The notes below the pieces were generated by a model. The model was given only the letters and a program-made list of their open reading frames with translations, had not been told where the DNA came from and made no database searches. The position numbers were made by a program, and so were the translations under genes. Shown here piece after piece: positions 1 through 64,000 of a stretch of DNA of 64,000 bases (positions within the stretch are counted from its first letter, which is position 1; each line of letters opens with the position of its first letter). Origin of the DNA: Streptomyces sp. SN-593 (GTDB lineage Bacteria > Actinomycetota > Actinomycetes > Streptomycetales > Streptomycetaceae); assembly GCF_016756395.1 (NCBI RefSeq), contig NZ_AP018366.1:1-64000 (forward strand), read 5' to 3'.

Positions 1-76
1 CCCCAACCACCACCCATCAACACCCCAAACCTGACGGCACGTCAGGAGGAATTTATAAACGGAACCGGAAAACAAG

Positions 77-99
77 AACGGCCCCTTTTGGGGGCCGTT
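77..99 (-). terminator. Hairpin terminator after the 119-502 gene
   Basis: A 9-bp perfect stem (AACGGCCCC / GGGGCCGTT) encloses a 5-nt loop and lies 20 bp beyond the stop of the minus-strand gene ending at 119. On the minus strand it is followed by CTTGTTTTCC, a weak U-rich stretch. It closes the leftmost minus-strand unit. Bases 1-76 hold no recognisable gene. Confidence 0.7.
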
Positions 100-118
100 T
101 GGTCGCGCGCTCTTCCTG

Positions 119-502
119 TCAGTCGTCGTTTTCCGGATCGCGGGAAATCATCTTCCACGCTTGATCGTGTGCGATTTCTCGCATGTAGCGGCGCGCGTTT
201 TCCTTCACGTGCTCCGGGAGGGGCTTGCCGTTCTCGGCCGCGCGCCGCGCGTCCAGGACGTCGCACCGGAGGCGAGAGTCCCTCTCCCGCTGGCGGTGCC
301 TGAGCGCGGTCGCCTCTACGGCCGCCCAGTCCTCCCAGTCGACCATGCCGATGTGCTGGCCTTCGAGGTACACGCTCATGTACCAGCCAGGCCCCATGAG
401 GTTGTGGAGCTGGTACGTGGTGCCGGCGAAGCTCACGTGCCGGATGCGGGCGGCGGGGTCGAAGGCGTCCGGGTCGCGCATCCAGTCGGTAAGGAACTTC
501 AC
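119..502 (-). CDS. Hypothetical protein, 127 aa
   Basis: I do not recognise a family. The protein is soluble, with no signal peptide or membrane segment; its first half is rich in aromatic residues (GPGWYMSVYL, VDWEDWAAVEA) and its second half is charged and helical with many Arg and Glu. The GTG start is preferred because GGAG lies about six bases upstream. It is the second gene of a minus-strand unit headed by the P1 element at 1017-1048, after the DUF3846-like gene, with a strong hairpin (561-587) in the 93-bp gap between them and a terminator at 77-99. A longer frame overlapping it at 42-797 is a shadow with an Arg/Pro-rich composition. Confidence 0.7.
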   Translation of the reverse strand: MKFLTDWMRDPDAFDPAARIRHVSFAGTTYQLHNLMGPGWYMSVYLEGQHIGMVDWEDWAAVEATALRHRQRERDSRLRCDVLDARRAAENGKPLPEHVKENARRYMREIAHDQAWKMISRDPENDD

Positions 503-560
503 GGTGATCTCCGTTGTTGTCTGCTGCCTCTTGGCCGCGGGTTGTTGGGGACGCTCGGTC

Positions 561-587
561 GGGGGCGGGCCGGTGCGGCCCGCCCCC
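561..587 (-). terminator. GC-rich intercistronic hairpin
   Basis: An 11-bp perfect stem (GGGGGCGGGCC / GGCCCGCCCCC) with a 5-nt loop lies immediately after the stop of the 596-964 gene. There is no U-tract, as is common in Streptomyces. It could terminate or attenuate transcription before the 119-502 gene, or protect the upstream mRNA end. Confidence 0.55.
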
Positions 588-595
588 CGTGGTGT

Positions 596-964
596 TCAGC
601 CTGCGATGTCGCCGAGGCTGGTCAGCAGTGCGCGCACCTGGTCGACGGTGAGCGGCAGGGTCTCGCCTTCGTCGTCGGCGCCGCCGGTGAGGAGCACGGG
701 GCCGTGGTACTTCTGCCAGGTGAAGCCGTGCCGCGCGGCGAGGAAGGTGGCCACGGGGTTGACGGGGTGGTTGTACATGCCCTCGTCGTCCAGCCACATG
801 TCCAGCCGGGAGGTGAGCGCGACGACGTCCACGTTGCGGCAGCGGATGACGGAGTACATCACCGTCAGCCGGTCCTTGCCGTCGACCGGCAGGGCGATGG
901 GGACGATGTCCGCCTCGGTGGTCAGGAGTACGGCGGTGTTGGTGGTGATGGCCGACGTGGTCAT
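596..964 (-). CDS. DUF3846-like protein, 122 aa
   Basis: Small soluble protein that resembles the DUF3846 family of plasmid and phage proteins: a central strand-rich segment, then an NP-x-AT-type helix (HPVNPVATFLAARHG) and a closing GPVLLTGG strand near residues 95-105. Function of the family is unknown. The open frame continues upstream to 1048, but that part simply reads through the P1 promoter element; the ATG at 964 is chosen because AGGGAGAG lies just before it. First gene of the unit driven from 1017-1048. Confidence 0.75.
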   Translation of the reverse strand: MTTSAITTNTAVLLTTEADIVPIALPVDGKDRLTVMYSVIRCRNVDVVALTSRLDMWLDDEGMYNHPVNPVATFLAARHGFTWQKYHGPVLLTGGADDEGETLPLTVDQVRALLTSLGDIAG

Positions 965-1016
965 GTCTCTCCCTGCGGTTGGGGGTGCTTTCGGTTGTTG
1001 GGCCCTGCCACCGGGC

Positions 1017-1048
1017 CCAACAAGAAAACTGTACCGCATTTTGATCAC
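1017..1048 (-). promoter_or_regulatory. P1 promoter-like element, copy A
   Basis: On the minus strand it reads GTGATCAAAATGC then GGTACAG then TTTTCTTGTTGG. It is one of five near-identical 32-bp copies (others at 2340, 4347, 34423, 57085), all pointing at a gene start; here the start at 964 is about 53 bp downstream. TACAGT inside it fits an actinomycete -10 (TANNNT). No conserved -35 hexamer lies 17 bp further up, so the conserved upstream half may be an operator or alternative sigma contact. Confidence 0.7.
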
Positions 1049-1070
1049 GCAGGGAAGGGGGCGCCGCTTT

Positions 1071-1172
1071 TCAGGCGCCTGGGGTGAACGGAGCGGCTGG
1101 GGCGCGGGAGCCAGTTTCGTAGATCACGTGCCACGGGCCGGCGGACGGCTTCGCCTTGAAGCGGAGCGACAT
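1071..1172 (-). CDS. Small hypothetical protein, 33 aa
   Basis: A 33-residue frame whose ATG shares its A with the TGA of the preceding frame (TGATG), a coupling typical of this element. Sequence begins MSLRFKAKPS and ends APFTPGA. No family recognised. It could be a real coupled small protein or the displaced C-terminus of the frameshifted gene upstream, since that gene already contains one frame change. A GGCGCC-armed hairpin overlaps its stop. Confidence 0.4.
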   Translation of the reverse strand: MSLRFKAKPSAGPWHVIYETGSRAPAAPFTPGA

Positions 1173-1920
1173 CACGACCGGTTCGCTTCCGTCTGCGGGG
1201 AGGACGCCTCGGGCTTGGCCCAGGTGATTCGGGCGTGCAGCCACCCTGTCACGACGCCGGTGAGCACCGCGCCGGTCTCCGGGTGGGCCCACGTCACCCA
1301 ACTGCCGGGCGCGAATGCCCCGCTTGCCGGTTTGGGCGCTGTGCCCTGGCGTCGATTCCGTCGCCAGGCGGCGCGCACCTTGTCCGGGCTGTTGGGGTTG
1401 GCTCGCGGAAGGGGGCCGGGGATGCGCGGGATGCGGTTCTGGGCGTCGGCGAGGATGGCGGCCTTCCTGGTGCCCAGTTGGGTTGTGTACGCCTCTCGTA
1501 CGGCGACGTGGTCGGTTCCCGACACGGACACCGTGACGGTCCACCCCCCTTGGATCAGGAAGATGCGGGCGGATTCCTCCCAGCGGGTGGGAAGGGTGGC
1601 CGGGCCTGTGACGTCGATGGCTTCGAGCGCCGTACGGCGCATCTCCTCCACCACTTGGTCCTGGATCCGGTTCCAACTGTCCCGGTTGCCCGCGCGGTGC
1701 TTCTCGGCTTCCGCCAGGTCCCCGCGCGCGATCGCGTCGGCGTACCCGCGTCCGCGCGGCGTCGGGTTTCGTCCTCCGCCGCCCGCTGCCAGTTCTCGTA
1801 GTGGATGGCCCAGCCGACCGGGGTGATGCGTTCGGGGAGTTGGGTGACGGTGCCCGACTCGGAGATGCGGGCCGCCAGTGTCAGGGTGCTGACCTTCTCG
1901 CTGGTGTGGAGTGTGCGCAC
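1172..1920 (-). pseudogene. Hypothetical protein gene with an apparent frameshift
   Basis: Two overlapping frames together look like one ~250-aa protein. The first starts at a GTG at 1920 with GAGAGG upstream and encodes a sensible N-terminus (TLHTSEKVSTLTLAAR) up to about AAEDETRRRADA; the sensible continuation (YADAIARGDLAEAEKHRAG...) is in another frame and runs to 1172. Adding one G in the GGG run at 1745-1747 would join them. The C-terminal part (FAPGSWVTWAHPETGAVLTG) looks like a small beta-barrel. No family recognised. The shift may be a homopolymer sequencing error rather than a real mutation. It follows 1986-2294 in a P1-driven unit. Confidence 0.55.
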
Positions 1921-1953
1921 GGCCTGCCTCTCTGTGTGGTCGGGGCAACCAGG

Positions 1954-1978
1954 TGGGGCGCGGCCCTGCCGCGCCCCA
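1954..1978 (-). terminator. GC-rich intercistronic hairpin
   Basis: A 10-bp perfect stem (TGGGGCGCGG / CCGCGCCCCA) with loop CCCTG lies just after the stop at 1986 and before the GTG at 1920. No U-tract. Confidence 0.5.
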
Positions 1979-1985
1979 TGGGGGG

Positions 1986-2294
1986 TCAACCCCAGGTGAT
2001 GAGGAGGCCGGCGGTCGCCGCGTACTGGGCGAGCGCGTGCAGCTCCTCAAGCCTCATCTGCACGTAGCCGGCCGGGCGGCCGCAGTCGATGAAGCGGGTG
2101 TCCGTGCCCGTGGCGGGCAGGCCCGCGTCGGCCGGTGCGACGGCGAGCGCAAGCAGCACGCGGCCGAGGAAGAGTTCGGCGTCCTCCTCCCCGTACGGCT
2201 CGGAGTACCCGAGCGCGTCGAGGACCGCGGACGCGTTGGAGTTGTTCATGTCGATGAAGTCGCCCTGGCACTCGGCGGAGAAGACGACCGACAT
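1986..2294 (-). CDS. Hypothetical protein, 102 aa
   Basis: Small acidic soluble protein starting MSVVFSAECQGDFIDMNN, with a helical middle (ELFLGRVLLALAVAP) and a helical C-terminus (YVQMRLEELHALAQYAA). Family not recognised. The ATG at 2294 has GAAGGAG seven bases upstream; the frame upstream of it reads through the P1 element and is non-coding. First gene of the unit driven by P1 copy B at 2340-2371; the frameshifted gene at 1172-1920 follows. Confidence 0.75.
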   Translation of the reverse strand: MSVVFSAECQGDFIDMNNSNASAVLDALGYSEPYGEEDAELFLGRVLLALAVAPADAGLPATGTDTRFIDCGRPAGYVQMRLEELHALAQYAATAGLLITWG

Positions 2295-2339
2295 GAGGGG
2301 CTCCTTCGGGTTGGGGAGGGAGGAGGTTGGACCCGATAC

Positions 2340-2371
2340 CCAACAAGAAAACTGTACAGCACTTTCATCAT
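2340..2371 (-). promoter_or_regulatory. P1 promoter-like element, copy B
   Basis: Minus-strand copy of the 32-bp P1 element, ATGATGAAAGTGC then TGTACAG then TTTTCTTGTTGG. This copy carries the full palindrome CTGTACAG. It ends about 45 bp before the ATG at 2294. Confidence 0.72.
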
Positions 2372-2392
2372 GTCGGGTAGGGAGAACCACGC

Positions 2393-2430
2393 CGGGCGGG
2401 CGGGGGCATCTCCTCTTCCCCGCCCACCCG
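2393..2430 (-). terminator. Terminator-like hairpin after dnaN
   Basis: A 13-bp stem with a single G-U type mismatch (CGGGCGGGCGGGG / CCCCGCCCACCCG) and a 12-nt loop starts 15 bp past the dnaN stop. It separates the dnaN unit from P1 copy B. Confidence 0.6.
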
Positions 2431-2444
2431 AACCCCAGCCGTCG

Positions 2445-3695
2445 CTAGTCGCGCAGGGGCATCAGAAGGTGCCAGTAGCCCTCTCCGCGGAGCGCCGGCC
2501 CGTCGGTGAGCAGGAGGGGCTTGGCGACGCGTCCGTCGTCTCCAGGGGCTTGCAGGTGGATGGTGATGCCGTCGCCGGTGAACGTGCTCAGCGCCTCCAG
2601 GAGGAACTTGGAGTTGACGCGGACGGCGGTCGCGGCGAGAGCGTCGGGCGTGCCGTTGGCGAGCGTCACCGGGAGGCTGACGCCGCGCACCAGGGTGCGG
2701 TCCTTCTCGCCGTAGAACGGGGCCAGTGAGACCGTCCCTTCCTCTGCGCTGTCGAGCATGCAGGACATGCCGTCCTTCTTGGCCTTCGCCAGGGCGGCCG
2801 CCTTCTTGGCTGCCCTGATGGTGGCCGCGCGGTCCAGGGTGATGGACAGGTGGGAGGCTTCCGGCAGCAGGCTCTTGGTCTTGGGCAGGCTCCCCTCGTA
2901 CGGGCGGAAGCTGACCTGCACGTTGTCAAAGGTGAGCGTGACCAGGGTGGCGCCGATCTTCGGCTCTTCCACAACGCCGATCCCGACCGGTCCGTCGTAG
3001 CGGCGCATCTGCTTGGCCACCTTGTCAAGGATGTCGGCCGGGATCAGGGCGCTGACGGTCTTGTGCGGCTTGCCGATCTGGGAACGGGTCACCGGGACGT
3101 CGGCGGACGCCATCCGGTACTGGTCGGTGGCGTGCATGGTCAGTGAGCCGCTGTGCAGCGTGAACTGCACGCACATCAGCACCGGCAGTGTCGCGTCGGC
3201 GCCGGCCGCGGTCAGCACGCGGGTGAGCTGGCTCAGGAACGCCCCGGAGTCGACGGACGCCACCGGTGCAGCGGGGGTCGGGAGCGCGGGGAAATCCTCC
3301 GTCGGGTAGGTGGTGAGCGGCACCGCGATGTCGGGGGTGGAGAGGATCTCCGCGGAGACGGTGACCGGGATCCGGTCGGCGGCGGACTTCGTCTCGCCAG
3401 CAGCGACACCGGCGAGGATCTTCTTGAGTTCCCCGTGGTCCAGGACGGAACGGCCAGTGCTGGCCGGGACCGCGGGCAGGGTGACGGACACCGTCGTCTC
3501 GTAGTCGTACGCGTGCAGCGTGACGCTGTCGGGGGTGGACTCGGCCACGATGCCGCCCAGGATCGGCACCAGGGGGCGGGGGGCGACCGACAGCGCGGTC
3601 AGGTTGAGCGCGTCGGAGAGGACGCGGTGCGGGGCGCTGAAGTGTGCGAGCGGGGCGGCGGGGGCCGTGGTCTTCTCGGCAGTGGTCTGGGTCAT
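2445..3695 (-). CDS. dnaN: DNA polymerase III beta subunit-like sliding clamp
   Basis: A 416-aa homologue of the bacterial replicative clamp, which tethers DNA polymerase to DNA as a ring. The sequence shows the three-domain clamp pattern: an N-terminal segment (APHRVLSDALNLTALSVA, then PILGGIVAES), the central ATDQYRMASADVPV strand-turn typical of clamp domain 2, and a C-terminus ending LLMPLRD, close to the LLMPVRL ending of actinobacterial DnaN. At 416 aa it is somewhat longer than the usual ~370-380 because of an N-terminal Ala/Thr tail and an insertion around KAKKDGMSCM. ATG with AAGGAG upstream. It follows a small gene (3782-4291) and ends at a hairpin. A second clamp on a mobile element, next to plasmid replication genes, suggests dedicated replication or repair. 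Being divergent, it may not interchange with the host clamp. Confidence 0.85.
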   Translation of the reverse strand: MTQTTAEKTTAPAAPLAHFSAPHRVLSDALNLTALSVAPRPLVPILGGIVAESTPDSVTLHAYDYETTVSVTLPAVPASTGRSVLDHGELKKILAGVAAGETKSAADRIPVTVSAEILSTPDIAVPLTTYPTEDFPALPTPAAPVASVDSGAFLSQLTRVLTAAGADATLPVLMCVQFTLHSGSLTMHATDQYRMASADVPVTRSQIGKPHKTVSALIPADILDKVAKQMRRYDGPVGIGVVEEPKIGATLVTLTFDNVQVSFRPYEGSLPKTKSLLPEASHLSITLDRAATIRAAKKAAALAKAKKDGMSCMLDSAEEGTVSLAPFYGEKDRTLVRGVSLPVTLANGTPDALAATAVRVNSKFLLEALSTFTGDGITIHLQAPGDDGRVAKPLLLTDGPALRGEGYWHLLMPLRD

Positions 3696-3726
3696 CTCGG
3701 GTCTCTCCTTGGGTGCGTGATCGGTG

Positions 3727-3775
3727 GCCGGGGGGTGCCACTCCCCCCGGCGGCGGGGCCCGGGCCGGGCCCCGC
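3727..3775 (-). terminator. Two adjacent GC-rich hairpins in the dnaN leader
   Basis: Stem one at 3753-3775 (GCGGGGCCCG / CGGGCCCCGC, 3-nt loop) sits directly after the stop of the 3782-4291 gene. Stem two at 3727-3751 (GCCGGGGGG / CCCCCCGGC, 7-nt loop) lies about 30 bp before the dnaN start. They may reduce read-through into dnaN or protect mRNA ends. Confidence 0.5.
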
Positions 3776-3781
3776 AGGGTT

Positions 3782-4291
3782 TCAGCGGGCGATGGGTCGC
3801 AGGCTGTCCAGCCGGTCGGCGGCAGCGCGCAGCAGGGCGCGAGCGTCTGCCTCGTCTCCGTCGGGGTCACGGACGATGGCGGCAGCGTCGGTGAGGTGAG
3901 CCGCAGTCCACGCGTTTGCGGACGCCGCTACGGCCCAGGCGCCGATGTTCGTGGACACCGGGCCGATCTCCGCCAGGTCCACGACGTACTCGATTTCGTC
4001 GGCGGCCCTCTGTGCGCGGTACTGGTGGGCGGCCGCCACGCTGGTGAGCCAGACCGCGTCCAGCGGGCGGCGGCTTCCCGCGGCCTGCCGGAGGAAGTGC
4101 CCGGCCTGGACGGCGCGGCGCGCGACGGTTTCCAGCTCGGTGACCTCACGGAAGGTCGCGGAGTCGATGGCGTTGTGCAGCCAGTCCGCGAGGAACTCGC
4201 GGAGCAGGTGGCCTTCCCATGAATTCCCGTACAGCGGGCACGGCAGGAGGGCGGTCAGGTCACGCTCAACGAGGGTGGTGGACGCGGGCAT
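3782..4291 (-). CDS. Hypothetical protein, 169 aa
   Basis: Predicted all-helical soluble protein (HLLREFLADWLHNAID, TELETVARRAVQAGHFL, DARALLRAAADRLDSLRP). No family recognised. The ATG at 4291 has AGGGAG upstream; the frame further up runs through the P1 element. It is the first gene of the unit driven by P1 copy C and is followed by dnaN 86 bp later, with two hairpins between, so the two are likely co-transcribed. Confidence 0.72.
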   Translation of the reverse strand: MPASTTLVERDLTALLPCPLYGNSWEGHLLREFLADWLHNAIDSATFREVTELETVARRAVQAGHFLRQAAGSRRPLDAVWLTSVAAAHQYRAQRAADEIEYVVDLAEIGPVSTNIGAWAVAASANAWTAAHLTDAAAIVRDPDGDEADARALLRAAADRLDSLRPIAR

Positions 4292-4346
4292 TTCGCTCCC
4301 TGGGTGGGGTGGGGGTGAATTCGGTTTGCTGGCCGGTGCCACACCG

Positions 4347-4378
4347 TCCAACAAGAAAACTGTACCGCACTTTCATCA
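4347..4378 (-). promoter_or_regulatory. P1 promoter-like element, copy C
   Basis: Minus-strand copy of P1 (ATGATGAAAGTGC, GGTACAG, TTTTCTTGTTGG), ending 56 bp before the ATG at 4291. It heads the unit that includes dnaN. Confidence 0.72.
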
Positions 4379-4618
4379 TCGATAGGAGGGGAACGCGCCG
4401 ATCCGAGAAAGAAAAAATGCAGCTCAACGCGTGTTCTCCACCATGTCCGGGAGCGGCAAGGAAGCGTTACCAGCCGCGCACGGTCGGGCCGTTGAGCGGC
4501 CGCGCGAGGGCAGGAGCGACGGCCGGTGCGGGATGCAGCGACAGCGAGTGCGGGGGGACGAAGTGCTGACGATCAGGAGGCCGGCCTTCCCCGCCGGCGC
4601 AGGGAAATTAGAAGGAGG

Positions 4619-4643
4619 CCTCTTCCTGGGTTCCAGGAAGAGG
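4619..4643. repeat. Perfect inverted repeat, hairpin
   Basis: An 11-bp perfect stem CCTCTTCCTGG / CCAGGAAGAGG with a 3-nt loop GTT. Less GC-rich than the terminators nearby. It could be a terminator or an operator. Confidence 0.6.
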
Positions 4644-4721
4644 TGTCGATGTGCGTGACCCGGTTGTACTCCAGGGCTGACCTGGGCAAACGTGCGGGAT
4701 TGCCGCGAGGGGGTTAAACCC

Positions 4722-4829
4722 GCCGCGACACCGCCGGTAAGACTCCCGGCGACACCTCCGGCGGCACTGCGGGGAACACCGCCGGTGAAACTCCCGGCGA
4801 CACCTCCGGCGAGATCCCCGGCGACACCC
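4722..4829. repeat. Nine 12-bp tandem repeats
   Basis: Nine consecutive 12-mers; the best-conserved unit is CCGGCGACACCT (exact at 4746 and 4794, one mismatch at 4818). The others are variants such as CCGGTGAAACTC and CCGGCGGCACTG. A 48-bp higher-order period is visible: 37-bp blocks at 4727 and 4775 are almost identical. No credible gene covers it. Iteron-like arrays are common at plasmid origins and partition sites, but function here is inferred. Confidence 0.75.
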
Positions 4830-5068
4830 GTTCCCGGGCGGCTTTGGCCATGTCGGCGTCGGAACGGATGCGCCCGGCCGGCCCGCAGCGAATCGGCGAG
4901 CGGCGACCGACGGAGGCGGCGGGCAGTCCGGTGGCGGTTGCACCGGCTGGTCCGGATGGGTGGTTGCGCCAAGTGCAAGCGGTTGACCCGCCCTTCCGCC
5001 GAATTGAGCAAGCAAAAGCGCAAGGGGCGCTGAGGAGATTCAGCGGCACGAACCGAAAGGACTGTGCC

Positions 5069-5935
5069 GTGAACCGCACTTACAACAACGCCATCGACCA
5101 GCTTGACGCTGAGTGGCCGCTGCTGTGCGCCGACCCGTCGGCGGCCGCCATCGTGACCGGGTGGCTCACCGGTGCCGGGATCTTCACCCCCGGCGAGGCT
5201 CCCCGCGATCTGGGCGCGGTACTGCCGGAGCTGGAGTGTCGGGACCGGGAACTGGGCCGGGAGCACAGCGACCGGTGGCTGGGCGCCGTGCTGCGGCACG
5301 TCACCGACGCGGGGCCCGACGGCCGGCTGGCGGCGCGGTTGGTGGTGCAGGCGATGCTGCCGGGCGCGGCGTCGACCGCGTACCGCATGCGGCGGTTCGG
5401 GCACGGCCTGGACGACGTGGTGCACGTGGTGGTGGCGGCGCTGTACGAGGTGGTTCGGCGGTACCCGCTGGAGCGGCGGCCGCGGAAGATCGCAGCGAAC
5501 CTGCTGCTGGACACCGTGAAGGCCGCCCACGGCGAACTCGCGCGCGATGCCTGCGACTCCTCCGATCAGCCGCTGGATCACGAGCGCGTGACCGTGCCCG
5601 ATCCGCAGGCCGGTCCGGACGAGGTGGCCCTGCGTCGGGAGCTTGCGGCAGCCGCGGCGGCTAGCGGGCTGCCCGGGCTCGCCGATGTGGACCCCGAGGA
5701 CGTGGGCAGCGCCCGCGGCCAGGTGATCGAGCTTCTGCTGTGGGCGTTGTCGCGGCGCGTCCTGGACCGGGCCGCGGCGGCTGCCATCAGCGCCCACTAC
5801 CAAGTCGGGGCGCCCAAGGACGAGATCGCGGCCCGGCGGGCCGGAGTGCGCCCGGCGAGCTTGCGGCAACGGCGGTCCCGGGCGGTGCGGGAGTTGGCCG
5901 CGGCGGCCGGCCAGTGGGCGGAGGAAGTCGCATGA
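5069..5935 (+). CDS. Sigma-70/ECF-like regulator, 288 aa
   Basis: Likely a divergent ECF-type sigma factor or sigma-like regulator. Residues ~100-160 resemble sigma region 2 (GHGLDDVVHVVVAALYEVV, then RRPRKIAANLLLDTVKAA, like the 2.2-2.4 helices). Residues ~240-275 resemble region 4, an HTH of the form ISAHYQVGAPKDEIAARR followed by SLRQRRSRAVREL. An N-terminal ~90-aa extension is unlike ECF proteins. GTG start at 5069 with GAAAGG eight bases upstream; the longer frame to 4844 runs through the repeats. Directly downstream, P2 copy 1 begins 7 bp after its stop. It is therefore a natural candidate to recognise one of the two promoter families, although that is inference. Confidence 0.65.
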   Translation: MNRTYNNAIDQLDAEWPLLCADPSAAAIVTGWLTGAGIFTPGEAPRDLGAVLPELECRDRELGREHSDRWLGAVLRHVTDAGPDGRLAARLVVQAMLPGAASTAYRMRRFGHGLDDVVHVVVAALYEVVRRYPLERRPRKIAANLLLDTVKAAHGELARDACDSSDQPLDHERVTVPDPQAGPDEVALRRELAAAAAASGLPGLADVDPEDVGSARGQVIELLLWALSRRVLDRAAAAAISAHYQVGAPKDEIAARRAGVRPASLRQRRSRAVRELAAAAGQWAEEVA

Positions 5936-5942
5936 ATCCGCT

Positions 5943-5979
5943 GTCACAAACGCCGACCAGCGGGGGCTTGCAGCAGTTG
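5943..5979 (+). promoter_or_regulatory. P2 promoter-like element, copy 1
   Basis: GTCACA at 5943-5948, exactly 17 bp, then GCTTGCAGCAGTTG. The same architecture with the same spacer occurs at 14595, 22626, 43671 (minus) and 61055. It ends 48 bp before a GTG start at 6028 and heads the T4SS-like operon. The downstream half is not a canonical -10, so an alternative sigma factor or an activator is likely. Confidence 0.7.
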
Positions 5980-6027
5980 AGTGGCGGATCGGCCGTCGCT
6001 GCGGGGCGGAGCGGAGAGGTGACCGGA

Positions 6028-6294
6028 GTGAGCACAGGAGCGGAGCGTGGCCCGGGCGGCCCGACTGAGGGCGAGCTGCGGATGGTGCGGACCCGTAATG
6101 AGGCGACGCGCTTGGCGGTGGCGCTGGTGAAGGACCCGTTCGCGCCGGAGACCGCCGCTGCGGCCCGGGAGTTCTTGTCCGGGGCCGAGGCCGCCGGCGA
6201 GGCCTTCGCGGAACTTCAGGCGCTTCCCGAGCACGACGTGCGCGCCCGGATTACCGAACTGACGTCCCGCCGGGGCGAGGAGGCGTGCTCATGA
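6028..6294 (+). CDS. Hypothetical protein at the head of the transfer operon, 88 aa
   Basis: Small soluble, mostly helical protein (LRMVRTRNEATRLAVALVK, AAAREFLSGAEAAGEAFAEL, VRARITELTSRRG). No family recognised. An ATG at 5932 overlapping the previous stop is also open in this frame (120 aa), but that start would place P2 copy 1 inside the gene; the GTG at 6028 with AGAGGTGACCG upstream keeps the P2-to-start distance in line with the other copies. Its stop overlaps the ATG of the TcpC-like gene, so it is translationally coupled to the conjugation genes. Confidence 0.6.
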   Translation: MSTGAERGPGGPTEGELRMVRTRNEATRLAVALVKDPFAPETAAAAREFLSGAEAAGEAFAELQALPEHDVRARITELTSRRGEEACS

Positions 6295-7427
6295 AGTGGC
6301 GGCGCAGGCAGGGGAACGCGAAGTGGGTTGACGAGGGGGTCGTCGGCGTCGGCGAGATGACGCCAACAGGCGACGTCGGCGGCTGGTCGATGACCAGCGG
6401 GGCGGCCGCCAACCGGGCGGCCTTGGTGCGGTGGGCGGTGTGGGGGGTGATCGTGGCGGGCCCCCTGCTGGGGGTGGCTGCACTGTTTTCGGCGGCGTCG
6501 GCCGCCGGCTCGCCCGGGAGGTCGAACACGGTGCAGGCGGCGCCGTCGGCTGATCCTTCGGGCACGGGGCCGGCGGGCTTCGCCGAGCTGTACGTGTCGG
6601 CGTACCTCAGCGCCGGGCAGGGCGATCAGGCGTCGCTCGCGGCATTTTGGCCCGGCGCCGCTCAGGCGCAGTTCGACGGGGAGCCGGGGGCACGGCAGGT
6701 CACCCAGGTCGCCGCGGTGCGGACGGTCCCGGCCGGGAGCGGGTTGTGGTCGGTGACGGTGGCCGCTCAGGTGATCGAGCCGGACGCGCCGGCCACGTCC
6801 ACGCCGCCGCCGGGCAGTTCCGGTGGCGGGGGTGATAGCGGGCAGGGGCCGGGGCTGCGGTACTTCCAGGTGGCGGTTGCGGCGGCCGGCGCGGATGAGA
6901 CGGGGCCGTGGGCGTACAGCGCGTTGTCGGCCCCTGCCGAGGTCGCCGCTCCGGCGGCCGCGGCGGCACCGCGGTTGGTGTATGGGCCGTCGCAGCCGGC
7001 CGCACCGCAGGATGCCCGGGCGCAGACCGTGCAGCAGTTCCTGACCGCCTACCTCACCGGTTCCGGTGAGGGTGCTCTGGACCGGTTCCTGTCCCCCGGG
7101 GTGCGGATGGTGCCGGTCTCGCCAGCGCCGTACACGTTGGTCGACGTCGAGGACATCGCGGCAGCCGGTGACGACACCGGCTCCGGCTCCGACCCGGCGA
7201 CGGTGCCTCCGAGCGGGGCGCGGCAGCAGGTGCTGGTCACGGTCCGCGCGACCGACCGGGACGGCACTCACGTGCCGTTGGCGTACGCCTTCACCCTCAC
7301 CGCTCGCGCCGGGCGCTGGGAGATCACCTCGCTGGATCCCGGTCCGCTTCCCGCACAGCAGACCGGTGCACCGGCGATCACCACAACCACCCCCGATGAG
7401 CTGTCCGGCGCGACGACTGCGCCCTGA
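6291..7427 (+). CDS. TcpC/VirB8-like conjugal transfer protein
   Basis: A 378-aa inner-membrane protein of the conjugation channel. It has one membrane segment around residues 45-72 (LVRWAVWGVIVAGPLLGVA) followed by two NTF2-like domains outside the membrane: residues ~90-215 (FAELYVSAYLSAGQGD, closing GPWAYSALSAP) and ~245-360 (VQQFLTAYLTGSGEGAL, closing RAGRWEITSLDPG). This tandem layout is that of TcpC/VirB8-like scaffold proteins in Gram-positive type IV systems. A Pro/Gly/Ser linker joins the domains. ATG overlaps the previous TGA, with GAGGAG upstream. Next genes are the small membrane proteins and the VirB4 ATPase, which supports the assignment. Confidence 0.75.
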   Translation: MKWRRRQGNAKWVDEGVVGVGEMTPTGDVGGWSMTSGAAANRAALVRWAVWGVIVAGPLLGVAALFSAASAAGSPGRSNTVQAAPSADPSGTGPAGFAELYVSAYLSAGQGDQASLAAFWPGAAQAQFDGEPGARQVTQVAAVRTVPAGSGLWSVTVAAQVIEPDAPATSTPPPGSSGGGGDSGQGPGLRYFQVAVAAAGADETGPWAYSALSAPAEVAAPAAAAAPRLVYGPSQPAAPQDARAQTVQQFLTAYLTGSGEGALDRFLSPGVRMVPVSPAPYTLVDVEDIAAAGDDTGSGSDPATVPPSGARQQVLVTVRATDRDGTHVPLAYAFTLTARAGRWEITSLDPGPLPAQQTGAPAITTTTPDELSGATTAP

Positions 7428-7446
7428 CCCGAGAAAGGAACCGATC

Positions 7447-7755
7447 ATGAATGTGACGAACACCCTGGCGGTGGGGTGGATCCAGTCCGGCACGAACCTC
7501 GGCACCAGCTTCGAGACCCTGCTCATCGACATCGTCGTCCCCATCATCGCGACGATCGGCGTCCTGGTCGTGTGGGCCAAGACCCGCTCCGGACCGGCCG
7601 CATTGGCCGCGATCGTCCTGGGCGCGATCGTGTGGTGGGGCGTGGCGAACATGGGCGTGCTGGCCACGAAGACCGGCGACGACATCAACCAGAGCAACAA
7701 CGGCAACATCAGCTACTCCTCCGGGAATGGCTACAACTCCGGCGGTTCTCGATGA
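7447..7755 (+). CDS. Small two-TM protein, pilin-like (102 aa)
   Basis: Two hydrophobic segments, residues ~25-48 (LLIDIVVPIIATIGVLVVW) and ~54-77 (AAIVLGAIVWWGVANMG), followed by a polar Asn/Ser/Gly-rich tail. Size, topology and position between the VirB8-like gene and the TcpE/VirB4 genes fit a VirB2-type pilin or a small channel subunit, but sequence alone does not prove it. The next gene is a clear paralogue. ATG has GAAAGGAA upstream, and its stop overlaps the next start. Confidence 0.6.
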   Translation: MNVTNTLAVGWIQSGTNLGTSFETLLIDIVVPIIATIGVLVVWAKTRSGPAALAAIVLGAIVWWGVANMGVLATKTGDDINQSNNGNISYSSGNGYNSGGSR

Positions 7756-7991
7756 CGGCCGCCATCGAGAACCTGTTGATCGTCGTCCTCGTCCTCATCG
7801 CAGCCGGCGGCGTCATCATCGGATGGCTCAAGCGGCTGGCTGTGCTGGGTGCTTCTCTCGTGCTGGGGGGCATCGCGTGCTGGGGCGTGGCCACCATGGG
7901 CACGCCGCCCCGGCATGACATCCGCCCGAGCACCCACCTCAGCGTCTCCCATGCCGACGCGCATGGCTCCGCTGCGGGCGGATCGCGATGA
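7752..7991 (+). CDS. Small two-TM protein, paralogue of the preceding gene (79 aa)
   Basis: Residues 4-27 (IENLLIVVLVLIAAGGVIIGW) and 30-50 (LGASLVLGGIACWGVATMG) are two membrane segments that align with those of the preceding protein; the ending GGIACWGVATMG matches GAIVWWGVANMG there. The polar tail differs. ATGA coupling to both neighbours. The pair probably arose by tandem duplication and may form two subunits of one membrane assembly. Confidence 0.6.
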   Translation: MTAAIENLLIVVLVLIAAGGVIIGWLKRLAVLGASLVLGGIACWGVATMGTPPRHDIRPSTHLSVSHADAHGSAAGGSR

Positions 7992-8575
7992 CGGTGTCGG
8001 CGGCGCCTGCGCCGCCGGAGGTACTCGAGGGACGCTGCTACACCGCGGCGCGGCGCTATCCGCTGCAGATCGGCCGGTTCTCAGGCGGCGGCCGCATCCC
8101 GGGCGGCCCCTACACACTGACGCAACTGGCCGTGATGATCGGCGGGTTCGTGCTGCTCATCGTGACCCGGCCGGTATGGGGCGGCCACGGGCCGTTCGAC
8201 TTCGCGGTAGCGGTGATCGTGCCGTTCACGGCCGGCTGGGCGGTGCACCGCGTGCAGATCGACCACCGCAACCCGGTCGCGGCTCTGGCGAGCCTGTCCG
8301 GGTTGGTGGCAGGCAGGTCCGCGGGGCGGATTCACGGCCGACCCTGCCGAGCCGGTTCGGCCCGACTGGTTGCCCCGCGGATCACCGTCCACGTCGGCGC
8401 CACGGCGCCGGCAGTGGTGCCGTCGGTTGCCACCACTCCGGCTCGCCCTGCAGCCCCTATGGCGGTGCGGGCCGGGTTTGCGAAAGCGCCCGCGCCTGCC
8501 GCGGCGCCCGTGGTCTCCGGGGTCCAGACGCTGCTCGCACGGCGGGCCGCGGTATCGGGAGGAAAGACGCAATGA
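7988..8575 (+). CDS. TcpE/VirB3-like membrane protein, 195 aa
   Basis: The N-terminal half carries a PRYPLQI-type entry (RRYPLQIGRF), then two membrane segments near residues 45-62 and 70-85. This is the layout of TcpE and VirB3-like proteins that partner the VirB4 ATPase at the membrane. The C-terminal ~90 residues are Ala/Pro/Val-rich and variable. It directly precedes the VirB4 gene with an ATGA overlap, and GGGAGGAAAG inside its end is the VirB4 ribosome binding site. Confidence 0.6.
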   Translation: MTVSAAPAPPEVLEGRCYTAARRYPLQIGRFSGGGRIPGGPYTLTQLAVMIGGFVLLIVTRPVWGGHGPFDFAVAVIVPFTAGWAVHRVQIDHRNPVAALASLSGLVAGRSAGRIHGRPCRAGSARLVAPRITVHVGATAPAVVPSVATTPARPAAPMAVRAGFAKAPAPAAAPVVSGVQTLLARRAAVSGGKTQ

Positions 8576-11133
8576 GGATGCCCATCCGGCACGTAGCCCG
8601 CAACATCGTGTGGACCACCTACGGCACCGCGTGGGGCGTGTGGCGGATCAGCCCCGCCAACTACACCCATACGTCCGCCGAGACCAAGCGGCAGCGCCTG
8701 GAACAGGTCACGTCTATGGTGAAGGCCCTCACCGGCGAGCCGGTCCTGGTCAGCCTGTGCCCGCAGACCGACCCGCTCAGCGTGGTGCGGGCCATGACCG
8801 ACGACCTGGACTGGGACGCCAGCCAGGAGTACCTCGACCTCGCCGACCGTGTCCTGACGCAACTGGAGTCCCTGGAACTGACCGGGCGCACCGAGTGGCT
8901 GGCGGTGCCGCTACCAGCTGGGGGCTTCGCCACGGCGAGCGCGGACCTCGTCACCGCGGCCTGTGCCGAGGTCAGTGCAGCCCTCGGCCTGGTGCCCGCC
9001 GCGATCGGCGGGGGCGAAGAGCGCCGCCGCTTCGCGCAGGCGGCCGCGCTGGCGTCGACGTGGCCGTCCGGCATCGGTGTCCGGCCCGCCACCGAGGCGG
9101 AGATCTTGTGGATGTACGGGCACGCCGCGCGCCGCGGGGTCCAAGAGCCGCCGCTTCCCGGACCCGGGAGTGACAACGAGCCGACAGGCCGGTCGGTAGC
9201 GGCGCTGTCGGAGGTCATGCTGACCGAAGGCGGCCGCGGCTGGAGCCAGGCAGGCTCCGGCCCGGGTGGCCGACGGTCGAGTGAGAAGCAGTCACGCAAC
9301 CCCTTCGCCGCGCTGCACCTGCAGGTCGACACCGAGTGGGGCACAAGCTTCCAGTCGCTGCTGGCACTGGCCGAAGTACCCAAGCGGTTCGCATTCCCGG
9401 GCGCGGAATTCCTCGCCGTCCTGGACGAATTCGACTTCCCCATCGACTGGGTGTGCCGGCTGAAAATCACTTCCGGTCAGAAGATGCTGCGCCGGACCCG
9501 ACAACGCGCACGGAACCTCATCCACCAGGAGAAGGAATTCGAGGGGGAACCGACCGGAGTGCCGCCGGCACAGGTCGAAGCCGTCGCGGACCTGCAGGAG
9601 AACCGGGAGCGGATGGGCGCCTCCCACACCGAGGTCGACGTCCAGGCCATGACCTCGTTCTGCGTGTGGGGCCCCACCCCGGACGAAGCGCACGCACGGG
9701 CCCTGGCGTTGCGCTCGCACTTTGCGGCATCCGACTACACCCTCACTCGGCCGGTCGGCGAGCAGGAACGGCTGTGGTACGGGATGCTGCCCGGCTCCCG
9801 CACCCCGCGGGTGATGGCCGGGTACGCGCAGACGTTCCTGGCCCGGGACTTCGCGATGGCGATGCCCTGGTCCGGCAGCCAACTCGGCGACGACAGAGGC
9901 CCGCTGTTCGGCCTGCAGTTGACTGGCGGCGGCACCCGGCCGGTGCTGGTGGACTTCTCCCGCGGCCCGGCCACCAACACCTCGGCGTCCGCGGCGTTCA
10001 TCGGTGAACTGGGGGCCGGCAAGTCCACCGCGCTGAAGGCGGCGATGTACCTGGTGCTGGCGGCTGGCCGGAAAGCGGACTGGCCCGGGTCGCGGGGCCG
10101 GGCGGTCGCGGTCGACCGCACCGAGGACCGCGAGTGGGAGCGCTTCGCGCGGGCCTGCCCGGGCACCACGGAGGTCATCGAGGTCAACGCCGACGCGCAG
10201 ATCAGCCTCGACCCACTGCGGATCTTCCCCGGGCAGGAACGGGCCCGGCGCACTGAGTCGTTCCTGACGCTGCTGCTCAACGTCATCCCGATGAGCGACG
10301 AAGGCGTGGTGCTGTCCGAAGCGGTCGCCGCGGTCGTCGCACGCGAGGGCGCGTCGATGCAGGCGCTACGCGCCGAACTCGCCGACCGAGGCAACACCGA
10401 CCCGGCCGCCCACGGCCTGGCCCGCAAGCTGGCCGCCGCCGCCCGAAAAGACCTGTCCCGAGTGATCTTCGACCCGGACCTTCCCCCGATCCAGATGAGC
10501 GCCGCCGACAGCGTCGTCTTCTCGGTATCCGCGCTGCAAATGCCGAAGAAGTCCGAGCTGAACAGCGACTTCCGGCTGGAGCGCATGGAGTTCGAGAAGG
10601 TGCTCGGCCGGGCGCTGATGTATCTGGTGGCCGCGGTGTGCCGGCAGATCACGTTCGCGTCGAAGAACGAGTTCGCCGCCACCATCTGGGACGAATGCTG
10701 GTGGCTGACCTCCAGCCCGGAGGGCCAGGAACTGCTGCTGGAGATGCTGCGCGACGGCCGGAAGAACAACGCCGCCGCGTTCGCCGGCAGTCACGACCCC
10801 AACGACATCGGCCCGGAGGACAGCCCGCTGGGGCCGGTACTGCGCGGCCTGATCACCCACCGGTTCCTCTTCCGGCAGTCCGACCGGACCCTGGCCGCGC
10901 GGGGCCTGGACTTCCTCGGCCTGCCCGCAGGCGATCCCGACCTGCTGGAGCTGGTCACCGCCGGCCTGTCGCCCGGCCGCGGAGAACTCCCGGACGCCGA
11001 CTACGCCGCGCGGCTGGGTGAGTGCCTGTACCGGGACCAGCACCAGCGGATCGGCACCATGCGGGTCCTGATCCCCGACGACCCGGCCGCCCAGCGCCAG
11101 ATCCACTCCACACCCGGCCGGAGGTCGGCATGA
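8572..11133 (+). CDS. VirB4/TraC-like conjugation ATPase
   Basis: An 853-aa VirB4-family ATPase that powers assembly or transport in type IV systems. The N-terminal ~430 residues are the family's variable domain; the ATPase core follows with Walker A GELGAGKST near residue 478 and a Walker B-like block ATIWDECWWL near residue 703, then a GRKNNAA helix and a Gln-rich loop (LFRQSDRTLA) typical of VirB4. Start at 8572 overlaps the previous stop; the open frame continues far upstream but there it is a shadow of other genes. It lies between the TcpE-like and VirB6-like genes. Confidence 0.85.
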   Translation: MRMPIRHVARNIVWTTYGTAWGVWRISPANYTHTSAETKRQRLEQVTSMVKALTGEPVLVSLCPQTDPLSVVRAMTDDLDWDASQEYLDLADRVLTQLESLELTGRTEWLAVPLPAGGFATASADLVTAACAEVSAALGLVPAAIGGGEERRRFAQAAALASTWPSGIGVRPATEAEILWMYGHAARRGVQEPPLPGPGSDNEPTGRSVAALSEVMLTEGGRGWSQAGSGPGGRRSSEKQSRNPFAALHLQVDTEWGTSFQSLLALAEVPKRFAFPGAEFLAVLDEFDFPIDWVCRLKITSGQKMLRRTRQRARNLIHQEKEFEGEPTGVPPAQVEAVADLQENRERMGASHTEVDVQAMTSFCVWGPTPDEAHARALALRSHFAASDYTLTRPVGEQERLWYGMLPGSRTPRVMAGYAQTFLARDFAMAMPWSGSQLGDDRGPLFGLQLTGGGTRPVLVDFSRGPATNTSASAAFIGELGAGKSTALKAAMYLVLAAGRKADWPGSRGRAVAVDRTEDREWERFARACPGTTEVIEVNADAQISLDPLRIFPGQERARRTESFLTLLLNVIPMSDEGVVLSEAVAAVVAREGASMQALRAELADRGNTDPAAHGLARKLAAAARKDLSRVIFDPDLPPIQMSAADSVVFSVSALQMPKKSELNSDFRLERMEFEKVLGRALMYLVAAVCRQITFASKNEFAATIWDECWWLTSSPEGQELLLEMLRDGRKNNAAAFAGSHDPNDIGPEDSPLGPVLRGLITHRFLFRQSDRTLAARGLDFLGLPAGDPDLLELVTAGLSPGRGELPDADYAARLGECLYRDQHQRIGTMRVLIPDDPAAQRQIHSTPGRRSA

Positions 11134-13385
11134 ACCGGCCCGGCACCCGCCAACGAGCACGGGGGCGGCGCTGGCGGTGCATGTTCCGCGGGGCCCTGAC
11201 CCGGCGGCGACTGTTCACCCTCGCGGTTCTCGCCGCGCTCACCACCGCGTTGTGGACGACCAGCGCGCACGCCGACCCATCTCCCACGCCCACCCCGACC
11301 CCGAGCGCTTCCTCAAGCCCTGCGCCGGACCCGGGCGGCACTGCCCAACTGACCGACCGCGACAAGGCGACGCTGGCCCTGATGCAGAAACTGGCCAAGG
11401 CCGTCCCCGACACCATCGCGGCCGGAGCCTCGGCGCAGCAGAAGGCGGACACCGAAGCGCTGCAGCACCAGCTCCAGCAGCAGAGCGGCGTGCTAGGGAT
11501 GTTCAACACCACCGACCAGTACGGCGTCCCCATCAACGTCTACACGATCAACCCCGACGAAGGCGGCTGGTCGGACTGGCAGCTGAAGATCTACGGGTTC
11601 CTCATCGAGCTGTGCTTCATGGCCACCAAGTGGGCCATCGCCTTCTCGGTGTGGCTGATCACCTGGGCACTGGGGTTCGGGCTGGCGCAGATCCTCGTCA
11701 CGCCCGTGCTGTACGTCGCGTATGCGCTGCACGCCCAGGTCATCGTCGCGCTGGGCCTGCCGATGCTGTGCCTGACGATCGCCGGCACCGTCTGCGCCTT
11801 TCACATCCTGATCGGCGACCGCAGCCGCGGCGTGGGAGAACTCGCCTTGAGCGTGCTGATCGCCGGCGTCTACACCACGATCCTGGTCTCCCCCACGACC
11901 CAGCTCATGGGCGGCACGGGCGGCGACGGCGGTCTGCTCGCCGCTGCCAAGGGGTTCAGCCTGGAGGTCACCTCGGTGATCATCGATGCCGGGCAGGACC
12001 CGACCGGCGCCACCAGCGGCACCGACAACCACGTCACCGGCTCCACCCCGACCGCGCTCACCGACCCGATCAAGAACGCGCTGGTTGACGCGCTGATCAC
12101 CAAGCCGGCCGAACTCCTGGAGTACGGCCAGTCCTTCGACGGCGACTGCGCGCAGGAGTACGCCCACTCCAAGCTCGCCCAGCTCGCCTACGACCAACGC
12201 TCCGACGACATCATCCACTTCATCCAGGACACCGACTCCATCTCCGACATCCCCGGGCTCAGCGCTGCAAGCACAGTCACCGGCCCGGACGACTGGGTCG
12301 TCGACAAGGTTGTCGGGATCGCCGGCGGCTGGATGCAGGACCACTACGGGCACCCGCCGATGGACTCCTTCGAGAACGACTGCGTGCGCGGCGACGTCGG
12401 GGCCGCCAAGAAGGCCTCCGTCGACAAGGTCGCCGGCGCGTTCTTCGTGCTGCTCGCCGGAATGTTCGTGGCCGTGTTCGTCTGCCGCCTGGCCGCATCG
12501 TTCCTGATCGCGCAGTGCAGGATCGCGATGGAATCCATCCGCGGCGAGGGCGTCCTGGTCGTGGGCGTCATGCCCGGCGGCGGCCGGAGCGTGCTGTGGA
12601 GATGGTGCGCCACCCTCCTGCAGGTCTTCCAGAACCTGATCATGTCGGTCGTGATGCTGGGGGTGTTCCTGGTCATCATCACCACTCTGCTCGGGCCCGA
12701 CCTGGACCAGCAGTTCCAGGAACAGGGCGGGCTCGCGCTGCGGTTCCTGGTGCTGGACATCGTGTGCGGCGGAATGTTCGTGTACCGCAAGAAGATCGCC
12801 GCCAGCGCGCGCCGCTCGGGCGCGAACCTGCGCTCCCGGCTGGAAGGCAGCCGCGTCGGCGGGACAGGCCGCGCCGTCTTCCGTGCTGCTCCCGGCAAGG
12901 AGGAATCCTCCCGGCGCAGCGGCGCCGCTCGCGCGGCGGTCATGCTCGGCGCGATGGCCCTGTCTGGCGGCACCAGTACCACCCTGCTCGGCGGCGGCCG
13001 CACCCTCGCCCGCCGCATCAACGCCGCCGGCCGCACCACCTCCCGACCCCGCCCGACCCCCGTGCGCATGCCGCGCCAACGGCCGGGCCGTCCCGGCACG
13101 CCGCCTCCCCCGCCCGCTCCCGCAACTCCACCTACTGCCCCCGTGCCGCCAGCACCGCCAGCACCGCCAGCACCGCCGGCTGGCTCGGCGACGTTGACGC
13201 GGCCGACCGTCGCCCCACGGGCCCGGCGCACCCCGCCACCACGCCATCCCAGCATGGGTGCGGCGAACTCCACCCGGCAGGCCGCACTTCGCCGCAGGCT
13301 GGACCGCCAGCGCGGCCTGCGCCCGCCGCCCGGCGCTACCCGGCCGCCCTCTGCGCCCGGGCCAGGACCTGGGGGCGCGTCGTGA
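11130..13385 (+). CDS. VirB6/TrbL-like polytopic channel protein
   Basis: A 751-aa membrane protein. An N-terminal signal-like segment (residues ~28-48, ending SAHADP) is followed by a Thr/Pro/Ser stretch, about four membrane helices between residues 150 and 255, a ~180-aa extracytoplasmic loop, and three more helices near 445-465, 495-515 and 535-550. The last ~150 residues are Arg-rich, then Pro-rich with PPAPPAPPAPP-type repeats. This fits the VirB6/TrbL-like channel components of Gram-positive conjugation systems. ATGA overlap with virB4 and GTGA overlap with the transglycosylase gene. Confidence 0.7.
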   Translation: MNRPGTRQRARGRRWRCMFRGALTRRRLFTLAVLAALTTALWTTSAHADPSPTPTPTPSASSSPAPDPGGTAQLTDRDKATLALMQKLAKAVPDTIAAGASAQQKADTEALQHQLQQQSGVLGMFNTTDQYGVPINVYTINPDEGGWSDWQLKIYGFLIELCFMATKWAIAFSVWLITWALGFGLAQILVTPVLYVAYALHAQVIVALGLPMLCLTIAGTVCAFHILIGDRSRGVGELALSVLIAGVYTTILVSPTTQLMGGTGGDGGLLAAAKGFSLEVTSVIIDAGQDPTGATSGTDNHVTGSTPTALTDPIKNALVDALITKPAELLEYGQSFDGDCAQEYAHSKLAQLAYDQRSDDIIHFIQDTDSISDIPGLSAASTVTGPDDWVVDKVVGIAGGWMQDHYGHPPMDSFENDCVRGDVGAAKKASVDKVAGAFFVLLAGMFVAVFVCRLAASFLIAQCRIAMESIRGEGVLVVGVMPGGGRSVLWRWCATLLQVFQNLIMSVVMLGVFLVIITTLLGPDLDQQFQEQGGLALRFLVLDIVCGGMFVYRKKIAASARRSGANLRSRLEGSRVGGTGRAVFRAAPGKEESSRRSGAARAAVMLGAMALSGGTSTTLLGGGRTLARRINAAGRTTSRPRPTPVRMPRQRPGRPGTPPPPPAPATPPTAPVPPAPPAPPAPPAGSATLTRPTVAPRARRTPPPRHPSMGAANSTRQAALRRRLDRQRGLRPPPGATRPPSAPGPGPGGAS

Positions 13386-14482
13386 CCGCCAAGCAGACCT
13401 GGTCGAGGGTGGGAGGTGCTGCCGCCGCGGCCCTGGTGCTCCTGGTCGGTCTCGTCGCACTGTTCGTCACGGTCGGCGCCGGGGCGGGCGACGCCGCGGC
13501 ATCGGTGTCAGCCCAGTACGCCGCCGCAACCCCCGCCTCGGCACAGTCCGTCGGCGGAGACCTGAAACCGGGCAGCGTGCCAGCCGAGGACGAACAGTGG
13601 ATCGTCGCGGCCGCCGACGCCTGCCCGGGCCTGCCCGCGCCGGTGCTGGCCGCCCAACTCCACCAGGAGTCCGGCTTCAACCCCAAGGCAATCTCCCCCG
13701 CCGGCGCGCAGGGCATCGCCCAGTTCATGCCCGGCACCTGGAACACCTGGAAGACCGACGCCAACGGCAACGGGACCGCCTCGGTGTGGGAGGCGCCGGA
13801 CGCGATCACCGCGCAGGGGCACTTCATGTGCAAGCTCCTCCAGCAGGCCACCGACTCCGGGTACGCCGGGCCACCCATCGAACTGGCCCTGGCCGGCTAT
13901 AACGCGGGCTGGGGCGCCATCCAGCGCTTCCACGGCGTCCCGCCCGTCTCCTTCGCCGGCGGGCAGACCGCCCACTACGTCACGGCGATAATGGCCGCCG
14001 CCCAGGACTACGCCGCGCCCGCGGCCGCTCCGGGCCCGTACGACCTGCCTGCCACCACCCCTGCCGCGATCCGGGTCGCGATCGCCTGGGGCCTGAAACA
14101 ACTCGGCGGCTGGTACTCCCTCGGTGGCGACTGCACCAACCCGCTCGGCCACGCCCCCTCCACCCGCTGCGACTGCTCCTCCCTGATCCAACAGGCCTAC
14201 CGTGCCGCGGGTATCAGCCTCCCGCGCACCACCTTCGAGCAGGTGAAAGTCGGCACGGCCGTCAGCCCGGACTCACCGCTCCCCGGTGACCTCGTCTTCT
14301 CTCCCGGAACGGACGGCACCGCCAGCAGTCCCGGCCACGTCGGGCTCTACCTCGGCGGCGGACAGCTCCTGGAGGCGCCGCACACGGGCACTCAGACGCG
14401 GGTGGTCACGTACGCGTCGTGGCGGACGTCGACCAGCCCCATCATGCGAGTCGTCGCAGTCCGCAGGGTCGTGGCCTGGTGA
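13382..14482 (+). CDS. Lytic transglycosylase - NlpC/P60 cell-wall hydrolase
   Basis: A 366-aa bifunctional peptidoglycan hydrolase that would open the wall for the transfer channel. Residues 12-35 form a membrane anchor or signal. The SLT domain (~70-215) has the catalytic Glu96 in QLHQESGF, then GAQGIAQFMPGTW and the AGYNAGWGAI motif. The NlpC/P60 domain (~228-366) has Cys265 in RCDCSSL and His319 in PGHVGLYLG. This fusion is standard for Gram-positive type IV systems. GTG start overlaps the previous TGA. It is the last gene of the first transfer operon; an inverted repeat overlaps its stop. Confidence 0.88.
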   Translation: MTAKQTWSRVGGAAAAALVLLVGLVALFVTVGAGAGDAAASVSAQYAAATPASAQSVGGDLKPGSVPAEDEQWIVAAADACPGLPAPVLAAQLHQESGFNPKAISPAGAQGIAQFMPGTWNTWKTDANGNGTASVWEAPDAITAQGHFMCKLLQQATDSGYAGPPIELALAGYNAGWGAIQRFHGVPPVSFAGGQTAHYVTAIMAAAQDYAAPAAAPGPYDLPATTPAAIRVAIAWGLKQLGGWYSLGGDCTNPLGHAPSTRCDCSSLIQQAYRAAGISLPRTTFEQVKVGTAVSPDSPLPGDLVFSPGTDGTASSPGHVGLYLGGGQLLEAPHTGTQTRVVTYASWRTSTSPIMRVVAVRRVVAW

Positions 14483-14512
14483 GCTGAGCTTGGTTTTCCC
14501 CTACCACCAGGC
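14474..14512 (+). terminator. Inverted repeat at the end of the transfer operon
   Basis: GCCTGGTG at 14474-14481 and CACCAGGC at 14505-14512 flank the stop codon of the hydrolase, with a 23-nt loop holding TTGGTTTTCCCC. A weak terminator candidate before P2 copy 2. Confidence 0.4.
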
Positions 14513-14594
14513 GATCCGCCCCCGCCTGAGCCTGGCGCCGCCGCACCGAAGTTGGCCGTGCCAGCGGGGCTCGCCAAATTGAGGCTCCCTGCTC

Positions 14595-14631
14595 GTCACA
14601 AATCGCTTCGCCATCGCGCTTGCAGCAGTTG
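14595..14631 (+). promoter_or_regulatory. P2 promoter-like element, copy 2
   Basis: GTCACA at 14595-14600, 17-bp spacer, GCTTGCAGCAGTTG at 14618. It ends 43 bp before the ATG at 14675 and heads the coupling-protein operon. Confidence 0.7.
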
Positions 14632-14674
14632 AGGGCGGCACCCGGTCCGCCCGACCCCTGTGGACGGAGTGGTG

Positions 14675-15166
14675 ATGGCTGATCCGATGGCGGTGCTGAA
14701 CTCGGTGCTGGCGATCCGGCAAGAGGTGGGCGCCTACCTCGCCGGGCACGCGTGGGAGATCGCGGCGGCGATCGCGTTCACCGGTGCCGCTGGGGCGGCC
14801 GGGGCCGGGTGGTGGCGCCGTACGGCTGCAGCCGCGCTCACGGACCGGGTGGGCTACGAGCTGCTGCCGGCGTCCACCTTCGAGGCCGGCCCGGTCGAGG
14901 TTCGCTGGTTCGCCGGCCAGCTCGCGTCGGTGCCGGCAGCGAGCGGCGCGCTACCGAGGCGGGCATCGGCATCGCGGGTGCGGATCACGTGCGAGGGCAA
15001 CCGGCTGCACTTCCTGCTTGAAGGGCCGGGCCGGGCGCAGAGTCTGCTGCGGATGCCCGGCTACCAGGATGTGGAGGTCGTCTCGGCCGCGGTGCGCGGC
15101 CGCGCGGCGCAGGTACACCGCATCTGGTTCGAGGGCGCACGGCCGTCTGCTGGGGGTGTCCGGTGA
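14675..15166 (+). CDS. Hypothetical membrane-anchored protein, 163 aa
   Basis: One or two membrane segments at residues ~23-42 (WEIAAAIAFTGAAGAAGAGW), then a soluble domain with VEVRWFAGQLASVP and LLEGPGRAQSLLRMPGYQDVEV. No family recognised. It is coupled by TGATG to the VirD4-like ATPase and shares its P2 promoter, so it probably partners that ATPase at the membrane. ATG at 14675 is preferred over in-frame GTGs just upstream (14660, 14672) because GGAG precedes it. Confidence 0.65.
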   Translation: MADPMAVLNSVLAIRQEVGAYLAGHAWEIAAAIAFTGAAGAAGAGWWRRTAAAALTDRVGYELLPASTFEAGPVEVRWFAGQLASVPAASGALPRRASASRVRITCEGNRLHFLLEGPGRAQSLLRMPGYQDVEVVSAAVRGRAAQVHRIWFEGARPSAGGVR

Positions 15167-17424
15167 TGGTGAGCCTGACGAAGTCCTCGGAGGAAGAGGC
15201 CCAGCGGATGTACGTGGCGCGGGCCGAGCTGGTGCTGGCGCGGCCCGATCACCGGCCGCTGGCCCGGCTGGGGCCCGACCCGGACCCGCTGCAGAAGCTT
15301 GCCGCGGCCATGGCGGCGGTGCGAAGCGAGGACGGCGAGCTGGCGGACGTCGTGGTGGACCTGGTGCCGGTGCCGGACCGCCAGGTGGACCGTCGCCGCC
15401 GGGCGCTGATGAGACGGGCCGAGCAGCGCGGGCCGTCGGCGTACGGGGAGCGGATCGGCGGCGGGGGCTCGGCGTGGTGGGACACGCTGCGGACCGCGGT
15501 CATCGAGGGCTCAAGCATGGGCGGCGCGTCGAAGGGCCGGGCGCAGTCGCGGGTGCCGCGCCAGGTCGACCTCGCCGACGGGGTGGGGAAGTTCGTGCCC
15601 GGGGAGCCCGTCTTCGCCGCGCAGGTGCTGCTTCGGGTGGAGGCCACGCACCCGGCCCGGGCGCGGGCGCTGCTGCACCAGTTGCTGGGGGCGATGGAGG
15701 TCTTCTCCGGGGAGAACCGGTGGCGGCCGGTCGGCCCCCGGTGGGGGGCCTGGCGGGCCTACAGCAATACGTGGTGGCGTAGGCGTGCCTTCGACCGGCG
15801 TTTCGACAGCGGGGAGTTCGCCCCGGCCCGCCGGCAGTGGGTGACGCCGCCGGAGATCGCCGGACTGCTCAAGCCGCCCACCCGGCACTGCGACGCCATG
15901 AACGTGGCGCGCACCGGGGGCGTGGTGCCGCCGGCGCCGGCGGGCCTGCCGGAGTGGACCGGGCAGCGCGGTTTGCTGCCGCTGGGCCAGGTGACCGGGT
16001 CCGCCGGCCGCACCTACCTGGCCGGTGTCCCCGAGCGCGACGTGCTGTTCGGGGTGGGGCTGGGGAAGAGCGGATTCGGCAAGACCGAGCAGGCGCTGCT
16101 GCAGTTCCTGGCGATGGCGTACTGCGGGTACGGCTGCTGGTTCCTCGATCCGCACGGGGCGGCCCTGGAGCGGTCCCGGGCGTACCTGACGCACCCGGCG
16201 GTCCGGAACCGGGTGTGGGAGGTCGACCTGGCCAAGCCGGCGCTCGAGGACATGTTCCCGTGCTGGAACCCGCTCGACATGAGCCGTCGCAGGATCGAGG
16301 ACATCCAGGAGGTGGTCGGCGCGGTCGTCGGAGCGATCGCCACAGCTCAGGGATGGGGGGACGGGGCGCCGCGGGCCCGGACGATCCTGTCCAACGCGGT
16401 GCTGGTCCTGGCCCATCTGGCGCACCAGTTGGTGGCAGCCGGGCAGCCGCAGATCCAGCCCACTCTTCTCCAGGTCAAGACGCTGCTCACTGACGAGGTG
16501 TGGCGGGCGGAGGTGCTGGAGCACATGCCGGACCGGGTGCGGAAGTTCTGGCGGGTGACGTTCCCGAAGTACGAAGCCGCGGCCGTACCCACCATCACCA
16601 ATGCGCTGGACCTGTTGGAGACGTCGCTGTCGCTGACGGCGTTCCTGGGCGGGTCTGTCTCCAGCTACGACGTGCGCCGGGCCATGGACACCGGCGCGGT
16701 GGTCACCGTCGCCCCGTCGGGAACCGGCGCCGGCGACAATCTCATCAGTTCACTGCTGATCTTCGATCTGTTCATGGCCGGCCTGTCGCGACAGGACACC
16801 CCGACTGAGCAGCGGCGAACTTTCTTCGCGTGGATGGACGAGCTGGCCGCGCTCGACTCCGCGGGCCGCGGCTTCATCGCGAAGATTTTCGAGCAGCTCC
16901 GCAAGTACAAGGTGCGGCTGATGGTGGCCACGCAGATGGCGATGCGGCTGTCCGACACCACCCGGCAGGCCGCGCTGCAGAACCAGAGCGTGCTGTCCGC
17001 GACCGCGGCGGACATCGATGAGGCCCGCTTCGTCGCCGCCCGGATGCCCGGCGTCGACCCCGAGACCATCGCGGGGCTCGACAAGTACCAGTACATCGTC
17101 ACCGCCCAACTGCACGGCCGGCGCAGCACGCCGTTCCGGGTCTCCGGCGTCCCGATCGACCAGGTGATGGCCGACTACTACGACCCGGCCGGTCTGCCCG
17201 ACCTGGAGAGCGCGATCGACCTCAGCCTGCGCCGCCAGCCCGTCCACAAGATCCTCGCCCACGTCGAATTTCTGGACGAGCAGATCAGCGACTACCTCGC
17301 CACGCGGGCGCCCCAGCCCGCCGCCGCGGCCAGCGCGGGCAGCTCGCCGGTGTCGTACGACGCCGGCACCGACCCGCTCACCGACACCCTGATCCTGCCG
17401 GTCCTCAAGGACAAGGACGCCTGA
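15166..17424 (+). CDS. VirD4/TraG-type conjugation coupling ATPase
   Basis: A 752-aa protein with an N-terminal ~270-aa domain of unknown fold, then an ATPase core with Walker A GKSGFGKT near residue 301, a CWFLDPHGAALE strand, and a Walker B-like block FFAWMDELAAL near residue 555, followed by ATQMAMRLSD. Such ATPases deliver the DNA-protein substrate to the channel, and the position after the channel genes and before the replication-relaxation gene supports a coupling role. No membrane helix is evident in it, so the small upstream protein may supply the anchor. ATG overlaps the preceding TGA; a GTG at 15163 is also possible. Confidence 0.75.
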   Translation: MVSLTKSSEEEAQRMYVARAELVLARPDHRPLARLGPDPDPLQKLAAAMAAVRSEDGELADVVVDLVPVPDRQVDRRRRALMRRAEQRGPSAYGERIGGGGSAWWDTLRTAVIEGSSMGGASKGRAQSRVPRQVDLADGVGKFVPGEPVFAAQVLLRVEATHPARARALLHQLLGAMEVFSGENRWRPVGPRWGAWRAYSNTWWRRRAFDRRFDSGEFAPARRQWVTPPEIAGLLKPPTRHCDAMNVARTGGVVPPAPAGLPEWTGQRGLLPLGQVTGSAGRTYLAGVPERDVLFGVGLGKSGFGKTEQALLQFLAMAYCGYGCWFLDPHGAALERSRAYLTHPAVRNRVWEVDLAKPALEDMFPCWNPLDMSRRRIEDIQEVVGAVVGAIATAQGWGDGAPRARTILSNAVLVLAHLAHQLVAAGQPQIQPTLLQVKTLLTDEVWRAEVLEHMPDRVRKFWRVTFPKYEAAAVPTITNALDLLETSLSLTAFLGGSVSSYDVRRAMDTGAVVTVAPSGTGAGDNLISSLLIFDLFMAGLSRQDTPTEQRRTFFAWMDELAALDSAGRGFIAKIFEQLRKYKVRLMVATQMAMRLSDTTRQAALQNQSVLSATAADIDEARFVAARMPGVDPETIAGLDKYQYIVTAQLHGRRSTPFRVSGVPIDQVMADYYDPAGLPDLESAIDLSLRRQPVHKILAHVEFLDEQISDYLATRAPQPAAAASAGSSPVSYDAGTDPLTDTLILPVLKDKDA

Positions 17425-17425
17425 C

Positions 17426-18370
17426 ATGCCCTACGCCCCCACGGTCGAACCACCGCAGTACGGGCTGACGGCCTTGGCCGAGCAGCTCCTGCCCGTGCTG
17501 TACCGGCACCGGCTGATGACCACCGGCCAGCTCCACCGGCTGCTGCAGCCGCACGTCGTCCACCCGACGTACCTGCGCAGGCAGCTCACCCGGCTACGCG
17601 AGCGCGGCCTGGTCGACGCCGTGGTCCGCAACCGCGGCGGCGGACAGGGCCAGCAGGCCTGGTACTGCACCCCGGCCGGCGCCGACGTCGTGGAGGCCGC
17701 CCGCGAACTGACCGCCCGCCCCTACCGGATGACCGAGCACAACGCCTCCTCCCAGCTCCAGGAACACACCCTCGCCGTCAACGACACGGGCATCGCCTTC
17801 GTGGAGGCCGCCCGCGCCGCCGGCCACGACTGCGGCCCACTGGACTGGGAGCCCGAAGTCGCCCACCGCTTCCGCGACGGCGAGGCCCGCGCCGACGACG
17901 ACGCCTTCCTCACTCCCGACGCCGTACTCTCCTACGTCCAGCGCAACGGGCCGCGCGCCACCGCGATCACGTACTTCCTGGAGATCGACCGCGCCACTGA
18001 AGGCCCCGCACAGCTCGCCGACAAGCTCCGCGCGTACGCCCGCTACCAGACCTACGTCCCCACGGCCCCGGTCGCCAGCCGCGGCCGCCCCGACACCGGC
18101 GGCGAGGCCTGGCGCGGCCGCTACGCCACCTTCCCGCTGGTGCTGTTCGTCCTCACCGGCGCCACCGAGGCGGCGATGATGCGGCGCGCTGCGGACGTGC
18201 GCGCGCTGGCCGCAGCGGACGCGCGGCTGCGACGTGCCGCGCACCGGCTTCCCGCCGGGATCACCACCCTCCGGCAACTGCAGAAGTTCGGGCCCTGGGA
18301 GCCGGTGGTCACTCCGGTGTTCGGCAACAACGCGACGCCGACGAACGCCCTCTCGTACGCCCAGAGCTGA
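17426..18370 (+). CDS. Replication-relaxation family protein, 314 aa
   Basis: The N-terminus holds a winged helix (LAEQLLPVLYRHRLMTTGQL, then YLRRQLTRLRERGLVD), the pattern of replication-relaxation proteins on actinobacterial plasmids. The middle contains WEPEVAHRF, DAVLSYVQ and TYFLEIDRATE, the acidic strands seen in this family. These proteins are thought to act on DNA in replication or transfer initiation; a relaxase role is plausible given its place right after the coupling ATPase, but no catalytic proof is visible. Its ATG is one base after the upstream TGA. Last gene of the transfer cluster. Confidence 0.75.
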   Translation: MPYAPTVEPPQYGLTALAEQLLPVLYRHRLMTTGQLHRLLQPHVVHPTYLRRQLTRLRERGLVDAVVRNRGGGQGQQAWYCTPAGADVVEAARELTARPYRMTEHNASSQLQEHTLAVNDTGIAFVEAARAAGHDCGPLDWEPEVAHRFRDGEARADDDAFLTPDAVLSYVQRNGPRATAITYFLEIDRATEGPAQLADKLRAYARYQTYVPTAPVASRGRPDTGGEAWRGRYATFPLVLFVLTGATEAAMMRRAADVRALAAADARLRRAAHRLPAGITTLRQLQKFGPWEPVVTPVFGNNATPTNALSYAQS

Positions 18371-18468
18371 GTACCTGGCACTCAACAGGAAAACCAGAGG
18401 ACGAGGCGGCCGTGGCGGCGCGCCTTCAACCGCACGGTAACCGAGAGGCATCGCGTCCCACCGCGGCG

Positions 18469-18497
18469 GCGGGCCCCCGGCAGCGCCGGGGGCCCGC
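18469..18497 (+). terminator. Strong hairpin ending the transfer cluster
   Basis: A 13-bp perfect stem (GCGGGCCCCCGGC / GCCGGGGGCCCGC) with loop AGC, about 100 bp after the stop at 18370. No U-tract. It separates the plus-strand operon from the convergent gene ending at 18633. Confidence 0.65.
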
Positions 18498-18632
18498 ACC
18501 GCGTGGCTGAACGCGCCTGTCCCGGGGGACCACGGCGTCGGGCAAGGGACAGGCCGACCCGTCCAAACGCGTCGCGGCCTACGCCTGTCGGCCCCGCACC
18601 TGTACGTTTTTTGAAGATCGCCGGGCGGGCGG

Positions 18633-19271
18633 TCAGGTGTCCCGAAGGGCGGCACGGATGCTGTCCGCGACCGGCGGGGCGAAGGCGGCCAGGAGGTGCG
18701 GAGTCATCTGCCGGGAGACTAGGACCACCATCTCGCCACGGTCTCCGTCGGTGCAGGCCGCGCGATCCTCCACCACCAGGACGTTGGTCGGGGGGAGGCC
18801 GTCAGTGGCGGTGAACGTGAGAGTGCGGTGGCCGGGCCGGGCACCGACCCGGTCTAGCTCCGTGCGGACGTGGACGGCGCAGGTCTCGGAGAAGAGGTCG
18901 TGCAGGCGGGCGTCGGTGTGCGCGGCGACGCCGATGTGCAGCTGGGAGTTCTCTATCCCGAGGGCGAGGTGTACTGCCGGGTCGGATTGCACGACGCTGT
19001 GGGTGCCCACCGCCACGCTGTGCCAGCCTCCGCGAGGCGCCAACCGGACCCGGCCGTCGGCGTCGGTGATCGGGTGGTCGTAGTCGACCAGTGCCGCCTT
19101 CACCTCGGCTTCCGCGTTCTCCTCCGGGGTCTGGCACTGCGGGCACAGGTAGCCCGTGAGGCGCCCACCCTTGTGCACGGTGTTCCACTGGTCCTCGTCA
19201 GAGGCGCCCGGCCACCAGGCCCGGGTACAGCGAGAGCAGTGCCCCAGGGGGCGGACCTTCGTGCGTGCCAT
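18633..19271 (-). CDS. Hypothetical zinc-ribbon protein, 212 aa
   Basis: The first ~55 residues carry a split zinc ribbon: HCSRC near residue 13 and YLCPQC near residue 45, four Cys in a C-x2-C ... C-x2-C arrangement. The remainder is mixed alpha/beta with no recognised family (RVRLAPRGGWHSVAV, HTDARLHDLFSETCAVHV). The ATG at 19271 is chosen because GAGGAGAAGG lies upstream. Function unknown; the ribbon suggests nucleic-acid or protein binding. Confidence 0.7.
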   Translation of the reverse strand: MARTKVRPLGHCSRCTRAWWPGASDEDQWNTVHKGGRLTGYLCPQCQTPEENAEAEVKAALVDYDHPITDADGRVRLAPRGGWHSVAVGTHSVVQSDPAVHLALGIENSQLHIGVAAHTDARLHDLFSETCAVHVRTELDRVGARPGHRTLTFTATDGLPPTNVLVVEDRAACTDGDRGEMVVLVSRQMTPHLLAAFAPPVADSIRAALRDT

Positions 19272-19318
19272 GTCTTCCTTCTCCTCTCGGCCCGGAGTCC
19301 GCCTCCGGGTCCAGCAGT

Positions 19319-19711
19319 TCACCACCACCAGCCCGGCGGCCAGGGTGGTCGGGGCGGCGAAAGATCCTGGCGCCGTGAACCCCGCGCCGGGTCCCGCTTC
19401 AGCGCGGCCAGCAGCGCGGTGCCGTCCTCGTGCCCCTCTTCCATCAGCTCCAGAAGTCGCCGGGCGCACACGTCACCCAGGCGTGCGACGGTCCGCGCGC
19501 AGAAGGCCAGGTCCGCCCGCGCCCGCGCGGCGGCCACGATCCGCCCGATACGACCCGGGGGCTCGATGCGGTCGCTGCGGCACTGCGCGAGCAGGGCCTC
19601 GCGTAGCTGGTCCTCGACCAGCTCGACGGGGCAGACCTCATCGGCCTCCCCACCGGCGTCCAGGACGCCACCGCGTCCTCGGGCGACCACTCCCGGCGCG
19701 TGAATACCCAC
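19319..19711 (-). CDS. Hypothetical helical protein, possibly frameshifted at its start
   Basis: The C-terminal ~95 residues look genuine (VELVEDQLREALLAQ, ARARADLAFCARTVARLGDV). The first ~25 residues after the GTG at 19711 are Gly/Arg-rich and less convincing. In another frame an alternative N-terminus (AEGWVFTRREWSPEDAVAS) would join if one G were added to the GGGG run near 19650. So this may be an intact short gene with an unusual N-terminus, or a frameshifted copy. No family recognised. Confidence 0.45.
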   Translation of the reverse strand: MGIHAPGVVARGRGGVLDAGGEADEVCPVELVEDQLREALLAQCRSDRIEPPGRIGRIVAAARARADLAFCARTVARLGDVCARRLLELMEEGHEDGTALLAALKRDPARGSRRQDLSPPRPPWPPGWWW

Positions 19712-19727
19712 CCCTCCGCCGACAACT

Positions 19728-19745
19728 TGTTCGGCCTAACGAACA
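19728..19745 (-). promoter_or_regulatory. Inverted repeat, possible operator
   Basis: TGTTCG and CGAACA separated by six bases, 17 bp upstream of the GTG at 19711. The gap from 19712 to 19918 otherwise holds nothing recognisable. Confidence 0.4.
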
Positions 19746-19918
19746 GGCGGGGCACGAAGCAACGGGAGGACGGACGCCAGGTACAGCTACTTTGCACCGT
19801 GGGCCAGGGCCGGGTCACGTGAAGCTGGCGACCACCGCCTACATCTCAGCCTGCGGGGTGGGTGGCGGCGCGCCAGGACCGGGGCCGCGGGATGTGCTGC
19901 CGGTCGAGGAAGTCGTGG

Positions 19919-20479
19919 TCACTCGACTACGCGTAGGAGCAGCAGGTCGAACTCGGTCGCACCGGACCGATAGGGGCCGGCGTACTCGTAACCGAGGCGC
20001 CCGTACAGGTCCTGCCCGCGCGCGTTGGAGGGGAGCGCAAGCAGCGAGGACCAGGCGGGCGCAAGCGCGGTGATCAGGGCCTGGTGGAGCCGGGTGCCGA
20101 TCCCGCGAGACTGCCAGGGCGGGCGCACGGCCAGTTCGCACAAGCCCATCAGCCGCTCGGTGCGTGCCCCGGCGGGCACCTGGTCGACCAGGTCGGGGCC
20201 GAACCAGTAGTCCGCGCCGCAGAGGAAGGCATAGCCGAACCCGACGGCCTGGCCGTCGGTGTAGGCGACGACCGCGGTGAAGCCGGGGTGGGTGAGGTGG
20301 CCGGTGATCTGGTCGTGGAGCGCGGGCACGGACAGGCCCATCGCCTCTGCACCGGGGTTGTCGACCAGCTCGGGGTGGGCATCCGCCCAGATGTCGGCCA
20401 GGGTTTCCAGCAGGGGCGGGGTCTGTCCCGGGCCATAGGTGCGGATCACCACGTCGGTGCGGGTGCTCGGGGTGGTCAC
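19919..20479 (-). CDS. GNAT-family N-acetyltransferase, 186 aa
   Basis: Acetyl-CoA-dependent acyltransferase fold: an early strand-helix (VIRTYGPGQTPPLLETLADIW), the central strand AVVAYTDGQAVGFGYA, and the acetyl-CoA binding segment LAVRPPWQSRGIGTRLH with the Q/RxxGxG/A loop near residues 120-135, followed by ALPSNARGQDLYGRLGYE. The substrate cannot be told. GTG start with GAGGAGG six bases upstream. It follows the XRE-type regulator by 10 bp and is probably co-transcribed with it. Confidence 0.85.
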   Translation of the reverse strand: MTTPSTRTDVVIRTYGPGQTPPLLETLADIWADAHPELVDNPGAEAMGLSVPALHDQITGHLTHPGFTAVVAYTDGQAVGFGYAFLCGADYWFGPDLVDQVPAGARTERLMGLCELAVRPPWQSRGIGTRLHQALITALAPAWSSLLALPSNARGQDLYGRLGYEYAGPYRSGATEFDLLLLRVVE

Positions 20480-20489
20480 CAGATCCTCC

Positions 20490-21785
20490 TCAGCTCACGT
20501 CGGTGGTGGTCCGGTACTTCTCCAGCCAGTCCGCGACGGCCGGGACGGCCGCGTGTCGCTGCAGCGCGCTGGCCATGTTGTGCAGTTGCTGGAGCAGCCG
20601 GTCGGAGCGGACGGCCGGCAGGTATGCGAGGGCGCGGTCGGCGGCTTCTGCCGCGGTCTCGGGTTCTGGCCGCTCCCTCACCGCATGCTGGATCGCGATG
20701 TCGCCGATGTACAGGGCGCGGTTGCGGGCGAAGTGCGCACCGTGTAGCAGGACAGCTTGTTCGGCGCCGGCGGCGGCCCTCTCGTGCTGGCCCAAGTCGG
20801 CGCGGGCCAGGGCCTCCAAGCCGGCCAGCTCGCCGGGGCTGAAGAACTCCAGCCAGCCGGGGTCAGCGTCGCCGGGACCCTTGGCGTACAGGTGGTGGGC
20901 GCGCGCGATGGCCTGGTCGGTGGCGGAGCGATCGCCCATCAGGGCCCAGCCGCCCGCCTCGCGCATGGACATCAGGGACAGCATCCGCGGCGAGCCGTAG
21001 GTGCGGGCGACGCTCTGTGCTCCCTGCGCTGCGGCGATCGCTTCCCGGGGGCGTCCGGATGCCTTCGCCAGGAGGGCCATGCAGCCGAACGCGTGCGCTT
21101 CTAGGGCTCGATCTTCGGCAATGCGGGCCGCAGCCAGCGCCTCCCCATACAGGGAGCGGGCGTCGCCGGGCCGGCCGGAGTCATAGCTCAACCAGCCTGA
21201 CGCGATCGAGAGGTGGCCGGTCGCCAACCGTAGCCTCCGCCCGGTGCGCTCGGTGTAGGAGCCGTCCTGAAGCCACCAGTAGGCGGTGTGTAGCGCCTGG
21301 GCGGCGCCGCTGCGCAGGGCGGCCGAGCCGTGGTCGTGATCGTGTGCGTAGACGGCGGCAACGGCTCTGTTGACCGCCTTCACCTCCCCTACGCCGATCC
21401 GTCCCAGCGTCGCGGTCCGCTCGCCCATGACGGGCATGAGCGACACGGCCGCGGCCACGCCGTCGGTCAACGCCTCGCGCCGCCGGTGCACACCGCTTTC
21501 TGCCAGCACCTGCGTCCGAGCCGCCGACGGCATGCTGGTCAGCCGGAAGCCGAGGTCGGCCATCGAGCGTCCAGTCATCGCGGTGAGGATGCGCCGGTAG
21601 ACCGGCCGCGGCGCCCGAACGGTCCCGTCCTCCCATGCGGCCACGAGCCGGGCACTGCACGCCACCGCCTCGCCTTGGTCCATGCCCGCATCCACGACTG
21701 CCTTGGCGAACTCCTGCCGGGACATCTGCAACTCGCCCTCGCGCACGGCGCGCAGGGCGGTGTTGGGGATCGCATGGTCAGCCAT
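20490..21785 (-). CDS. XRE-like regulator with TPR-type repeats, 431 aa
   Basis: The N-terminal ~75 residues form an HTH-like domain (MSRQEFAKAVVDAG, then SARLVAAWEDGTVRAP). The rest is a helical repeat region (TGHLSIASGWLSYDSG, LYGEALAAARIAED, ALEAHAFGCMALLAKASG, AIARAHHLYAKG) of TPR type, as in many Streptomyces regulators that sense peptides or small ligands. ATG at 21785 with CGGAG upstream; the frame extends further up without a better start. Transcribed divergently from the DUF6415-like gene across about 195 bp. Confidence 0.78.
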   Translation of the reverse strand: MADHAIPNTALRAVREGELQMSRQEFAKAVVDAGMDQGEAVACSARLVAAWEDGTVRAPRPVYRRILTAMTGRSMADLGFRLTSMPSAARTQVLAESGVHRRREALTDGVAAAVSLMPVMGERTATLGRIGVGEVKAVNRAVAAVYAHDHDHGSAALRSGAAQALHTAYWWLQDGSYTERTGRRLRLATGHLSIASGWLSYDSGRPGDARSLYGEALAAARIAEDRALEAHAFGCMALLAKASGRPREAIAAAQGAQSVARTYGSPRMLSLMSMREAGGWALMGDRSATDQAIARAHHLYAKGPGDADPGWLEFFSPGELAGLEALARADLGQHERAAAGAEQAVLLHGAHFARNRALYIGDIAIQHAVRERPEPETAAEAADRALAYLPAVRSDRLLQQLHNMASALQRHAAVPAVADWLEKYRTTTDVS

Positions 21786-21980
21786 ACCGGCTCCGGGAGC
21801 GAATCGCAGTGACGGGCGCGGCGACCGTACCGCCCCTGCCCGTGTCCTGCCCGTCCCTTGGCCGCACATCACCCCACCGCGCGCTGTTTCATCGCTCTTG
21901 CATCATGCTGCCGTCGCAGCCGCCGGTCTGGTCCTGCTTGCCTGGACGGTGAGCCGATCAGACACGGAGGGCGGCACAGC

Positions 21981-22397
21981 ATGAGTGATCGCATCCTCGA
22001 TCCCCAGACCCTGCTGGTCGACGCTGCCCTGCCGCTTGAGCGGGGGCCGCTACTCGCCCTCGTCACACTCCTGTTGGCCCGGGTGCCTGACGATGCTCCC
22101 CTGCCGGTGAGGGATTACGAGCAGATCGCGCTGCTTCTGAACGGGCACGCCCGTGCAGTGCTCGCCAGCGTCAACGCCAGGCGAGCGGGTCTGCCGGTCG
22201 GCGGCCCGGCCCAGCATCTGACCTCTGTCGTGGTCGCTGAGGCCGAACGGCGGTTGTCCGCGCCTCCTCGCGGCACACTGCACTGTGTCCAGCACCGTGC
22301 TCGCCTCGTGCGCGCGCTGTACGAGCGGCTTGACCGGCTTGGTGCGGAGCCACAGCCCCTCTACGCGGCCTCATCCCTGGGTGACATCGCTCGCTGA
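21981..22397 (+). CDS. DUF6415-like protein, 138 aa
   Basis: Helical protein with RDYEQIALLLNGHARAVLA followed by VVVAEAERRLSAPP and VQHRARLVRALYERLDRL, the pattern of the DUF6415 family, which is common beside XRE-type regulators in Streptomyces. Function unknown. ATG at 21981 with GGAGG ten bases upstream. Divergent from the TPR regulator, suggesting a regulator-target or regulator-partner pair. Confidence 0.65.
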   Translation: MSDRILDPQTLLVDAALPLERGPLLALVTLLLARVPDDAPLPVRDYEQIALLLNGHARAVLASVNARRAGLPVGGPAQHLTSVVVAEAERRLSAPPRGTLHCVQHRARLVRALYERLDRLGAEPQPLYAASSLGDIAR

Positions 22398-22999
22398 GCC
22401 GCGCGGCCGCCCGACGGGCCGGGTCGGCCGAAAAGGACGCACCCTGCTGCTCTTTCCCCCGTGGGCGGCAGAGGTGTCCGGGTTCCTGGCGGAGGCTGGT
22501 CCCTTCGCCAGGAACCGCTTCTGCGTGATCAGATGGTGGGTGGTTCCGCACGCTCCGGTAGCCACTGGCTGGTGCGCCAAGGCTCATCAGACGCGCGAGC
22601 CGATCAAAGATTCTTGCGGTGTCGTGTCACATCCGGCCCCGCAGGATCGCTTGCAGCAGGTGATGGAGTTCAGTTGCTGCGGGTTGAAGGAGGTGAAGCT
22701 GGATGGTTGTGCGGAATCCGACTCGGGCGGTGTCGTCGCATCCAACCGCGAAGGTCACGCATCGGCTGAATACCTACTCGGCAGGGTCACCGAGAGTGCT
22801 CCATGGCGGCCGAACTGGCGATTTCCGACCTGGACTTACCGACCATCAACACCCAAACCACCCCGACGGCACCAACAACCCCATGCGACATGGCGGAATT
22901 TCCTCGTATGGTTCCGGTAGACACAGATGGCGACGAACCGATCACGAAGCGGCTCCGACGTTCCCGCTTCGCGCAAGGCCCGTGTTGGGGGAGGCTCCC
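22398..22999 (+). other. Region upstream of the Tad cluster
   Basis: About 600 bp, visibly less GC-rich than its surroundings. It contains P2 copy 3 (22626-22662). An ATG at 22703 with AAGGAGG nine bases upstream opens a frame that runs without a stop into the lipoprotein at 23000, adding 99 residues of unusual composition. Another open frame at 22803-23003 starts MAAELAISDLDLP. Fragments in several frames look protein-like, suggesting a decayed gene; none is convincing by itself. Confidence 0.45.
22626..22662 (+). promoter_or_regulatory. P2 promoter-like element, copy 3
   Basis: GTCACA at 22626-22631, 17-bp spacer, GCTTGCAGCAGGTG at 22649. It ends 40 bp before the ATG at 22703 and is the only recognised promoter-like element ahead of the Tad pilus operon. 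Confidence 0.65.
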
Positions 23000-23596
23000 G
23001 TGACGTTTGTACGTACGCTCCGTGATCGCATTTTCAGGTCGCACATGCTCCCGGTCTGTGCAGTGGCCGTGGCTGTGCTCCCGGTCACGGCCGGATGCGG
23101 CGGCGGCGACAAGTCGGATGGAACCCCTACATCTCCTCCGCCGACGTCCACGACGGCGCATACTCCAAGCCCTGACCCAACGGCAGCAGCAAAGAGCCAG
23201 GTGATCGCGGCGTACGAGGGTATGTGGAATGCCGCTGCGGCGGCATACCACAACGGCAAGGTGACTAGCCCCGACTTGGAGAAGTACGCGGTTGACAAGG
23301 CCCTGGCTGACATCAGGGCCACCGGCCTGTACTACCAGGATCACGGGGAGATCATGAGCGGTCGACCAACCTACTCGCCCACGGTCAGCTCGGTGTCCTT
23401 CGCCTCGACTCCCTATACCGCCGACGTCACGGACTGCCTCGATTCCACCCACTACATCGAGGTCGACAAGAAGACGGGCAAGGCCGTAGATCGAGGCGCC
23501 GGCCCGTACCGTCATGTGGCCACGGCGGTAGCCCGGTACAACGGCAAGTCGTGGGTGATCAGCAGTGTCACCATCTCCCGGGACCGGACATGCTGA
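23000..23596 (+). CDS. Lipoprotein at the head of the Tad operon, 198 aa
   Basis: A lipoprotein signal: basic residues, a hydrophobic stretch (LPVCAVAVAVLPVTAGC) and a lipobox VTAGC with the Cys near residue 33, followed by Gly and a Pro/Thr/Ser linker. The mature domain (residues ~65-198) has an NTF2-like pattern (VIAAYEGMWNAAAAAYHNG, ending RYNGKSWVISSVTI). GTG at 23000 with GGGGGAGG upstream is chosen; an in-frame ATG at 22703 is possible. Its stop overlaps the next start. Probably a surface-anchored accessory of the pilus system. Confidence 0.7.
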   Translation: MTFVRTLRDRIFRSHMLPVCAVAVAVLPVTAGCGGGDKSDGTPTSPPPTSTTAHTPSPDPTAAAKSQVIAAYEGMWNAAAAAYHNGKVTSPDLEKYAVDKALADIRATGLYYQDHGEIMSGRPTYSPTVSSVSFASTPYTADVTDCLDSTHYIEVDKKTGKAVDRGAGPYRHVATAVARYNGKSWVISSVTISRDRTC

Positions 23597-24558
23597 CGGC
23601 CGTCCGGGCGGCAGGGATCGTGACGACAATGCTCCTTGCTCTCTCAGCTCCTGCGACGGCGGCGTGGGCCACTCCGACTTCACCGCCTGGGGTGGATTGC
23701 CCTCCGCTGCAGCCGGACTGCAACGTCAATGCCGGTGGGACCGCGCCACCAAGTCAGCGACCCCCAAGCAGCACCGGAGGCTCCGGGGGCGGGACCGGGA
23801 AGAAAGCCACGTGCACTCTGGCCGGCCAAACCATCCCCTGTTACCGCGATGGCCTGGGCTGGTTCAGCTCGCTGAATGACTGCTACTGGCAGCTGATGGC
23901 CCCCCAGCCGGCCGCGGACGACCCGCTGAACAAGGACGACAACGGCTATCCCGCCGACGGCGACACGTCCAAGGGCAAGTTCTACTCCGTCACCTGCCCG
24001 GACGTGGCGGGGCAGAACCGGGCGCTGGACGGCGGCGACTACTGGCGGGCCACCCCGCCGCCCGGCTTCGGCGGCGGCCCCGACCTGGCCGCGCTGGCCC
24101 AGCAGGCCGTGACGAAAATGCGGCTGGAGGGCGCGGACGTCGGGATCGCACCGAAACCCGGCAGCAAGGGCGGCTCGGTGGGGCTGCCGGTGTGGGTGTG
24201 GAACGGCAAGGGGCCGCGCACGACCGGCCCGACGTCGGCGAGCGCCACCGCTCTGGGTGTCACCGTGACCGCCACCGCGACCGTGCGGGACGTGGCGTGG
24301 GCGTTCGGTAACGGCACCGCGGTCACCTGCGCGTTCCCCGGCGTCCGGTACACCGCGGCGTACGGCACCCGCGCGCCCGATCACAGCGCGGGGCAGTGCG
24401 GGTTCGCCGGCTATTCCCGGACCGGCACGTACACGGTGACCGCCACCTCGACGTGGGCCGTGCATTGGGCCGGCGGCGGGCAGCAGGGCGACTTGACGAC
24501 CACCAGGACCTCGCAGGTCCAGATCCGCATCGGCGAAGTGCAGGTCGTCGGCGAATAG
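23590..24558 (+). CDS. Secreted protein upstream of Tad genes, 322 aa
   Basis: N-terminal signal peptide (residues ~5-28, ending AATAAWATP type), a Pro/Gly/Ser linker, then a Cys-containing domain (six or more Cys, e.g. ATCTLAGQTIPCYRDG, NDCYWQLM, SVTCPDV) and a C-terminal beta-rich domain (VTVTATATVRDVAWAFG, TGTYTVTATSTWAVHW). Paired cysteines suggest disulphides outside the cell. No enzyme motif seen. ATG overlaps the lipoprotein gene by 7 bp. Such secreted proteins accompany Streptomyces Tad clusters. Confidence 0.72.
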   Translation: MLTAVRAAGIVTTMLLALSAPATAAWATPTSPPGVDCPPLQPDCNVNAGGTAPPSQRPPSSTGGSGGGTGKKATCTLAGQTIPCYRDGLGWFSSLNDCYWQLMAPQPAADDPLNKDDNGYPADGDTSKGKFYSVTCPDVAGQNRALDGGDYWRATPPPGFGGGPDLAALAQQAVTKMRLEGADVGIAPKPGSKGGSVGLPVWVWNGKGPRTTGPTSASATALGVTVTATATVRDVAWAFGNGTAVTCAFPGVRYTAAYGTRAPDHSAGQCGFAGYSRTGTYTVTATSTWAVHWAGGGQQGDLTTTRTSQVQIRIGEVQVVGE

Positions 24559-24588
24559 CCGGCCTGCGTGCTCCAGGAGGACCAGATC

Positions 24589-25317
24589 GTGAGCCAGACC
24601 ACCAATCCCCTGCCCGGGCCCGCTGCCGGGCACCTTCCCGGTCCGGCCGGGCCACCGTCCCAGCAGCCGGCGGCCGCGCCGCGGTTGCTGCGGCAGCGTC
24701 GCCGCCGCCCGGGGCTGATCGCGCTGTCCGCCGCGCTGATCGCCGCGGGCGGCCTGTCCGGGGCGGTGCTGTATGCCTCGTCCGGGCACCGCACCTCGGT
24801 GGTGGTGGTCGCCCGCGACGTGCCGATCGGCGCGCAGATCACCGCCGCCGACCTCACGGAGGCGCAGATCGCGCTCGATCCGGCGGTGAAGGCCGTCAAG
24901 GGGGCCGGAGAGAAGAAGCTGATCGGGCAGCGCGCCGCGGTGGACTTGAAGGCGGGGTCGCTGCTGGCACCGTCGCAGGTGACCCGCAAGACGCTGGTCG
25001 GTCCGGGCGAGCAGTTGGTGGGCGTGAGCGTGAAACCGAACCAGTTGCCGGCGACACCACTGGTGCCGGGACAGAAGGTGCTGGTCGTCTCCACGCCCGA
25101 CCCGAACGCCGCCTCGGACTCCGGTGGCAAGAGCGCGTCGGACGATGCGCCGCCGCAGACACTGACTGCGACGGTGGTCAAGGTGGGCACCCCGCAGACC
25201 GGCACCGGCACCGTGACGGTCGATGTGGCGGTGCCGTCGGGTGACGGGCCGGCGTTGGCCTCGCGGGTTGCGACCGGTGACGTCGCGCTGATCGTCGCGT
25301 CCCGGGACGGCAACTGA
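24589..25317 (+). CDS. SAF-domain CpaB/RcpC-like pilus assembly protein
   Basis: A 242-aa protein with a Pro-rich cytoplasmic start, one membrane segment near residues 43-62 (GLIALSAALIAAGGLSGAVL), and a SAF domain (VVVARDVPIGAQITAADL, then LKAGSLLAPSQV) followed by a CpaB-like strand region (LVGVSVKPNQLPATPLVPGQKVLVV). CpaB/RcpC proteins assemble the outer part of Tad pili. GTG at 24589 has AGGAGG eight bases before it. TGATG coupling to the ParA-like gene. Confidence 0.8.
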   Translation: MSQTTNPLPGPAAGHLPGPAGPPSQQPAAAPRLLRQRRRRPGLIALSAALIAAGGLSGAVLYASSGHRTSVVVVARDVPIGAQITAADLTEAQIALDPAVKAVKGAGEKKLIGQRAAVDLKAGSLLAPSQVTRKTLVGPGEQLVGVSVKPNQLPATPLVPGQKVLVVSTPDPNAASDSGGKSASDDAPPQTLTATVVKVGTPQTGTGTVTVDVAVPSGDGPALASRVATGDVALIVASRDGN

Positions 25318-26132
25318 TGGCTGTTATCGCTCTGGCCGGGGGGCTCGGTGCTCCGGGCGTGACCACCACCGCCATGGCGCTGCTGATGACCTGGCCGCTC
25401 GAACCGGGGCGCCGTGTGGTGCTGGCCGAGTGCGATCCGGACGGCGGCGCTATCCTGCCCGGCGCGCTGCAGGGCACGGTGGCCAACACCTACGGGCTGC
25501 GCAACCTCGCCCTGGCGGGCCGGCAGGGCCAGCTCGCCGACGCGTTCTGGCGGCAACTGGTTGACGTCACCGACGCGGCCAGCCACGACCGCCTGGTCCT
25601 GCCGGGCATCTACGACCCGGCGCACGCGTCATCGCTCGCGCCGGTATGGGACCAGCTCGCCACGCTGTTCGCGGGGATCGAACAGCACCATCACGATGTG
25701 CTAGTCGACCTGGGGCGGCGCGGCGCTTTTGGCCCGTCGGCGGTGCTGGCGAAGCGAGCAGATGTGGTGCTGATGGTGGCCCGCAACACGCTGCGCGGGC
25801 TGCAGAGCGCACAGGTGCGACTGGGCGCGTTGCGGGAGCAGTTGGGCGGCGCCGCCGAGATCGGCTTGGTCCTGGTGGAGGCCGGCCCGTTCGGACGGGA
25901 AGAGATTCAGCGGCACCTGGGCGCCGAGGTAGTGGCGGTGCTGCCCTGGCAACCGGAGCACGCCGCGGTCTTGTCGGACGGTGCGGCGCAGCCGCGGCGG
26001 TTCGAGAGCGGGGAGTTGATACGTGCGGCCCGCACCGCGACCACCAGGATCCGGCAGATGGTCGCCACCCGCCGCTCCCGCCTCGGTTGGCCTACCGGGG
26101 CCGGCGGGCGGGAGGTGAGCGGTGCGCGCTAA
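25317..26132 (+). CDS. TadZ/CpaE-like ParA-family protein
   Basis: A 271-aa MinD/ParA-fold protein that would position the Tad apparatus. The P-loop at residues 8-19 reads GGLGAPGVTTTA: the usual signature and catalytic Lys of ParA proteins are absent, as in several TadZ proteins. VVLAECDPDGG and VLVDLGRRG are the switch and Walker B-like strands, and VLMVARNTLRGL fits the later ParA strand. It may bind but not hydrolyse nucleotide. It overlaps the next gene by 11 bp. Confidence 0.78.
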   Translation: MAVIALAGGLGAPGVTTTAMALLMTWPLEPGRRVVLAECDPDGGAILPGALQGTVANTYGLRNLALAGRQGQLADAFWRQLVDVTDAASHDRLVLPGIYDPAHASSLAPVWDQLATLFAGIEQHHHDVLVDLGRRGAFGPSAVLAKRADVVLMVARNTLRGLQSAQVRLGALREQLGGAAEIGLVLVEAGPFGREEIQRHLGAEVVAVLPWQPEHAAVLSDGAAQPRRFESGELIRAARTATTRIRQMVATRRSRLGWPTGAGGREVSGAR

Positions 26133-27636
26133 CCCTCTGCACGTCAATCCGGTTGTGGCGCCGATGCCGCCGCAGTGGCAGGGCCATCCCGGGCCGCCGG
26201 CGGTCCCCCCGGTTGCTGCGGGCCGGGCGGCGGCGCCCGGGACGGTCGGGGCTCCGGTGCCGCAGGCCATCGTGGATTACGAGGCGGTGCGGCTGATCAA
26301 GAAGGAGGTCGGGGAGCGGCTGACGGAACTGCTGCGCGCCCAGCCGGGGATGAGCCCGGCGGCGCAGGAGCAGCAGGGCCGTGCCCTGATCAACGAGCAG
26401 GTCGCGATCTGGGCGGATGCGGCGGCGATCAAGCGGGAGGTGTCGACGACCGCGGCAGAGGATGCCGCGCTCGCGCAGGCGGTGTTCGACCTGCAGTTCC
26501 GTGCCGGGCGGCTGCAGCAGCATCTCGACAACACCGCCGTGGAGAACATCTTCATCAACGGCTACCAAGACGTCTGGCTGGACTTCACCGACGGCCGGCG
26601 GGTGCAGGTGCCGCCGGTGGCCGACTCCGACGAAGAACTGCGGGAGTTGCTGCGGGATCTCGCCCGGCGCACGACCGGCCAGAACGAGCGCTCGCTGAGC
26701 ACGGCGGACCCGTTCCTGGCGCTGCGGCTCGCCGACGGGTCCCGCCTGCAGGCGGTCATCGACGTCACCCCCGGCACGTATGTGACGATCCGCCGGCACA
26801 GCATGCGCCACGCGGACCTGTCCCACCTGGTCAAGCTGGGGATGCTGGACACGACGCTCGGGTACTTCCTGCGGGCCGCGATCCACGCCGAGAAGAACAT
26901 CATGATCGTCGGAGGCCAGGCGGCCGGGAAGACGACGCTGCTGCGAGCCCTGCTCAAGGAGATCCCGCAGGACGAGCGGTTCGCCACGCTGGAGACCGAG
27001 TTCGAGCTGTTCGCGCACGAGAACAACTGGCACCGCCAGGTCGTGCCGATGGAAGCCCGCGAGTCCAACGGCGAGCGGATCGACGGGCACGGCGCCGGCG
27101 AGATCTCCCTGATGGACCTGATGTACCGGGCGCTGCGCATGTCGCTGGCGCGGATCGTCGTCGGCGAAGTCCGCGGCCCGGAGATCGTCGCGATGCTGCA
27201 GGCCATGACGAACGGCCAGGGCGGCAACCTGTGCACCCTCCACGCCATCCACCCCAGCGTCGTGTTCGATCGGATCGCGGAGTTGTACCTGCTGGCGCAG
27301 GCCAACATGAGCGAATCGCTGGCATACCGGCAGGCCGCGAACGGCCTGCACTTCATCGTGTTCGTGAACTCCGTGGACGAGACCCGCATCGGCGGGCACC
27401 GGCACCGGTTCATCTCCCACGTCCTGGAGGTGACCGGTATCGGGGAGGGCGGCCGCCCCGACACGAATCTGATCTTCGGGCCGCGACCGGAGTGGGGCGA
27501 GGACCGCGCGGTGCCGCTCATGCACCCGCGGTGCATCAACGACCTGCGTCGCGCCGGCTTCGACGCCGACCTGCTCAACGAAGCCCGCGGCACCTGGCCC
27601 GGGCCGCTGCCGCTGATGATCCGGGAGGCGTCCTGA
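26122..27636 (+). CDS. tadA: TadA/CpaF-type secretion ATPase
   Basis: A 504-aa hexameric secretion ATPase driving pilus assembly. N-terminal ~50 residues are Pro-rich, then a helical domain, the VENIFINGYQDVWL segment typical of CpaF, Walker A GGQAAGKTT near residue 264, ATLETEFEL (Asp/Glu box), ARIVVGEVRGPE near residue 343 (Walker B) and the His box LCTLHAIHP. All key motifs are present. GTG start at 26122 with GGGAGG upstream. TGATG coupling to tadB. Confidence 0.92.
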   Translation: MRANPLHVNPVVAPMPPQWQGHPGPPAVPPVAAGRAAAPGTVGAPVPQAIVDYEAVRLIKKEVGERLTELLRAQPGMSPAAQEQQGRALINEQVAIWADAAAIKREVSTTAAEDAALAQAVFDLQFRAGRLQQHLDNTAVENIFINGYQDVWLDFTDGRRVQVPPVADSDEELRELLRDLARRTTGQNERSLSTADPFLALRLADGSRLQAVIDVTPGTYVTIRRHSMRHADLSHLVKLGMLDTTLGYFLRAAIHAEKNIMIVGGQAAGKTTLLRALLKEIPQDERFATLETEFELFAHENNWHRQVVPMEARESNGERIDGHGAGEISLMDLMYRALRMSLARIVVGEVRGPEIVAMLQAMTNGQGGNLCTLHAIHPSVVFDRIAELYLLAQANMSESLAYRQAANGLHFIVFVNSVDETRIGGHRHRFISHVLEVTGIGEGGRPDTNLIFGPRPEWGEDRAVPLMHPRCINDLRRAGFDADLLNEARGTWPGPLPLMIREAS

Positions 27637-28583
27637 TGACCGGGCTGCTGCTGTGGGTGCTGTCCGGCCTGGCCGTGGCTGGTGGAGCGGTCGGCGTCGT
27701 CGCCGGCACGGTCGGCACCGACGCCCCGCAAGGTCCTTCCCTGCTGCTGCGTCTGCGGGCCCGTACCGGCCACGCCGACCTGGACGCGCGGATGCGGCGC
27801 CGCACCCGCCTCGCAATCGGGTCCGTGGCCGGTCTGGGGGTGTGGCTGGGCACCGGCGTGTTCGTCGCGGGTGTCCTGGTACTGCTGGCCTTCATCGGGG
27901 TGCCGTGGCTGCTGGCCCCCACCAAGGGCGCCGCAGTGCGGATCGCGAAACTGGAGGCGCTCGGGGACTGGACGATGCGCCTGTCGAACGTGCTGCGGCT
28001 GGGCCGCGGCCTGGACGAGGCGCTACAGATCTCCCGCAAGGGCGTGCCCGACGCGATCGCCGGCGACGTCGGCGACCTGGTCGACCGTCTGCAGGTCGGA
28101 TGGCGCTCCACTGAGGCGCTGCGCGCGTTCGGGGACGCCCTCGATGACGTGACCGCCGACAAGATCGTGGCGGCGCTGATCCTGTCCGCGTCCGACCGCG
28201 GGCCGGGCCTCGCGCAGGCGCTGGAGGACCTGGCGGAGTCCGTCCACGAAGAGGTCGCCAAGCGCCGGGCGATCGAGGCAGACCGGGCCAAGCCCCGTAC
28301 GACGGTGCGATGGATGACCATCATCACTCTCGGTGTGGCCGGCGCCGGGTTCCTGGTGCCGGGCTACACCCACCCGTACGGGACACTGCTGGGGCAACTG
28401 GTCCTCGCGCTGCTCGCGGCCGGGTTCGTCGCGGTCATGGTGTGGATGCGGCAGCTCGCCGACCACCGGCCGATCCCCCGGTTCCTGATCGCCGATCCCC
28501 GCAGCCGCGTCGCCCGGCCGGTTCCGGCAGCAGCGGCCACCGGTGCGGTGCCGGGCGCTGTTGCGGCTGGGGAGGCGCTGTGA
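27636..28583 (+). CDS. tadB: TadB-like type II secretion F-domain protein
   Basis: A 315-aa inner-membrane platform protein: membrane segments near residues 3-25 and 64-92, a cytoplasmic T2SSF domain (residues ~105-220; NVLRLGRGLDEALQISRKG, ASDRGPGLAQALEDLAESV, KPRTTVRWMTI), and two C-terminal membrane helices near 225-245 and 250-270. Coupled to tadA and, by GTGA overlap, to tadC. Confidence 0.88.
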   Translation: MTGLLLWVLSGLAVAGGAVGVVAGTVGTDAPQGPSLLLRLRARTGHADLDARMRRRTRLAIGSVAGLGVWLGTGVFVAGVLVLLAFIGVPWLLAPTKGAAVRIAKLEALGDWTMRLSNVLRLGRGLDEALQISRKGVPDAIAGDVGDLVDRLQVGWRSTEALRAFGDALDDVTADKIVAALILSASDRGPGLAQALEDLAESVHEEVAKRRAIEADRAKPRTTVRWMTIITLGVAGAGFLVPGYTHPYGTLLGQLVLALLAAGFVAVMVWMRQLADHRPIPRFLIADPRSRVARPVPAAAATGAVPGAVAAGEAL

Positions 28584-29461
28584 TCCCGATCGGTCCGATC
28601 CTGGCCGGGTGCACGGTCGGCGCCGGTGTGGCCTTGCTCGTCAAGGAGTTGGGCAGGCCGGCGCCGGCACTCGGGCCCGCGCTGCAGCGCCTCAACCAGC
28701 CCGCCGCGCCGCGGCCGGAGACGGTCAGTGAGGACCGTGACGAGCGGTGGGGGGCGTGGCTGGTCGACCACGTCGGGCACCTTCCCGGCGTGCGCATCCC
28801 GCATCAGAATCTGGCGCTGGTCGGGCAGTCCGCGGGGCGGTTCATGCTGACGAAGGTGGCGCTGGCGGCTGCCGGGCTGCTGCTGCCGCCGCTGGCCACG
28901 ATCCCGTTCCTGCTGCTCGGCTTCCCCTTCTACCTGCCGGCGATCTTCGGGGTGCTGGCAGCCGGGGTGCTGTGGATCGCCCCGGACCTGGCATTGCGGG
29001 ATCAAGCACGCCGGGCCCGGGAGGAGTTCGCGCACGGGATGGCCGCCTACCTGGACCTGGTCGCGCTCAAGCGGGCCGCGAACATCTCCGCGGAGCAGGC
29101 CATGGAGCAGGCCGCCGAAGTCGGGGAGGGCTGGGCGTTCGTCCGTATCCAGCAGGCCCTGGCCCGCTCCCGGGTCGACAAGGTCCCGCACTGGGAGAGT
29201 CTGGGGCGGCTGACCGCGGAGCTGGATCTGCCGGTGCTGGACGACCTGGCGGCGATCATGCGGCAGTCCAGCGACGACGGCGCGTCCGTCTACGCGACGC
29301 TGCGCTCCCGCGCGCGGAACCTGCGCGGCGAGCTGCTGTCGGACCAGGCCACCGAGGCCAACGCCGACTCGGAAAAAATGACCGCGCCCGGCGCGTTCCT
29401 CGCCGTCCTGGTGATGCTCCTCATCGCGTTCCCCGCGGTCATCCGCATCCTCACCACCTGA
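28580..29461 (+). CDS. tadC: TadC-like type II secretion F-domain protein
   Basis: A 293-aa partner of TadB: a membrane segment at residues 3-22, a pair near 95-140, the T2SSF domain (YLDLVALKRAANISAEQAM, LPVLDDLAAIMRQSSDDGASV, GELLSDQATEANADSEKM) and a final membrane helix near 270-292. GTG start at 28580 overlapping the tadB stop. Together with TadA and TadB it forms the core motor. Confidence 0.88.
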   Translation: MIPIGPILAGCTVGAGVALLVKELGRPAPALGPALQRLNQPAAPRPETVSEDRDERWGAWLVDHVGHLPGVRIPHQNLALVGQSAGRFMLTKVALAAAGLLLPPLATIPFLLLGFPFYLPAIFGVLAAGVLWIAPDLALRDQARRAREEFAHGMAAYLDLVALKRAANISAEQAMEQAAEVGEGWAFVRIQQALARSRVDKVPHWESLGRLTAELDLPVLDDLAAIMRQSSDDGASVYATLRSRARNLRGELLSDQATEANADSEKMTAPGAFLAVLVMLLIAFPAVIRILTT

Positions 29462-29483
29462 ACGAACCTGAAGGAGAAGGCAC

Positions 29484-29690
29484 ATGAACAAGATCGCTGT
29501 CCGTCTGGCCCGGGCGACCGGGTGGGCACAGGGCCGGCTGGAGGCCGGCCGGGCCTGCGGGGACGACCGGGGCGACATCTCGATCACCACCATCATCATC
29601 TGGGTGGCCGCCGTCGCCGGAGCGCTCGTCATCGCCGGCACGATCGCCGTGGTGATGTCCAAGTACAACGGCCAGCTGTCCGGGATCTGA
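29484..29690 (+). CDS. Flp-type pilin-like protein, 68 aa
   Basis: Short protein with a charged N-terminus, the stretch DRGDISITTIIIWVAAV followed by a hydrophobic helix (residues ~33-58), and a polar end (MSKYNGQLSGI). Size, single helix and position between tadC and the TadE-like genes fit the major Flp pilin. The start is well supported by AAGGAGAAGG. The cleavage site would lie near GDDRGD, but it does not match the classic Flp motif exactly. Confidence 0.7.
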   Translation: MNKIAVRLARATGWAQGRLEAGRACGDDRGDISITTIIIWVAAVAGALVIAGTIAVVMSKYNGQLSGI

Positions 29691-29692
29691 CG

Positions 29693-30112
29693 ATGCGGCG
29701 GGTACGGGGGTGGACGGCGGCGATACGGGCGCGCGCCCACGGCGACCAGGGCGACACGTCCCTGCAAATGGCGATCGTCTTCCCCGTCGTCATCCTGATG
29801 ACGGTCGCCGTGGTGCAGGCCAGCATGTGGTACTACGCCCGGAACATCGCGCTGACTGCCGCCCGGGAGGGCATCAACGTCGGCCGCGGCTACCAGTCCT
29901 CCCCCAGCCAGGGCGCGGCCCGGGCCCGCGAGACGCTGGACCGGATCGGCGGCGACAGCCTGCACGGCGCCGGGGTGTCCACCGACGGCAGCACCGCGGA
30001 CACCGTGACGATCACCGTGTCCGGCACCGCGCTCTCCATGCTGCCGTTCGTGCCGGGCCTGCACGTCTCCCAGTCCGCGTCCGCGGCCCGCGAGCACTGG
30101 ACCACGCCGTGA
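29693..30112 (+). CDS. TadE-like pseudopilin, 139 aa
   Basis: N-terminal Arg-rich segment, then GDTSLQMAIVFPVVILMTVAVVQ (residues ~20-42), the conserved TadE hydrophobic helix with its ...FP- signature, and a ~95-aa extracytoplasmic domain. Minor pilin of Tad pili. Follows the Flp-like gene by 2 bp; GTGA overlap with the next gene. Confidence 0.82.
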   Translation: MRRVRGWTAAIRARAHGDQGDTSLQMAIVFPVVILMTVAVVQASMWYYARNIALTAAREGINVGRGYQSSPSQGAARARETLDRIGGDSLHGAGVSTDGSTADTVTITVSGTALSMLPFVPGLHVSQSASAAREHWTTP

Positions 30113-30561
30113 ACCGCCGGGCCGTGGCCAGGCTACGGGCCCGCGGGGATCGCGGCAGCGAGGCCATCCAGGCGGCGATCGTCACCCCCTTGCTGATCGG
30201 GTTCCTGTGCACGGCGATCGCCGCCGGCCGGCTGGTCATCTCCGACGGGAAAATCGACTCCGCCGCGGAAGACGCCGCACGCGCCGCCTCGATCGAGCGA
30301 AGCGCGGGTGCCGCCCAGGCCGCAGCCGACACCGCGGCCGCCAAGTCCCTCAATGACCAGGGCATCAAGTGCGCCAGCGAGCACGTCGCGGTCGATGTCG
30401 GCGGCCTGAACGTGCCGGTCGGGCAGGTCGGCTACGTGCACGTCACCGTCCGGTGCACCGTGAACCTGTCGGACCTGCTGCTGCCCGGCGTGCCCGGATC
30501 CAAGACCCTCACCAGCTCGTTCACCTCGAGCGTTGATGCGTACCGATCGAGGCAGGGATGA
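30109..30561 (+). CDS. TadE/TadF-like pseudopilin, 150 aa
   Basis: Same architecture as its neighbour: Arg-rich start, RGSEAIQAAIVTPLLIGFLC (residues ~15-38), then a soluble domain containing two Cys (IKCASEHV, VTVRCTVN) that may pair. The E/P-containing hydrophobic signature matches TadE/TadF. Coupled to both neighbours by overlapping start/stop codons. Confidence 0.8.
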   Translation: MNRRAVARLRARGDRGSEAIQAAIVTPLLIGFLCTAIAAGRLVISDGKIDSAAEDAARAASIERSAGAAQAAADTAAAKSLNDQGIKCASEHVAVDVGGLNVPVGQVGYVHVTVRCTVNLSDLLLPGVPGSKTLTSSFTSSVDAYRSRQG

Positions 30562-31007
30562 ACGCCACAGCGCGAGGCATGCGCCGCCTGGCCGCGCGCG
30601 AAGACCGCGGGGGGATCGCGGTGTTCACCGCGATCGTGACGATCGCGCTGCTCGGGATCATCGGCCTGGTCATCGACGGCGGCGGCAAAATGAACGCCAC
30701 CGAACGCGCCGACACCATCGCGATGGAAGCCGCCCGCGCCGCGGGGCAGGCTCTCGACCCCGGCGCGGCCGTCACCGGCACCGCCTACCGCGTCGACCCG
30801 CAGGCCGCGACCGCCGCCGCGCAGGCCTTCCTCCGCCAGGCCGGCGAAAGCGGACGCATCAGCATCTCCCCCGACGGCACCACCATCACCGTCACCATCC
30901 ACGCCACCTACGCCACGAAGTTCCTGCCCGCGGCCGGCATTGACTCCCTGCCCGTGACCGGGCACGGAAGCGCGAAGCTCCTGCACGGCGTGAACATCCC
31001 CGACTAG
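30558..31007 (+). CDS. TadG-like (Tad-domain) pilus protein, 149 aa
   Basis: Begins with EDRGGIAVFTAIVTIALLGIIGL, then VIDGGGKMNATERADTIAMEAARAAGQ, which is the DxGG...R-A-Q/D pattern of N-terminal TadG (Tad-like Flp) domains. It lacks the large VWA domain of full TadG, so it is a short form. ATGA overlap with the previous gene. Confidence 0.8.
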   Translation: MNATARGMRRLAAREDRGGIAVFTAIVTIALLGIIGLVIDGGGKMNATERADTIAMEAARAAGQALDPGAAVTGTAYRVDPQAATAAAQAFLRQAGESGRISISPDGTTITVTIHATYATKFLPAAGIDSLPVTGHGSAKLLHGVNIPD

Positions 31008-31038
31008 CACCAGCACACCCTCAGAAGGGCCCCCGACG

Positions 31039-34000
31039 ATGCCTCAGCCCTCCCCCACCAAACCCGCCCGCCGCGCCGGTTCCAGCTCGGCCGCAGCACT
31101 GCGGGCCCTGGGCAGCTTCGTCGTGCTGCTGGCCCTGCTGATCGGCCTGCCGCTGCTGCTGTGGTGGGCCACTGCTGTTGTCGGCCCGGACGGCGTGCGC
31201 GCCCTGGGCAACCTCGCCTCCACCCGGGACTCCGGGCAGGTGTTCCTGCTCGCACTCGCCGCGATCGGATGGATCGGCTGGGCAGCCTTCGCCGTCTCGG
31301 TCCTGCTGGAAATCCCCGCCCAACTGCGCGGCCGCAGCGCACCGCAACTACGGGGCCTTCTCGGACAGCGCACCGCCGCGACCCTGGTCGGTGCGATCTT
31401 CCTCGTGCTGCCGGCCGGCACCGCGCTCGCCGCGGCCGCCGCCCCCGCCGCGCACGCCGCAACCCCCAGCTCCACAGCCGCCGTCCATCCCCGCGGCCTG
31501 GCCCAGCAGGCCGCGGCCGCTTCCACGCCCCACACGCCCTCCGAGCACCGTCCGGCTTCGGTCTCGTACACCGTGCAAGAAGTGCGACCGGCGGAGAGCC
31601 TGTGGTCGATCGCGCAGCAGCAACTCGGCGACGGCAACCGCTGGCAGGAGATCGCTGACCTCAACACCGGCCGCACCATGGCCGACGGCACCACATTCCG
31701 CGCCGACGCGCCGATCCAGCCCGGGTGGGTCCTGCACCTGCCCAGCGATGCACACGCCCAGGACGCGAGCAGCAACTCGACAAACAGCGAACCCGCCGGC
31801 ACACACGCCACTTACACCGTCGCCCCTGGCGACTCCCTCTCCTCGATCGCGCAGCAGCAACTCGGGGACGAAACGAAGTGGCCCGACATCTACGCCCTGA
31901 ACAAGGGCCACGTCACCGACCCCGATCTCATCTACCCCCGCGAGCACCTGCAACTGCCCGGCACCGCGCCCAGCAAGCAGGGGCCGCCCGCTGCTCACGA
32001 GACACCGCAGCACAAGGCGCCATCGACCACGACCCCGCCGCCCGCCACGCCCCCACCGGCGGACACCGCCCCGAGCACCGCGCCACGGGCCAGTACCGCT
32101 CCCGCCGTCACGCCCACGCAGCAGCCCGGCATCGCGCCGGCCCCCGACCGCACCCCCGCCACAGCCGCGACGACGGGATCGACTACTGCCGCGCACACCA
32201 CGGCGACCGGAAGCCGCATGCCGCTGTACGCACTCGGCGGCGGCCTGCTGGCCGCGGCCGTGCTGACCATGCTCGGGCTGCGCCGGCGCCACCAGCAGCG
32301 GCGCCGCGGCATCAGCCGCCGTATTCCCCTGCCCACCGGCAGCGCGGCCGCCACCGAACAGGCCCTGCGCGCCACCGAACACCCCGACGTGCCGCAGTTC
32401 ATCGACAGCGCGCTGCGCACCGCCGCGATCGGCCTGGCCGCCGCCAGCCGTGTTCTGCCTGACCTGTCCGCGGTCGTCTACGACGGGCACGGCCTGGAGC
32501 TGCGGCTGACCGCACCGGCCGCTCCGGTCGCCCCGTTCGCTGCGGTCGACGGCGATCTCGCGCGCTGGCGGTGCTCCGTCGACAGCAACGAACTCCTCCC
32601 GGCGGAGCGCATCGACACGGTCGAGGCCCCCTACCCGGCGCTGGTCACCCTCGGCTCTACCGCGACCAGCACCGTCCTGGTCGACCTGGAGCACTACGGG
32701 CTGGTCGCGCTGACCGGCCCGCACCGTCGCGCCGTGCTGCGGGCCCTGGCGATCGAGCTGGCTACCTCCCGATATGCCGAACACCTCGATGTCGCGGTCA
32801 CCGGCGCCGGCACCTGCCCGGGCCTGGCGCCGCTGGTACCGGAGTGGTTCACCGCTTACGACACCGTGGACGCCGCAATGCGGGCCGCGCAGGATCATCA
32901 CGCCATGCAAGCCCGTGCGCTGGCCGACCTCGGCGTCGACGGGCTGCGCGGCGCCCGGCTCCGCGATGACCAGGCATCGGTCTGGACGCCGTACCTGCTG
33001 CTCGCCGACGATGCTGACGACGACACGACCGGCGCGCTCGCCGAGCTGGCCGACCGCCGCCCCCGTACGGCCGGTGCGGTCGTCACCGCCGCCGGCACGG
33101 TTGCCACCACACCGCTGCCGCCCGGCGGGTGGCTGCTCGACACGACGGCCGGGCAGGTCCGCCTTCCCGACGTCGATCTGACGGTCCACTTGCAGGTGCT
33201 GCCCGATGACGCCTACAGCGACGTGATCGCGCTTCTCGCCGAGTCGGACGAATCCCGGCCCGATGTCCCGGCCCGGCCGCCGACGACCGCGCCGGACGCC
33301 CTGCCGGATCCCGCCGCCGCGGCGGCGGCCCCGCCGGTGACGGCCGCTGCGGCGGCTGTTCCGAAACTGCACGCCGCCTCCCGCTCCGGCCGTGTCCAGC
33401 TCCCCGAGTCCCATGACGGCGACAGCGACAGCAACGCCGGAGCATCGCTGGACAGCCTGATGGCCAGCTTCGCCGATCTCGAAGACTCCGTCGAAGGAGC
33501 AGCGGACGAACCCGACCCGGAGGTGACCGCCGCTGTGGCGCCTGCGGCGGTACTGCCGCCGGCGCCCCGTTCACCTGAGCCGGCGGCGCCGTCTGACCCT
33601 CTGATCCGGGTCCTGGGCCCGGTCGACATCATCGGTGCCGGCGGAACCGCGGACACCAAGTACGTGCGGACCCTCACCGAGATCGCCGCGTGGATGGTGC
33701 TGCATCCTGGCCTGGACCACCATGCCCTCGACGAGGCGATCTGGCCTGGCCGCGAGGTCTCCCGCAAGACCCGCAACCCCTGGATCTCACGGTTGCGGAC
33801 GCTACTCGGGACCGCGGCAGACGGCACCAAGTACCTGCCCGCGATCGCGACCACCGACGACGCCCGCTACCGGTTCGCCGACCGGGTCACCAGCGACTGG
33901 CAGCTTTTCCAGGACCTCGCGGCCAAGGGGGCCGCCAGTTCCGGCGACCATGCCGACGACCTGCTGCGGGCCGCACTGGACATGGTCCGCGGCCGCCCGT

Positions 34001-34344
34001 TCAGCGGTGTCCCCCCGCGGAAGTACGTGTGGGCCGAACACCTGGCGCAGGACATGATCGCCGCGATTGTCGACGTCGCGGCGACGCTTGGCGAGCGGCG
34101 CCTTGCACTCGCCGATCCGCGGGGAGCCCTGTGGGCGACCACCAAGGGCTTGGACGTCGCACCGGAGGCGGAGCACCTGTACCGGATCAACTTCCGCGCC
34201 CACCACGCCCTGGGCGACCATGAAGGGCTGGAACGGGCCGCCGGGCAGCTTGAGCGCCTGTGTGACGCCCTCGGCAGCGACATGGAGGACGCCACCGTGG
34301 AGCTGCTGCGATCGCTGCTCGCCTCCGCAGCTCCCCTGCGGTAG
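31039..34344 (+). CDS. Membrane LysM - BTAD regulator-like protein, 1101 aa
   Basis: Large composite protein closing the Tad operon. N-terminus: membrane helices near residues 24-46, 66-92 and 112-130. Two LysM-like domains follow at ~178-235 and ~259-306 (both with SLxSIAQQQLGD), then a Pro/Thr-rich linker and a further membrane helix near 394-413. The C-terminal third holds a winged helix (~855-945; EIAAWMVLHPGLDHHALDEAIW) and a BTAD-type helical repeat domain (~960-1100). BTAD regulators are usually cytoplasmic activators; membrane-anchored LysM fusions of this kind sit beside Tad clusters in Streptomyces and may link wall sensing to pilus control. Start ATG at 31039, 31 bp after the previous stop. 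Confidence 0.8.
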   Translation: MPQPSPTKPARRAGSSSAAALRALGSFVVLLALLIGLPLLLWWATAVVGPDGVRALGNLASTRDSGQVFLLALAAIGWIGWAAFAVSVLLEIPAQLRGRSAPQLRGLLGQRTAATLVGAIFLVLPAGTALAAAAAPAAHAATPSSTAAVHPRGLAQQAAAASTPHTPSEHRPASVSYTVQEVRPAESLWSIAQQQLGDGNRWQEIADLNTGRTMADGTTFRADAPIQPGWVLHLPSDAHAQDASSNSTNSEPAGTHATYTVAPGDSLSSIAQQQLGDETKWPDIYALNKGHVTDPDLIYPREHLQLPGTAPSKQGPPAAHETPQHKAPSTTTPPPATPPPADTAPSTAPRASTAPAVTPTQQPGIAPAPDRTPATAATTGSTTAAHTTATGSRMPLYALGGGLLAAAVLTMLGLRRRHQQRRRGISRRIPLPTGSAAATEQALRATEHPDVPQFIDSALRTAAIGLAAASRVLPDLSAVVYDGHGLELRLTAPAAPVAPFAAVDGDLARWRCSVDSNELLPAERIDTVEAPYPALVTLGSTATSTVLVDLEHYGLVALTGPHRRAVLRALAIELATSRYAEHLDVAVTGAGTCPGLAPLVPEWFTAYDTVDAAMRAAQDHHAMQARALADLGVDGLRGARLRDDQASVWTPYLLLADDADDDTTGALAELADRRPRTAGAVVTAAGTVATTPLPPGGWLLDTTAGQVRLPDVDLTVHLQVLPDDAYSDVIALLAESDESRPDVPARPPTTAPDALPDPAAAAAAPPVTAAAAAVPKLHAASRSGRVQLPESHDGDSDSNAGASLDSLMASFADLEDSVEGAADEPDPEVTAAVAPAAVLPPAPRSPEPAAPSDPLIRVLGPVDIIGAGGTADTKYVRTLTEIAAWMVLHPGLDHHALDEAIWPGREVSRKTRNPWISRLRTLLGTAADGTKYLPAIATTDDARYRFADRVTSDWQLFQDLAAKGAASSGDHADDLLRAALDMVRGRPFSGVPPRKYVWAEHLAQDMIAAIVDVAATLGERRLALADPRGALWATTKGLDVAPEAEHLYRINFRAHHALGDHEGLERAAGQLERLCDALGSDMEDATVELLRSLLASAAPLR

Positions 34345-34422
34345 CCGGCCGCTGGTTCTACCCACCGGCCAGCACGCAGGCAGCCGCCGGATGTCGGGGA
34401 ATCCGGTCGCACCCATGGCGAC

Positions 34423-34454
34423 GTGATGAAAGTGCGGTACAGTTGTCTCGTTGG
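34423..34454 (+). promoter_or_regulatory. P1 promoter-like element, copy D
   Basis: Plus-strand P1 copy: GTGATGAAAGTGC, GGTACAG, TTGTCTCGTTGG. It ends 46 bp before the ATG at 34501. The TTTTCTTG of other copies is TTGTCTCG here. Confidence 0.7.
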
Positions 34455-34500
34455 CGTTCGCCACGCCGAATCCCACTGGCTGCGGCTCAGGAGACTTCCC

Positions 34501-34779
34501 ATGGCACCCCGACTGACCCCCAAGCGTCTCGCCGCACTCCGGTTGGCCGCAGCCCACCCGAAGGGGAACATCAGCTCGCTGATCATGACGGTCACGGGGG
34601 AGAAGTCCTGGCTCAAGGCCTCAGACGAGATCGCGCTCGAGGAGTCCGGCTTCGCCGACTCGATCGATGACTGCGGCCACATCCAGGGCGCCGCCGATCC
34701 CGAGCGCGAACACCGCTCGCACCCGCACTTCTTCCGCATCACTGACGCCGGCCGCCAGGCCGTCGCCGACGCCGGCTGA
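34501..34779 (+). CDS. Hypothetical protein, 92 aa
   Basis: Small basic/acidic mixed protein (TPKRLAALRLAAAHPKGN, ending FFRITDAGRQAVADAG). The ending resembles a winged-helix C-terminus (F-x-IT-x-AGR), so it may be a small DNA-binding protein, but this is weak. ATG at 34501 with CAGGAGA seven bases upstream. It is controlled by P1 copy D. Confidence 0.65.
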   Translation: MAPRLTPKRLAALRLAAAHPKGNISSLIMTVTGEKSWLKASDEIALEESGFADSIDDCGHIQGAADPEREHRSHPHFFRITDAGRQAVADAG

Positions 34780-34864
34780 CTCACCGCCGGGAACGAGGGG
34801 TTCGGGGAGCGCCGGGGTCATGGGCGCCTGCTTCTGAACCCGTCACGAGACCAGGAGATCCATC

Positions 34865-35200
34865 ATGAGCAAGTACACGCCCGTGGACATCACACCCCCT
34901 GAACTGCAGCCGTCGGCGCTGACCCACCACGTGCCCGACTGGGCAGAGGCCGCGCCCACACCGACCGACGTGCACGACTGGGATCGGCGCCGGGAGGCGG
35001 CGCTCGTCCCGTTCGAACTCGATGACGTGCCGTCGGAAGCGGATCAAGGAAACTGCGGACGGCCTCAGTGGTGTCGGGTTCGGGCCGGCGCCGATCCGCA
35101 CGTCGATGCCGAGGTGGGCGCAGGCGCGCAGCCGGATGCGCTGCGCCGCTGGAACCGGGGCGCTGCCGCCGCCCGGAACGGGCTTGCCGGGCATTGGTGA
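34865..35200 (+). CDS. Hypothetical protein, 111 aa, possibly degraded C-terminus
   Basis: The first ~60 residues (MSKYTPVDITPPELQP, VPDWAEAAPTPTDVHDW) are well-behaved and preceded by CAGGAGA. The last ~50 residues are Arg/Gly/Ala-rich and look like out-of-frame translation, so the gene may be truncated by a frameshift near 35040. No family recognised. It follows the previous gene by 85 bp. Confidence 0.5.
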   Translation: MSKYTPVDITPPELQPSALTHHVPDWAEAAPTPTDVHDWDRRREAALVPFELDDVPSEADQGNCGRPQWCRVRAGADPHVDAEVGAGAQPDALRRWNRGAAAARNGLAGHW

Positions 35201-35211
35201 TGTACGCCGTG

Positions 35212-35233
35212 AATCGACTCCCCAATTGGGGAG
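35212..35233. repeat. Perfect 22-bp palindrome
   Basis: Arms CGACTCCCC and GGGGAGTCG around AATT, centred at 35222.5. It lies in the non-coding interval 35201-35493. Candidate operator, or part of a transfer or resolution site. Confidence 0.75.
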
Positions 35234-35285
35234 TCGCATTCCGCACCCGGCCTGGGGCCCGGCTTGAGAGGGGCCTGACCTGCGG

Positions 35286-35340
35286 TGCAACCGGGCGGTG
35301 CAAGCATGTGAGCAACCGGTCCGAGCCGGGGTGCAACCGG
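35286..35340. repeat. Three GCAACCGG repeats in non-coding DNA
   Basis: GCAACCGG occurs at 35287, 35312 and 35333, each with similar flanks (TGCAACCGG twice). CTGACCTGCGGT, shared with the inverted repeat behind traB, ends at 35286. Nearby TATTCCAT occurs twice (35384, 35433). The ~290-bp stretch 35201-35493 has no credible gene. Confidence 0.5.
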
Positions 35341-35493
35341 GGAACGGCGGCGGCACGGCGGGAAGCCGTGCCGGAATTCGCCTATTCCATGTGGTCCCAG
35401 TGATGGTCTGGGGGTGTTGCTCCCTGTACGGGCTATTCCATAGCTGCTCTGCGGCTTTCCGCCCGGTCGAGGATTCGCGCCGCCGGGTCCGCG

Positions 35494-36945
35494 CTACGAG
35501 CGGGCGGATGTCCGGCCTTCCTGGCGGCGGAACTCGCCGAGGTACTTGCGGGCGCTCCCCTCGGACAGGCCCGCTTCCGCGTGCATCTGCTGGGCGAGCC
35601 GGTTGGCGGACTGGCTGCGTTCGGCCGGGGCGAGGTTGTCGAAGAGGGCCCGCAGCCGGGCCTTGCCGTCGGCGGCCGGTTCCACCTCTGCGCCCGGTTC
35701 CACGTCGGCGGCTGGCTCGGGGTGGAACAGTTCCAGCTCGTCCTCCGCGTCCTTCGCCGGCGGCTGCGCGGGGACGCGGGCGTGCACGGTCAGGCCTGGG
35801 CCGCGGCTCGACCGGGAGGCCGGGGTGCCGGCGTACGGCGCCGCGGCCCCGGGCTGGAACTCGGGGTGGAACTCGGGTTGGAATTCCACCGGTGCAGTGT
35901 CGCCGCGTTCGTTGTTCCACCCCGGGGCCTGTTCCACCGCGGGGCCGGGCGCGGGCTGCTGCTGTTCCAGTTCCAACGCGGCGGGCTCCGCGGCACCGGT
36001 CTCCGCAGGGGGCGTTCCACCGTGGCCAGCCGCCAGGAGGTCGAGCTGCTGGGGGCTGGGCAAGGTGCCGTGCTCGCGGGCGTAGGCGCGGAAGGCGTGG
36101 AAGAGGGCCTCATCGGCGACGACTTCGCCGACAGTCCCGGGGGCCGCCGCGGCGCCAGGTTCGACCGTGGCGGAGGAATTCTCCGGCGCCGGCTCGGGCG
36201 CGGGTGTCGCCGGGGCCAGTTGCGTCGCCGGGGCCGGAATCATGATGCCGGCGGCTCGAAGGCCTGCGTCGGCGGTCTCCGCGAGCGGCACGCCGTACTT
36301 GGCGAGGCGCAGCGGCATGATTGCCTCAACTGGTGCCCGCCTGCGCCAGGCGGCCCCGTACCGGGCGCGCAGCCGGGCCCGGTAGACCAGGCGGTCCTGC
36401 TCGCGGCGGATGACCTCTTCGTACGACCGCAGTTCCCACAGCTTCATCCGCCGCCACAGCCGGAAGGTCGGTGCCGGCGCAAGCAGCCAGCGGGTGACGC
36501 GGACGCCCTCCATGTGCTTGTCGGCGGTGATGTCCGCAATCCGCCCGAGCGCGTGCCGAGCGGCCTCCACCGACACCACGAACAGCACCGGGATGATCGC
36601 GTGCATGCCCACGCCGAGCTTGTCCGGCCAGGCCGCGGCGCCGTTGAAGGCGATCGTCGCGGCGGTCAGCAGCCAGGCCGTCTGCCGCAGCAGCGGGAAC
36701 GGGATCCGCAGCCAGGTCAGCAGCAGATCCAGGGCGAGCAGCACGACGATGCCCGCGTCCACGCCGATCGGGAACACGTTCGCGAACCAGCCGAAGCCCT
36801 TGTCCAGGGCGAGCGAGCGCACCGCCGCGTAGGAGCCGGCGAAGCCGATCCCGGCGATGATCACGGCACCGGCCACGACCACGCCAGCGAGCACGCGGTG
36901 AGCGCGGGTCATCTGGACGGTCCGGGCCTGGCGGGGATGGCTCAC
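35494..36945 (-). CDS. DUF2637 (SpdB-like) plasmid spread membrane protein, 483 aa
   Basis: Residues ~15-150 carry four membrane helices with the DUF2637 pattern (VLAGVVVAGAVIIAGIGFAGSY, GFGWFANVFPIGVDAGIVV, TWLRIPFPLLRQTAWLL, IIPVLFVVSVEAARHAL). Such proteins include the plasmid spread factors of Streptomyces, which move plasmid DNA within recipient mycelium. A basic region follows, then a long Pro/Glu/Ala linker and a C-terminal helical HTH-like end (LAQQMHAEAGLSEGSARKYL). GTG start at 36945; an ATG at 36912 is possible. Last gene of the minus-strand replication block. Confidence 0.78.
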   Translation of the reverse strand: MSHPRQARTVQMTRAHRVLAGVVVAGAVIIAGIGFAGSYAAVRSLALDKGFGWFANVFPIGVDAGIVVLLALDLLLTWLRIPFPLLRQTAWLLTAATIAFNGAAAWPDKLGVGMHAIIPVLFVVSVEAARHALGRIADITADKHMEGVRVTRWLLAPAPTFRLWRRMKLWELRSYEEVIRREQDRLVYRARLRARYGAAWRRRAPVEAIMPLRLAKYGVPLAETADAGLRAAGIMIPAPATQLAPATPAPEPAPENSSATVEPGAAAAPGTVGEVVADEALFHAFRAYAREHGTLPSPQQLDLLAAGHGGTPPAETGAAEPAALELEQQQPAPGPAVEQAPGWNNERGDTAPVEFQPEFHPEFQPGAAAPYAGTPASRSSRGPGLTVHARVPAQPPAKDAEDELELFHPEPAADVEPGAEVEPAADGKARLRALFDNLAPAERSQSANRLAQQMHAEAGLSEGSARKYLGEFRRQEGRTSARS

Positions 36946-37074
36946 TGTCTCGCTTCCCGTTCTCTCTGGAAATCGTTGCTCACTGTGTCACTTCGGGCGC
37001 CGTGCTTCATCGAGTCCCCGGCGTTTCGACCGGTGCCGTAGCCGGTGCTGTCCTCGGCGGCCCTTCGGGGCTGG

Positions 37075-37788
37075 TCATTCGACCCACCCGCGGACTTCGA
37101 GGTGGGTGATCTGGGCGCCAGGGTCAAGTCGGCCGGTCTCGACCATCCACCGCTGGAAAGCGGCCGCGACGTCGCCGCTGGCGGCCTGGACGCGGTCCGC
37201 CCACTCCTGAGCGTCGAAGCCGGCCTCACCGAGCCCGGGCCCGGCCGAGTTGCCGTAGGCGCGTTCCTCGGTGCCGTCCTTGCGCTGGACGACGCCGCGG
37301 CGGACGCCCGGGGAGTCGCCCCGGCGGCCGGAGTCGATCAGGAACGCGCCCTTGCGCGCCCGGACGGTGAACGCCAGCTTCCCCCCAGCCGCCGCGGTCT
37401 TGGCGACGACCGGCCGCAGCCTGGAAGCACCCGAGCCGATGTGCTGCTTGCCGGCGCGGGCGGCGGAGGAGCGGCCCGGGGTGCCGATGACGTCGCGGGC
37501 GCGGACCCGGGCGCGACCGCCGGCGCGGGTGGTGCGCCGCTGAATGTGGGGCTGCGCCACCGCCTTGAGCTGGTCGACGGTGGTGGCGTTGCCGGTCTGG
37601 AACTCCTGGACGGCGTAGGTCAGTGCCTCCACGAACGACGCGCCCTTGCCCTTGGTGAAGAACTGCGAGACCAGGCTGGGGTCGCGGCCGATGATCGCGG
37701 CGATGTCCTTTCGTGTGAACTCGCCTTCGGTGATCAGCACGTTCGCCAACCGGGCCGCCTCGTTCAGCGGGTCGCCGCTCTGGGTCAC
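37075..37788 (-). CDS. XRE-like DNA-binding protein, 237 aa
   Basis: The N-terminal ~60 residues include an HTH: LITEGEFTRKDIAAIIGRD followed by SLVSQFFTKGKG, with FVEALTYAVQEFQTG after it. The middle is basic (RRTTRAGGRARVRARDV) and the C-terminus acidic. It could be a Kor-type repressor or partition-type protein. GTG start at 37788 overlaps the stop of the upstream membrane gene, with AAAGGATG before it. Part of the minus-strand replication operon. Confidence 0.68.
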   Translation of the reverse strand: MTQSGDPLNEAARLANVLITEGEFTRKDIAAIIGRDPSLVSQFFTKGKGASFVEALTYAVQEFQTGNATTVDQLKAVAQPHIQRRTTRAGGRARVRARDVIGTPGRSSAARAGKQHIGSGASRLRPVVAKTAAAGGKLAFTVRARKGAFLIDSGRRGDSPGVRRGVVQRKDGTEERAYGNSAGPGLGEAGFDAQEWADRVQAASGDVAAAFQRWMVETGRLDPGAQITHLEVRGWVE

Positions 37789-38108
37789 AGGACATCCTTT
37801 CCGCTGGTGGTTCCGGTGCCGGCCGTGCGCCTGGCGGCCCAGTCGGGGTCCAGGGCGGGGGCGGGTACGCGGGGTTCGGCCTGTCGTGAGGCACGGACGT
37901 TGGCCCGTGTCCGGCGGGGGTGGGCCGCGGACAGGTAGGCGATTTCGACGGCCATGATGATCTGTGCGGCCCACCAGGCCGGGCCGTGCGGGCCGCCGAC
38001 TTGGCGGTCGGCCCACTGGTCCAGGCGCTGCCCGGGCCGGATACGGCCGGACCAGTACCCGGCGGCCAGGACCACCGCGGCCGCAACGACGGCGAGGACG
38101 GTCGTCAT
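37785..38108 (-). CDS. Small membrane protein, 107 aa
   Basis: N-terminal membrane helix (residues 3-20, VLAVVAAAVVLAAGYW), a second hydrophobic stretch near 44-60 (WWAAQIIMAVEIAYL), and a basic tail. No family recognised. Overlapping starts and stops couple it to the genes on both sides. Confidence 0.7.
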   Translation of the reverse strand: MTTVLAVVAAAVVLAAGYWSGRIRPGQRLDQWADRQVGGPHGPAWWAAQIIMAVEIAYLSAAHPRRTRANVRASRQAEPRVPAPALDPDWAARRTAGTGTTSGKDVL

Positions 38109-38353
38109 TCGGCTTCCTCCGGTCCGCAGACGTGGTCGGAGTAGGCCGGCATGCCGTCGGTCACGTACGCGTCACCGCTGGCCCCGCAGTTGTCGCAGCT
38201 CCATTCGGCGTACCAGGTGGGGTCCTCCTGCCCGGCGAGGTCGTCCTGGTCGGCCTCGGGGGTGTCCTCGTCCGCCCAGTCGTCGTCGCCGGAATCGCCG
38301 CAGGCGTGCTCCCACCGGCCGAACCAGCGCACGGTGCTCGTGTCGGTCGTCAC
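38105..38353 (-). CDS. Small acidic Cys-containing protein, 82 aa
   Basis: Very acidic middle (CGDSGDDDWADEDTPEAD) and SCDNCGASG with a later VCGP, suggesting a zinc site of three or four Cys (Cys18, 53, 56, 76). GTG start overlaps the stop of the polymerase-like gene. Small zinc proteins often follow replication genes, but its role is unknown. Confidence 0.65.
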   Translation of the reverse strand: MTTDTSTVRWFGRWEHACGDSGDDDWADEDTPEADQDDLAGQEDPTWYAEWSCDNCGASGDAYVTDGMPAYSDHVCGPEEAE

Positions 38354-40431
38354 TGTGTTGCCCCCTGCCGGAGCTGCTCGCGCCCCAGTGCTCGCAGGTC
38401 CAGCAGTTCCTGCTCGGTGGTCGGTGCGGGGATGGGGCCGCCGAGGCGGCCCTTGAGCAGGTAGTCTCCGGGCTGCCGGTGGTACGGCCAGTCCACCTGC
38501 TGCGTCGTGTAGATGGCGTCGGTGCGGAATGCCACGACGCTGCGCGGCGGGAGGTGGAGGGCGCCGACGTGCACGCCGTCGTCGCGCATGAGCATGTCGA
38601 GCAGTGCGGCCCGGGCGCCCGACCACACGCCGGCGGCCCACTCGGGGTGGGCGTTGGGGTCGCGGGAGAAGCCGCTGACGCGCTGGAAGGTGATGTTGTT
38701 GTCGTCTTCGCTGATGATGCGGGCGCCCGGCGGGAGGTCCTGGTCGCGGCCCGCCGGGACGGTCCCGGTGATCATGCGGGGGCGTTGGGCGAATCCCCCG
38801 ATCCCGTAGAGCAGGACCGAGCGGACTGCGCGGGAGGCCAGGTAGGCGGCGGTGCGCTGCTGGGGGTCGGCGTGCAGCTCGGACTGGGCGGTCAGCGACT
38901 CCCAGGCAGACTTCAGCCGGGTCGACCACTCGTGCAGCGGCTTGCCCTCCTCCCAGACCAGGCCGTCGAGGATCTCCACCTGCCAGCCGTGATCCCGCGC
39001 CAGCTTGACCTCGGGGCCTCCCGCCCAGGTGGTCCAGGACTGGCCGGGCTGGTCGGGATAGTCCCAGGCCCGCTCGCCGGGGATCGGTGCCGGCAGCATG
39101 CCCACGTGCTGCCAGTCGTGCGGCACGGTGACTTTGATGTTCCAGTGCGAGGGCTTGAACAGGGCGCTCGTCTGCTCCTTTTCGGTGAGGCCGGCGAACG
39201 CCTGGCCGGTCAGGCGGCGCGGTACACCGACGCCCCCGCGCCAGCAGTGGCGGGCGTAGGCGAAGGTCCTGTCGTACTCGACCAGTTGCGGCAGCTCGTC
39301 CGGTACCTGCGGGGGGGTGATGAGCTGGGTGCGGCCCTGCCCGGCCGTGGCGTGCAGCAGGCCGCGGATTTCCTCGCTCATCACCGGATAGCCGTCGGCC
39401 CAGCGGGCGCCGGCCTTCGCCGGGATGGTCCGCGTCCACAGGTCCCGGCCGGTCTGGCTCGGTGAGCCCATGAGCACCACGTCGTTCCAGTGCGGTTTGA
39501 GTGCCTGCCACAGCAGTACGAACGCGTCGCGTACGACCGAGGGGCTGGCGCCGTCCGGGTCGAACCACTCGTGGACGCTGCGGATCTCGGTGTGCTGGTC
39601 GCCGCGCTGCCACCGGCCGACGGGGTTCCGCTCGTGGACGAGGTGGCCGGCCATCCGGTCCTTGCCGCGGGAAGACTCCACGCTCCAGCCGATGATCGGG
39701 GCGTTCAGCCAGGCCGCGACCGCGTCGCGCAGGTACGGGTACCGGTCGGAATCGCGGTGCCAGGGCGCCCCGGCGGTGATGAAGATCCGCTCCACGGTGT
39801 CCGGGACGGTGGCGTAGACGGCGGTCAGGATCTCTCCGGCAGTGGCGGTGCCGAGGTCGAGCCGGACGGTGTGGTCGCGGTAGACGAGCACGCCGGTGTC
39901 GGTGTCCAGGAATGCCATCGCGCGGGGCTGCTGGGTGAAGTTCGGTCGGACCGAGGCCAGCCCCTTTGTCGAGGCGAACCACCTGTCCCCGGCGGGCCCG
40001 TCGGGGATCGAGGGCAGGGTACGGAAGGTGTCGCCGGGCGGTTGCTCCGGCTGCCGGGAATCGGGGGCAACTGCGGGTGCGGCTTGCGCGGGCGGGGCGG
40101 TCGGCGCCGGTTCGGGCTCGGCGGGCGGAGTCGGCTGGGGTTCGGTCCGGGCCGGGGTCGCGGCGGTCGGGGCGGTTGTCGGCGGTTGCTCGGGCTGCGT
40201 GTCAGCAGCCTGGTCCGGTCCGAGGGCCGGAGCGATCGCCACGACGTCCAGGATGCTCAGCCCAGCCGCCGGTGCGATCTTGTCGGCGGACGCGGTCGCG
40301 TGGCGGGCCAGCGCGACGATCTGCTTGTTGCGGGCGGACTCGAGGCCGGCGAGCTTCTTGCGGACGGCGGCGATGTTGTCGCGGACGGCGCGCAGCTCCC
40401 TCATGCCCGCGGTGTACTGCTGGTTGTCCAT
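38350..40431 (-). CDS. Family-B DNA polymerase-like protein (putative), 693 aa
   Basis: N-terminal helix (~1-55), a Pro/Ala/Thr linker (~75-135), then ~550 residues whose pattern resembles protein-primed family-B polymerases. Visible matches: EYDRTFAYAR near residue 384 (motif A, D-x-x-F/L-Y type); HWNIKVTVP, GMLPAPIPG, YPDQPGQSW and ARDHGWQVEILDGLVW in the order found between motifs A and B; VRSVLLYGIGGFAQRPR near 535 (motif B, ...LYG-x-x-F); and VVAFRTDAIYTT near 631 (motif C). In motif C the first Asp of D-T-D is Arg, so activity is uncertain. RAMAFLDTDTG near 175 could be an exonuclease-like remnant. ATG with GGGGAGG upstream, overlapping the previous stop. Neighbours are an HTH protein and DnaB, which supports a replication role. 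This is remote recognition by eye. Confidence 0.5.
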   Translation of the reverse strand: MDNQQYTAGMRELRAVRDNIAAVRKKLAGLESARNKQIVALARHATASADKIAPAAGLSILDVVAIAPALGPDQAADTQPEQPPTTAPTAATPARTEPQPTPPAEPEPAPTAPPAQAAPAVAPDSRQPEQPPGDTFRTLPSIPDGPAGDRWFASTKGLASVRPNFTQQPRAMAFLDTDTGVLVYRDHTVRLDLGTATAGEILTAVYATVPDTVERIFITAGAPWHRDSDRYPYLRDAVAAWLNAPIIGWSVESSRGKDRMAGHLVHERNPVGRWQRGDQHTEIRSVHEWFDPDGASPSVVRDAFVLLWQALKPHWNDVVLMGSPSQTGRDLWTRTIPAKAGARWADGYPVMSEEIRGLLHATAGQGRTQLITPPQVPDELPQLVEYDRTFAYARHCWRGGVGVPRRLTGQAFAGLTEKEQTSALFKPSHWNIKVTVPHDWQHVGMLPAPIPGERAWDYPDQPGQSWTTWAGGPEVKLARDHGWQVEILDGLVWEEGKPLHEWSTRLKSAWESLTAQSELHADPQQRTAAYLASRAVRSVLLYGIGGFAQRPRMITGTVPAGRDQDLPPGARIISEDDNNITFQRVSGFSRDPNAHPEWAAGVWSGARAALLDMLMRDDGVHVGALHLPPRSVVAFRTDAIYTTQQVDWPYHRQPGDYLLKGRLGGPIPAPTTEQELLDLRALGREQLRQGATQ

Positions 40432-40964
40432 CAGGATTCCTCCCCGGCAGGGCCGGTCAGGGGCTGGCGTTCGGCGATCGCGGTGACCTGCCGCTCGTAC
40501 TCGCGCCACAGCAGCGCGGCCGCGTCGGCCGGGTCGTCGTGCTGCAACTGGCGGCGGAGGTACTGGTAGGCGTCGTGCACTCCCGCCAGGCGCGGGTAGC
40601 GGCGGTGCAGTTCGCTGCCGCCCTGGGCGAGGTCGTAGCGGTGGTGCCGGTAGGCGCGCGCCAGGTCCTGGTCGGTGGGCTCGGCCGGGGCCTGCTCCAT
40701 GGCGGTGTACAGGGTCCGCCGGGTGACCCCTGCCCAGGTGGCAGCGGTCGTGAGTTCGATGACGCCGGCCCGGGTTCCGGCGTGGTGCTGCTGGACGCTG
40801 CGGTGCCCGAGAAGCGCGTGGCCCATCGCGGCGATCGCGGCGCGGCGGGCGGCTTCCGCGTCTGCGGCCCGCTCGCCGGCCTCACGCAGCAGTCGGCTGG
40901 TGCGGGAGGCGGAGGTCAGCAACGCCAGGTCCGCGGCGTACGGCTCGGCTTCTGACTCAGCCAT
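40431..40964 (-). CDS. Helical HTH protein upstream of the polymerase-like gene, 177 aa
   Basis: Strongly helical; residues ~66-88 (VIELTTAATWAGVTRRTLYTAM) look like a helix-turn-helix. The N-terminal part may form a coiled coil (LLREAGERAADAEAARRAAI). ATG with GGGAG upstream; stop overlaps the polymerase-like start. It heads its own unit behind the 19-bp palindrome at 41023-41041 and could be the repressor that binds there. Confidence 0.62.
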   Translation of the reverse strand: MAESEAEPYAADLALLTSASRTSRLLREAGERAADAEAARRAAIAAMGHALLGHRSVQQHHAGTRAGVIELTTAATWAGVTRRTLYTAMEQAPAEPTDQDLARAYRHHRYDLAQGGSELHRRYPRLAGVHDAYQYLRRQLQHDDPADAAALLWREYERQVTAIAERQPLTGPAGEES

Positions 40965-41022
40965 GGCAGCTCCCGTCCCGTGTCGATGATGTTGTGTAGT
41001 AGCTTCTCATAAAAGCCGAGAT

Positions 41023-41041
41023 ATGTATAGTTGCTATACAT
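41023..41041 (-). promoter_or_regulatory. 19-bp perfect palindrome, probable operator
   Basis: ATGTATAG-TTG-CTATACAT, an AT-rich perfect inverted repeat in a GC-rich background. It lies 59 bp upstream of the ATG at 40964 and touches the stop of dnaB. A -10-like TATACAT is inside it on the minus strand. Probable repressor-controlled promoter for the polymerase-like operon. Confidence 0.7.
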
Positions 41042-42396
41042 CACGTAGCAGCCATGTCAACGAAGCGGCTGTAGTGACCTTGGAAGGCGACCGTGATCGT
41101 GGCTGTCGGGCCGTTGCGGTGCTTACCGACGATCAGGTCGGCCTCCCCAGCGCGGGGGGAGTCCTTCTCGTAGGCGTCCTCTCGGTGCAGCAGGATCACC
41201 ATGTCGGCGTCGTTCTCGATCGCGCCGGACTCGCGCAGGTCGGAGACCTGCGGCTTCCTGTCCTGGCGTTGCTCGGGGCCGCGGTTGAGCTGGGAGAGGC
41301 CGATGACCGGTGCTTTGAGTTCCTTGGCCAGCAGTTTCAGGCTGCGGGAGATGTCGGAGACGTCCTCCTGGCGGGAGGAGTTGCGCCGGGTGCTGGCCGG
41401 GGTGACGAGCTGGAGGTAGTCCACGATCACCAGGTCCAGGCTGTCGCGGGCGGCCAGACGCCGGCACCGGGTACGGATGTCGGGCAGGGACAGGCCAGGC
41501 GAGTCGTCAATGTGCATCCGGGCCTCTTCGATGTCGGGCACCGTACGGGCGATGCGTCGCCAGTCGTCATCGGTGAGCGCCCCGGACCGCAGGTGGTGCA
41601 GGCCGACGCGGGCCTGCGCGGAGATCACCCGCATGCCGATCTCGTCCTCGCTCATCTCCAGGCTGAACACCGCCACCGAGCGGCCGTGGTCGATAGCGGC
41701 GGCGCGGGCAAAATCGATGGCTAGCGTGGATTTGCCCATAGCAGGCCGGCCGGCCACCACGATGAACTGGCCCGGCTGCAGTCCCCGGGTCAGGGAGTCC
41801 AGGTCGGTGAATCCGGTCGGCACGCCGGTCATCTCGTCCTCGCGGCGGGTACCGGCCTGGTCGATCACCCGGGCGGTGATGACCGACAGCTTCGACCCCG
41901 GCTCACCGGCGCTGCGCTGCTCGGTGACGGCATACACCTCGGCTTGCGCGGTGTTGACGATCTCGTCCAGGTCGCCCTCGGCCGCGTAGCCCATCTGCGT
42001 AATGCGGGTGCCGGCCTCAACCAGCCGCCGCAGCACCGCGCGCTCGTGAACAATTTCCGCGTAGTGCCCGGCGTTGGCAGCGGTCGGTACCGCGTTGACC
42101 AGGGTGTGCAGGTACGGGGAGCCGCCGATGCGGGCGATCTCGCCGCGCTTGGTCAGCTCCGCGGCCACCGTGATTGGGTCGGCCGGCTCGCCCTTCCCGT
42201 ACAGGGCCAGGATCGCCGCGAAGATCGTCTCGTGCGCGGGCCGGTAGAAGTCCGCGCCCTTCACGATCTCGCTCGCGTCCCCGATCGCGTCCTGGGACAG
42301 CAGCATGCCGCCCAGCACGCACTGCTCCGCATCCAGGTCCTGCGGCGGAACACGCTCGAAGCCGCCGACGGCCGGTCGTTCCTCGGTTGCCGTCAC
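41041..42396 (-). CDS. dnaB: Replicative DNA helicase DnaB
   Basis: A 451-aa hexameric helicase. N-terminal domain starts PQDLDAEQCVLGGMLLSQDA, typical of bacterial DnaB; linker helix; RecA-like ATPase with Walker A GRPAMGKST near residue 216, FSLEMSEDEIGMRV, LDLVIVDYLQLV (Walker B), GLSQLNRGPEQRQDRKP and DLRESGAIENDADMVILLHR. All DnaB motifs are intact and length is normal. GTG start overlaps the stop of the initiator-like gene. A dedicated plasmid helicase coupled to a presumed initiator, comparable to lambda O-P logic. Confidence 0.93.
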   Translation of the reverse strand: MTATEERPAVGGFERVPPQDLDAEQCVLGGMLLSQDAIGDASEIVKGADFYRPAHETIFAAILALYGKGEPADPITVAAELTKRGEIARIGGSPYLHTLVNAVPTAANAGHYAEIVHERAVLRRLVEAGTRITQMGYAAEGDLDEIVNTAQAEVYAVTEQRSAGEPGSKLSVITARVIDQAGTRREDEMTGVPTGFTDLDSLTRGLQPGQFIVVAGRPAMGKSTLAIDFARAAAIDHGRSVAVFSLEMSEDEIGMRVISAQARVGLHHLRSGALTDDDWRRIARTVPDIEEARMHIDDSPGLSLPDIRTRCRRLAARDSLDLVIVDYLQLVTPASTRRNSSRQEDVSDISRSLKLLAKELKAPVIGLSQLNRGPEQRQDRKPQVSDLRESGAIENDADMVILLHREDAYEKDSPRAGEADLIVGKHRNGPTATITVAFQGHYSRFVDMAAT

Positions 42397-43610
42397 GCGT
42401 CCCCCCCTCGGCTGGTCACACGGTCGACGTCCGCACGCAGCGAGGCGAGGAACCCGTCCCGACCCAACCGCCGGAACTCTGTCGCCGGGTCGGGCCGCCC
42501 CTGCCTGGTCTGGTCGGCCCGGCGCTGCAGCCTGCACTCGGGGCATTCGTCCAGCGTGAACGTGCCTCCGCCGTGGCCTGGCTTGACGCACTTGCCGGTC
42601 TGGTCCGGCGCGGCCGGGGCTGGCAGCCGCCGCTGAACGGCTTCACGCAGCGGCAGGTTCGGCACCCGCTTGCGCTCCAGGGTCACCGGGTAGTTCTTCA
42701 CTCCGCCCGGGTTCAGCGTGAGCTGGCGGGCCAGGTCGTCATCGAGCTGCCAGCCCTGGGCAGCCACTTCCTCGAGAAGCCGCGGGGCGATCCGCTCGGC
42801 GTCCTTCCGGCCGCACGCCCACGGGGCGGGCAGCAGCATCAGGAATCGCTTCGCCTCCGCGAGGTCTTCCGGTGCGAAGCACACCGCCTCCTCCTCCCCC
42901 GGCGCAGCCGGGCCGCCCGTCGACCCTGCGCCGTCGACGGGGGGTAGGGGGGAGGAGGTTCCTCCTCCTCCGGAGGGGGGGTGTGGGGGGGAGACGGTCC
43001 CGCTTCCCGGAACGCCGGAAGCGGTCCGACCTGCGGGAATGCGGGGGTTACCGCTTCCCGGAACGCCGTGTCCGGCGTTCCCGGATACGGCGTTCCGGGA
43101 AGCGGTCCGACCTGCGGTTTTACCTTGCCTTGGAGGTTCGGGCGTTCCCGCTTCCGGCGTTCCGGGAAGCGGTGTGACCTGCGGCTTTGCGTGCGGGAAA
43201 TCGGGGTGGTCCTGGGGGGTCCACGGGTCGCTCGGCTGCGTGAACTCGGGGTGATAAGCCGGCTGGCGGTAGACCAGGTAGCGCACCGAGCCGAAGCGGC
43301 CCGGCGCGCTGCCTTCCTCCACCCGGTGGACGAACCGCGCCTCGATGAGGCGGGTCACCGACTGGTAGACCGCATCCCGGCCCACCAGCTCCTTCGCGTT
43401 CTTCGCCGACCGGATGCCCTCGACCTGCAAGGCCTCCCACAGGTCCTTCACTGTGACCGGCCGGTCCTCCTCCAGCATGAACAGCAGGTGCAACAGGACG
43501 ACGTAGTCCAGGGCGTGGGTGAGGCCGGAGCCGTAGACCATGTGCCGCATCACCGTCGTCGCCGGTGCAGGCTCTGCGCCGCGGCCGAAGGTGGCCGTTT
43601 CCTCCATCAC
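42393..43610 (-). CDS. Winged-helix replication initiator-like protein, 405 aa
   Basis: Residues ~20-115 form a winged-helix domain (GLTHALDYVVLLHLLFMLEE, AVYQSVTRLIEARFVHRVEE). A Pro/Gly/Ser/Arg-rich low-complexity linker (~150-240) follows and is encoded by the repeat cluster at 43001-43184. The C-terminal domain is helical (DAERIAPRLLEEVAAQGWQL, ARQLTLNPGGVKNYP) and has a C-x~12-C-x2-C group (KCVKPGH, DECPECRLQ) that may bind zinc. Gene order (this gene then dnaB) and the internal repeats argue for an origin-binding initiator/helicase loader. GTG at 43610 or ATG at 43607. Promoter: P2 copy 4. Confidence 0.6.
   Translation of the reverse strand: MMEETATFGRGAEPAPATTVMRHMVYGSGLTHALDYVVLLHLLFMLEEDRPVTVKDLWEALQVEGIRSAKNAKELVGRDAVYQSVTRLIEARFVHRVEEGSAPGRFGSVRYLVYRQPAYHPEFTQPSDPWTPQDHPDFPHAKPQVTPLPGTPEAGTPEPPRQGKTAGRTASRNAVSGNAGHGVPGSGNPRIPAGRTASGVPGSGTVSPPHPPSGGGGTSSPLPPVDGAGSTGGPAAPGEEEAVCFAPEDLAEAKRFLMLLPAPWACGRKDAERIAPRLLEEVAAQGWQLDDDLARQLTLNPGGVKNYPVTLERKRVPNLPLREAVQRRLPAPAAPDQTGKCVKPGHGGGTFTLDECPECRLQRRADQTRQGRPDPATEFRRLGRDGFLASLRADVDRVTSRGGDA
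43001..43184. repeat. Repeat cluster inside the initiator-like gene, candidate origin
   Basis: GAAGCGGTCCGACCTGCGG occurs at 43018 and 43099 and, with two changes, at 43166. CGCTTCCCGGAACGCCG occurs at 43001 and 43052, with its reverse complement (starting CGGCGTTCCGGGAAG) at 43088 and 43155. The repeats are direct and inverted, and flank G-rich runs at 42939-42992. They encode the low-complexity linker of the protein. A DnaA- or initiator-bound origin inside an initiator gene is known from lambda O; here it is inferred. Confidence 0.65.
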
Positions 43611-43670
43611 CGGCCCACCCCCGCCGCGCGCGCGTGGGCAGCTCCCGTTCGGATGATGGCGATGTGCTTC

Positions 43671-43708
43671 ATAACCGCTGCAAGCGCGGTTCGAGGCCTC
43701 GATGTGAC
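43671..43708 (-). promoter_or_regulatory. P2 promoter-like element, copy 4
   Basis: On the minus strand GTCACA (43708-43703), 17-bp spacer, GCTTGCAGCGGTTATG. About 60 bp before the initiator-like start. Its spacer (..AGGCCTCGAACCGC) is close to that of copy 5 at 61055 (..CGGCCTCGCACCGC), so these two share more than the core. Confidence 0.7.
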
Positions 43709-44100
43709 GAGGAGACTCAAAAAGATCAAAAAAAGTTGGCGCGGCCGGGCCGGAGCCTGACCAGGTGGGTTGTACAGATTTGGCACGTACGGTCCCTCGA
43801 TGAGGGGAGCCGTCGATCAGCTAATCAACGTGACGCCAACCACCCGAGCCCGTTGCGGCTGGGCATCGACTGCGGATCACGTCTATATTTTGGGTAGGTG
43901 ACCACACGGGCCCTGTGTCCGAGGCACCCGGCGCGGTCACCGCGCTGATCTACGACTCCGACAGCTTGCCGGCGGGGAGTCGCTTCGATGGCCGTTCCTG
44001 TTGACGCAGGGGCGGCCATCACTCGTTTCAGGGGGCTAGGTCGAAGTTCATGGCGGGCATTCTCCTCCAGGAGACGGTGGCGGATGGCGGGTGACGCGCA
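43709..44100. other. Intergenic region, no convincing gene
   Basis: About 390 bp between the divergent P2 promoter and the end of the GntR-GNAT gene. It includes an A-rich stretch (AAAAAGATCAAAAAAAG at 43720) and TCTATATTTTGGG at 43882. Short frames at 43915-44005 (plus, begins with GTG and reads VSEAPGAVTALIYDSDS) and 44028-44060 (minus) are noted but unproven. Confidence 0.4.
44028..44060 (-). CDS. Possible 10-residue peptide MPAMNFDLAP
   Basis: An 11-codon frame 40 bp downstream of the GntR-GNAT stop, preceded by GGAGGAGA on the minus strand with a very short spacing. It could be a leader or signal peptide, or the remnant of a longer gene. Nothing downstream would be attenuated by it. Confidence 0.25.
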   Translation of the reverse strand: MPAMNFDLAP

Positions 44101-45423
44101 TCAGTCGGTGCCTTGGTCGGGGGACAGTGTGATCAGTTGCGGTCCGGCTCCCCGCACGTCACCAGCGCGTCGTTGGAAGAGAGCGCCGCTTCCGCGCCCT
44201 TCGACCGTGACGGTTCTGAGGTGCTCAAAGCCCCTGCTCGCGTAGAACTCTTGGAGCTGCTGGTTCTCGCGCCATGCGTCCAAGCGCACCCAGCGGGCCC
44301 CTTGGTCGGCCGCCATCTGACTCGCCCAGTCCAACATGGCGCCACCCAGCTCGTGCCCGCTGCTGTCCCGGCGGACGACCATCCGGTGTACGTACACGGC
44401 CGGCTCCTCTGCCTCTTCGCTCGTCCAGAAGTCCGGGTCCGGATGGTCATCCACCGTGATGGTGGCGACCGGCACACCCTGGTCCTCGACCAGGAAGCAC
44501 TCGCCCGCCTCGATGTTCTGCACGATGCGTTCCAACCGCGGCGCGTACTGCCACTGATCGATCCCGCGCTTGCCGAGCCAAGAGGCGGCGCCAGTCCAAA
44601 GCGAGGTCACCGTGTCGAGGTCTGCCTCGCTGGCAGGTCGGATGACGAGCTGTCCGCTTATAGGAGGTTTGGCCCGCTCGTACGTGATCACATGGCGGTC
44701 GCCAGGGAGGCAGTTGATGACCGTCCGCACAGGTCTGCCGCTTGCCGTGTAACCGGTCGTCACATGCGAGGCCACGGCCGTGCCGGGGCCAAGGTGGAGT
44801 CTCTCGACTTCCTCCGGAGTCGGCATACGCACGTGGATCTCATCGATGGCCCTCACCTGCGGGTATCCCAGCTCGGCCAGCACAGTGTTGGCTCCGCGTG
44901 TGATGTCTGCCGGATCCATGATCTCGCTGCCCTGGACCAGGTCGAGCGGGAAGTAGCTGTCGTTGGTGTTGTAAGGCACTCCGTCGATGTACCTGACGCG
45001 CCGACGAACTGCTGTCAACTCCCCCTCCGCCAGGCGGAGCCGATCCCGGACCTCGGTGGTGGGCTTGATGATCGACACTTCGATCTTCTGGGTCGCCACG
45101 CGCCCTTCGTCGCTCAACTGTGCGACAAAAGCGTCCATCTCGGATGTTAGGGGTCGCCGCCTGAACTCCGCTTGCGGGCGATAGACCATCGGCCTCCTGG
45201 CGCGCACGAAGTGCCCGCGCGGTCGCTGCGAGACGATCAGCCCCTCGTTGATCAGCACGCCCAGACCCTTGACCGCCGTCGTGCGAGTCGTGTCCCAGCT
45301 AGCCGCGATCTCCGCTTCCGTCGGAAGTCGGTCGCCCTCGCGCAACGAGCCATCACTGATCTGCGCACGAATCTGGTCGGCGATCCGAAGGTAGAGCGCC
45401 CGCGGCCTGCTGCTAACTGACAT
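44101..45423 (-). CDS. GntR/HutC (UTRA) regulator fused to GNAT acetyltransferase
   Basis: A 440-aa two-part protein. Residues ~9-75: GntR winged helix (LYLRIADQIRAQISDGSL, LPTEAEIAASWDTTRTTAVK, EGLIVSQRPRGHFVR). Residues ~105-245: UTRA ligand domain (TAVRRRVRYIDGVPYN, LAELGYPQVRAIDEIHVRMP). Residues ~270-425: GNAT fold (VIRPASEADLDTVTSLW, VYVHRMVVRRDSSGHELGGAML, FYASRGFEHLRT). HutC-type GntR proteins such as KorSA control plasmid transfer in Streptomyces; the fused acetyltransferase is the unusual part. ATG at 45423, upstream GAGGAAGG; probable operators TGAGTAGTCAAT lie 25-118 bp upstream. Confidence 0.82.
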   Translation of the reverse strand: MSVSSRPRALYLRIADQIRAQISDGSLREGDRLPTEAEIAASWDTTRTTAVKGLGVLINEGLIVSQRPRGHFVRARRPMVYRPQAEFRRRPLTSEMDAFVAQLSDEGRVATQKIEVSIIKPTTEVRDRLRLAEGELTAVRRRVRYIDGVPYNTNDSYFPLDLVQGSEIMDPADITRGANTVLAELGYPQVRAIDEIHVRMPTPEEVERLHLGPGTAVASHVTTGYTASGRPVRTVINCLPGDRHVITYERAKPPISGQLVIRPASEADLDTVTSLWTGAASWLGKRGIDQWQYAPRLERIVQNIEAGECFLVEDQGVPVATITVDDHPDPDFWTSEEAEEPAVYVHRMVVRRDSSGHELGGAMLDWASQMAADQGARWVRLDAWRENQQLQEFYASRGFEHLRTVTVEGRGSGALFQRRAGDVRGAGPQLITLSPDQGTD

Positions 45424-45447
45424 GTGATCTGTGTACCTTCCTCGCAA

Positions 45448-45541
45448 TGAGTAGTCAATATAGCCGATCTATTCGGCGGGGCTTGACCTTGGGGTGGCTG
45501 CGGGTGCAGCATCGGTCTCGGAACCGCATTGAGTAGTCAAT
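45448..45541. promoter_or_regulatory. Direct repeats between divergent genes, probable GntR operators
   Basis: TGAGTAGTCAAT at 45448-45459 and 45530-45541, plus AAGTAGTCGAAC at 45549. On the minus strand they read ATTGACTACTCA. A TATATT -10-like sequence overlaps the first copy. They sit between the GntR fusion and the spread/transfer operon starting at 45657, so could regulate both. Confidence 0.6.
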
Positions 45542-45656
45542 GAAGTCCAAGTAGTCGAACTATGCCTGAATCCATGGCAAACGGCCCCCCGGGAAGTCTT
45601 GGCGGATGCCCCGGGGAGCCGCGCACAGGCCGTCCAATCTGATGGGAGAACGACCC

Positions 45657-46109
45657 GTGAACACCATCTTTGCAGCCCCCCGGCGCACCGCGCAGCAGCG
45701 GTCGGCGCTGCTGGCTGCGGCGTACGAGCGTCACGCGAACGCCCTGATCAGCTACATCAGCAACGACCTGCTGGCCGGCGCGGGGGACCAGGGCGAGGAC
45801 CTGGCCGCGGACGTCTGGCTGCGGGTGACGGAGAACCTGGACCGCGTGGACGAGCGGGTGCTGGAGCTGTCCTGGCTCCAGATGATCGCCCGTTCGGTCG
45901 TGACGAACAGCGCGGCGGACGGCCTGGAGATGCTGGTCGGCTTCACCGGTGACGAGCCGGAGCTGGAGGCCGCCCACACGGGTCAGGCCCTGGCCCAGAC
46001 CGAGTACCTGTACACCGACCGGCTCTTCACCGGCGCGACGCGGACGGGCATGGGCACGAACCTCGCCTCGGCTCTGCGTCCCGAGCTGGACGAGGTGCAG
46101 GTCGCATGA
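45657..46109 (+). CDS. Sigma region 2-like protein, 150 aa
   Basis: Resembles region 2 of ECF sigma factors: AAYERHANALISYISND, DQGEDLAADVWLRVTENLD, SWLQMIARSVVTN. After ~100 residues it ends in an unrelated tail with no region 4. It could be a truncated sigma, an anti-sigma partner, or a sigma-like activator. GTG at 45657 with GGGAGAA upstream. First gene of the spread/TraB operon; ATGA overlap with the next gene. Confidence 0.6.
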   Translation: MNTIFAAPRRTAQQRSALLAAAYERHANALISYISNDLLAGAGDQGEDLAADVWLRVTENLDRVDERVLELSWLQMIARSVVTNSAADGLEMLVGFTGDEPELEAAHTGQALAQTEYLYTDRLFTGATRTGMGTNLASALRPELDEVQVA

Positions 46110-46510
46110 GCGCGGTGGGTGCGACGTCGCCGGGGGTGACGCAGATGCGTCGCCGGGCTCTGGTGACGACGTGGACGTGCTCGGGGCTGGCGGTGTCCGG
46201 CACCGCGTGGGCCCTGGGCCTTGAGACGGAATGGTGGAAGCGCCTGCTCCTGGCGCTCCTGGTCGCGGGTCTCGCCGTGCTGGACGAGATCGACGTGGCG
46301 CCGGTGCTCGATGTGCGCATCGAACTGGCGCGGTGCCTGTCGAGTCTGGGCTGGCTGCAGATCCCGATGTCGGTGGCCGGCGGTGCCTGGCTCCTGGGGC
46401 TCAACACCCCGGTGCTGAGCCGAATCCTGCTGGCCGTTGTGATCGCCGGGGTGGTGGCCGTGTACCGGCTCTCGCCGTCGGCCCCGGCCCGGACGGAGGG
46501 AAAGCGATGA
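46106..46510 (+). CDS. Spd-type small membrane protein, 134 aa
   Basis: Four hydrophobic segments near residues 18-38, 45-60, 78-96 and 100-122 (LVTTWTCSGLAVSGTAWALG, LLLALLVAGLAVLDEI, PMSVAGGAWLLGL, ILLAVVIAGVVAVYRL). Position before a DUF2637-like gene and traB fits plasmid spread proteins. No sequence family is certain. ATGA overlaps on both sides. Confidence 0.65.
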   Translation: MSAVGATSPGVTQMRRRALVTTWTCSGLAVSGTAWALGLETEWWKRLLLALLVAGLAVLDEIDVAPVLDVRIELARCLSSLGWLQIPMSVAGGAWLLGLNTPVLSRILLAVVIAGVVAVYRLSPSAPARTEGKR

Positions 46511-48114
46511 GCACGACCATGTCGTACCGCGAGCAGCAGCGCGCGGACCGTGCGGCCGAGCGTGAGCAGGCCCGCGAGGACGCGAGAGTGCGGGCCGAGG
46601 CCGAGGCGGACCTGCGGCGTCTGGACATTGAGGCCGAGGCGAAGCGGCGCGAGGCCGACCGTCTGGACGCGGCCGCTCGGGCCGAGGCCGCACGGGCGGC
46701 GGAGGAGCTGAAGGCCCGCCAGGACACCGAGCGCCGCGAGCAGCAGCGTCTGGCGAAACTGGCGGCCGACAAGGAGAGGGCCAAAGCGAAGGCGAAGGCC
46801 CGCGCCGAGCGCCGCGAGCGCCGGGCGGCGGCGGTCAAGGCGGTGCCGGCCTGGCTGGCGGAGCACCTGGACCTGGCGGCCGCGCTGGTGGTCATGGGGT
46901 GCAGCATCATCCCCGCCCTGATCTCCCAGGCCGCGTCCCTGTCGGACACCGGGATCACGTCGTCCATGGGCTGGGCCGGCGGTCTCCTGGTCGCCCTGCT
47001 GCCAGTGATGCTTGAGTGCAGCGCTTGGGCGGCGACGGCCGGCGAGGCCAAGGCGATGAAGTCCCGCCGTTCGCCGTGGCCGTACCGGATTGCCGTCTAC
47101 GTGTTCGCGTCGCTCGCGGCGTGGATCAACTGGCAGCACGGTCAGAACGTCGGTGGCGACCAGTACGGGACGCTGCTCGGCAGTGTGCTGGCCGCGTCGT
47201 CCGTCGTGCCGATCGCGGTCTGGCAGCTCGTCCAGGTCGGCCGGCACCGGGAGTTCAAGGACGAGATGCGTCGGGCCCGGCAGCACGACCGGGATGTCAA
47301 GGCGACGCGTGAGGCCCGCCAGAAGGAACTGCCCGAGGTGTGGGCGACGGCGGTCCAACTGCGCGCGATCGCCGGGCATCACAATCTGACGGACGAGGAT
47401 GCCTGGCACGCCGCCTACGCGGTGCACGAGGGTGCCGGCGACGACGTGCTCGACCCCAAGCTGCTGGTGCTGCTGTCCACCGAACTGATCGGTCTTCGGG
47501 CCGATGCGGAGGACCGTCTGGCGCTGGTTCTGGCCGACCTGAGCGCGGCGCGTGGACGGCGTCTTGAGGCGTCCGCCGGACTGTTCAAGAAGGACTCCGA
47601 GGGGTCCGTGAACGGGGCCGCGAAGGGGTCCGCAACCCCCCCTACGCCGGTCGCGCGAAGGGTCCAGACGGGCCTCCTGGACAGCCTCGGGAGGCCCCTG
47701 TATCAGACGGTATCTCCGCAGATCAACCCGTCTATCCCCCCGTCCGCACACACGTCTGAAACCGCGCCCGCGCGGACGCGCGGTACCACGCCCGCCCCCG
47801 CGCGTAAGGCGCGCGCGAAGAAGCCCGCGCGGACGCTGTCGTCCGGCGCGCGGAAGGCGGCGGCGCACACCGCGCGGACGTCCTCGCCGGAGGAGCGGGT
47901 AACCCTGGACGCCTGGCTCGCGGACGAGTTCAGGGACGGTCGCGGACACACCTGGCAGGACGTCCGGGACAAGACGCTGGCACTCCGTGAGGAGGCCGGG
48001 ATCAAGGGCACCCAGGACCCGAGCCGCTCCTGGTGCTACGCCCGGATCGCCGCCGCTCAGAAGTCCACCGGCATCCGCATCGACGTCACCTCTGACCAGA
48101 AGGCGAGCGCGTGA
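46507..48114 (+). CDS. Spd/DUF2637-like membrane protein with N-terminal coiled coil, 535 aa
   Basis: Residues ~5-110 are a highly charged Ala/Arg/Glu coiled coil. Four membrane helices follow between ~118 and 250 (DLAAALVVMGCSIIPALIS, MGWAGGLLVALLPVMLECSAW, YRIAVYVFASLAAWINW, LLGSVLAASSVVPIAVWQL), a DUF2637-like pattern. The C-terminal half is soluble, with a basic Arg/Ala linker and a terminal domain starting ERVTLDAWLADEFRDG that may be an HTH. Probable plasmid-spread protein acting with TraB. Confidence 0.7.
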   Translation: MSTTMSYREQQRADRAAEREQAREDARVRAEAEADLRRLDIEAEAKRREADRLDAAARAEAARAAEELKARQDTERREQQRLAKLAADKERAKAKAKARAERRERRAAAVKAVPAWLAEHLDLAAALVVMGCSIIPALISQAASLSDTGITSSMGWAGGLLVALLPVMLECSAWAATAGEAKAMKSRRSPWPYRIAVYVFASLAAWINWQHGQNVGGDQYGTLLGSVLAASSVVPIAVWQLVQVGRHREFKDEMRRARQHDRDVKATREARQKELPEVWATAVQLRAIAGHHNLTDEDAWHAAYAVHEGAGDDVLDPKLLVLLSTELIGLRADAEDRLALVLADLSAARGRRLEASAGLFKKDSEGSVNGAAKGSATPPTPVARRVQTGLLDSLGRPLYQTVSPQINPSIPPSAHTSETAPARTRGTTPAPARKARAKKPARTLSSGARKAAAHTARTSSPEERVTLDAWLADEFRDGRGHTWQDVRDKTLALREEAGIKGTQDPSRSWCYARIAAAQKSTGIRIDVTSDQKASA

Positions 48115-48491
48115 TGACCCGTCGCCCCCGACTCGTTGACCGCAAGCACGCCGACGGCTTCCCGACGTACACGTGGAAGACCGCCCCGGACGGACTGTCG
48201 ACCAAGGACCAGCTCAAGAGCCGCGGACTGAGGCCCGGCGGTCCCATCGTCGCCCAGATCAAGTGGCGGTCGAAGAAGCGCCACGGGAACTACCGGCACG
48301 CCTGGCTGTACGAGACCGACCTGGCCCTGCCCAAGCAGCCGATGACGCCGGCGAAGTGGGAGGCCGTGGGCAAGGCGCTGCGCGCCCGGCGGATCTGCCC
48401 GGAGTGCGGTGTGGAGAAGCACTACACGATCAGCACGAAGTACAAGGCCTGCAACGAGTGCATGCCCCCGGAGTACGCCGCAGCAGCCTGA
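48114..48491 (+). CDS. RRQRL-type zinc-binding protein, 125 aa
   Basis: Pattern of small actinobacterial plasmid proteins with a central KDQLKSRGLRPGGPIVAQIKW segment and a C-terminal zinc site RRICPECGVEKHY ... YKACNECMP (two C-x2-C pairs). In this copy the RRQRL box reads TKDQLK. Function unknown, but it regularly sits beside tra/spd genes. ATG at 48114 shares its A with the preceding TGA; a GTG at 48111 is equally possible. Confidence 0.7.
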   Translation: MTRRPRLVDRKHADGFPTYTWKTAPDGLSTKDQLKSRGLRPGGPIVAQIKWRSKKRHGNYRHAWLYETDLALPKQPMTPAKWEAVGKALRARRICPECGVEKHYTISTKYKACNECMPPEYAAAA

Positions 48492-48522
48492 CCGCACCGC
48501 CCGCAAGTCCCCCGAATCTGCA

Positions 48523-48558
48523 CGGGGCCGGCCCGCCTGCCAGCAAAGCCCGGCCCCG
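48523..48558 (+). repeat. Hairpin before traB, possible distant member of the loop family
   Basis: Stem CGGGGCCGG / CCGGCCCCG with an 18-nt loop ending GCCAGCAAAGC. The stem base and the GCCA..AAA..C part of the loop resemble the conserved hairpins at 53788-57151. It ends 25 bp before the traB ATG. Confidence 0.5.
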
Positions 48559-48583
48559 CCACCTCACAGGAGGCGTGAACAGA

Positions 48584-51193
48584 ATGACCGAGACCTACCA
48601 GGAAGGAACAGCCGCCCCCACCCGTTGGGATGACCTGCGGGTCGCGGCCGAGCTTGTTGTCTCCTCCCAGTTCGGCTCCACCTCGATGCTGCAGCGCAAG
48701 ATGCGGCTCAACTTCTCCGAGGCCACCGCGGTGATGAACGACCTGGAGGACCTGGAGGTGGTCGGCCCGGACAACGGCGGCCGGGCCAGGGAGGTCCGTA
48801 TCCGGCACACCGACGGCCTGGCTCCGATCTTCGTCCGGATCGGCGTGGAGGAACTGGCCGAGTCGGCCGGCAACGTCCGCACCCTGCCCAGCGTGCTGCA
48901 CCCCGCCGCCCCGGAGGCCACTGTCCTCCCGCCGGCGCCCCGCCAGGACACCCCGGCGCCGGCGCCGGTCGGCATGGCCAAGGTCGACGTGACCAAGCCG
49001 GCCGCGCCCGCGGCGTCCGCGCCGGTGGAGGGCACGGTCGTCAACACGGGCCAGCGCCTGCCGGACGACCCGGAGGGGGACGCGCCCTGGATCAACCCCT
49101 CGCTGCGGACCAAGGAAGGCCGGCGTGCCCGGGCGGACTACCTGGCGCGGCAGAGCCGCCGCCGGGCCCGCCGCTGGGTGTCCCGCCAGCGGACCGCACA
49201 CGGCGTGCTTCCCCGCGCGGTCCGCGGACAGCGACGAGTACGCCGCTGGGTGATCGGCATGGAGGGCGCGAAGGCGCGCGCCGACCTGGCGCTCGCCCAC
49301 GGTTCCGTGGACGCCGCGCGCCGGGAGGCCCGCAGCGCTTCGATCGCGATCCGCGACCGCCGGGCCAAGCTGGCCACGGCTAGGACGGCCCAGATGGAGG
49401 CATCGCAGGCGGTGATCGTGGCGCAGTCCGCGCGGAGCCGGGCCCGGAACATCGTGCTCACCCGCGCCGCGGCGGCGTACGGGCCGGTCGCGCTGGTCGA
49501 CGGGCTCATGGTCGTGGAGGCCGGCGGTTTCTGGGGGCTGCTCGCCGCGGCGGCCGCGAACATCATCGGGGCGTCCTTCCTGGGCCGCGACGTGGAACTG
49601 ACCGAGGACCAGCTCGCCGCGCTCGAGGCGGCCGAGGCCGGTGTCCCGCAGCGCATGGAGGTCGGCATGACGCCGAAGATGTTCGAGCGCATGGTCAAGG
49701 AAGCGCTGACCGAGTCCCTGAAGGTGTCCGTCGCGCAGATCCGTGTGGAGCCCCACGAGTGGGGATTCATGGTGTACGTCTGGCTGGACCGGATGACGCC
49801 GGAGAAAATCTCCTCCCAGCTCGACCTGCTGGAGGGATGCCTCAGCGCCCGGACCGGCTCGATTCTCCTTCAGCAGTCGGCGCAGGCCCGCAACGAATGC
49901 GTAATCCGCTTTCCCGGAAACGATCCGTGGCGATTCGTGCCCCCGCTCCCGTACCGGGCGCCGCATTCGCTGACCACGGCCGATCTGCACACGGCGCAGA
50001 TCGGCGCGGACATGGCCACCAAGCCGCTCGCGCTGCCGATGTCCCGCACGAACATCGACATCGTCGGCAAGTCCCGCTCGGGCAAGTCCACGATCCTGCG
50101 GGCGATCCTGGACGCGGTCACCGCAACCGACGACCAGATCATCATCGGCATCGACCTCGGCAGTGCTGGCAGCGGATTCGGCGGGCTGCGGCCCGCCATG
50201 CACGCGGTGATCACCAACCCCGAGGACGCGCAGCGCGCCCTGCAGTGGGCGCTGGACATCGGCAAGGGCCGCCCCGCCCTGTTCGACCAGCTCAACATGG
50301 GCCAGAACTGGCAGACCTCCCACAAGCGCCCCGGCATCAAGATCATCGTGGATGAGTTCCCGGCGCTGGTCCGCGTGAGCCGCAAGGGCTACTACGACGA
50401 GGAGGCCAAGCGGAACGTGCCGTGGGAGCTGGACACCATGCTCGCCGAACTCGCCATCACCAGCCTCAAGTCCGACGTCACGATGGTCATCGCAGGCCAG
50501 GGTGTCACCAAGGAGAAGATCAAGGACAACACGTGGCTGACCGAGCTGCAGGTGCAGGTCCTGGCCGCGTGCGACGTGGACGACGTCGTGCAGATCCTCG
50601 GCGGCGGCGCCATGGCGCAGGGTTGGCGCCCGGACCGGCTGCTGCCGGCCATGGCAGAGCAGGTCAACGACGCCTCCGTGGCGTACGTGATGGCAGGCGC
50701 GCAGTATTGCGAGCCCATCCCGTACCGGGCGTGCATCGAGTCGGATGAGGAGCTGCTGCGCCGCGGCATCGAGCGCGGCCGGGCGGGCCTGGTCGACATC
50801 GACGCGGAGTCGGCGAAGCTCAGCTCGATCAGCCTGTCGAGCCTGATGGCCGACTCCGACGTCCAGGTCGCCGCCGGCGCGCAGTCCGCGCTGATCACCA
50901 CCATCCGGCAGATTTTCGCCGACGCGGGCGACCCGGCCGGCCTGTCCCGGGAGGAGCTGGCCGACGCGCTCGGCCAGGCCGAGCCCGCCCGGTGGTCGCT
51001 GGAGGAGTTCGACGGCGACGACGAGGCGGAGCAGACCGAGGCGCGGGTCGCCGCGGTCCGGGCAGCGATCGACGCGGTCCTGGCCCCCACCGGCCAGACG
51101 TGGGCGCTGGAGAAGTACAGCAAGGCCCTGCCCCGCGGGTACCGCCTCCGCGACCTCAAAACGATCACCGGTGAGGACTCCCCCAAGTCCTGA
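48584..51193 (+). CDS. traB: TraB-type FtsK/SpoIIIE conjugative DNA translocase
   Basis: An 869-aa motor for double-stranded DNA transfer between mycelia. Residues ~15-72 match an FtsK gamma-type winged helix (SSQFGSTSMLQRKMRLNFSE, DLEVVGPDNGGRAREVRI), placed here at the N-terminus instead of the usual C-terminus. A basic region (~180-225), a coiled coil and one or two membrane segments (~295-330, VALVDGLMVVEAGGFWGLLAAAAA) follow. The motor has Walker A GKSRSGKST near residue 495 and Walker B KIIVDEFPALV near 585, plus QGVTKEKIKDN. ATG at 48584 has AGGAGG upstream. The phased repeats just downstream (51204-51360) are its probable recognition site. Confidence 0.9.
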   Translation: MTETYQEGTAAPTRWDDLRVAAELVVSSQFGSTSMLQRKMRLNFSEATAVMNDLEDLEVVGPDNGGRAREVRIRHTDGLAPIFVRIGVEELAESAGNVRTLPSVLHPAAPEATVLPPAPRQDTPAPAPVGMAKVDVTKPAAPAASAPVEGTVVNTGQRLPDDPEGDAPWINPSLRTKEGRRARADYLARQSRRRARRWVSRQRTAHGVLPRAVRGQRRVRRWVIGMEGAKARADLALAHGSVDAARREARSASIAIRDRRAKLATARTAQMEASQAVIVAQSARSRARNIVLTRAAAAYGPVALVDGLMVVEAGGFWGLLAAAAANIIGASFLGRDVELTEDQLAALEAAEAGVPQRMEVGMTPKMFERMVKEALTESLKVSVAQIRVEPHEWGFMVYVWLDRMTPEKISSQLDLLEGCLSARTGSILLQQSAQARNECVIRFPGNDPWRFVPPLPYRAPHSLTTADLHTAQIGADMATKPLALPMSRTNIDIVGKSRSGKSTILRAILDAVTATDDQIIIGIDLGSAGSGFGGLRPAMHAVITNPEDAQRALQWALDIGKGRPALFDQLNMGQNWQTSHKRPGIKIIVDEFPALVRVSRKGYYDEEAKRNVPWELDTMLAELAITSLKSDVTMVIAGQGVTKEKIKDNTWLTELQVQVLAACDVDDVVQILGGGAMAQGWRPDRLLPAMAEQVNDASVAYVMAGAQYCEPIPYRACIESDEELLRRGIERGRAGLVDIDAESAKLSSISLSSLMADSDVQVAAGAQSALITTIRQIFADAGDPAGLSREELADALGQAEPARWSLEEFDGDDEAEQTEARVAAVRAAIDAVLAPTGQTWALEKYSKALPRGYRLRDLKTITGEDSPKS

Positions 51194-51203
51194 CCCCGAC
51201 GCC

Positions 51204-51360
51204 GGAACCGGGACGGAACCGCAGGTCAGCGTGGCGGAACCGGCCCGGAACCGGCCGGGAACCCCCCGCCGGCACCGGAACTGGTTCCGGTCGCCCGACC
51301 CGGGTTCCGCCCGTGATCACGCCCCTGACCTGCGGTTCCGTCCAGTTCCCCGCCCGTTCC
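51204..51360. repeat. Phased inverted-repeat block after traB, candidate clt locus
   Basis: GGAACC at 51204, 51215, 51236, 51247 and 51258, then GGAACTGGTTCC at the centre (51277-51288), then GGTTCC at 51283, 51303 and 51334 with GTTCC-ended variants at 51344 and 51355. Spacings 11, 21, 11, 11 and 20, 31, 10, 11 are close to whole helical turns. GACGGAACCGCAGGTCAG at 51212 is exactly inverted at 51325-51342. Intergenic between traB and the next gene. Streptomyces clt sites are short direct repeats bound by TraB, located near traB. Confidence 0.72.
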
Positions 51361-51388
51361 CCGCCCGAAAGATCCACAGGAGTCCGTT

Positions 51389-52579
51389 ATGACCTTAGAG
51401 CCTGGTCGGCCTTCCGAACCGGCCCACGGGTACCACCGGATCGCCACCGAGCGCCACTTCCGCTACCTGGAGCTGGAGCAGGGCGCGTTCACCACCAAGT
51501 GGGCCACGGTCGACGCCTGCTGCCAGTTCTGCGGCACCGACACCGGCCTGGTGCTCATCCTCGATGAGACCCTCCACTCCCACGTGCTGGTCCTGTGCCC
51601 GCTCGGCTGCGACCCGCTCGCGGACCTGCGCATCGACCGGCAGCACTTCATCACCTACTCCCGGCTGCGCGGCTACGCCGACCCCAACCCGGACCTGCTG
51701 TGGATCATCGACGCCGGGTTCGGCGAGGAACCCCCGCCGCCGCCCGACATCGCGCACGACCTGATCGCCGGGTGGGGCTACGCCGCGAAGAAGGGCGGCA
51801 GGGCGGTCAAGGCGGAGGTGAAGGGCGCGATCCGGTCCCGCCGCCGCACAGCAGCCAAGGCCGCCCGCAATGCGGCATATGCGCCGGTCGCGGCGGTCCT
51901 GCGCACCGCGTGGGGCTGGCAGGCCGGACCGACCCCCACCCCGCCCCCTCGCCCGCGGCCGGCACCGAAACCGCCGAAGACGCCGCCGGTGTCGGCGTAC
52001 CGCAAGGCGCTCGGTGTCGACGCCCCCAAGCGCGGCCCGAAGTGCCTGGTCTGCCAAGACACCGGCCGCATCACCGCCCCGGGCATCTCGATCCCCTGCA
52101 CCGAGTGCGCCGGCCCGGCCGCTGCCGCGATGGCCGCCGCGGAGAGGCGCGCCGAACGCGCCCGCCAGGGCAAGGACCGCCGCCGCACCCGGCCCTCCCC
52201 CGCGACCACCACCGGCCCGGGCCTGGTCAACACCGGAACCGTCAACGGCAGCGTCCAAGTCGCCGGCGTCAGCGCCCACTCGGTGCAGATCAGCGGCAAC
52301 CAGGCCGTCATCGACGGCCAGCCGGTCAGCATCAACGACCCCCGCGTGAAGAAGGCCAAGGCCGATGCGGCGAAGGCTGTCGGCGGCGCGACCCGGCGGG
52401 CCAAGGCGGCCGGCGCCGGCGGCAGCCGCTCCACCGTGACCGTCAACGGCCGGCAGGCCCCCGAAGGCCACAGCACCGACGCGAACGGCAACTCGATCTA
52501 CGTCAACACCGGCGTGGCCAACACCGGCCGCATCAGCGGCGACGTCACCAGCACCACCTCCCCCGAGCCCACGACCTGA
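51389..52579 (+). CDS. Hypothetical Cys-rich protein after traB, 396 aa
   Basis: N-terminal ~120 residues form a mixed domain with ACCQFCGTDTGL and CPLGCDPL, possibly a zinc ribbon. A basic Arg/Ala helix region and a Pro-rich linker lead to a DnaJ-like zinc knuckle (CLVCQDTGRI, CTECAG; residues ~211-236). The C-terminal ~120 residues are Thr/Gly/Asn-rich strands (NTGTVNGSVQVAGVSAHSVQI). No family recognised. AGGAG seven bases before the ATG. Translationally downstream of the clt-like repeats, so part of the transfer region. Confidence 0.68.
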   Translation: MTLEPGRPSEPAHGYHRIATERHFRYLELEQGAFTTKWATVDACCQFCGTDTGLVLILDETLHSHVLVLCPLGCDPLADLRIDRQHFITYSRLRGYADPNPDLLWIIDAGFGEEPPPPPDIAHDLIAGWGYAAKKGGRAVKAEVKGAIRSRRRTAAKAARNAAYAPVAAVLRTAWGWQAGPTPTPPPRPRPAPKPPKTPPVSAYRKALGVDAPKRGPKCLVCQDTGRITAPGISIPCTECAGPAAAAMAAAERRAERARQGKDRRRTRPSPATTTGPGLVNTGTVNGSVQVAGVSAHSVQISGNQAVIDGQPVSINDPRVKKAKADAAKAVGGATRRAKAAGAGGSRSTVTVNGRQAPEGHSTDANGNSIYVNTGVANTGRISGDVTSTTSPEPTT

Positions 52580-52595
52580 GAAGGGAATCCCCGCC

Positions 52596-52715
52596 GTCAC
52601 CACCGTCGCGCGCCTCCTGGCCAGCCACGGCAGCCTCACCGGTGACCAGGTCCGAGCCCTGACCGCACGGCTCAACCCGACCAGTTTCCGCTGGGCGACA
52701 CCACAAGAAAACTAG
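52596..52715 (+). other. 39-codon frame without a standard start codon
   Basis: Starting at a GTC that lies nine bases after AAGGGA, the frame reads VTTVARLLASHGSLTGDQ ... and stops at 52715. Composition looks genuine, but there is no ATG, GTG or TTG in place. Either a start codon changed (GTG to GTC), a non-standard start is used, or it is chance. Confidence 0.3.
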
Positions 52716-52764
52716 TGCCCACTTTTTGTAGGCACACCATAGACATGCCTACAAAAAGTAGGCA
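52716..52764. promoter_or_regulatory. Pair of AT-centred inverted repeats, probable operator
   Basis: TGCCCAC-TTTTT-GTAGGCA at 52716-52734 and TGCCTAC-AAAAA-GTAGGCA at 52746-52764, centres 30 bp apart. TTGTAG (52726) and TACAAA (52750) could be -35 and -10 with an 18-bp gap. On the minus strand the adjoining bases read GTTTTCTTGTGG, close to the P1 tail. It lies at the head of the right-hand accessory genes. Confidence 0.62.
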
Positions 52765-52822
52765 TCATGGGATGCGCGGGCGGCACCGCCCACCGCAACG
52801 GACCGCAGAGAAGGGACTCCTG

Positions 52823-53185
52823 ATGGCCACTCAGCACACACACCGGCCGAACTTCGGCCGCCAGGTGGCCGACTGCCCGCGCTGCACCGAGTTGGTGGCC
52901 GGCGCCGAGCCCATCGCCTGGGGCTCCCGGCCCGCACCGGAGACCCCGACGGCCACGACCACCAAGCACAACCACCAGGTCGTCTTCGGCCGCCGAATCG
53001 ACGGCTGCCCGCGCTGCGCCGAACTCACCGCCGGCGCCGAGCCGGTCCGCTGGGCGCCCTCCCGCCGCGAACGCGAGCAGCAGGACGACGCCCTCCGTGC
53101 CGCCGCGATCCGCGAGCACTTCGCTCCCAACGGCCCGCACTCGACCGCCACCTGCGGCCCCGTCTGCACCTTCGGCGACTGGTGA
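52823..53185 (+). CDS. Protein with duplicated zinc-knuckle-like units, 120 aa
   Basis: Two near-identical units: NFGRQVADCPRCTELVAGAEP (residues ~10-30) and VFGRRIDGCPRCAELTAGAEP (~53-73), each with one C-x2-C. Together they could make one four-Cys zinc site. A further CGPVC is near the C-terminus. No family name known. ATG with AAGGGA upstream, following the paired operator at 52716-52764. Confidence 0.7.
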   Translation: MATQHTHRPNFGRQVADCPRCTELVAGAEPIAWGSRPAPETPTATTTKHNHQVVFGRRIDGCPRCAELTAGAEPVRWAPSRREREQQDDALRAAAIREHFAPNGPHSTATCGPVCTFGDW

Positions 53186-53235
53186 GCACACCGCCCTGCC
53201 CCCGCCCCTGCCACCGACACAGAAACGAGCCCCAC

Positions 53236-53781
53236 GTGACCGAGACCGCCACCACCACCGTCACCACGATGAACCTGCGCCGCCGCCGCGGCGTCAAGCC
53301 GCTCCGGGCCACCACCCGCGCCCTGCGCTCGTTCGCCAACCACGCCGAGCACCTCGCCCTGCTGGCCGGCCTCGCGATCGTGATGAAGGTGGAGTTCCAC
53401 GTCGGCCCGTCGTGGCTGGAGCACACCGGCACCCAGGGCGTGCTGGTCGTCCTCGCCCTCGCGGGCGTCGCCGACCTCACCCGCCGCACGGCCTTCTTGG
53501 CCGCCAACCAGATCGACCCCGACATCGAGGACGGCGACGCGTTCTGGGCGGTCAGCCACCTCCTCAAGGAGCTGGGCATCGACGTCCGCGGCGGCGCCCT
53601 CCCCTACGAGGTCATGAGCAACCTGCAGACGAGCCACACCCTGCCCCGGCTGTACGCCCTGCTGGACGACCTGGCCGCCGCCTTCGCCGACGACGACGAA
53701 GACGACGACGCCGACGCCATGCGCGAAGCCGCCGCGAGTATCCGCAGCGCGTCCCGCACCCTCGGCGACCACCACGCCTGA
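53236..53781 (+). CDS. Hypothetical protein with two membrane segments, 181 aa
   Basis: Basic start, membrane segments near residues 37-55 (HLALLAGLAIVMKVEF) and 65-82 (GVLVVLALAGVADL), then an acidic soluble C-terminus (DDLAAAFADDDEDDDADAM). No family recognised. The start is uncertain: GTG at 53236 is used here, while a GTG at 53182 overlapping the preceding stop would add 18 residues. The first loop-family hairpin follows its stop. Confidence 0.6.
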   Translation: MTETATTTVTTMNLRRRRGVKPLRATTRALRSFANHAEHLALLAGLAIVMKVEFHVGPSWLEHTGTQGVLVVLALAGVADLTRRTAFLAANQIDPDIEDGDAFWAVSHLLKELGIDVRGGALPYEVMSNLQTSHTLPRLYALLDDLAAAFADDDEDDDADAMREAAASIRSASRTLGDHHA

Positions 53782-53787
53782 CCCCGC

Positions 53788-53833
53788 CCCGGGGCGGCCG
53801 CCATCCCGGCCAAGGAAAACCGGCCGCCCCGGG
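53788..53833 (+). repeat. Conserved-loop hairpin, copy 1
   Basis: A 13-bp stem (CCCGGGGCGGCCG / CGGCCGCCCCGGG) around a 20-nt loop, CCATCCCGGC then CAAGGAAAAC. It starts 7 bp after one stop and ends 37 bp before the next start at 53871. The same loop occurs at 54696, 55643, 56022 and 57123. Confidence 0.75.
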
Positions 53834-53870
53834 CCCGGACCCGCACAGACAACCCCGACCAGGAGAAACC

Positions 53871-54677
53871 GTGTCCGAGAAGAACTTCCCCGCCCCCGCC
53901 GCCGTCGGCCCCGTGCTCGCCACCATCACCTTGCCGATGGGCAAGGTGAACGTCACCGTCGACCCCGCCGCCACCATCGCCCGTGCCGTCGTCAGGACCG
54001 CCGACGCCACCGGCCCCGCGGCGGACGCCGTCCGCGACTCCCGGGTCAGCCAGGACGGCAACCGGCTGACGGTCACCGTGCCCGAGATGCCGGGCGGAGG
54101 CTTCAACCAGGTCGTCACCAACGTCAGCGGCCGCACCACGGTCTTCCAGAGCAGCCGCTCCATCAGCTTCGGCCAGACCGTGACCGGAGTGAGCATCGTC
54201 AACGGGCGGGTCATCAACGGCGGGATCTCCGGCGGCGGCATGACGGCCGTCAGCCCGATCGAGGTCCTGGTCACCCTGCCCGCCGGGTCCGGCGTGCAGA
54301 TGCGCGGCTACAACGCCGACCTCACCGTCACCGGCCCGCTGGCCGCGCTCGACCTGGACACCCACAACGGCACCCTGCGCGCCGGCATCGTCGGCCGCCT
54401 CAAGGTCCACGGACACAACGGCACCAACGAGGTCGACGCGGTGACCGAGTGGGTGGACGTCGAAACCCACAACGGCAACACCTACATCGGCGCCTACAGC
54501 GGCGGCGCGGCCAAGTTCACCGGCCACAACGGCAACGTTGAACTGTCCGCCACGCCCATCGCCAGCGGCCGCATCGAGGCCCGCTCCCACAACGGCAGCA
54601 TCCGGCTGCGCGGCGTCTCCGGCCGCGCGCACCTGGACGTCGTCACCCACACCCACAACGGCCACATCAGCAAGTGA
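53871..54677 (+). CDS. HNG-repeat beta-solenoid-like protein, 268 aa
   Basis: N-terminal ~110 residues are beta-rich (VLATITLPMGKVNVTVDP). The rest contains at least six HNG turns about 18-20 residues apart (DTHNGTLRAG, HGHNGTNEV, THNGNTYIG, TGHNGNVEL, RSHNGSIRL, THNGHISK), the repeating pattern of DUF4097-type adhesin-like beta-helices. No signal peptide, so probably cytoplasmic. GTG with AGGAGAAA upstream. Loop-family hairpins flank it on both sides. Confidence 0.7.
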   Translation: MSEKNFPAPAAVGPVLATITLPMGKVNVTVDPAATIARAVVRTADATGPAADAVRDSRVSQDGNRLTVTVPEMPGGGFNQVVTNVSGRTTVFQSSRSISFGQTVTGVSIVNGRVINGGISGGGMTAVSPIEVLVTLPAGSGVQMRGYNADLTVTGPLAALDLDTHNGTLRAGIVGRLKVHGHNGTNEVDAVTEWVDVETHNGNTYIGAYSGGAAKFTGHNGNVELSATPIASGRIEARSHNGSIRLRGVSGRAHLDVVTHTHNGHISK

Positions 54678-54685
54678 TCTCCCCC

Positions 54686-54725
54686 GGGGCGGCCGCCATC
54701 CCGGCCAAGGAAAACCGGCCGCCCC
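54686..54725 (+). repeat. Conserved-loop hairpin, copy 2
   Basis: Stem GGGGCGGCCG / CGGCCGCCCC with the same 20-nt loop as copy 1. It begins 8 bp after the stop at 54677 and ends 47 bp before the ATG at 54773. Confidence 0.75.
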
Positions 54726-54772
54726 AGGCCTCCCGACCCGCCAGCGCCGCACGACCGAGAAGGGCTCACACC

Positions 54773-55216
54773 ATGACCGAGAACACCGACTACCTCGAGC
54801 GGGCGGCCGACCTCGCCCAGCAGGCCCGCACGCTGCTCAACCGGAGCGACACCGACTACTCCCAGGCCCGCGCCAAGGTCGAGCTGGGCGGGCTCTACGC
54901 CCAGCTCGCCGCGCAGGCCGGGCAGCCGGCCCGCGTCCCCGCCGCCGAGGCCGCGCGGGAGGCGGCCACCCTGCTGCGGACCGCCGCCACCCCCGCCGAC
55001 GAGGCCGAGGCGTGCGAGGTGCTCGCGGCCGTGCTGGACATCGTCCAGACCCTGCCCCGGCTGTTCAACGCGGTAAGGGCCATCGACCGGCCCGACAAGG
55101 CCGCCGAGTCCCTCATGAACGCCAGGGGCCACAGCGACAAGCTGGCCTACTCCCTGACCAACGCGCACGCCGCCCTGTGCCGCGCGGCGTACGGCGCCGC
55201 CCCGAGCCGCAACTGA
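54773..55216 (+). CDS. Hypothetical helical protein, 147 aa
   Basis: Almost entirely helical (YLERAADLAQQARTLLN, ARAKVELGGLYAQLAAQ, EACEVLAAVLDIVQTLPRL, SYSLTNAHAALCRAAYG). No family recognised. ATG with GAGAAGGG upstream. Between loop-family hairpins 2 and 3. Confidence 0.65.
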   Translation: MTENTDYLERAADLAQQARTLLNRSDTDYSQARAKVELGGLYAQLAAQAGQPARVPAAEAAREAATLLRTAATPADEAEACEVLAAVLDIVQTLPRLFNAVRAIDRPDKAAESLMNARGHSDKLAYSLTNAHAALCRAAYGAAPSRN

Positions 55217-55226
55217 GACCACCCCG

Positions 55227-55266
55227 GAGCCGGTCGCCATCCCGGCCAGGGAACCGACTGCCACCC
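55227..55266 (+). repeat. Degenerate copy of the conserved-loop hairpin, copy 3
   Basis: The loop keeps CCATCCCGGCCAGGGAAC (one base short and changed), but the stem is reduced to about GGTCG / CGACT. It begins 11 bp after the stop at 55216. The following 120 bp hold no gene. Confidence 0.5.
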
Positions 55267-55386
55267 GTCAACCGCTTCACCTCGCACTACTGGCCCCGGC
55301 ATCCAGCCGTGAGGGCGCCCGAGCGAATCGGGCCCGGGGCACTCCGGACCGCCCGGAATGCACCACCAACCCCCAAGAGGATCAAC

Positions 55387-55623
55387 ATGAACCCGAACTT
55401 CCAGCTCGCGACCATCGACGGCACGACCTTCACCCAGGGCGACACCAACCCGTTCCCGCTGGGAGCGCCGACTTCGCTCCTGGAGTCCATCGACGCCGAT
55501 GGTGACTTCGTGGTCCTGGAGTACCAGGGCGGCTTGATCGTCTCCATCCCCGAGCACCAGGTGCGGTACGTCCTGGAGATCGAGCCCACGGACACCTCCC
55601 GTGAGGACGCCAGCACCATCTGA
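55387..55623 (+). CDS. Hypothetical small acidic protein, 78 aa
   Basis: Compact acidic beta-rich protein (FQLATIDGTTFTQGD, DGDFVVLEYQGGLIVSIP, QVRYVLEIEPTD). No family recognised. ATG at 55387 with AAGAGGATC upstream. Hairpin copy 4 follows its stop. Confidence 0.65.
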   Translation: MNPNFQLATIDGTTFTQGDTNPFPLGAPTSLLESIDADGDFVVLEYQGGLIVSIPEHQVRYVLEIEPTDTSREDASTI

Positions 55624-55630
55624 TCCCGCC

Positions 55631-55674
55631 CCGGGGCGGCCGCCATCCCGGCCAAGGAAAACCGACCGCCCCGG
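55631..55674 (+). repeat. Conserved-loop hairpin, copy 4
   Basis: 5' arm CCGGGGCGGCCG, 3' arm CGACCGCCCCGG, giving one C-A mismatch in a 12-bp stem; loop identical to copies 1 and 2. It lies 8 bp after the stop at 55623 and 67 bp before the ATG at 55742. Confidence 0.72.
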
Positions 55675-55741
55675 GCCCGAACCCGCTCCGGACCGGAGCA
55701 GGAGGAGCCCCCATCCTCCACTACCGAGACGGAGCCCAGCA

Positions 55742-55999
55742 ATGACCCCCCAGTCCAACGACGATCAGCACGACCAACAGGCGGCGAAGGCGGCGGCCAA
55801 GGCGGCCGCCGCGGCCCGGCTCGCGGAAGCCAAGGCGAAGCGCGACAAGGCGAAGCAGGAGGCTGACCGGGCTTTCTGGCGGGCCGTCAACGCTGAGATC
55901 ACCAGCAAGGTCCTGCTCCAGAAAGAGGCCTGCGAGGCGATCGGCTACGAACGCGAATACGTCCGCAGGCAGATCAAAGAACACGTGCAGAGCGACTGA
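55742..55999 (+). CDS. Hypothetical small helical protein, 85 aa
   Basis: Ala/Lys-rich N-terminal coiled coil (AKAAAKAAAAARLAEAKAK) and a C-terminal possible HTH (KVLLQKEACEAIGYEREYVRRQ). Might bind DNA; unproven. The ATG has a weak ribosome binding site. Hairpin copy 5 follows. Confidence 0.62.
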   Translation: MTPQSNDDQHDQQAAKAAAKAAAAARLAEAKAKRDKAKQEADRAFWRAVNAEITSKVLLQKEACEAIGYEREYVRRQIKEHVQSD

Positions 56000-56010
56000 A
56001 CGCACCACAT

Positions 56011-56052
56011 CGGGGCGGCCGCCATCCCGGCCAAGGAAAACCGGCCGCCCCG
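56011..56052 (+). repeat. Conserved-loop hairpin, copy 5
   Basis: An 11-bp perfect stem CGGGGCGGCCG / CGGCCGCCCCG with the identical 20-nt loop. It ends 47 bp before the GTG of the HIT gene. Confidence 0.75.
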
Positions 56053-56099
56053 AGCCCGAACCCGCTCCATCCCCCAGACCGGAGATAAGGAGTCCTGAC

Positions 56100-56477
56100 G
56101 TGAAGACCTGCGTCTTCTGCGCGATCGTCGCCGGGGAGGCCCCGGCCCTCATCGTGCGCGAGTGGCCTGACGCCCTCGCGGTCCGCCCGCGCAGTGGCGG
56201 CGTCCACCCGGGCCACGTCTTCGTCCTACCGCGAGTTCACGTCGAGGACGCCAGCACCGACCCGGACGTGACCGCCGCGGTGATGCGCCGGGCCGCTGAG
56301 CTGATGGCCGACCACCCCGCCGCGAACATCATCACCAGCAAAGGGGAAGCGGCGACTCAGAGCGTCTACCACCTGCACATCCACGTGGTGCCCAGGGAGG
56401 TCGGCGACGGACTGCCGCTGCCCTGGACCCCGCAGCACGCTGCCCGAGCGGCGGCGGAGAAAGGGGAAATCCAGTGA
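56100..56477 (+). CDS. HIT-family hydrolase, 125 aa
   Basis: Histidine-triad nucleotide hydrolase: CVFCAIVAGEAPALIV at the start (with a C-x2-C pair), VHPGHVFVLPRVHVED, and the catalytic HLHIHVVPRE at residues 91-100 (His91, 93, 95). Such enzymes cleave nucleotide phosphoramidates or dinucleotides. GTG start with AAGGAG upstream. Its stop overlaps the start of a nucleoside deoxyribosyltransferase-like gene, suggesting linked nucleotide chemistry. Confidence 0.9.
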   Translation: MKTCVFCAIVAGEAPALIVREWPDALAVRPRSGGVHPGHVFVLPRVHVEDASTDPDVTAAVMRRAAELMADHPAANIITSKGEAATQSVYHLHIHVVPREVGDGLPLPWTPQHAARAAAEKGEIQ

Positions 56478-56971
56478 CTGTCAACCTCGTCATGGCCCGC
56501 GAACTCCTCCCGGCCCCGTCATCCCCGTCCGTGTTCCTCGCCGGACCCACGCCGGACAAGAGCGCCCCGGTACCGTCCTGGCGGCCCGCTGCCGCGGCGG
56601 CCCTGGACGCGCAGTGGACCGGCGACCAACCGCTGACCGTGCTGAGTCCCGAGTCCCGGAACGGCGAGCGCGCCGACCGGTACGAAACGCAAGTCGACTG
56701 GGAGACCGACGCCCGCGCGGCGGCGATGGCGATCCTGTTCTGGATCCCCCGCGACCTGCGCACCCTCCCGGGGATGACCACCAACGTGGAATTCGGCCTG
56801 GACGTCAGCAGCGGCAGGGCGGTGCTGGGCTGCCCGCCCGACTGTCCCAACCCCGAGAGGAACAGGTACCTGATCTACGTCGCCCGCCGTCACAGCGTGC
56901 CCGTCTGCGAGACGCTTCCTGACACCGCGGCCGCCGCCCTCGCCTTGGTCGGTGCCGCGTGCTCCCGGTAG
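56474..56971 (+). CDS. Nucleoside 2-deoxyribosyltransferase-like protein, 165 aa
   Basis: Rossmann-like protein with VFLAGPTPDK at residues ~20-29, WRPAAAAALDA, VLSPESRNGERADRYETQVDWE, then AAMAILFWIPRDL and TNVEFGLDVSSGRAVLGCPP, the pattern of nucleoside 2-deoxyribosyltransferase-like proteins (Nuc_deoxyri_tr2 type) that swap or hydrolyse nucleobases. Glu in NVEFGLD is the likely catalytic residue. GTGA coupling to the HIT gene. Its specific substrate is unknown. Confidence 0.78.
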   Translation: MTVNLVMARELLPAPSSPSVFLAGPTPDKSAPVPSWRPAAAAALDAQWTGDQPLTVLSPESRNGERADRYETQVDWETDARAAAMAILFWIPRDLRTLPGMTTNVEFGLDVSSGRAVLGCPPDCPNPERNRYLIYVARRHSVPVCETLPDTAAAALALVGAACSR

Positions 56972-57084
56972 TCCGGAAAAGCTCGGTCGCCTCCCGCCCC
57001 CGGCTGGAGCCGTTCACCGCGCTGCTGCCGGTCGACGCCGGCCGCGGTGCGCAACCGCCCGGTTAGCCCGTACCCCTTCCCGAC

Positions 57085-57116
57085 GTGATGAAAGTGCTGT
57101 ACAGTTTTCTTGTTGG
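57085..57116 (+). promoter_or_regulatory. P1 promoter-like element, copy E
   Basis: Plus-strand P1 copy: GTGATGAAAGTGC, TGTACAG, TTTTCTTGTTGG. It runs directly into loop hairpin copy 6, and the first ATG is at 57198, 82 bp downstream. Confidence 0.72.
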
Positions 57117-57151
57117 CGGTCGCCATCCCGGCCAAGGAAAACCGACCGCCA
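57114..57151 (+). repeat. Conserved-loop hairpin, copy 6 (in a 5' leader)
   Basis: Stem TGGCGGTCG / CGACCGCCA with the identical 20-nt loop. Compared with copies 1, 2 and 5, the pair C-G in GGCCG/CGGCC is T-A in GGTCG/CGACC, a compensatory change. It begins at the end of P1 copy E, so it lies at or near the transcript's 5' end, 46 bp before the ATG. Confidence 0.75.
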
Positions 57152-57197
57152 CAAGCTCCCCCGAACCCGCTCGCAACTGAGACTCCAGGAGACCCGT

Positions 57198-57344
57198 ATG
57201 CCCACCGCCACGCCTCCGGCCGTGAAGTTCAGCCTCGCCTACGCCCTGCTGCGCGCGGCCGCCGACGTCGCCGACCACTGGGTTATCGCGGCATCCACCG
57301 TGTCCACCGTGTCCCGTGTCGCGCGAGTGGAGGTGGCCCGATGA
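57198..57344 (+). CDS. Small hypothetical protein, 48 aa
   Basis: Short protein (VKFSLAYALLRAAADVADH, then AASTVSTVSRVARVEVAR). No family recognised. ATG with AGGAGA upstream, downstream of P1 and the leader hairpin; its stop overlaps the next ATG, so it is coupled to the membrane protein that follows. Confidence 0.6.
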   Translation: MPTATPPAVKFSLAYALLRAAADVADHWVIAASTVSTVSRVARVEVAR

Positions 57345-57817
57345 CGAACATCGACCAGACCGCGACGCTCGCAACGTTCGGCGCGGTGTGGGCGGTGCTC
57401 TCCGTCGGCCACAACCTCGCGGATCACGTGATCGGGCAGACAGACCACCAGGCCGGGAACAAGGCGGCGCCGTCCGCGACGGAGGTCGCCGACGGCGTGA
57501 GCCCGCGGCGGGGCTGGGGTGCGTGCCTGGGGCACGTCGCCCAGTACCACCTGGTGATGGCCGTGCTGCTGGCCCTGGTCTGGGCCGTCCTTCCGCTCCA
57601 GATGTCCTGGACCGGCCTGACGGCCGGGCTCGTCCTCTCTGCGGTGACGCACGCGTTCTTCGACCGCCGGTGGCCGGTCCGCTGGCTCCTGGAGCGCATC
57701 GGGTCGAAGGGCTTCGCGGAGCTGAAGGCCGCGGGGATGAACGGCATGTACTTGACCGATCAAGCCCTGCATCAGACGGCACTCCTCGCCTCCGCGCTCC
57801 TGATCACCCTGCTGTGA
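57341..57817 (+). CDS. DUF3307-like membrane protein, 158 aa
   Basis: Membrane segments near residues 10-28, 70-90 and 95-112 plus a C-terminal one. Conserved-looking charged residues in helices: GHNLADHVIGQTDHQ, CLGHVAQYHLVMAV, SAVTHAFFDRRW. His/Asp pairs in membrane helices resemble DUF3307-type proteins. Role unknown. ATGA coupling to the 48-aa protein. Confidence 0.62.
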   Translation: MTNIDQTATLATFGAVWAVLSVGHNLADHVIGQTDHQAGNKAAPSATEVADGVSPRRGWGACLGHVAQYHLVMAVLLALVWAVLPLQMSWTGLTAGLVLSAVTHAFFDRRWPVRWLLERIGSKGFAELKAAGMNGMYLTDQALHQTALLASALLITLL

Positions 57818-57853
57818 GCTGGAGTTCTGACAAGAACGGAAGGAACTAACGGC

Positions 57854-58327
57854 ATGAACACCGCCGGACGAGACCTGACTCTGATCACGACGGCCGGGGC
57901 CGTTGACTTGATGGCGGCCGTCACCGACGGCTCGCCCGACACCGTGCTGGGCCGCACGATCACGACCGTGGATGTGGTCTTCACCTCGCGGTGCCGGGAC
58001 TGCGGACAGGCCGAGTGCCGCGACAGTGCCAACCTGTGGCGCGACAGCTGGGAGCTGGTGTCCGCCAGCCCGAACTTCGCGAGTACCGGGTGGGGCAAGT
58101 GGGCCCGCGAGCACCCCGAGGAATGCCCCGAGCGGCTCCGGACGATCGCCCGCTACCTGACAGCCGGCGGGGCGGTCGTGACGGTCACCAACCGGCATGA
58201 GTCCAGCTGCCCAGGCTGCGGACAGGTCGATAACGGTGACAGCGAGCCGTCCGCCCGCGCGTGGGCTCAAGGCCATGCCGAGCTGTGCCGCGCGATGCCC
58301 GTCGATGGGGACGGGGGCCGAGAGTGA
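57854..58327 (+). CDS. Hypothetical Cys-rich protein, 157 aa
   Basis: Two C-x2-C sites, SRCRDCGQAEC (residues ~46-56) and SSCPGCGQVD (~117-126), plus single Cys, suggesting two zinc sites. The middle has CPERLRTIARYLTAGGAVVTV. No family recognised. ATG with GGAAGGAA upstream; GTGA overlap with the next gene. Confidence 0.65.
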   Translation: MNTAGRDLTLITTAGAVDLMAAVTDGSPDTVLGRTITTVDVVFTSRCRDCGQAECRDSANLWRDSWELVSASPNFASTGWGKWAREHPEECPERLRTIARYLTAGGAVVTVTNRHESSCPGCGQVDNGDSEPSARAWAQGHAELCRAMPVDGDGGRE

Positions 58328-59190
58328 GACACGCCAAGGAAGCAGCGACAAACTGGGTCCAGAGCGACTTCTGCGCCCAGGCCAAGGGCGCGACCGACGC
58401 CGCCACGGTGACCTTGCCCACCGCTGTGCCCGCCACGTTCCGGTCCGCGGCCGCCCTGGCCGCGGCCGTGGACGAGGCATTCGCCGAAGCTCTCCAGGAG
58501 CTGCTCGGTGCCGACGCCGGCGCGGACGCGCTGCAGGTCGGCGCCGAGGCCGAGGCGTACCTGAAGAGCCTGAGCCCCGCCGAACCGGCGCCGCCCAGCC
58601 GCCCGTTCGGCCTGCCCAACATTGACACCCTCATCCGCGCGGCCGGCATCGCCACCGGCCCGAGCCTGCCCGACCCCCGTGTCCCATCGCCCACCGCCCA
58701 GCTCATGAGGCAGACCGCGAAAACCGGCGGACGGCTCGCCGGGCGTGCCGCCTGGTGGCTGCTCAAAACCACGGCATACGTCACCGCCGTGGTGATCCGC
58801 AAAGTCATCGTCACCGCCGGGGAGCTGCTGTTCGGCACGACCACGCAGCCGCAGCAGGCGCCGGTCCCGCCGGCGCCGCGCGGCACCGGCCGGGTCATCG
58901 CCCCCAGCGACTTCCTGCGGGCCACCAGCGCTGAGATCGAGCGCCGCGGCTGGACGCAGTACGCGATGGAGGACATGCACGGCCGGGTCTGCATGCTCGG
59001 CGCCGAACGGGCGCTGATCCAGTCCGGCACCGGCACGTGGCGCACCGCACGTAACGCCAACGATCACATCCGCGCCGTCACCGGCTCCCGCTCCGTACCC
59101 GCCTGGAACGACAGCCTGCGCCGCTACGAGTCCCAGATCCACGCCGCCCTGCTGACCGCCGCGGCTCGCGCCCGCGCCGCCGGCGAATAG
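58324..59190 (+). CDS. Hypothetical protein with DUF6197-like C-terminus, 288 aa
   Basis: N-terminal helical half, a Pro-rich linker, a possible amphipathic or membrane helix near residues 150-175 (WWLLKTTAYVTAVVIRKVIV), and a C-terminal ~100 residues (EIERRGWTQYAMEDMHGRVCML, WNDSLRRYESQIHAALLTAA) with the WND and single-Cys pattern of DUF6197-type proteins. Function unknown. GTG start overlapping the previous stop. Confidence 0.62.
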   Translation: MRHAKEAATNWVQSDFCAQAKGATDAATVTLPTAVPATFRSAAALAAAVDEAFAEALQELLGADAGADALQVGAEAEAYLKSLSPAEPAPPSRPFGLPNIDTLIRAAGIATGPSLPDPRVPSPTAQLMRQTAKTGGRLAGRAAWWLLKTTAYVTAVVIRKVIVTAGELLFGTTTQPQQAPVPPAPRGTGRVIAPSDFLRATSAEIERRGWTQYAMEDMHGRVCMLGAERALIQSGTGTWRTARNANDHIRAVTGSRSVPAWNDSLRRYESQIHAALLTAAARARAAGE

Positions 59191-59207
59191 CCACCAGGAG
59201 GAAGTTC

Positions 59208-59687
59208 GTGAACAGCATCACTCCCGCTGCTCAGTTGCGCTACCTCTGCGCACAGTTCCTGGCCGCCACTCCCAGCCGCGAGTGCACCGCCGCCGCAGAA
59301 GCCGCCGCTGCGCACGTCCGTGCCGCGTACCCCAACACCCTGGGAGTTCTGGTCGGCGAAACCAGCCACTGGACCGCGTACCGAGGCTCCTACACCCAAG
59401 GCCTCTACGAGCAGTTCGAGACATGCGCGGTGGCCTGGCTCGGGGACGGCACCTGGCTCCACCACGAGATCAAGGACGGTTCTCCCGACATTCACCGCCT
59501 GGCCCTGATCCTCCCTTGCAGTTGCGGCGCGGGCTACCGCGGTTACGTCATCGGCCTGCACCCCATGAACCCGCGCTCCGGCAACGAGGACGACCTCGCC
59601 AAGCTCCTGGACCGCCTGTCCAGCCACAACGAGCAGCGCCACCCGCACTCAGTTCGCCCCTGCTCCTCCCAGACCACCTGGATGTGA
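59208..59687 (+). CDS. Hypothetical protein, 159 aa
   Basis: Soluble protein with VGETSHWTAYRGSYTQGLYE, a strand pair GDGTWLHHEIKDG, and LILPCSCGAGYRGYVIG. His/Trp/Glu-rich centre but no known motif. GTG at 59208 with AGGAGGAAG upstream. Confidence 0.62.
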   Translation: MNSITPAAQLRYLCAQFLAATPSRECTAAAEAAAAHVRAAYPNTLGVLVGETSHWTAYRGSYTQGLYEQFETCAVAWLGDGTWLHHEIKDGSPDIHRLALILPCSCGAGYRGYVIGLHPMNPRSGNEDDLAKLLDRLSSHNEQRHPHSVRPCSSQTTWM

Positions 59688-59694
59688 GGAACCC

Positions 59695-60453
59695 ATGCGT
59701 GCACGACTTCCCTGGATGAGCTTGGCGGACCGCCGCCGCTGGCGTAGCGCCCGCACCGTCACCGACCTGGGCCAGTGCATGGCCGACTGGCTGGAGGGAC
59801 GCATCGCGTCCTGGCCCGGTTACCAGCCCAACTTCGGTCCGGACGAGGAGACCGCCGACCTGGTCCCGATCCTGGCCGCAGTCAACCACGCCGGCTACCT
59901 CACCACCGGCTCCCAGCCCGGCCTGGAAGGCCCCGGCTTCGACGGCTCCCACTGGCGGCAGCGCGCCGCGGTCGACGGGCACATCAGCGACCCGGTCCTG
60001 CTGCGGGCCATCGTCAACGCCGCCGACACCGCCGGCCTCTTCATCGGGATGCAGGACATGATCCCCGACCGCACCGACTCCGGCCTCATCGTCACCACCG
60101 TGGACGGCGAGCCCTACACCTGGTTCGGCGACCGCCTGAGCTACCGCGATCTGCGCACCATCTGGCCGACCATCCACCGCGAGGCCTTCCACGCCGTCGG
60201 CACCTCGGTCCACCTGACCCTGGTCAGCCCGGAGTTCGGCGAGGACGGCCAGTACCTCTGGAAGGTCCTGGAGGAGGCCCTGGCCGCGGTCGCCGACCTC
60301 GACACCAGCGAGCCCGCGTGCATCGTGTGCGGCTGCACCGACGCCAACCCCTGCCCGGGCGGCTGCGCCTGGGTCGCGGGCGTCCAGTCCGCCGCACTGT
60401 GCACCGCCTGCCGGGGCCAGGCCCCGGACGACCTCACCATCCACGTCCTGTAA
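59695..60453 (+). CDS. Hypothetical Streptomyces-type protein (DUF6919-like), 252 aa
   Basis: Begins LPWMSLADRRRWRSARTVTDL, then WLEGRIASWPGYQPNFGPDEET and AAVNHAGYLTTGSQPG, a pattern I associate with DUF6919-type accessory proteins of Streptomyces. The C-terminal ~50 residues carry a Cys cluster (CIVCGCTDANPCPGGCAW, LCTACRG), seven Cys, probably binding zinc. Function unknown. Confidence 0.65.
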   Translation: MRARLPWMSLADRRRWRSARTVTDLGQCMADWLEGRIASWPGYQPNFGPDEETADLVPILAAVNHAGYLTTGSQPGLEGPGFDGSHWRQRAAVDGHISDPVLLRAIVNAADTAGLFIGMQDMIPDRTDSGLIVTTVDGEPYTWFGDRLSYRDLRTIWPTIHREAFHAVGTSVHLTLVSPEFGEDGQYLWKVLEEALAAVADLDTSEPACIVCGCTDANPCPGGCAWVAGVQSAALCTACRGQAPDDLTIHVL

Positions 60454-60472
60454 TCCCCGGGGAGACACCGCC

Positions 60473-61021
60473 ATGTCGATCACCGTCACCGGCTACCAGC
60501 TCGGCTTATTCGGCAACCGCCGCCTCGTCCGTGAGGCCGAAGGCTACGCCCGCGGGGCCGCGCCCCTCGTCACCCAGGCCGTCGGCCAGTTGCCGGGCTC
60601 GGTGACGATCACCCTCACCAACGAGCGCGCCATGATCACGCTGTCCACCCGGGCGGACGCGTCCTTCGCGCCCGGCGCGAGCGGCCTGGTGAAGGTATGG
60701 AAAACGCACCAGCAGCGGCGCCACGGCCAGGGCGCGTTCGGAGTCACCTCGCTCGACCCCAGGGGCGGCATCGCCATCGGCATCAGCGTCACCGCGGCGA
60801 CGACCGCCCCGGACCTGGCCGAGACGATCCTGCACGAGATGGTCCACGCCGCACAGCTCAACGCCCCCGGCGCCCGCGAGATGCACATCCGGCACCTGCG
60901 CCACTGCTACCGCATCGAGCCGTGGTCCCGCCGGGACGCCGCCGACTACGACGCGGTGATCGACCGCCGTGAAGCAGAGGCCCGGGCACTGGAACCCTTC
61001 GCCGCCCGCCTCCTGCGCTGA
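60473..61021 (+). CDS. SprT-like zinc metalloprotease-type protein, 182 aa
   Basis: HEMVHAAQL at residues 121-129 is a zincin motif (HExxH). The preceding strand region (GGIAIGISVTAATTAPDLAETI) and a following His (HIRHLRHCYRIEPW) fit SprT-like proteins. Such proteins act on DNA-bound or unfolded proteins; the substrate here is unknown. ATG with GGGGAGA upstream. Confidence 0.7.
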   Translation: MSITVTGYQLGLFGNRRLVREAEGYARGAAPLVTQAVGQLPGSVTITLTNERAMITLSTRADASFAPGASGLVKVWKTHQQRRHGQGAFGVTSLDPRGGIAIGISVTAATTAPDLAETILHEMVHAAQLNAPGAREMHIRHLRHCYRIEPWSRRDAADYDAVIDRREAEARALEPFAARLLR

Positions 61022-61054
61022 CCCGCACCGCCCGCAGGAAATTCGCGTCCGCCC

Positions 61055-61091
61055 GTCACAACGCGGCCTCGCACCGCGCTTGCAGCAGTTA
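61055..61091 (+). promoter_or_regulatory. P2 promoter-like element, copy 5
   Basis: GTCACA at 61055-61060, 17-bp spacer, GCTTGCAGCAGTTATG at 61078. It ends 28 bp before the ATG at 61120. Sequence similarity to copy 4 extends into the spacer and beyond (GAAGCACA). Confidence 0.72.
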
Positions 61092-61119
61092 TGAAGCACA
61101 CCGCATGGAGGAGCCCCCG

Positions 61120-61353
61120 ATGCTCACCGGTGATCCGTACCTCGTCAGCTTCCCCGTCACCGACACCGACAGCCACACCGTCGTCTGGCACTGCTACGTC
61201 GTCAAAAGCTGCGCCAGCAGCTTCGTCGCCGAGCAGCAGGCCAGGGAGCGGGCCAGCTCCCCCGCAGAAGTCGCCGCCCGCCACGGCCTGGCCCTGCCCG
61301 CCCGCTGCGAGGTCCGGCATGCCATCGACCGCCTCGGCGGCCCCGTCTTCTAG
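61120..61353 (+). CDS. Hypothetical small protein, 77 aa
   Basis: Compact mixed protein (YLVSFPVTDTDSHTVVWHCY, QARERASSPAEVAARHGLAL). No family recognised. ATG at 61120 with GGAGGAG upstream; an in-frame ATG at 61105 is also possible. First gene after P2 copy 5. Confidence 0.62.
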   Translation: MLTGDPYLVSFPVTDTDSHTVVWHCYVVKSCASSFVAEQQARERASSPAEVAARHGLALPARCEVRHAIDRLGGPVF

Positions 61354-61359
61354 CTCCGC

Positions 61360-61405
61360 CCCGGGACGGCCGTCAACGGCCTGGTAACCAGCCGGCCGCC
61401 CCGGG
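61360..61405 (+). repeat. Hairpin with the same stem but a different 20-nt loop, copy 7
   Basis: Stem CCCGGGACGGCCG / CGGCCGCCCCGGG, as in copy 1 with one A-C mismatch. The loop is also 20 nt but reads TCAACGGCCTGGTAACCAGC and contains its own small stem CTGG/CCAG. It begins 7 bp after the stop at 61353 and ends 38 bp before the GGDEF start. Confidence 0.65.
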
Positions 61406-61442
61406 CCCCAAGCCCGCACGAGACGAGAGAGGGAATCCCATC

Positions 61443-62030
61443 ATGACGTACCTGCAACTCGCCCTCCAGATGGGAGGGTTACCGCTCGCCGCGACCATCG
61501 GATGGGCTGCCCACGCCCACCGGTTCCGCCGCGACCTGGACGCCGCCCGCCGCGACCCGCTGACCGGACTGCACACCCGCGCCGGCTGGACCGCGCAGGC
61601 CGAGCGGATCATCAGCGACCCGGCCGCCGCAGTGCTCCTGATCGACCTGGACCGCTTCAAGCGGATCAACGACCGGTACGGGCACGCCGCCGGCGACACG
61701 ATCCTCACCGCGGCCGCCTCCCGCCTGACCGCATGGTGCCGCCCGGGCGAGATCGCCGGACGGCTCGGCGGTGACGAGTTCGTCGCCGCCGTCACGGGCC
61801 CCGGCCTGGACGCCCGCCTCGCCGACCTGCAGGCCGCACTCCACCAGACCGTGGCCATCGACGGCCGCCAGATCCAGCTCGCCGCCTCGATCGGCGTCAG
61901 CCGCGTCGCGGACCTCCCCGAACCGACCGTCAGCAGCGCGTTGGCCGCCGCCGACACCGACATGTACCGGATCAAGGGTCGCGGCCGCCGCGGTCACCGA
62001 CTCCTGTCCGCCGTCCACCTCGCCGCCTGA
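61443..62030 (+). CDS. GGDEF diguanylate cyclase, 195 aa
   Basis: An N-terminal hydrophobic helix (residues ~3-22) followed directly by a GGDEF domain: DPLTGLHTRAGW, VLLIDLDRFKRINDRYGHAAGD (metal-binding Asp near 68), and intact GGDEF at residues 109-113. Would make the second messenger c-di-GMP from GTP at the membrane. The RxxD inhibitory site usually five residues before GGDEF is absent, so product inhibition may be lacking. In Streptomyces c-di-GMP controls development. Plasmid-borne copies are notable. Confidence 0.88.
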   Translation: MTYLQLALQMGGLPLAATIGWAAHAHRFRRDLDAARRDPLTGLHTRAGWTAQAERIISDPAAAVLLIDLDRFKRINDRYGHAAGDTILTAAASRLTAWCRPGEIAGRLGGDEFVAAVTGPGLDARLADLQAALHQTVAIDGRQIQLAASIGVSRVADLPEPTVSSALAAADTDMYRIKGRGRRGHRLLSAVHLAA

Positions 62031-62052
62031 CCACCTCTGCCGAGGACCGCCC

Positions 62053-62598
62053 ATGGCACACAACGGAACCCGGGCCGGCATCCCCAACGCGCCGGCCGCC
62101 CCGACCGCGACCATCCCCTTCCCCGCCATCCCGACCACCGCCCCGTGCAAGCAGCACCCCGACTGGTACACCCACGAGGAGAGCAGCAGCAGCCAGGCCC
62201 GCCAGGACATCGCGGACGCCCGCCTGGGCTGCGCCGCCTGCCCGGCCGCCAAGAAATGCCTGCTGTGGGCGCTGGCCAACCCCGACCTCACCACGGTCGG
62301 AATCTGGGCGTCCACCACGCCGTACCAGCGGACCGTGCTGCGCAACCGCCTGGTGAACCGACTCGGCCGCAACTGGGTCGACGTCGTGCAGTTGAAGGAA
62401 AAGGCGAAGGCGGAGCGGCGCGCGGCCGACCGCGTCGACCCGCCCAGCGTCCACCACCAGGCCCTCAACGACCTGCACATCCAGGTCACCGGCAGGCCGC
62501 TGCCGTGGCAGCCTCGCCGGCCGGTCAGTGCCGAACTCGCCCAGGCCCACCGCGAGGTGCTGGCACAGGCCCTGCGCCCCCAGGGGGTCGCAGCATGA
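62053..62598 (+). CDS. WhiB-like (Wbl) iron-sulphur regulator, 181 aa
   Basis: Four Cys in the Wbl pattern: Cys32, then Cys60-x2-Cys63-x5-Cys69 (GCAACPAAKKC), followed by TVGIWASTT in place of the usual G-[VI]-W-G-G turn and a basic C-terminus. Wbl proteins bind a 4Fe-4S cluster and partner sigma factors or DNA. A C-terminal extension of ~80 residues is unusual. ATG at 62053. It overlaps the next start. Confidence 0.8.
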   Translation: MAHNGTRAGIPNAPAAPTATIPFPAIPTTAPCKQHPDWYTHEESSSSQARQDIADARLGCAACPAAKKCLLWALANPDLTTVGIWASTTPYQRTVLRNRLVNRLGRNWVDVVQLKEKAKAERRAADRVDPPSVHHQALNDLHIQVTGRPLPWQPRRPVSAELAQAHREVLAQALRPQGVAA

Positions 62599-62786
62599 CC
62601 GACCAGCGCAAAAACGTGAACGCCAGCACCAGCAGCCGCTCGTACTCCTGCCGGCGCTGCGACACCGCCTGGACGGGGTCTCGGTCCTGCTGGAGCTGCG
62701 GCAGGCCCGCCACCACCCGCCACCGCAACCCGGCGTTCGCCCTCAACTCCCTGTACCGCTCCGTCGACCGGAAGAAGACCGTCTGA
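62595..62786 (+). CDS. Small zinc-ribbon protein, 63 aa
   Basis: YSCRRCDTAW and RSCWSCGRP form two C-x2-C pairs about 12 residues apart, a rubredoxin-like zinc ribbon. The rest is basic (ending SVDRKKTV). Coupled at both ends by overlapping start/stop codons. Confidence 0.68.
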   Translation: MTDQRKNVNASTSSRSYSCRRCDTAWTGSRSCWSCGRPATTRHRNPAFALNSLYRSVDRKKTV

Positions 62787-63175
62787 TGCTGCCCATCGCG
62801 GAAATGATCGGCTCCTTCGCCGCCGGCGCGTTCGTCAAGCGGCGCATCAACGAGACGATCGCGCTCGACAACCTCCCCGAGCCCGTGGCCCGGCGCCTGG
62901 TCTGCGAGCGGATCGCCGACGGCGACCCGCTGCTGCTCGCCGCACCCGGCCAGACCTGGGTCTTGCGCCTCGATGTCCGACCCGACGACGCGCCCGCCCA
63001 GGCCGTGTACATCACCTCCCGCAGCACCGAGGACCCCACGGTCGTGGTCAGCGTCCTCGACCCGGGCTACGAGGGCACGCCCTTCGAGGTCCTCCCGATC
63101 GAGGTCCTGGACCTGTTCGAGCTGCAGGCCTGGCAGGCCGACCCGTACTCGGTCCTGTTCGAGGGACAGCAGTGA
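62786..63175 (+). CDS. Hypothetical protein, 129 aa
   Basis: N-terminal amphipathic helix (LPIAEMIGSFAAGAFVKRRI) and a beta-rich remainder (LLLAAPGQTWVLRLDVRPDD, TVVVSVLDPGYEG). No family recognised. ATG shares an A with the preceding TGA; its end overlaps the second wbl-like gene. Confidence 0.62.
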   Translation: MLPIAEMIGSFAAGAFVKRRINETIALDNLPEPVARRLVCERIADGDPLLLAAPGQTWVLRLDVRPDDAPAQAVYITSRSTEDPTVVVSVLDPGYEGTPFEVLPIEVLDLFELQAWQADPYSVLFEGQQ

Positions 63176-63450
63176 CCGCCCTCGCCCCGTACCCGACGCT
63201 CACCGGCCGTGAGCCGTGCCGCGCCCCCGACGTCAGCCCGAAAACCTGGGACGGCGAGGACGCCGACGCCACCGCCTACGCGCAGGCCCAGTGCCTGGCC
63301 TGCCCGGCCAGGACGCAGTGCCTCGCCTACGCCCTGGACCACCCCGCCGAGACCGTCACCGGCATCTGGGCCGCCACCACGCCCGAGCGCCGCAACGCCC
63401 TGCGCGCCGAGTTCTTCCGCACCCCCACCACGACCACGGAGTCCCGATGA
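63172..63450 (+). CDS. Second WhiB-like (Wbl) protein, 92 aa
   Basis: Cys16, then Cys41-x2-Cys44-x5-Cys50 (QCLACPARTQC), followed by VTGIWAATTPERR, the Wbl turn (GIWAAT). Normal Wbl size. GTG start overlapping the previous stop; ATGA overlap with the Lsr2-like gene. Confidence 0.85.
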   Translation: MTALAPYPTLTGREPCRAPDVSPKTWDGEDADATAYAQAQCLACPARTQCLAYALDHPAETVTGIWAATTPERRNALRAEFFRTPTTTTESR

Positions 63451-64000
63451 CCAACCCCACCGCCCCCCAGCAGGCCGCGGCCGTCGACATGCTCACCAAC
63501 AACGTCCCCGCCCCCCAGATCGCCGCCGACACGAACCTGAGCCTGGGGCAGGTCACCGCCCTCGCCGAAGAGCACGGCCTGACCGCCGCCCACCGCCAGC
63601 AGCGCGACAGCGCCCAGATCGACGCCCTCCGCTGGGGCGAAACGCACGGCAACAAGACCACCCGCGGCCTGGCCGACCGCACCCGCGCCGGCCTGCAGCG
63701 GCTGCGCGACCTGATGGACGCCGAGCAGCAGACCGCCGAGGCCGAGTCCGAGGTGACCAAGCTGAAGCAGCAGCTCGCCGAGGCGGAGGAGAAGCTGCGC
63801 GCCGCCCGGCGCGGCGGCAAGCCCGCGGCCTCGCCCGTCACGGCCCCGCCCGCCCCCGCGGGATCCAGTAGCCCCTGGCCCGAGGACAGCAAGGCCGTAC
63901 GGCAGGAGATCCGCGAGTGGGCGGGCACCCGCGGCTACCAGGTCTCCGACCGCGGCGTGATCCCCGCCCACGTCGTGACCGCCTGGCGGAACCGCGACGA
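63447..64000 (+). CDS. Lsr2-like DNA-binding protein, partial at the window end
   Basis: Open to the window edge (184 complete codons, no stop). Residues ~8-50 form an HTH-like start (QQAAAVDMLTNNVPAPQIAAD), then a coiled coil (~95-125, EVTKLKQQLAEAEEKLRAAR), a Pro-rich linker, and KAVRQEIREWAGTRGYQVSD followed by RGVIPAHVV, matching the Lsr2 C-terminal AT-hook-like domain (...RGRIP...). Lsr2 proteins silence foreign AT-rich DNA. The N-terminal dimerisation domain of true Lsr2 is replaced here. ATGA coupling to the Wbl gene. Confidence 0.78.
   Translation, partial: MTNPTAPQQAAAVDMLTNNVPAPQIAADTNLSLGQVTALAEEHGLTAAHRQQRDSAQIDALRWGETHGNKTTRGLADRTRAGLQRLRDLMDAEQQTAEAESEVTKLKQQLAEAEEKLRAARRGGKPAASPVTAPPAPAGSSSPWPEDSKAVRQEIREWAGTRGYQVSDRGVIPAHVVTAWRNRD

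Follow-up and report, generated by a model that had tools for sequence, protein, structure and literature searches.

A phased, mirrored GGAAC array directly behind a traB-like gene as a plasmid's candidate clt

The non-coding gap directly 3' of a traB-like gene holds 11 copies of GGAAC or its complement GTTCC, sorted by orientation around one centre and set on one face of the helix. The DNA analysed, hereafter the window, comprises bases 1-64000 of the 93,381-bp contig C2 of an 8.97-Mb genome that has a second small contig, C3 (46 kb); its nearest plasmid records belong to Streptomyces and Kitasatospora. We propose that this array is the plasmid's candidate clt and that it is read by TraB, most likely through the C-terminal domain, and we hold this reading to be about 85% probable. 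TraB acts by binding 8-bp repeats termed clt according to the available text of PMC12857230, and clt sequences vary between plasmids according to that of PMC3583192. A preliminary description of this DNA had already named the array as a candidate clt, and the proposal now has strong comparative support, since the same layout lies 3' of TraB-like genes in relatives and in pSVH1.

Anatomy and setting of the array

The left arm contains five GGAACC units at steps of 11, 21, 11 and 11 bp, and GGTTCC-type units follow at steps of 20, 31, 10 and 11 bp (GGTTCC at 51283, 51303 and 51334, AGTTCC at 51344 and CGTTCC at 51355), exactly as first described (Table 1). The centre CCGGAAC-TG-GTTCCGG and an 18-bp inverted repeat without a mismatch were likewise found where they had been placed. 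The claim that all sites face one side of the helix also withstood scrutiny: the phasing score was 0.94 against a random mean of 0.48, a value reached in 0 of 5000 random trials, and the units follow a grid of ~10.6 bp. All six GGAAC lie to the left of the centre and all five GTTCC to its right. Conservation of the element is highest in the inner half of this repeat, 9 bp long (GCAGGTCAG/CTGACCTGC, hereafter the frame arms), a point absent from the preliminary description.

Table 1. Features of the array and its neighbourhood (positions in the window)
Feature	Position	Strand	Remarks
Divergent GntR/UTRA regulator gene	44101-45447	-	ORF also with GNAT domain
DUF2637 protein gene	46231-48114	+	True start probably inside ORF
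RRQRL-type zinc-binding protein gene, transfer operon	48156-48461	+	tblastn match region; 42-48% identity to annotated RRQRL proteins of L020 and L021
traB-like FtsK/SpoIIIE translocase gene	48584-51193	+	869 aa; start from relatives; hhalign to pSVH1 TraB
FtsK-gamma winged helix, TraB N-terminus	48641-48802	+	PF09397, 49.8 bits
TraB C-terminal domain, proposed repeat reader	50867-51181	+	Predicted winged-helix-like model
Whole intergenic element, proposed clt	51194-51388	.	195 bp, traB-like gene to orf396
Left arm	51204-51262	+	GGAAC starts 51204, 51215, 51236, 51247, 51258; ~10.6-bp grid
18-bp perfect inverted repeat, left half	51212-51229	+	Partner 51325-51342
Left frame arm GCAGGTCAG	51221-51229	+	Same helical register as units; conserved across loci
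Centre CCGGAAC-TG-GTTCCGG	51275-51290	.	Sixth GGAAC (51277) and first GTTCC (51284)
Right arm	51284-51360	-	GTTCC starts 51284, 51304, 51335, 51345, 51356 (minus-strand GGAAC)
Right frame arm CTGACCTGC	51325-51333	-	95 bp from left frame arm
orf396, conserved, directly behind element	51389-52579	+	45-50% identity to same-place genes of L020 and L022

Eleven units stand in the gap, where 5000 dinucleotide shuffles gave 1.5 on average and never more than 6, and the array is the densest 200 bp for these words in the window (11, against 7 at the runner-up place). GGAAC was picked post hoc, though, and when every 5-mer is allowed, counted together with its complement, 210 of 2000 shuffles contain one that reaches 11; because G+C-rich words recur in this way, the unit count alone is weak. 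Nor is the word rare, with 80 GGAAC and 82 GTTCC in the window. Segregation by arm, phasing and conservation, rather than unit count, carry the case. A host LexA SOS box was ruled out: such a box reads GAAC-N4-GTTC, and the centre is GAAC-N2-GTTC, without the four-base spacing.

The gene ahead of the array encodes an FtsK/SpoIIIE motor related to a characterised TraB. Its motor domain scores 25.2 bits against PF01580 (cut-off 24), and a 16-sequence TraB profile that includes the window's protein aligned to pSVH1 TraB in hhalign with E 9e-42 over 645 columns; phmmer of the protein against the PDB gave no match at E 0.01. The GTG at 48173 with which the listed ORF begins is too early, the starting Met of relatives matching the ATG at 48584. 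An spd-like membrane gene would be expected to accompany such a translocase; the candidate here is the upstream DUF2637 ORF, a domain annotated in relatives too, and the same place in pSVH1 holds SpdB2. Elsewhere in the window, 2445-3695 encodes a DNA polymerase III beta-clamp paralogue, carried on the plasmid.

Repeats of this kind could also form an iteron-type replication origin to which a plasmid Rep protein binds. The origin of pWTY27, according to the available text of PMC3583192, is an inverted GTGGGAAC/TTCCCAC array bound by RepA, which resembles GGAAC/GTTCC. Here, the element's neighbours are traB and orf396, the dnaB module lies at 41-43.6 kb, and in the stretches of relatives examined the element stands behind a TraB-like gene with no replication gene annotated beside it. 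A better origin candidate, with palindromic CCGCTTCCCGGAACGCC repeats and three GACCTGCGG, occupies 43000-43190, inside an ORF (42393-43610, minus strand) directly upstream of dnaB; it is perhaps a lambda-O-like origin within its own initiator gene. We consider an origin at the array very unlikely.

The same layout behind other TraB-like genes

We compared 36 loci, a non-exhaustive set made up of the window, 25 loci that came from protein searches (DNA similarity also retrieved 5 of these) and 10 that the frame pattern itself retrieved. The protein searches returned 5 loci in genome contigs and 77 plasmid records for the window's TraB, and 57 and 48 records for two distant TraBs; a subset was selected by coverage. 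Twenty loci (L014-L018, L025-L028, L081-L091) came from protein searches alone, made without regard to the array. Of 18 plasmid records that matched the gap at the DNA level, the best five were 71-77% similar, each with a traB homologue ahead of the matching DNA. The preliminary description had proposed looking for the array near other traB genes; in the 36 loci, a mirrored, mostly phased array indeed follows a TraB-like gene directly on its 3' side.

The frame begins 10-50 bp behind the traB stop in the 36 loci, and gaps measure 193-228 bp in the window and 21 annotated plasmid stretches. When the inverted pair GCAGGTCAG...CTGACCTGC was sought at 80-100 bp, the best spacer was 95-96 or 85-87 bp in 36/36, two classes that differ by one helical turn. 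Both arms are exact in half of the 20 protein-only loci, and 18 of the 20 have at most 3 mismatches in 18 positions; shuffled controls (40 per locus) averaged 6-7 mismatches, with per-locus minima of 2-6. The frame of L089, with 5 mismatches, is no better than its own shuffles (minimum 4), and that of pSVH1 has 4, its right arm being exact and its left arm lost.

Measured from the centre, GGAAC slots lie at ~12, 20, 31, 42, 64, 74 and 85 bp, the one at ~53 bp being taken by the frame arm. Across 225 units from 29 non-redundant loci, phasing at 10.6 bp reached R = 0.89 (at most 0.24 in 1000 random trials), related loci not being independent. The 29 remain after dropping L026, L028, L065, L073, L083, L090 and L091, whose C-termini are at least 85% alike to others. 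L084 is the one exception, its phasing being weak for the word tried (R 0.45 over 7 units). L019 (NZ_CP022546, 5708-5901) is a second array copy behind an apparently broken traB, on a plasmid that also carries a longer traB copy.

The mirrored halves raise the question of whether the element works as a transcribed RNA hairpin, or as a DNA cruciform, between traB and orf396. Folding of the RNA gave z scores of -3.7 to -8.5 (11 of the 36 loci tested), the arms stay complementary across repeat classes, and in the window in-register matching is no poorer between the units (51%) than at them (43%). Over all 36 loci, however, the mean in-register match is 61% at units against 42% between them (range 26-59%) and 29% in wrong registers, so the complementarity of the arms is concentrated in the units. 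The units also keep the 10.6-bp grid even opposite an empty slot. We regard the hairpin or cruciform as very improbable.

A scan for the frame pattern gave 57 places in 49 of 394 genomes, compared with 11 genomes for the reversed-pattern control. Twenty of the 57 were inspected, picked for array-like inner bases or for contrast, the window's own place being among the other 37. Thirteen lie behind a TraB-like gene (L061-L073) and seven elsewhere (L074-L080), so the frame alone is not diagnostic, the rest of the 57 lying outside this sample. L069 and L070, which duplicate L021 and L018, and the pFP1-like L071 were left out of the 36. Among six new-class proteins, Pfam detected FtsK_SpoIIIE in L064 only and an AAA domain in L067, and gave no match for L062, L065, L066 and L068; that these proteins are probably TraB-like rests on tblastn matches of L065 and L068 to annotated FtsK/SpoIIIE proteins and of L065 to pSVH1, together with the alignment.

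We also inspected 25 other FtsK-domain genes by eye, namely 24 among the matches listed in eight relatives (ORFs of 346-799 aa) and one on C3; selection went by the length of the ORF, whatever DNA followed it. About seven (L148, L149, L151-L155) are followed by a mirrored repeat array; no array was seen downstream of the short FtsK-domain genes or of the one on C3 in this sample. We take the short genes without an array to be pSAM2-like. The arrays in question (L151-L154, L149, L148 and L155) use the words GGGAGGC, GGTAG, GAAAC and GCGGAC, and L151 and L153 keep a pair resembling the frame, with a distance of 96 bp and 3 mismatches. After the FtsK-domain stop of L136-L138, L146 and, in part, L140 there is a conserved GGCGCGA..TCGCGCCAGGTCCCTACCCG..CATG ahead of the next gene, and no array. 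The reach of the frame has a limit, in that several short FtsK-domain genes lack an array here and, as PMC9513070 notes, the AICE pSAM2 has no described clt motif.

The exchangeable word and its likely reader

The frame is shared and the repeated word changes. By class, and with the fraction of units in the orientation expected for their arm, the words are GGAAC (15 loci; 142/145), CTCTAC (4; 24/25), GTACG, extended GGTACG (4; 31/43, less well oriented than the others), CCTGGGAC-like (5; 15/17), TGCGA, extended TGCGACG (3; 17/17), GTGTC, extended GTGTCC (3; 28/28), CGTGA (1; 5/6) and, in pSVH1, GACCCGGA (8/9). Words were the most frequent 5-mers in arm-oriented counts, some then being set by hand per class; because of this choice the counts lean the expected way, but 142 against 3 for GGAAC exceeds the bias.

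Word similarity follows TraB similarity (Mantel r 0.78, reached in 0 of 5000 permutations; 36 loci collapsed to 29). As is characteristic of clt loci in Streptomyces TraB/Tra plasmids, the element is non-coding, adjoins a tra gene and has 11 short repeats whose word tracks the TraB lineage. The correlation is equally strong for the C-terminal 110 residues and the preceding 430 (partials 0.47 and 0.48), and so does not single out the reading domain.

This association with TraB also bears on the idea that the array is an operator for a regulator of orf396. The element precedes that conserved gene in the same orientation, and the operon has a GntR/UTRA regulator. Against this, eleven phased units spread over 160 bp in two orientations exceed the need of a dimeric repressor, the word changes with the TraB lineage, and the repeats of pSVH1 are reported as TraB-bound in the available text of PMC3583192. 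An operator in place of a TraB site appears very improbable, albeit slightly less so than an origin or a hairpin; operator and TraB-binding roles could coexist.

The best-studied TraB site shares the layout of a clt as proposed here. In the 228-bp gap directly 3' of traB in pSVH1 (Streptomyces venezuelae; L081), the letters GACCCGGA, which the preliminary description gave as the published repeat unit, stand at 4240, 4262, 4294 and 4315 (steps of 22, 32 and 21 bp). The reversed form TCCGGGTC follows at 4331 and an exact CTGACCTGC arm, in register, at 4370, and one further GACCCGGA occurs elsewhere in the 7.2-kb stretch of the plasmid examined. The repeats are phased and mirrored in the gap. pSVH1 differs in its word, in the lost left GCAGGTCAG arm, in a frame spacer of ~86 rather than 95 bp, and in having no gamma-domain match in the stretch examined; it is also classed as a rolling-circle plasmid (PMC3583192, available text). 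Its TraB recognises repeated 8-bp motifs via helix alpha3 of a C-terminal winged helix, according to the same text.

pSVH1 speaks as well to the possibility that the element is the oriT of a relaxase-based (T4SS) system. A VirB4-like ATPase and a Replic_Relax protein are encoded at 7.8-18.4 kb of the window, and some relatives have MOBF or MOBP relaxases. In the annotated stretches examined, though, the element has no relaxase next to it, and the same layout is found in pSVH1, which is typed non-mobilizable; we judge an oriT the least likely of the alternatives, and extremely so. Independently of the array, the region at 7849-18370, with its VirB4-like ATPase (AAA_10) and Replic_Relax protein, may be a second, T4SS-like transfer module.

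Two further plasmids are informative. pFP1 (Streptomyces sp. FQ1) has, like the window, a divergent GntR gene, DUF2637 and then traB with a gamma domain, and its exact GCAGGTCAG/CTGACCTGC frame (arms 96 bp apart) lies 10 bp behind the traB stop; it differs in the word, CTCTAC/GTAGAG, and in a TraB C-terminal domain unlike the window's. We found no description of a pFP1 clt in the open literature, pFP1's own paper being outside the search. The clt of pWTY27, in the available text of PMC3583192, likewise lies immediately behind a tra gene, comprising 16 bp of traA and 159 bp behind it, has repeats and inverted repeats, is bound by Tra and is essential for transfer; its words, TGACACC and CCCGCCC, are different.

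The preliminary description had assigned the reading of the repeats to the N-terminal winged helix of TraB, and this part of it is probably wrong. The gamma domain was detected in 13 of the 36 loci with a local gamma profile, and it is absent from 6 of the 15 GGAAC-type loci that keep the array (L017, L022, L023, L024, L072 and L073; no match at E 1e-3 in any frame), so it cannot be a required GGAAC reader. At 723 aa, the traB of L017 may be truncated. Gamma was also rejected as a required reader of the frame arms, most arm-bearing loci being without it. The window's gamma domain shares 52% identity over 60 residues with its counterpart in a chromosomal FtsK-domain ORF, the one that gives the strongest FtsK motor match in the genome, and it may derive from FtsK by capture.

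The C-terminal domain is predicted to be the likelier GGAAC reader. In our reading, its AlphaFold model (mean pLDDT 82, blocks of 90-97 over residues 51-140) orders its elements as a winged helix does, though with strands of only 1-2 residues. In VIA-align many, not all, of its neighbours are winged helices (e.g. Rex), with Z of at most 5.7, a level the tool calls common; no FtsK gamma domain was among the neighbours listed, which proves nothing. The best Foldseek match in the PDB was not significant (E 1.6). A C-terminal profile gave a weak match to the pSVH1 C-terminus (probability 22%, E 0.0009). The signature GY.L is present in 27 of 36 TraB C-termini, pSVH1's included, and missing from all four CTCTAC TraBs and from the GTGTC class, which has GF there.

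Proposed mode of action and the frame arms elsewhere

To our knowledge, how TraB moves unprocessed circular DNA is unsettled. We suggest that TraB, encoded just upstream, would read the GGAAC words with a winged-helix domain, the C-terminal one being the likeliest. As the words lie one turn apart on one face, several subunits could dock side by side on the array and might nucleate a ring on the plasmid, which would then be pumped as double-stranded DNA into the neighbouring cell. Transfer would be expected to need the element, the two arms would present the word in opposite orientations, which may have a role of its own, and the GCAGGTCAG/CTGACCTGC pair, in the same helical register, would be read by something common to these plasmids.

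A more specific form of this proposal, which we advance tentatively and consider rather unlikely, is a two-armed loading dock. Up to 5-6 words per arm (6 and 5 in the window), spaced by one turn and oppositely oriented in the two arms, would load two opposed TraB hexamers, GCAGGTCAG/CTGACCTGC, in the same register, would be a shared site that recruits a host or common transfer factor, and the word, exchanged between plasmids, would act as the plasmid's address. Two hexamers pointing opposite ways would pump both sides of an uncut circular plasmid.

TraB-bound repeats behind traB are already known; the combination of two arms, a conserved frame and an exchangeable word appears to be an undescribed architecture. 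We did not find the common frame or its arms described in the accessible text of the open papers searched (including PMC3583192, PMC3212956, PMC3218068, PMC12857230 and PMC9513070), a search that lay outside the pFP1 and pSVH1 papers. The common frame, with its arms, 10.6-bp grid, mirrored halves and spacers one turn apart, makes it possible to locate clt sites by their sequence. It also predicts the word of each TraB, providing a natural series of words and proteins for a recognition code, and it raises the questions of why there are two orientations and who reads GCAGGTCAG.

FtsK KOPS are short oriented words read by the winged helix of a DNA pump. The array likewise consists of short oriented words with a winged-helix pump as predicted reader. 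KOPS are strand-biased along each chromosome arm; GCAGGTCAG, counted over the whole host genome and not arm by arm, has no overall strand bias (122 forward and 109 reverse, against 91 and 75 for the reversed-word control). GACCTGC, three copies of which also occur in the probable origin at 43.0 kb, was rejected as a general plasmid mark: C2 has 68 copies against 71 of the reversed word, so it is not enriched overall, and of its two clusters on C2 one is the origin candidate.

Several other occurrences of the frame-arm words were noted. At L040, L042-L044, L047-L049, L052, L053, L055 and L058, chromosomal GCAGGTCAG is accompanied by a tiny reading frame and CTGACCTGCGGAAACG / CGTTTCCGCAGGTCAG. 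The tiny frame resembles ATG TTC GAT CAG TAC TAC GAC CTG TAG (MFDQYYDL variants). The two such sites examined at length, L076 and L077, are near an Abi gene and an integrase. Finally, L031 / L080, on a 685-kb contig, has eight CTGACCTGC or GCAGGTCAG words within 0.5 kb, including three pairs that start 35 bp apart.
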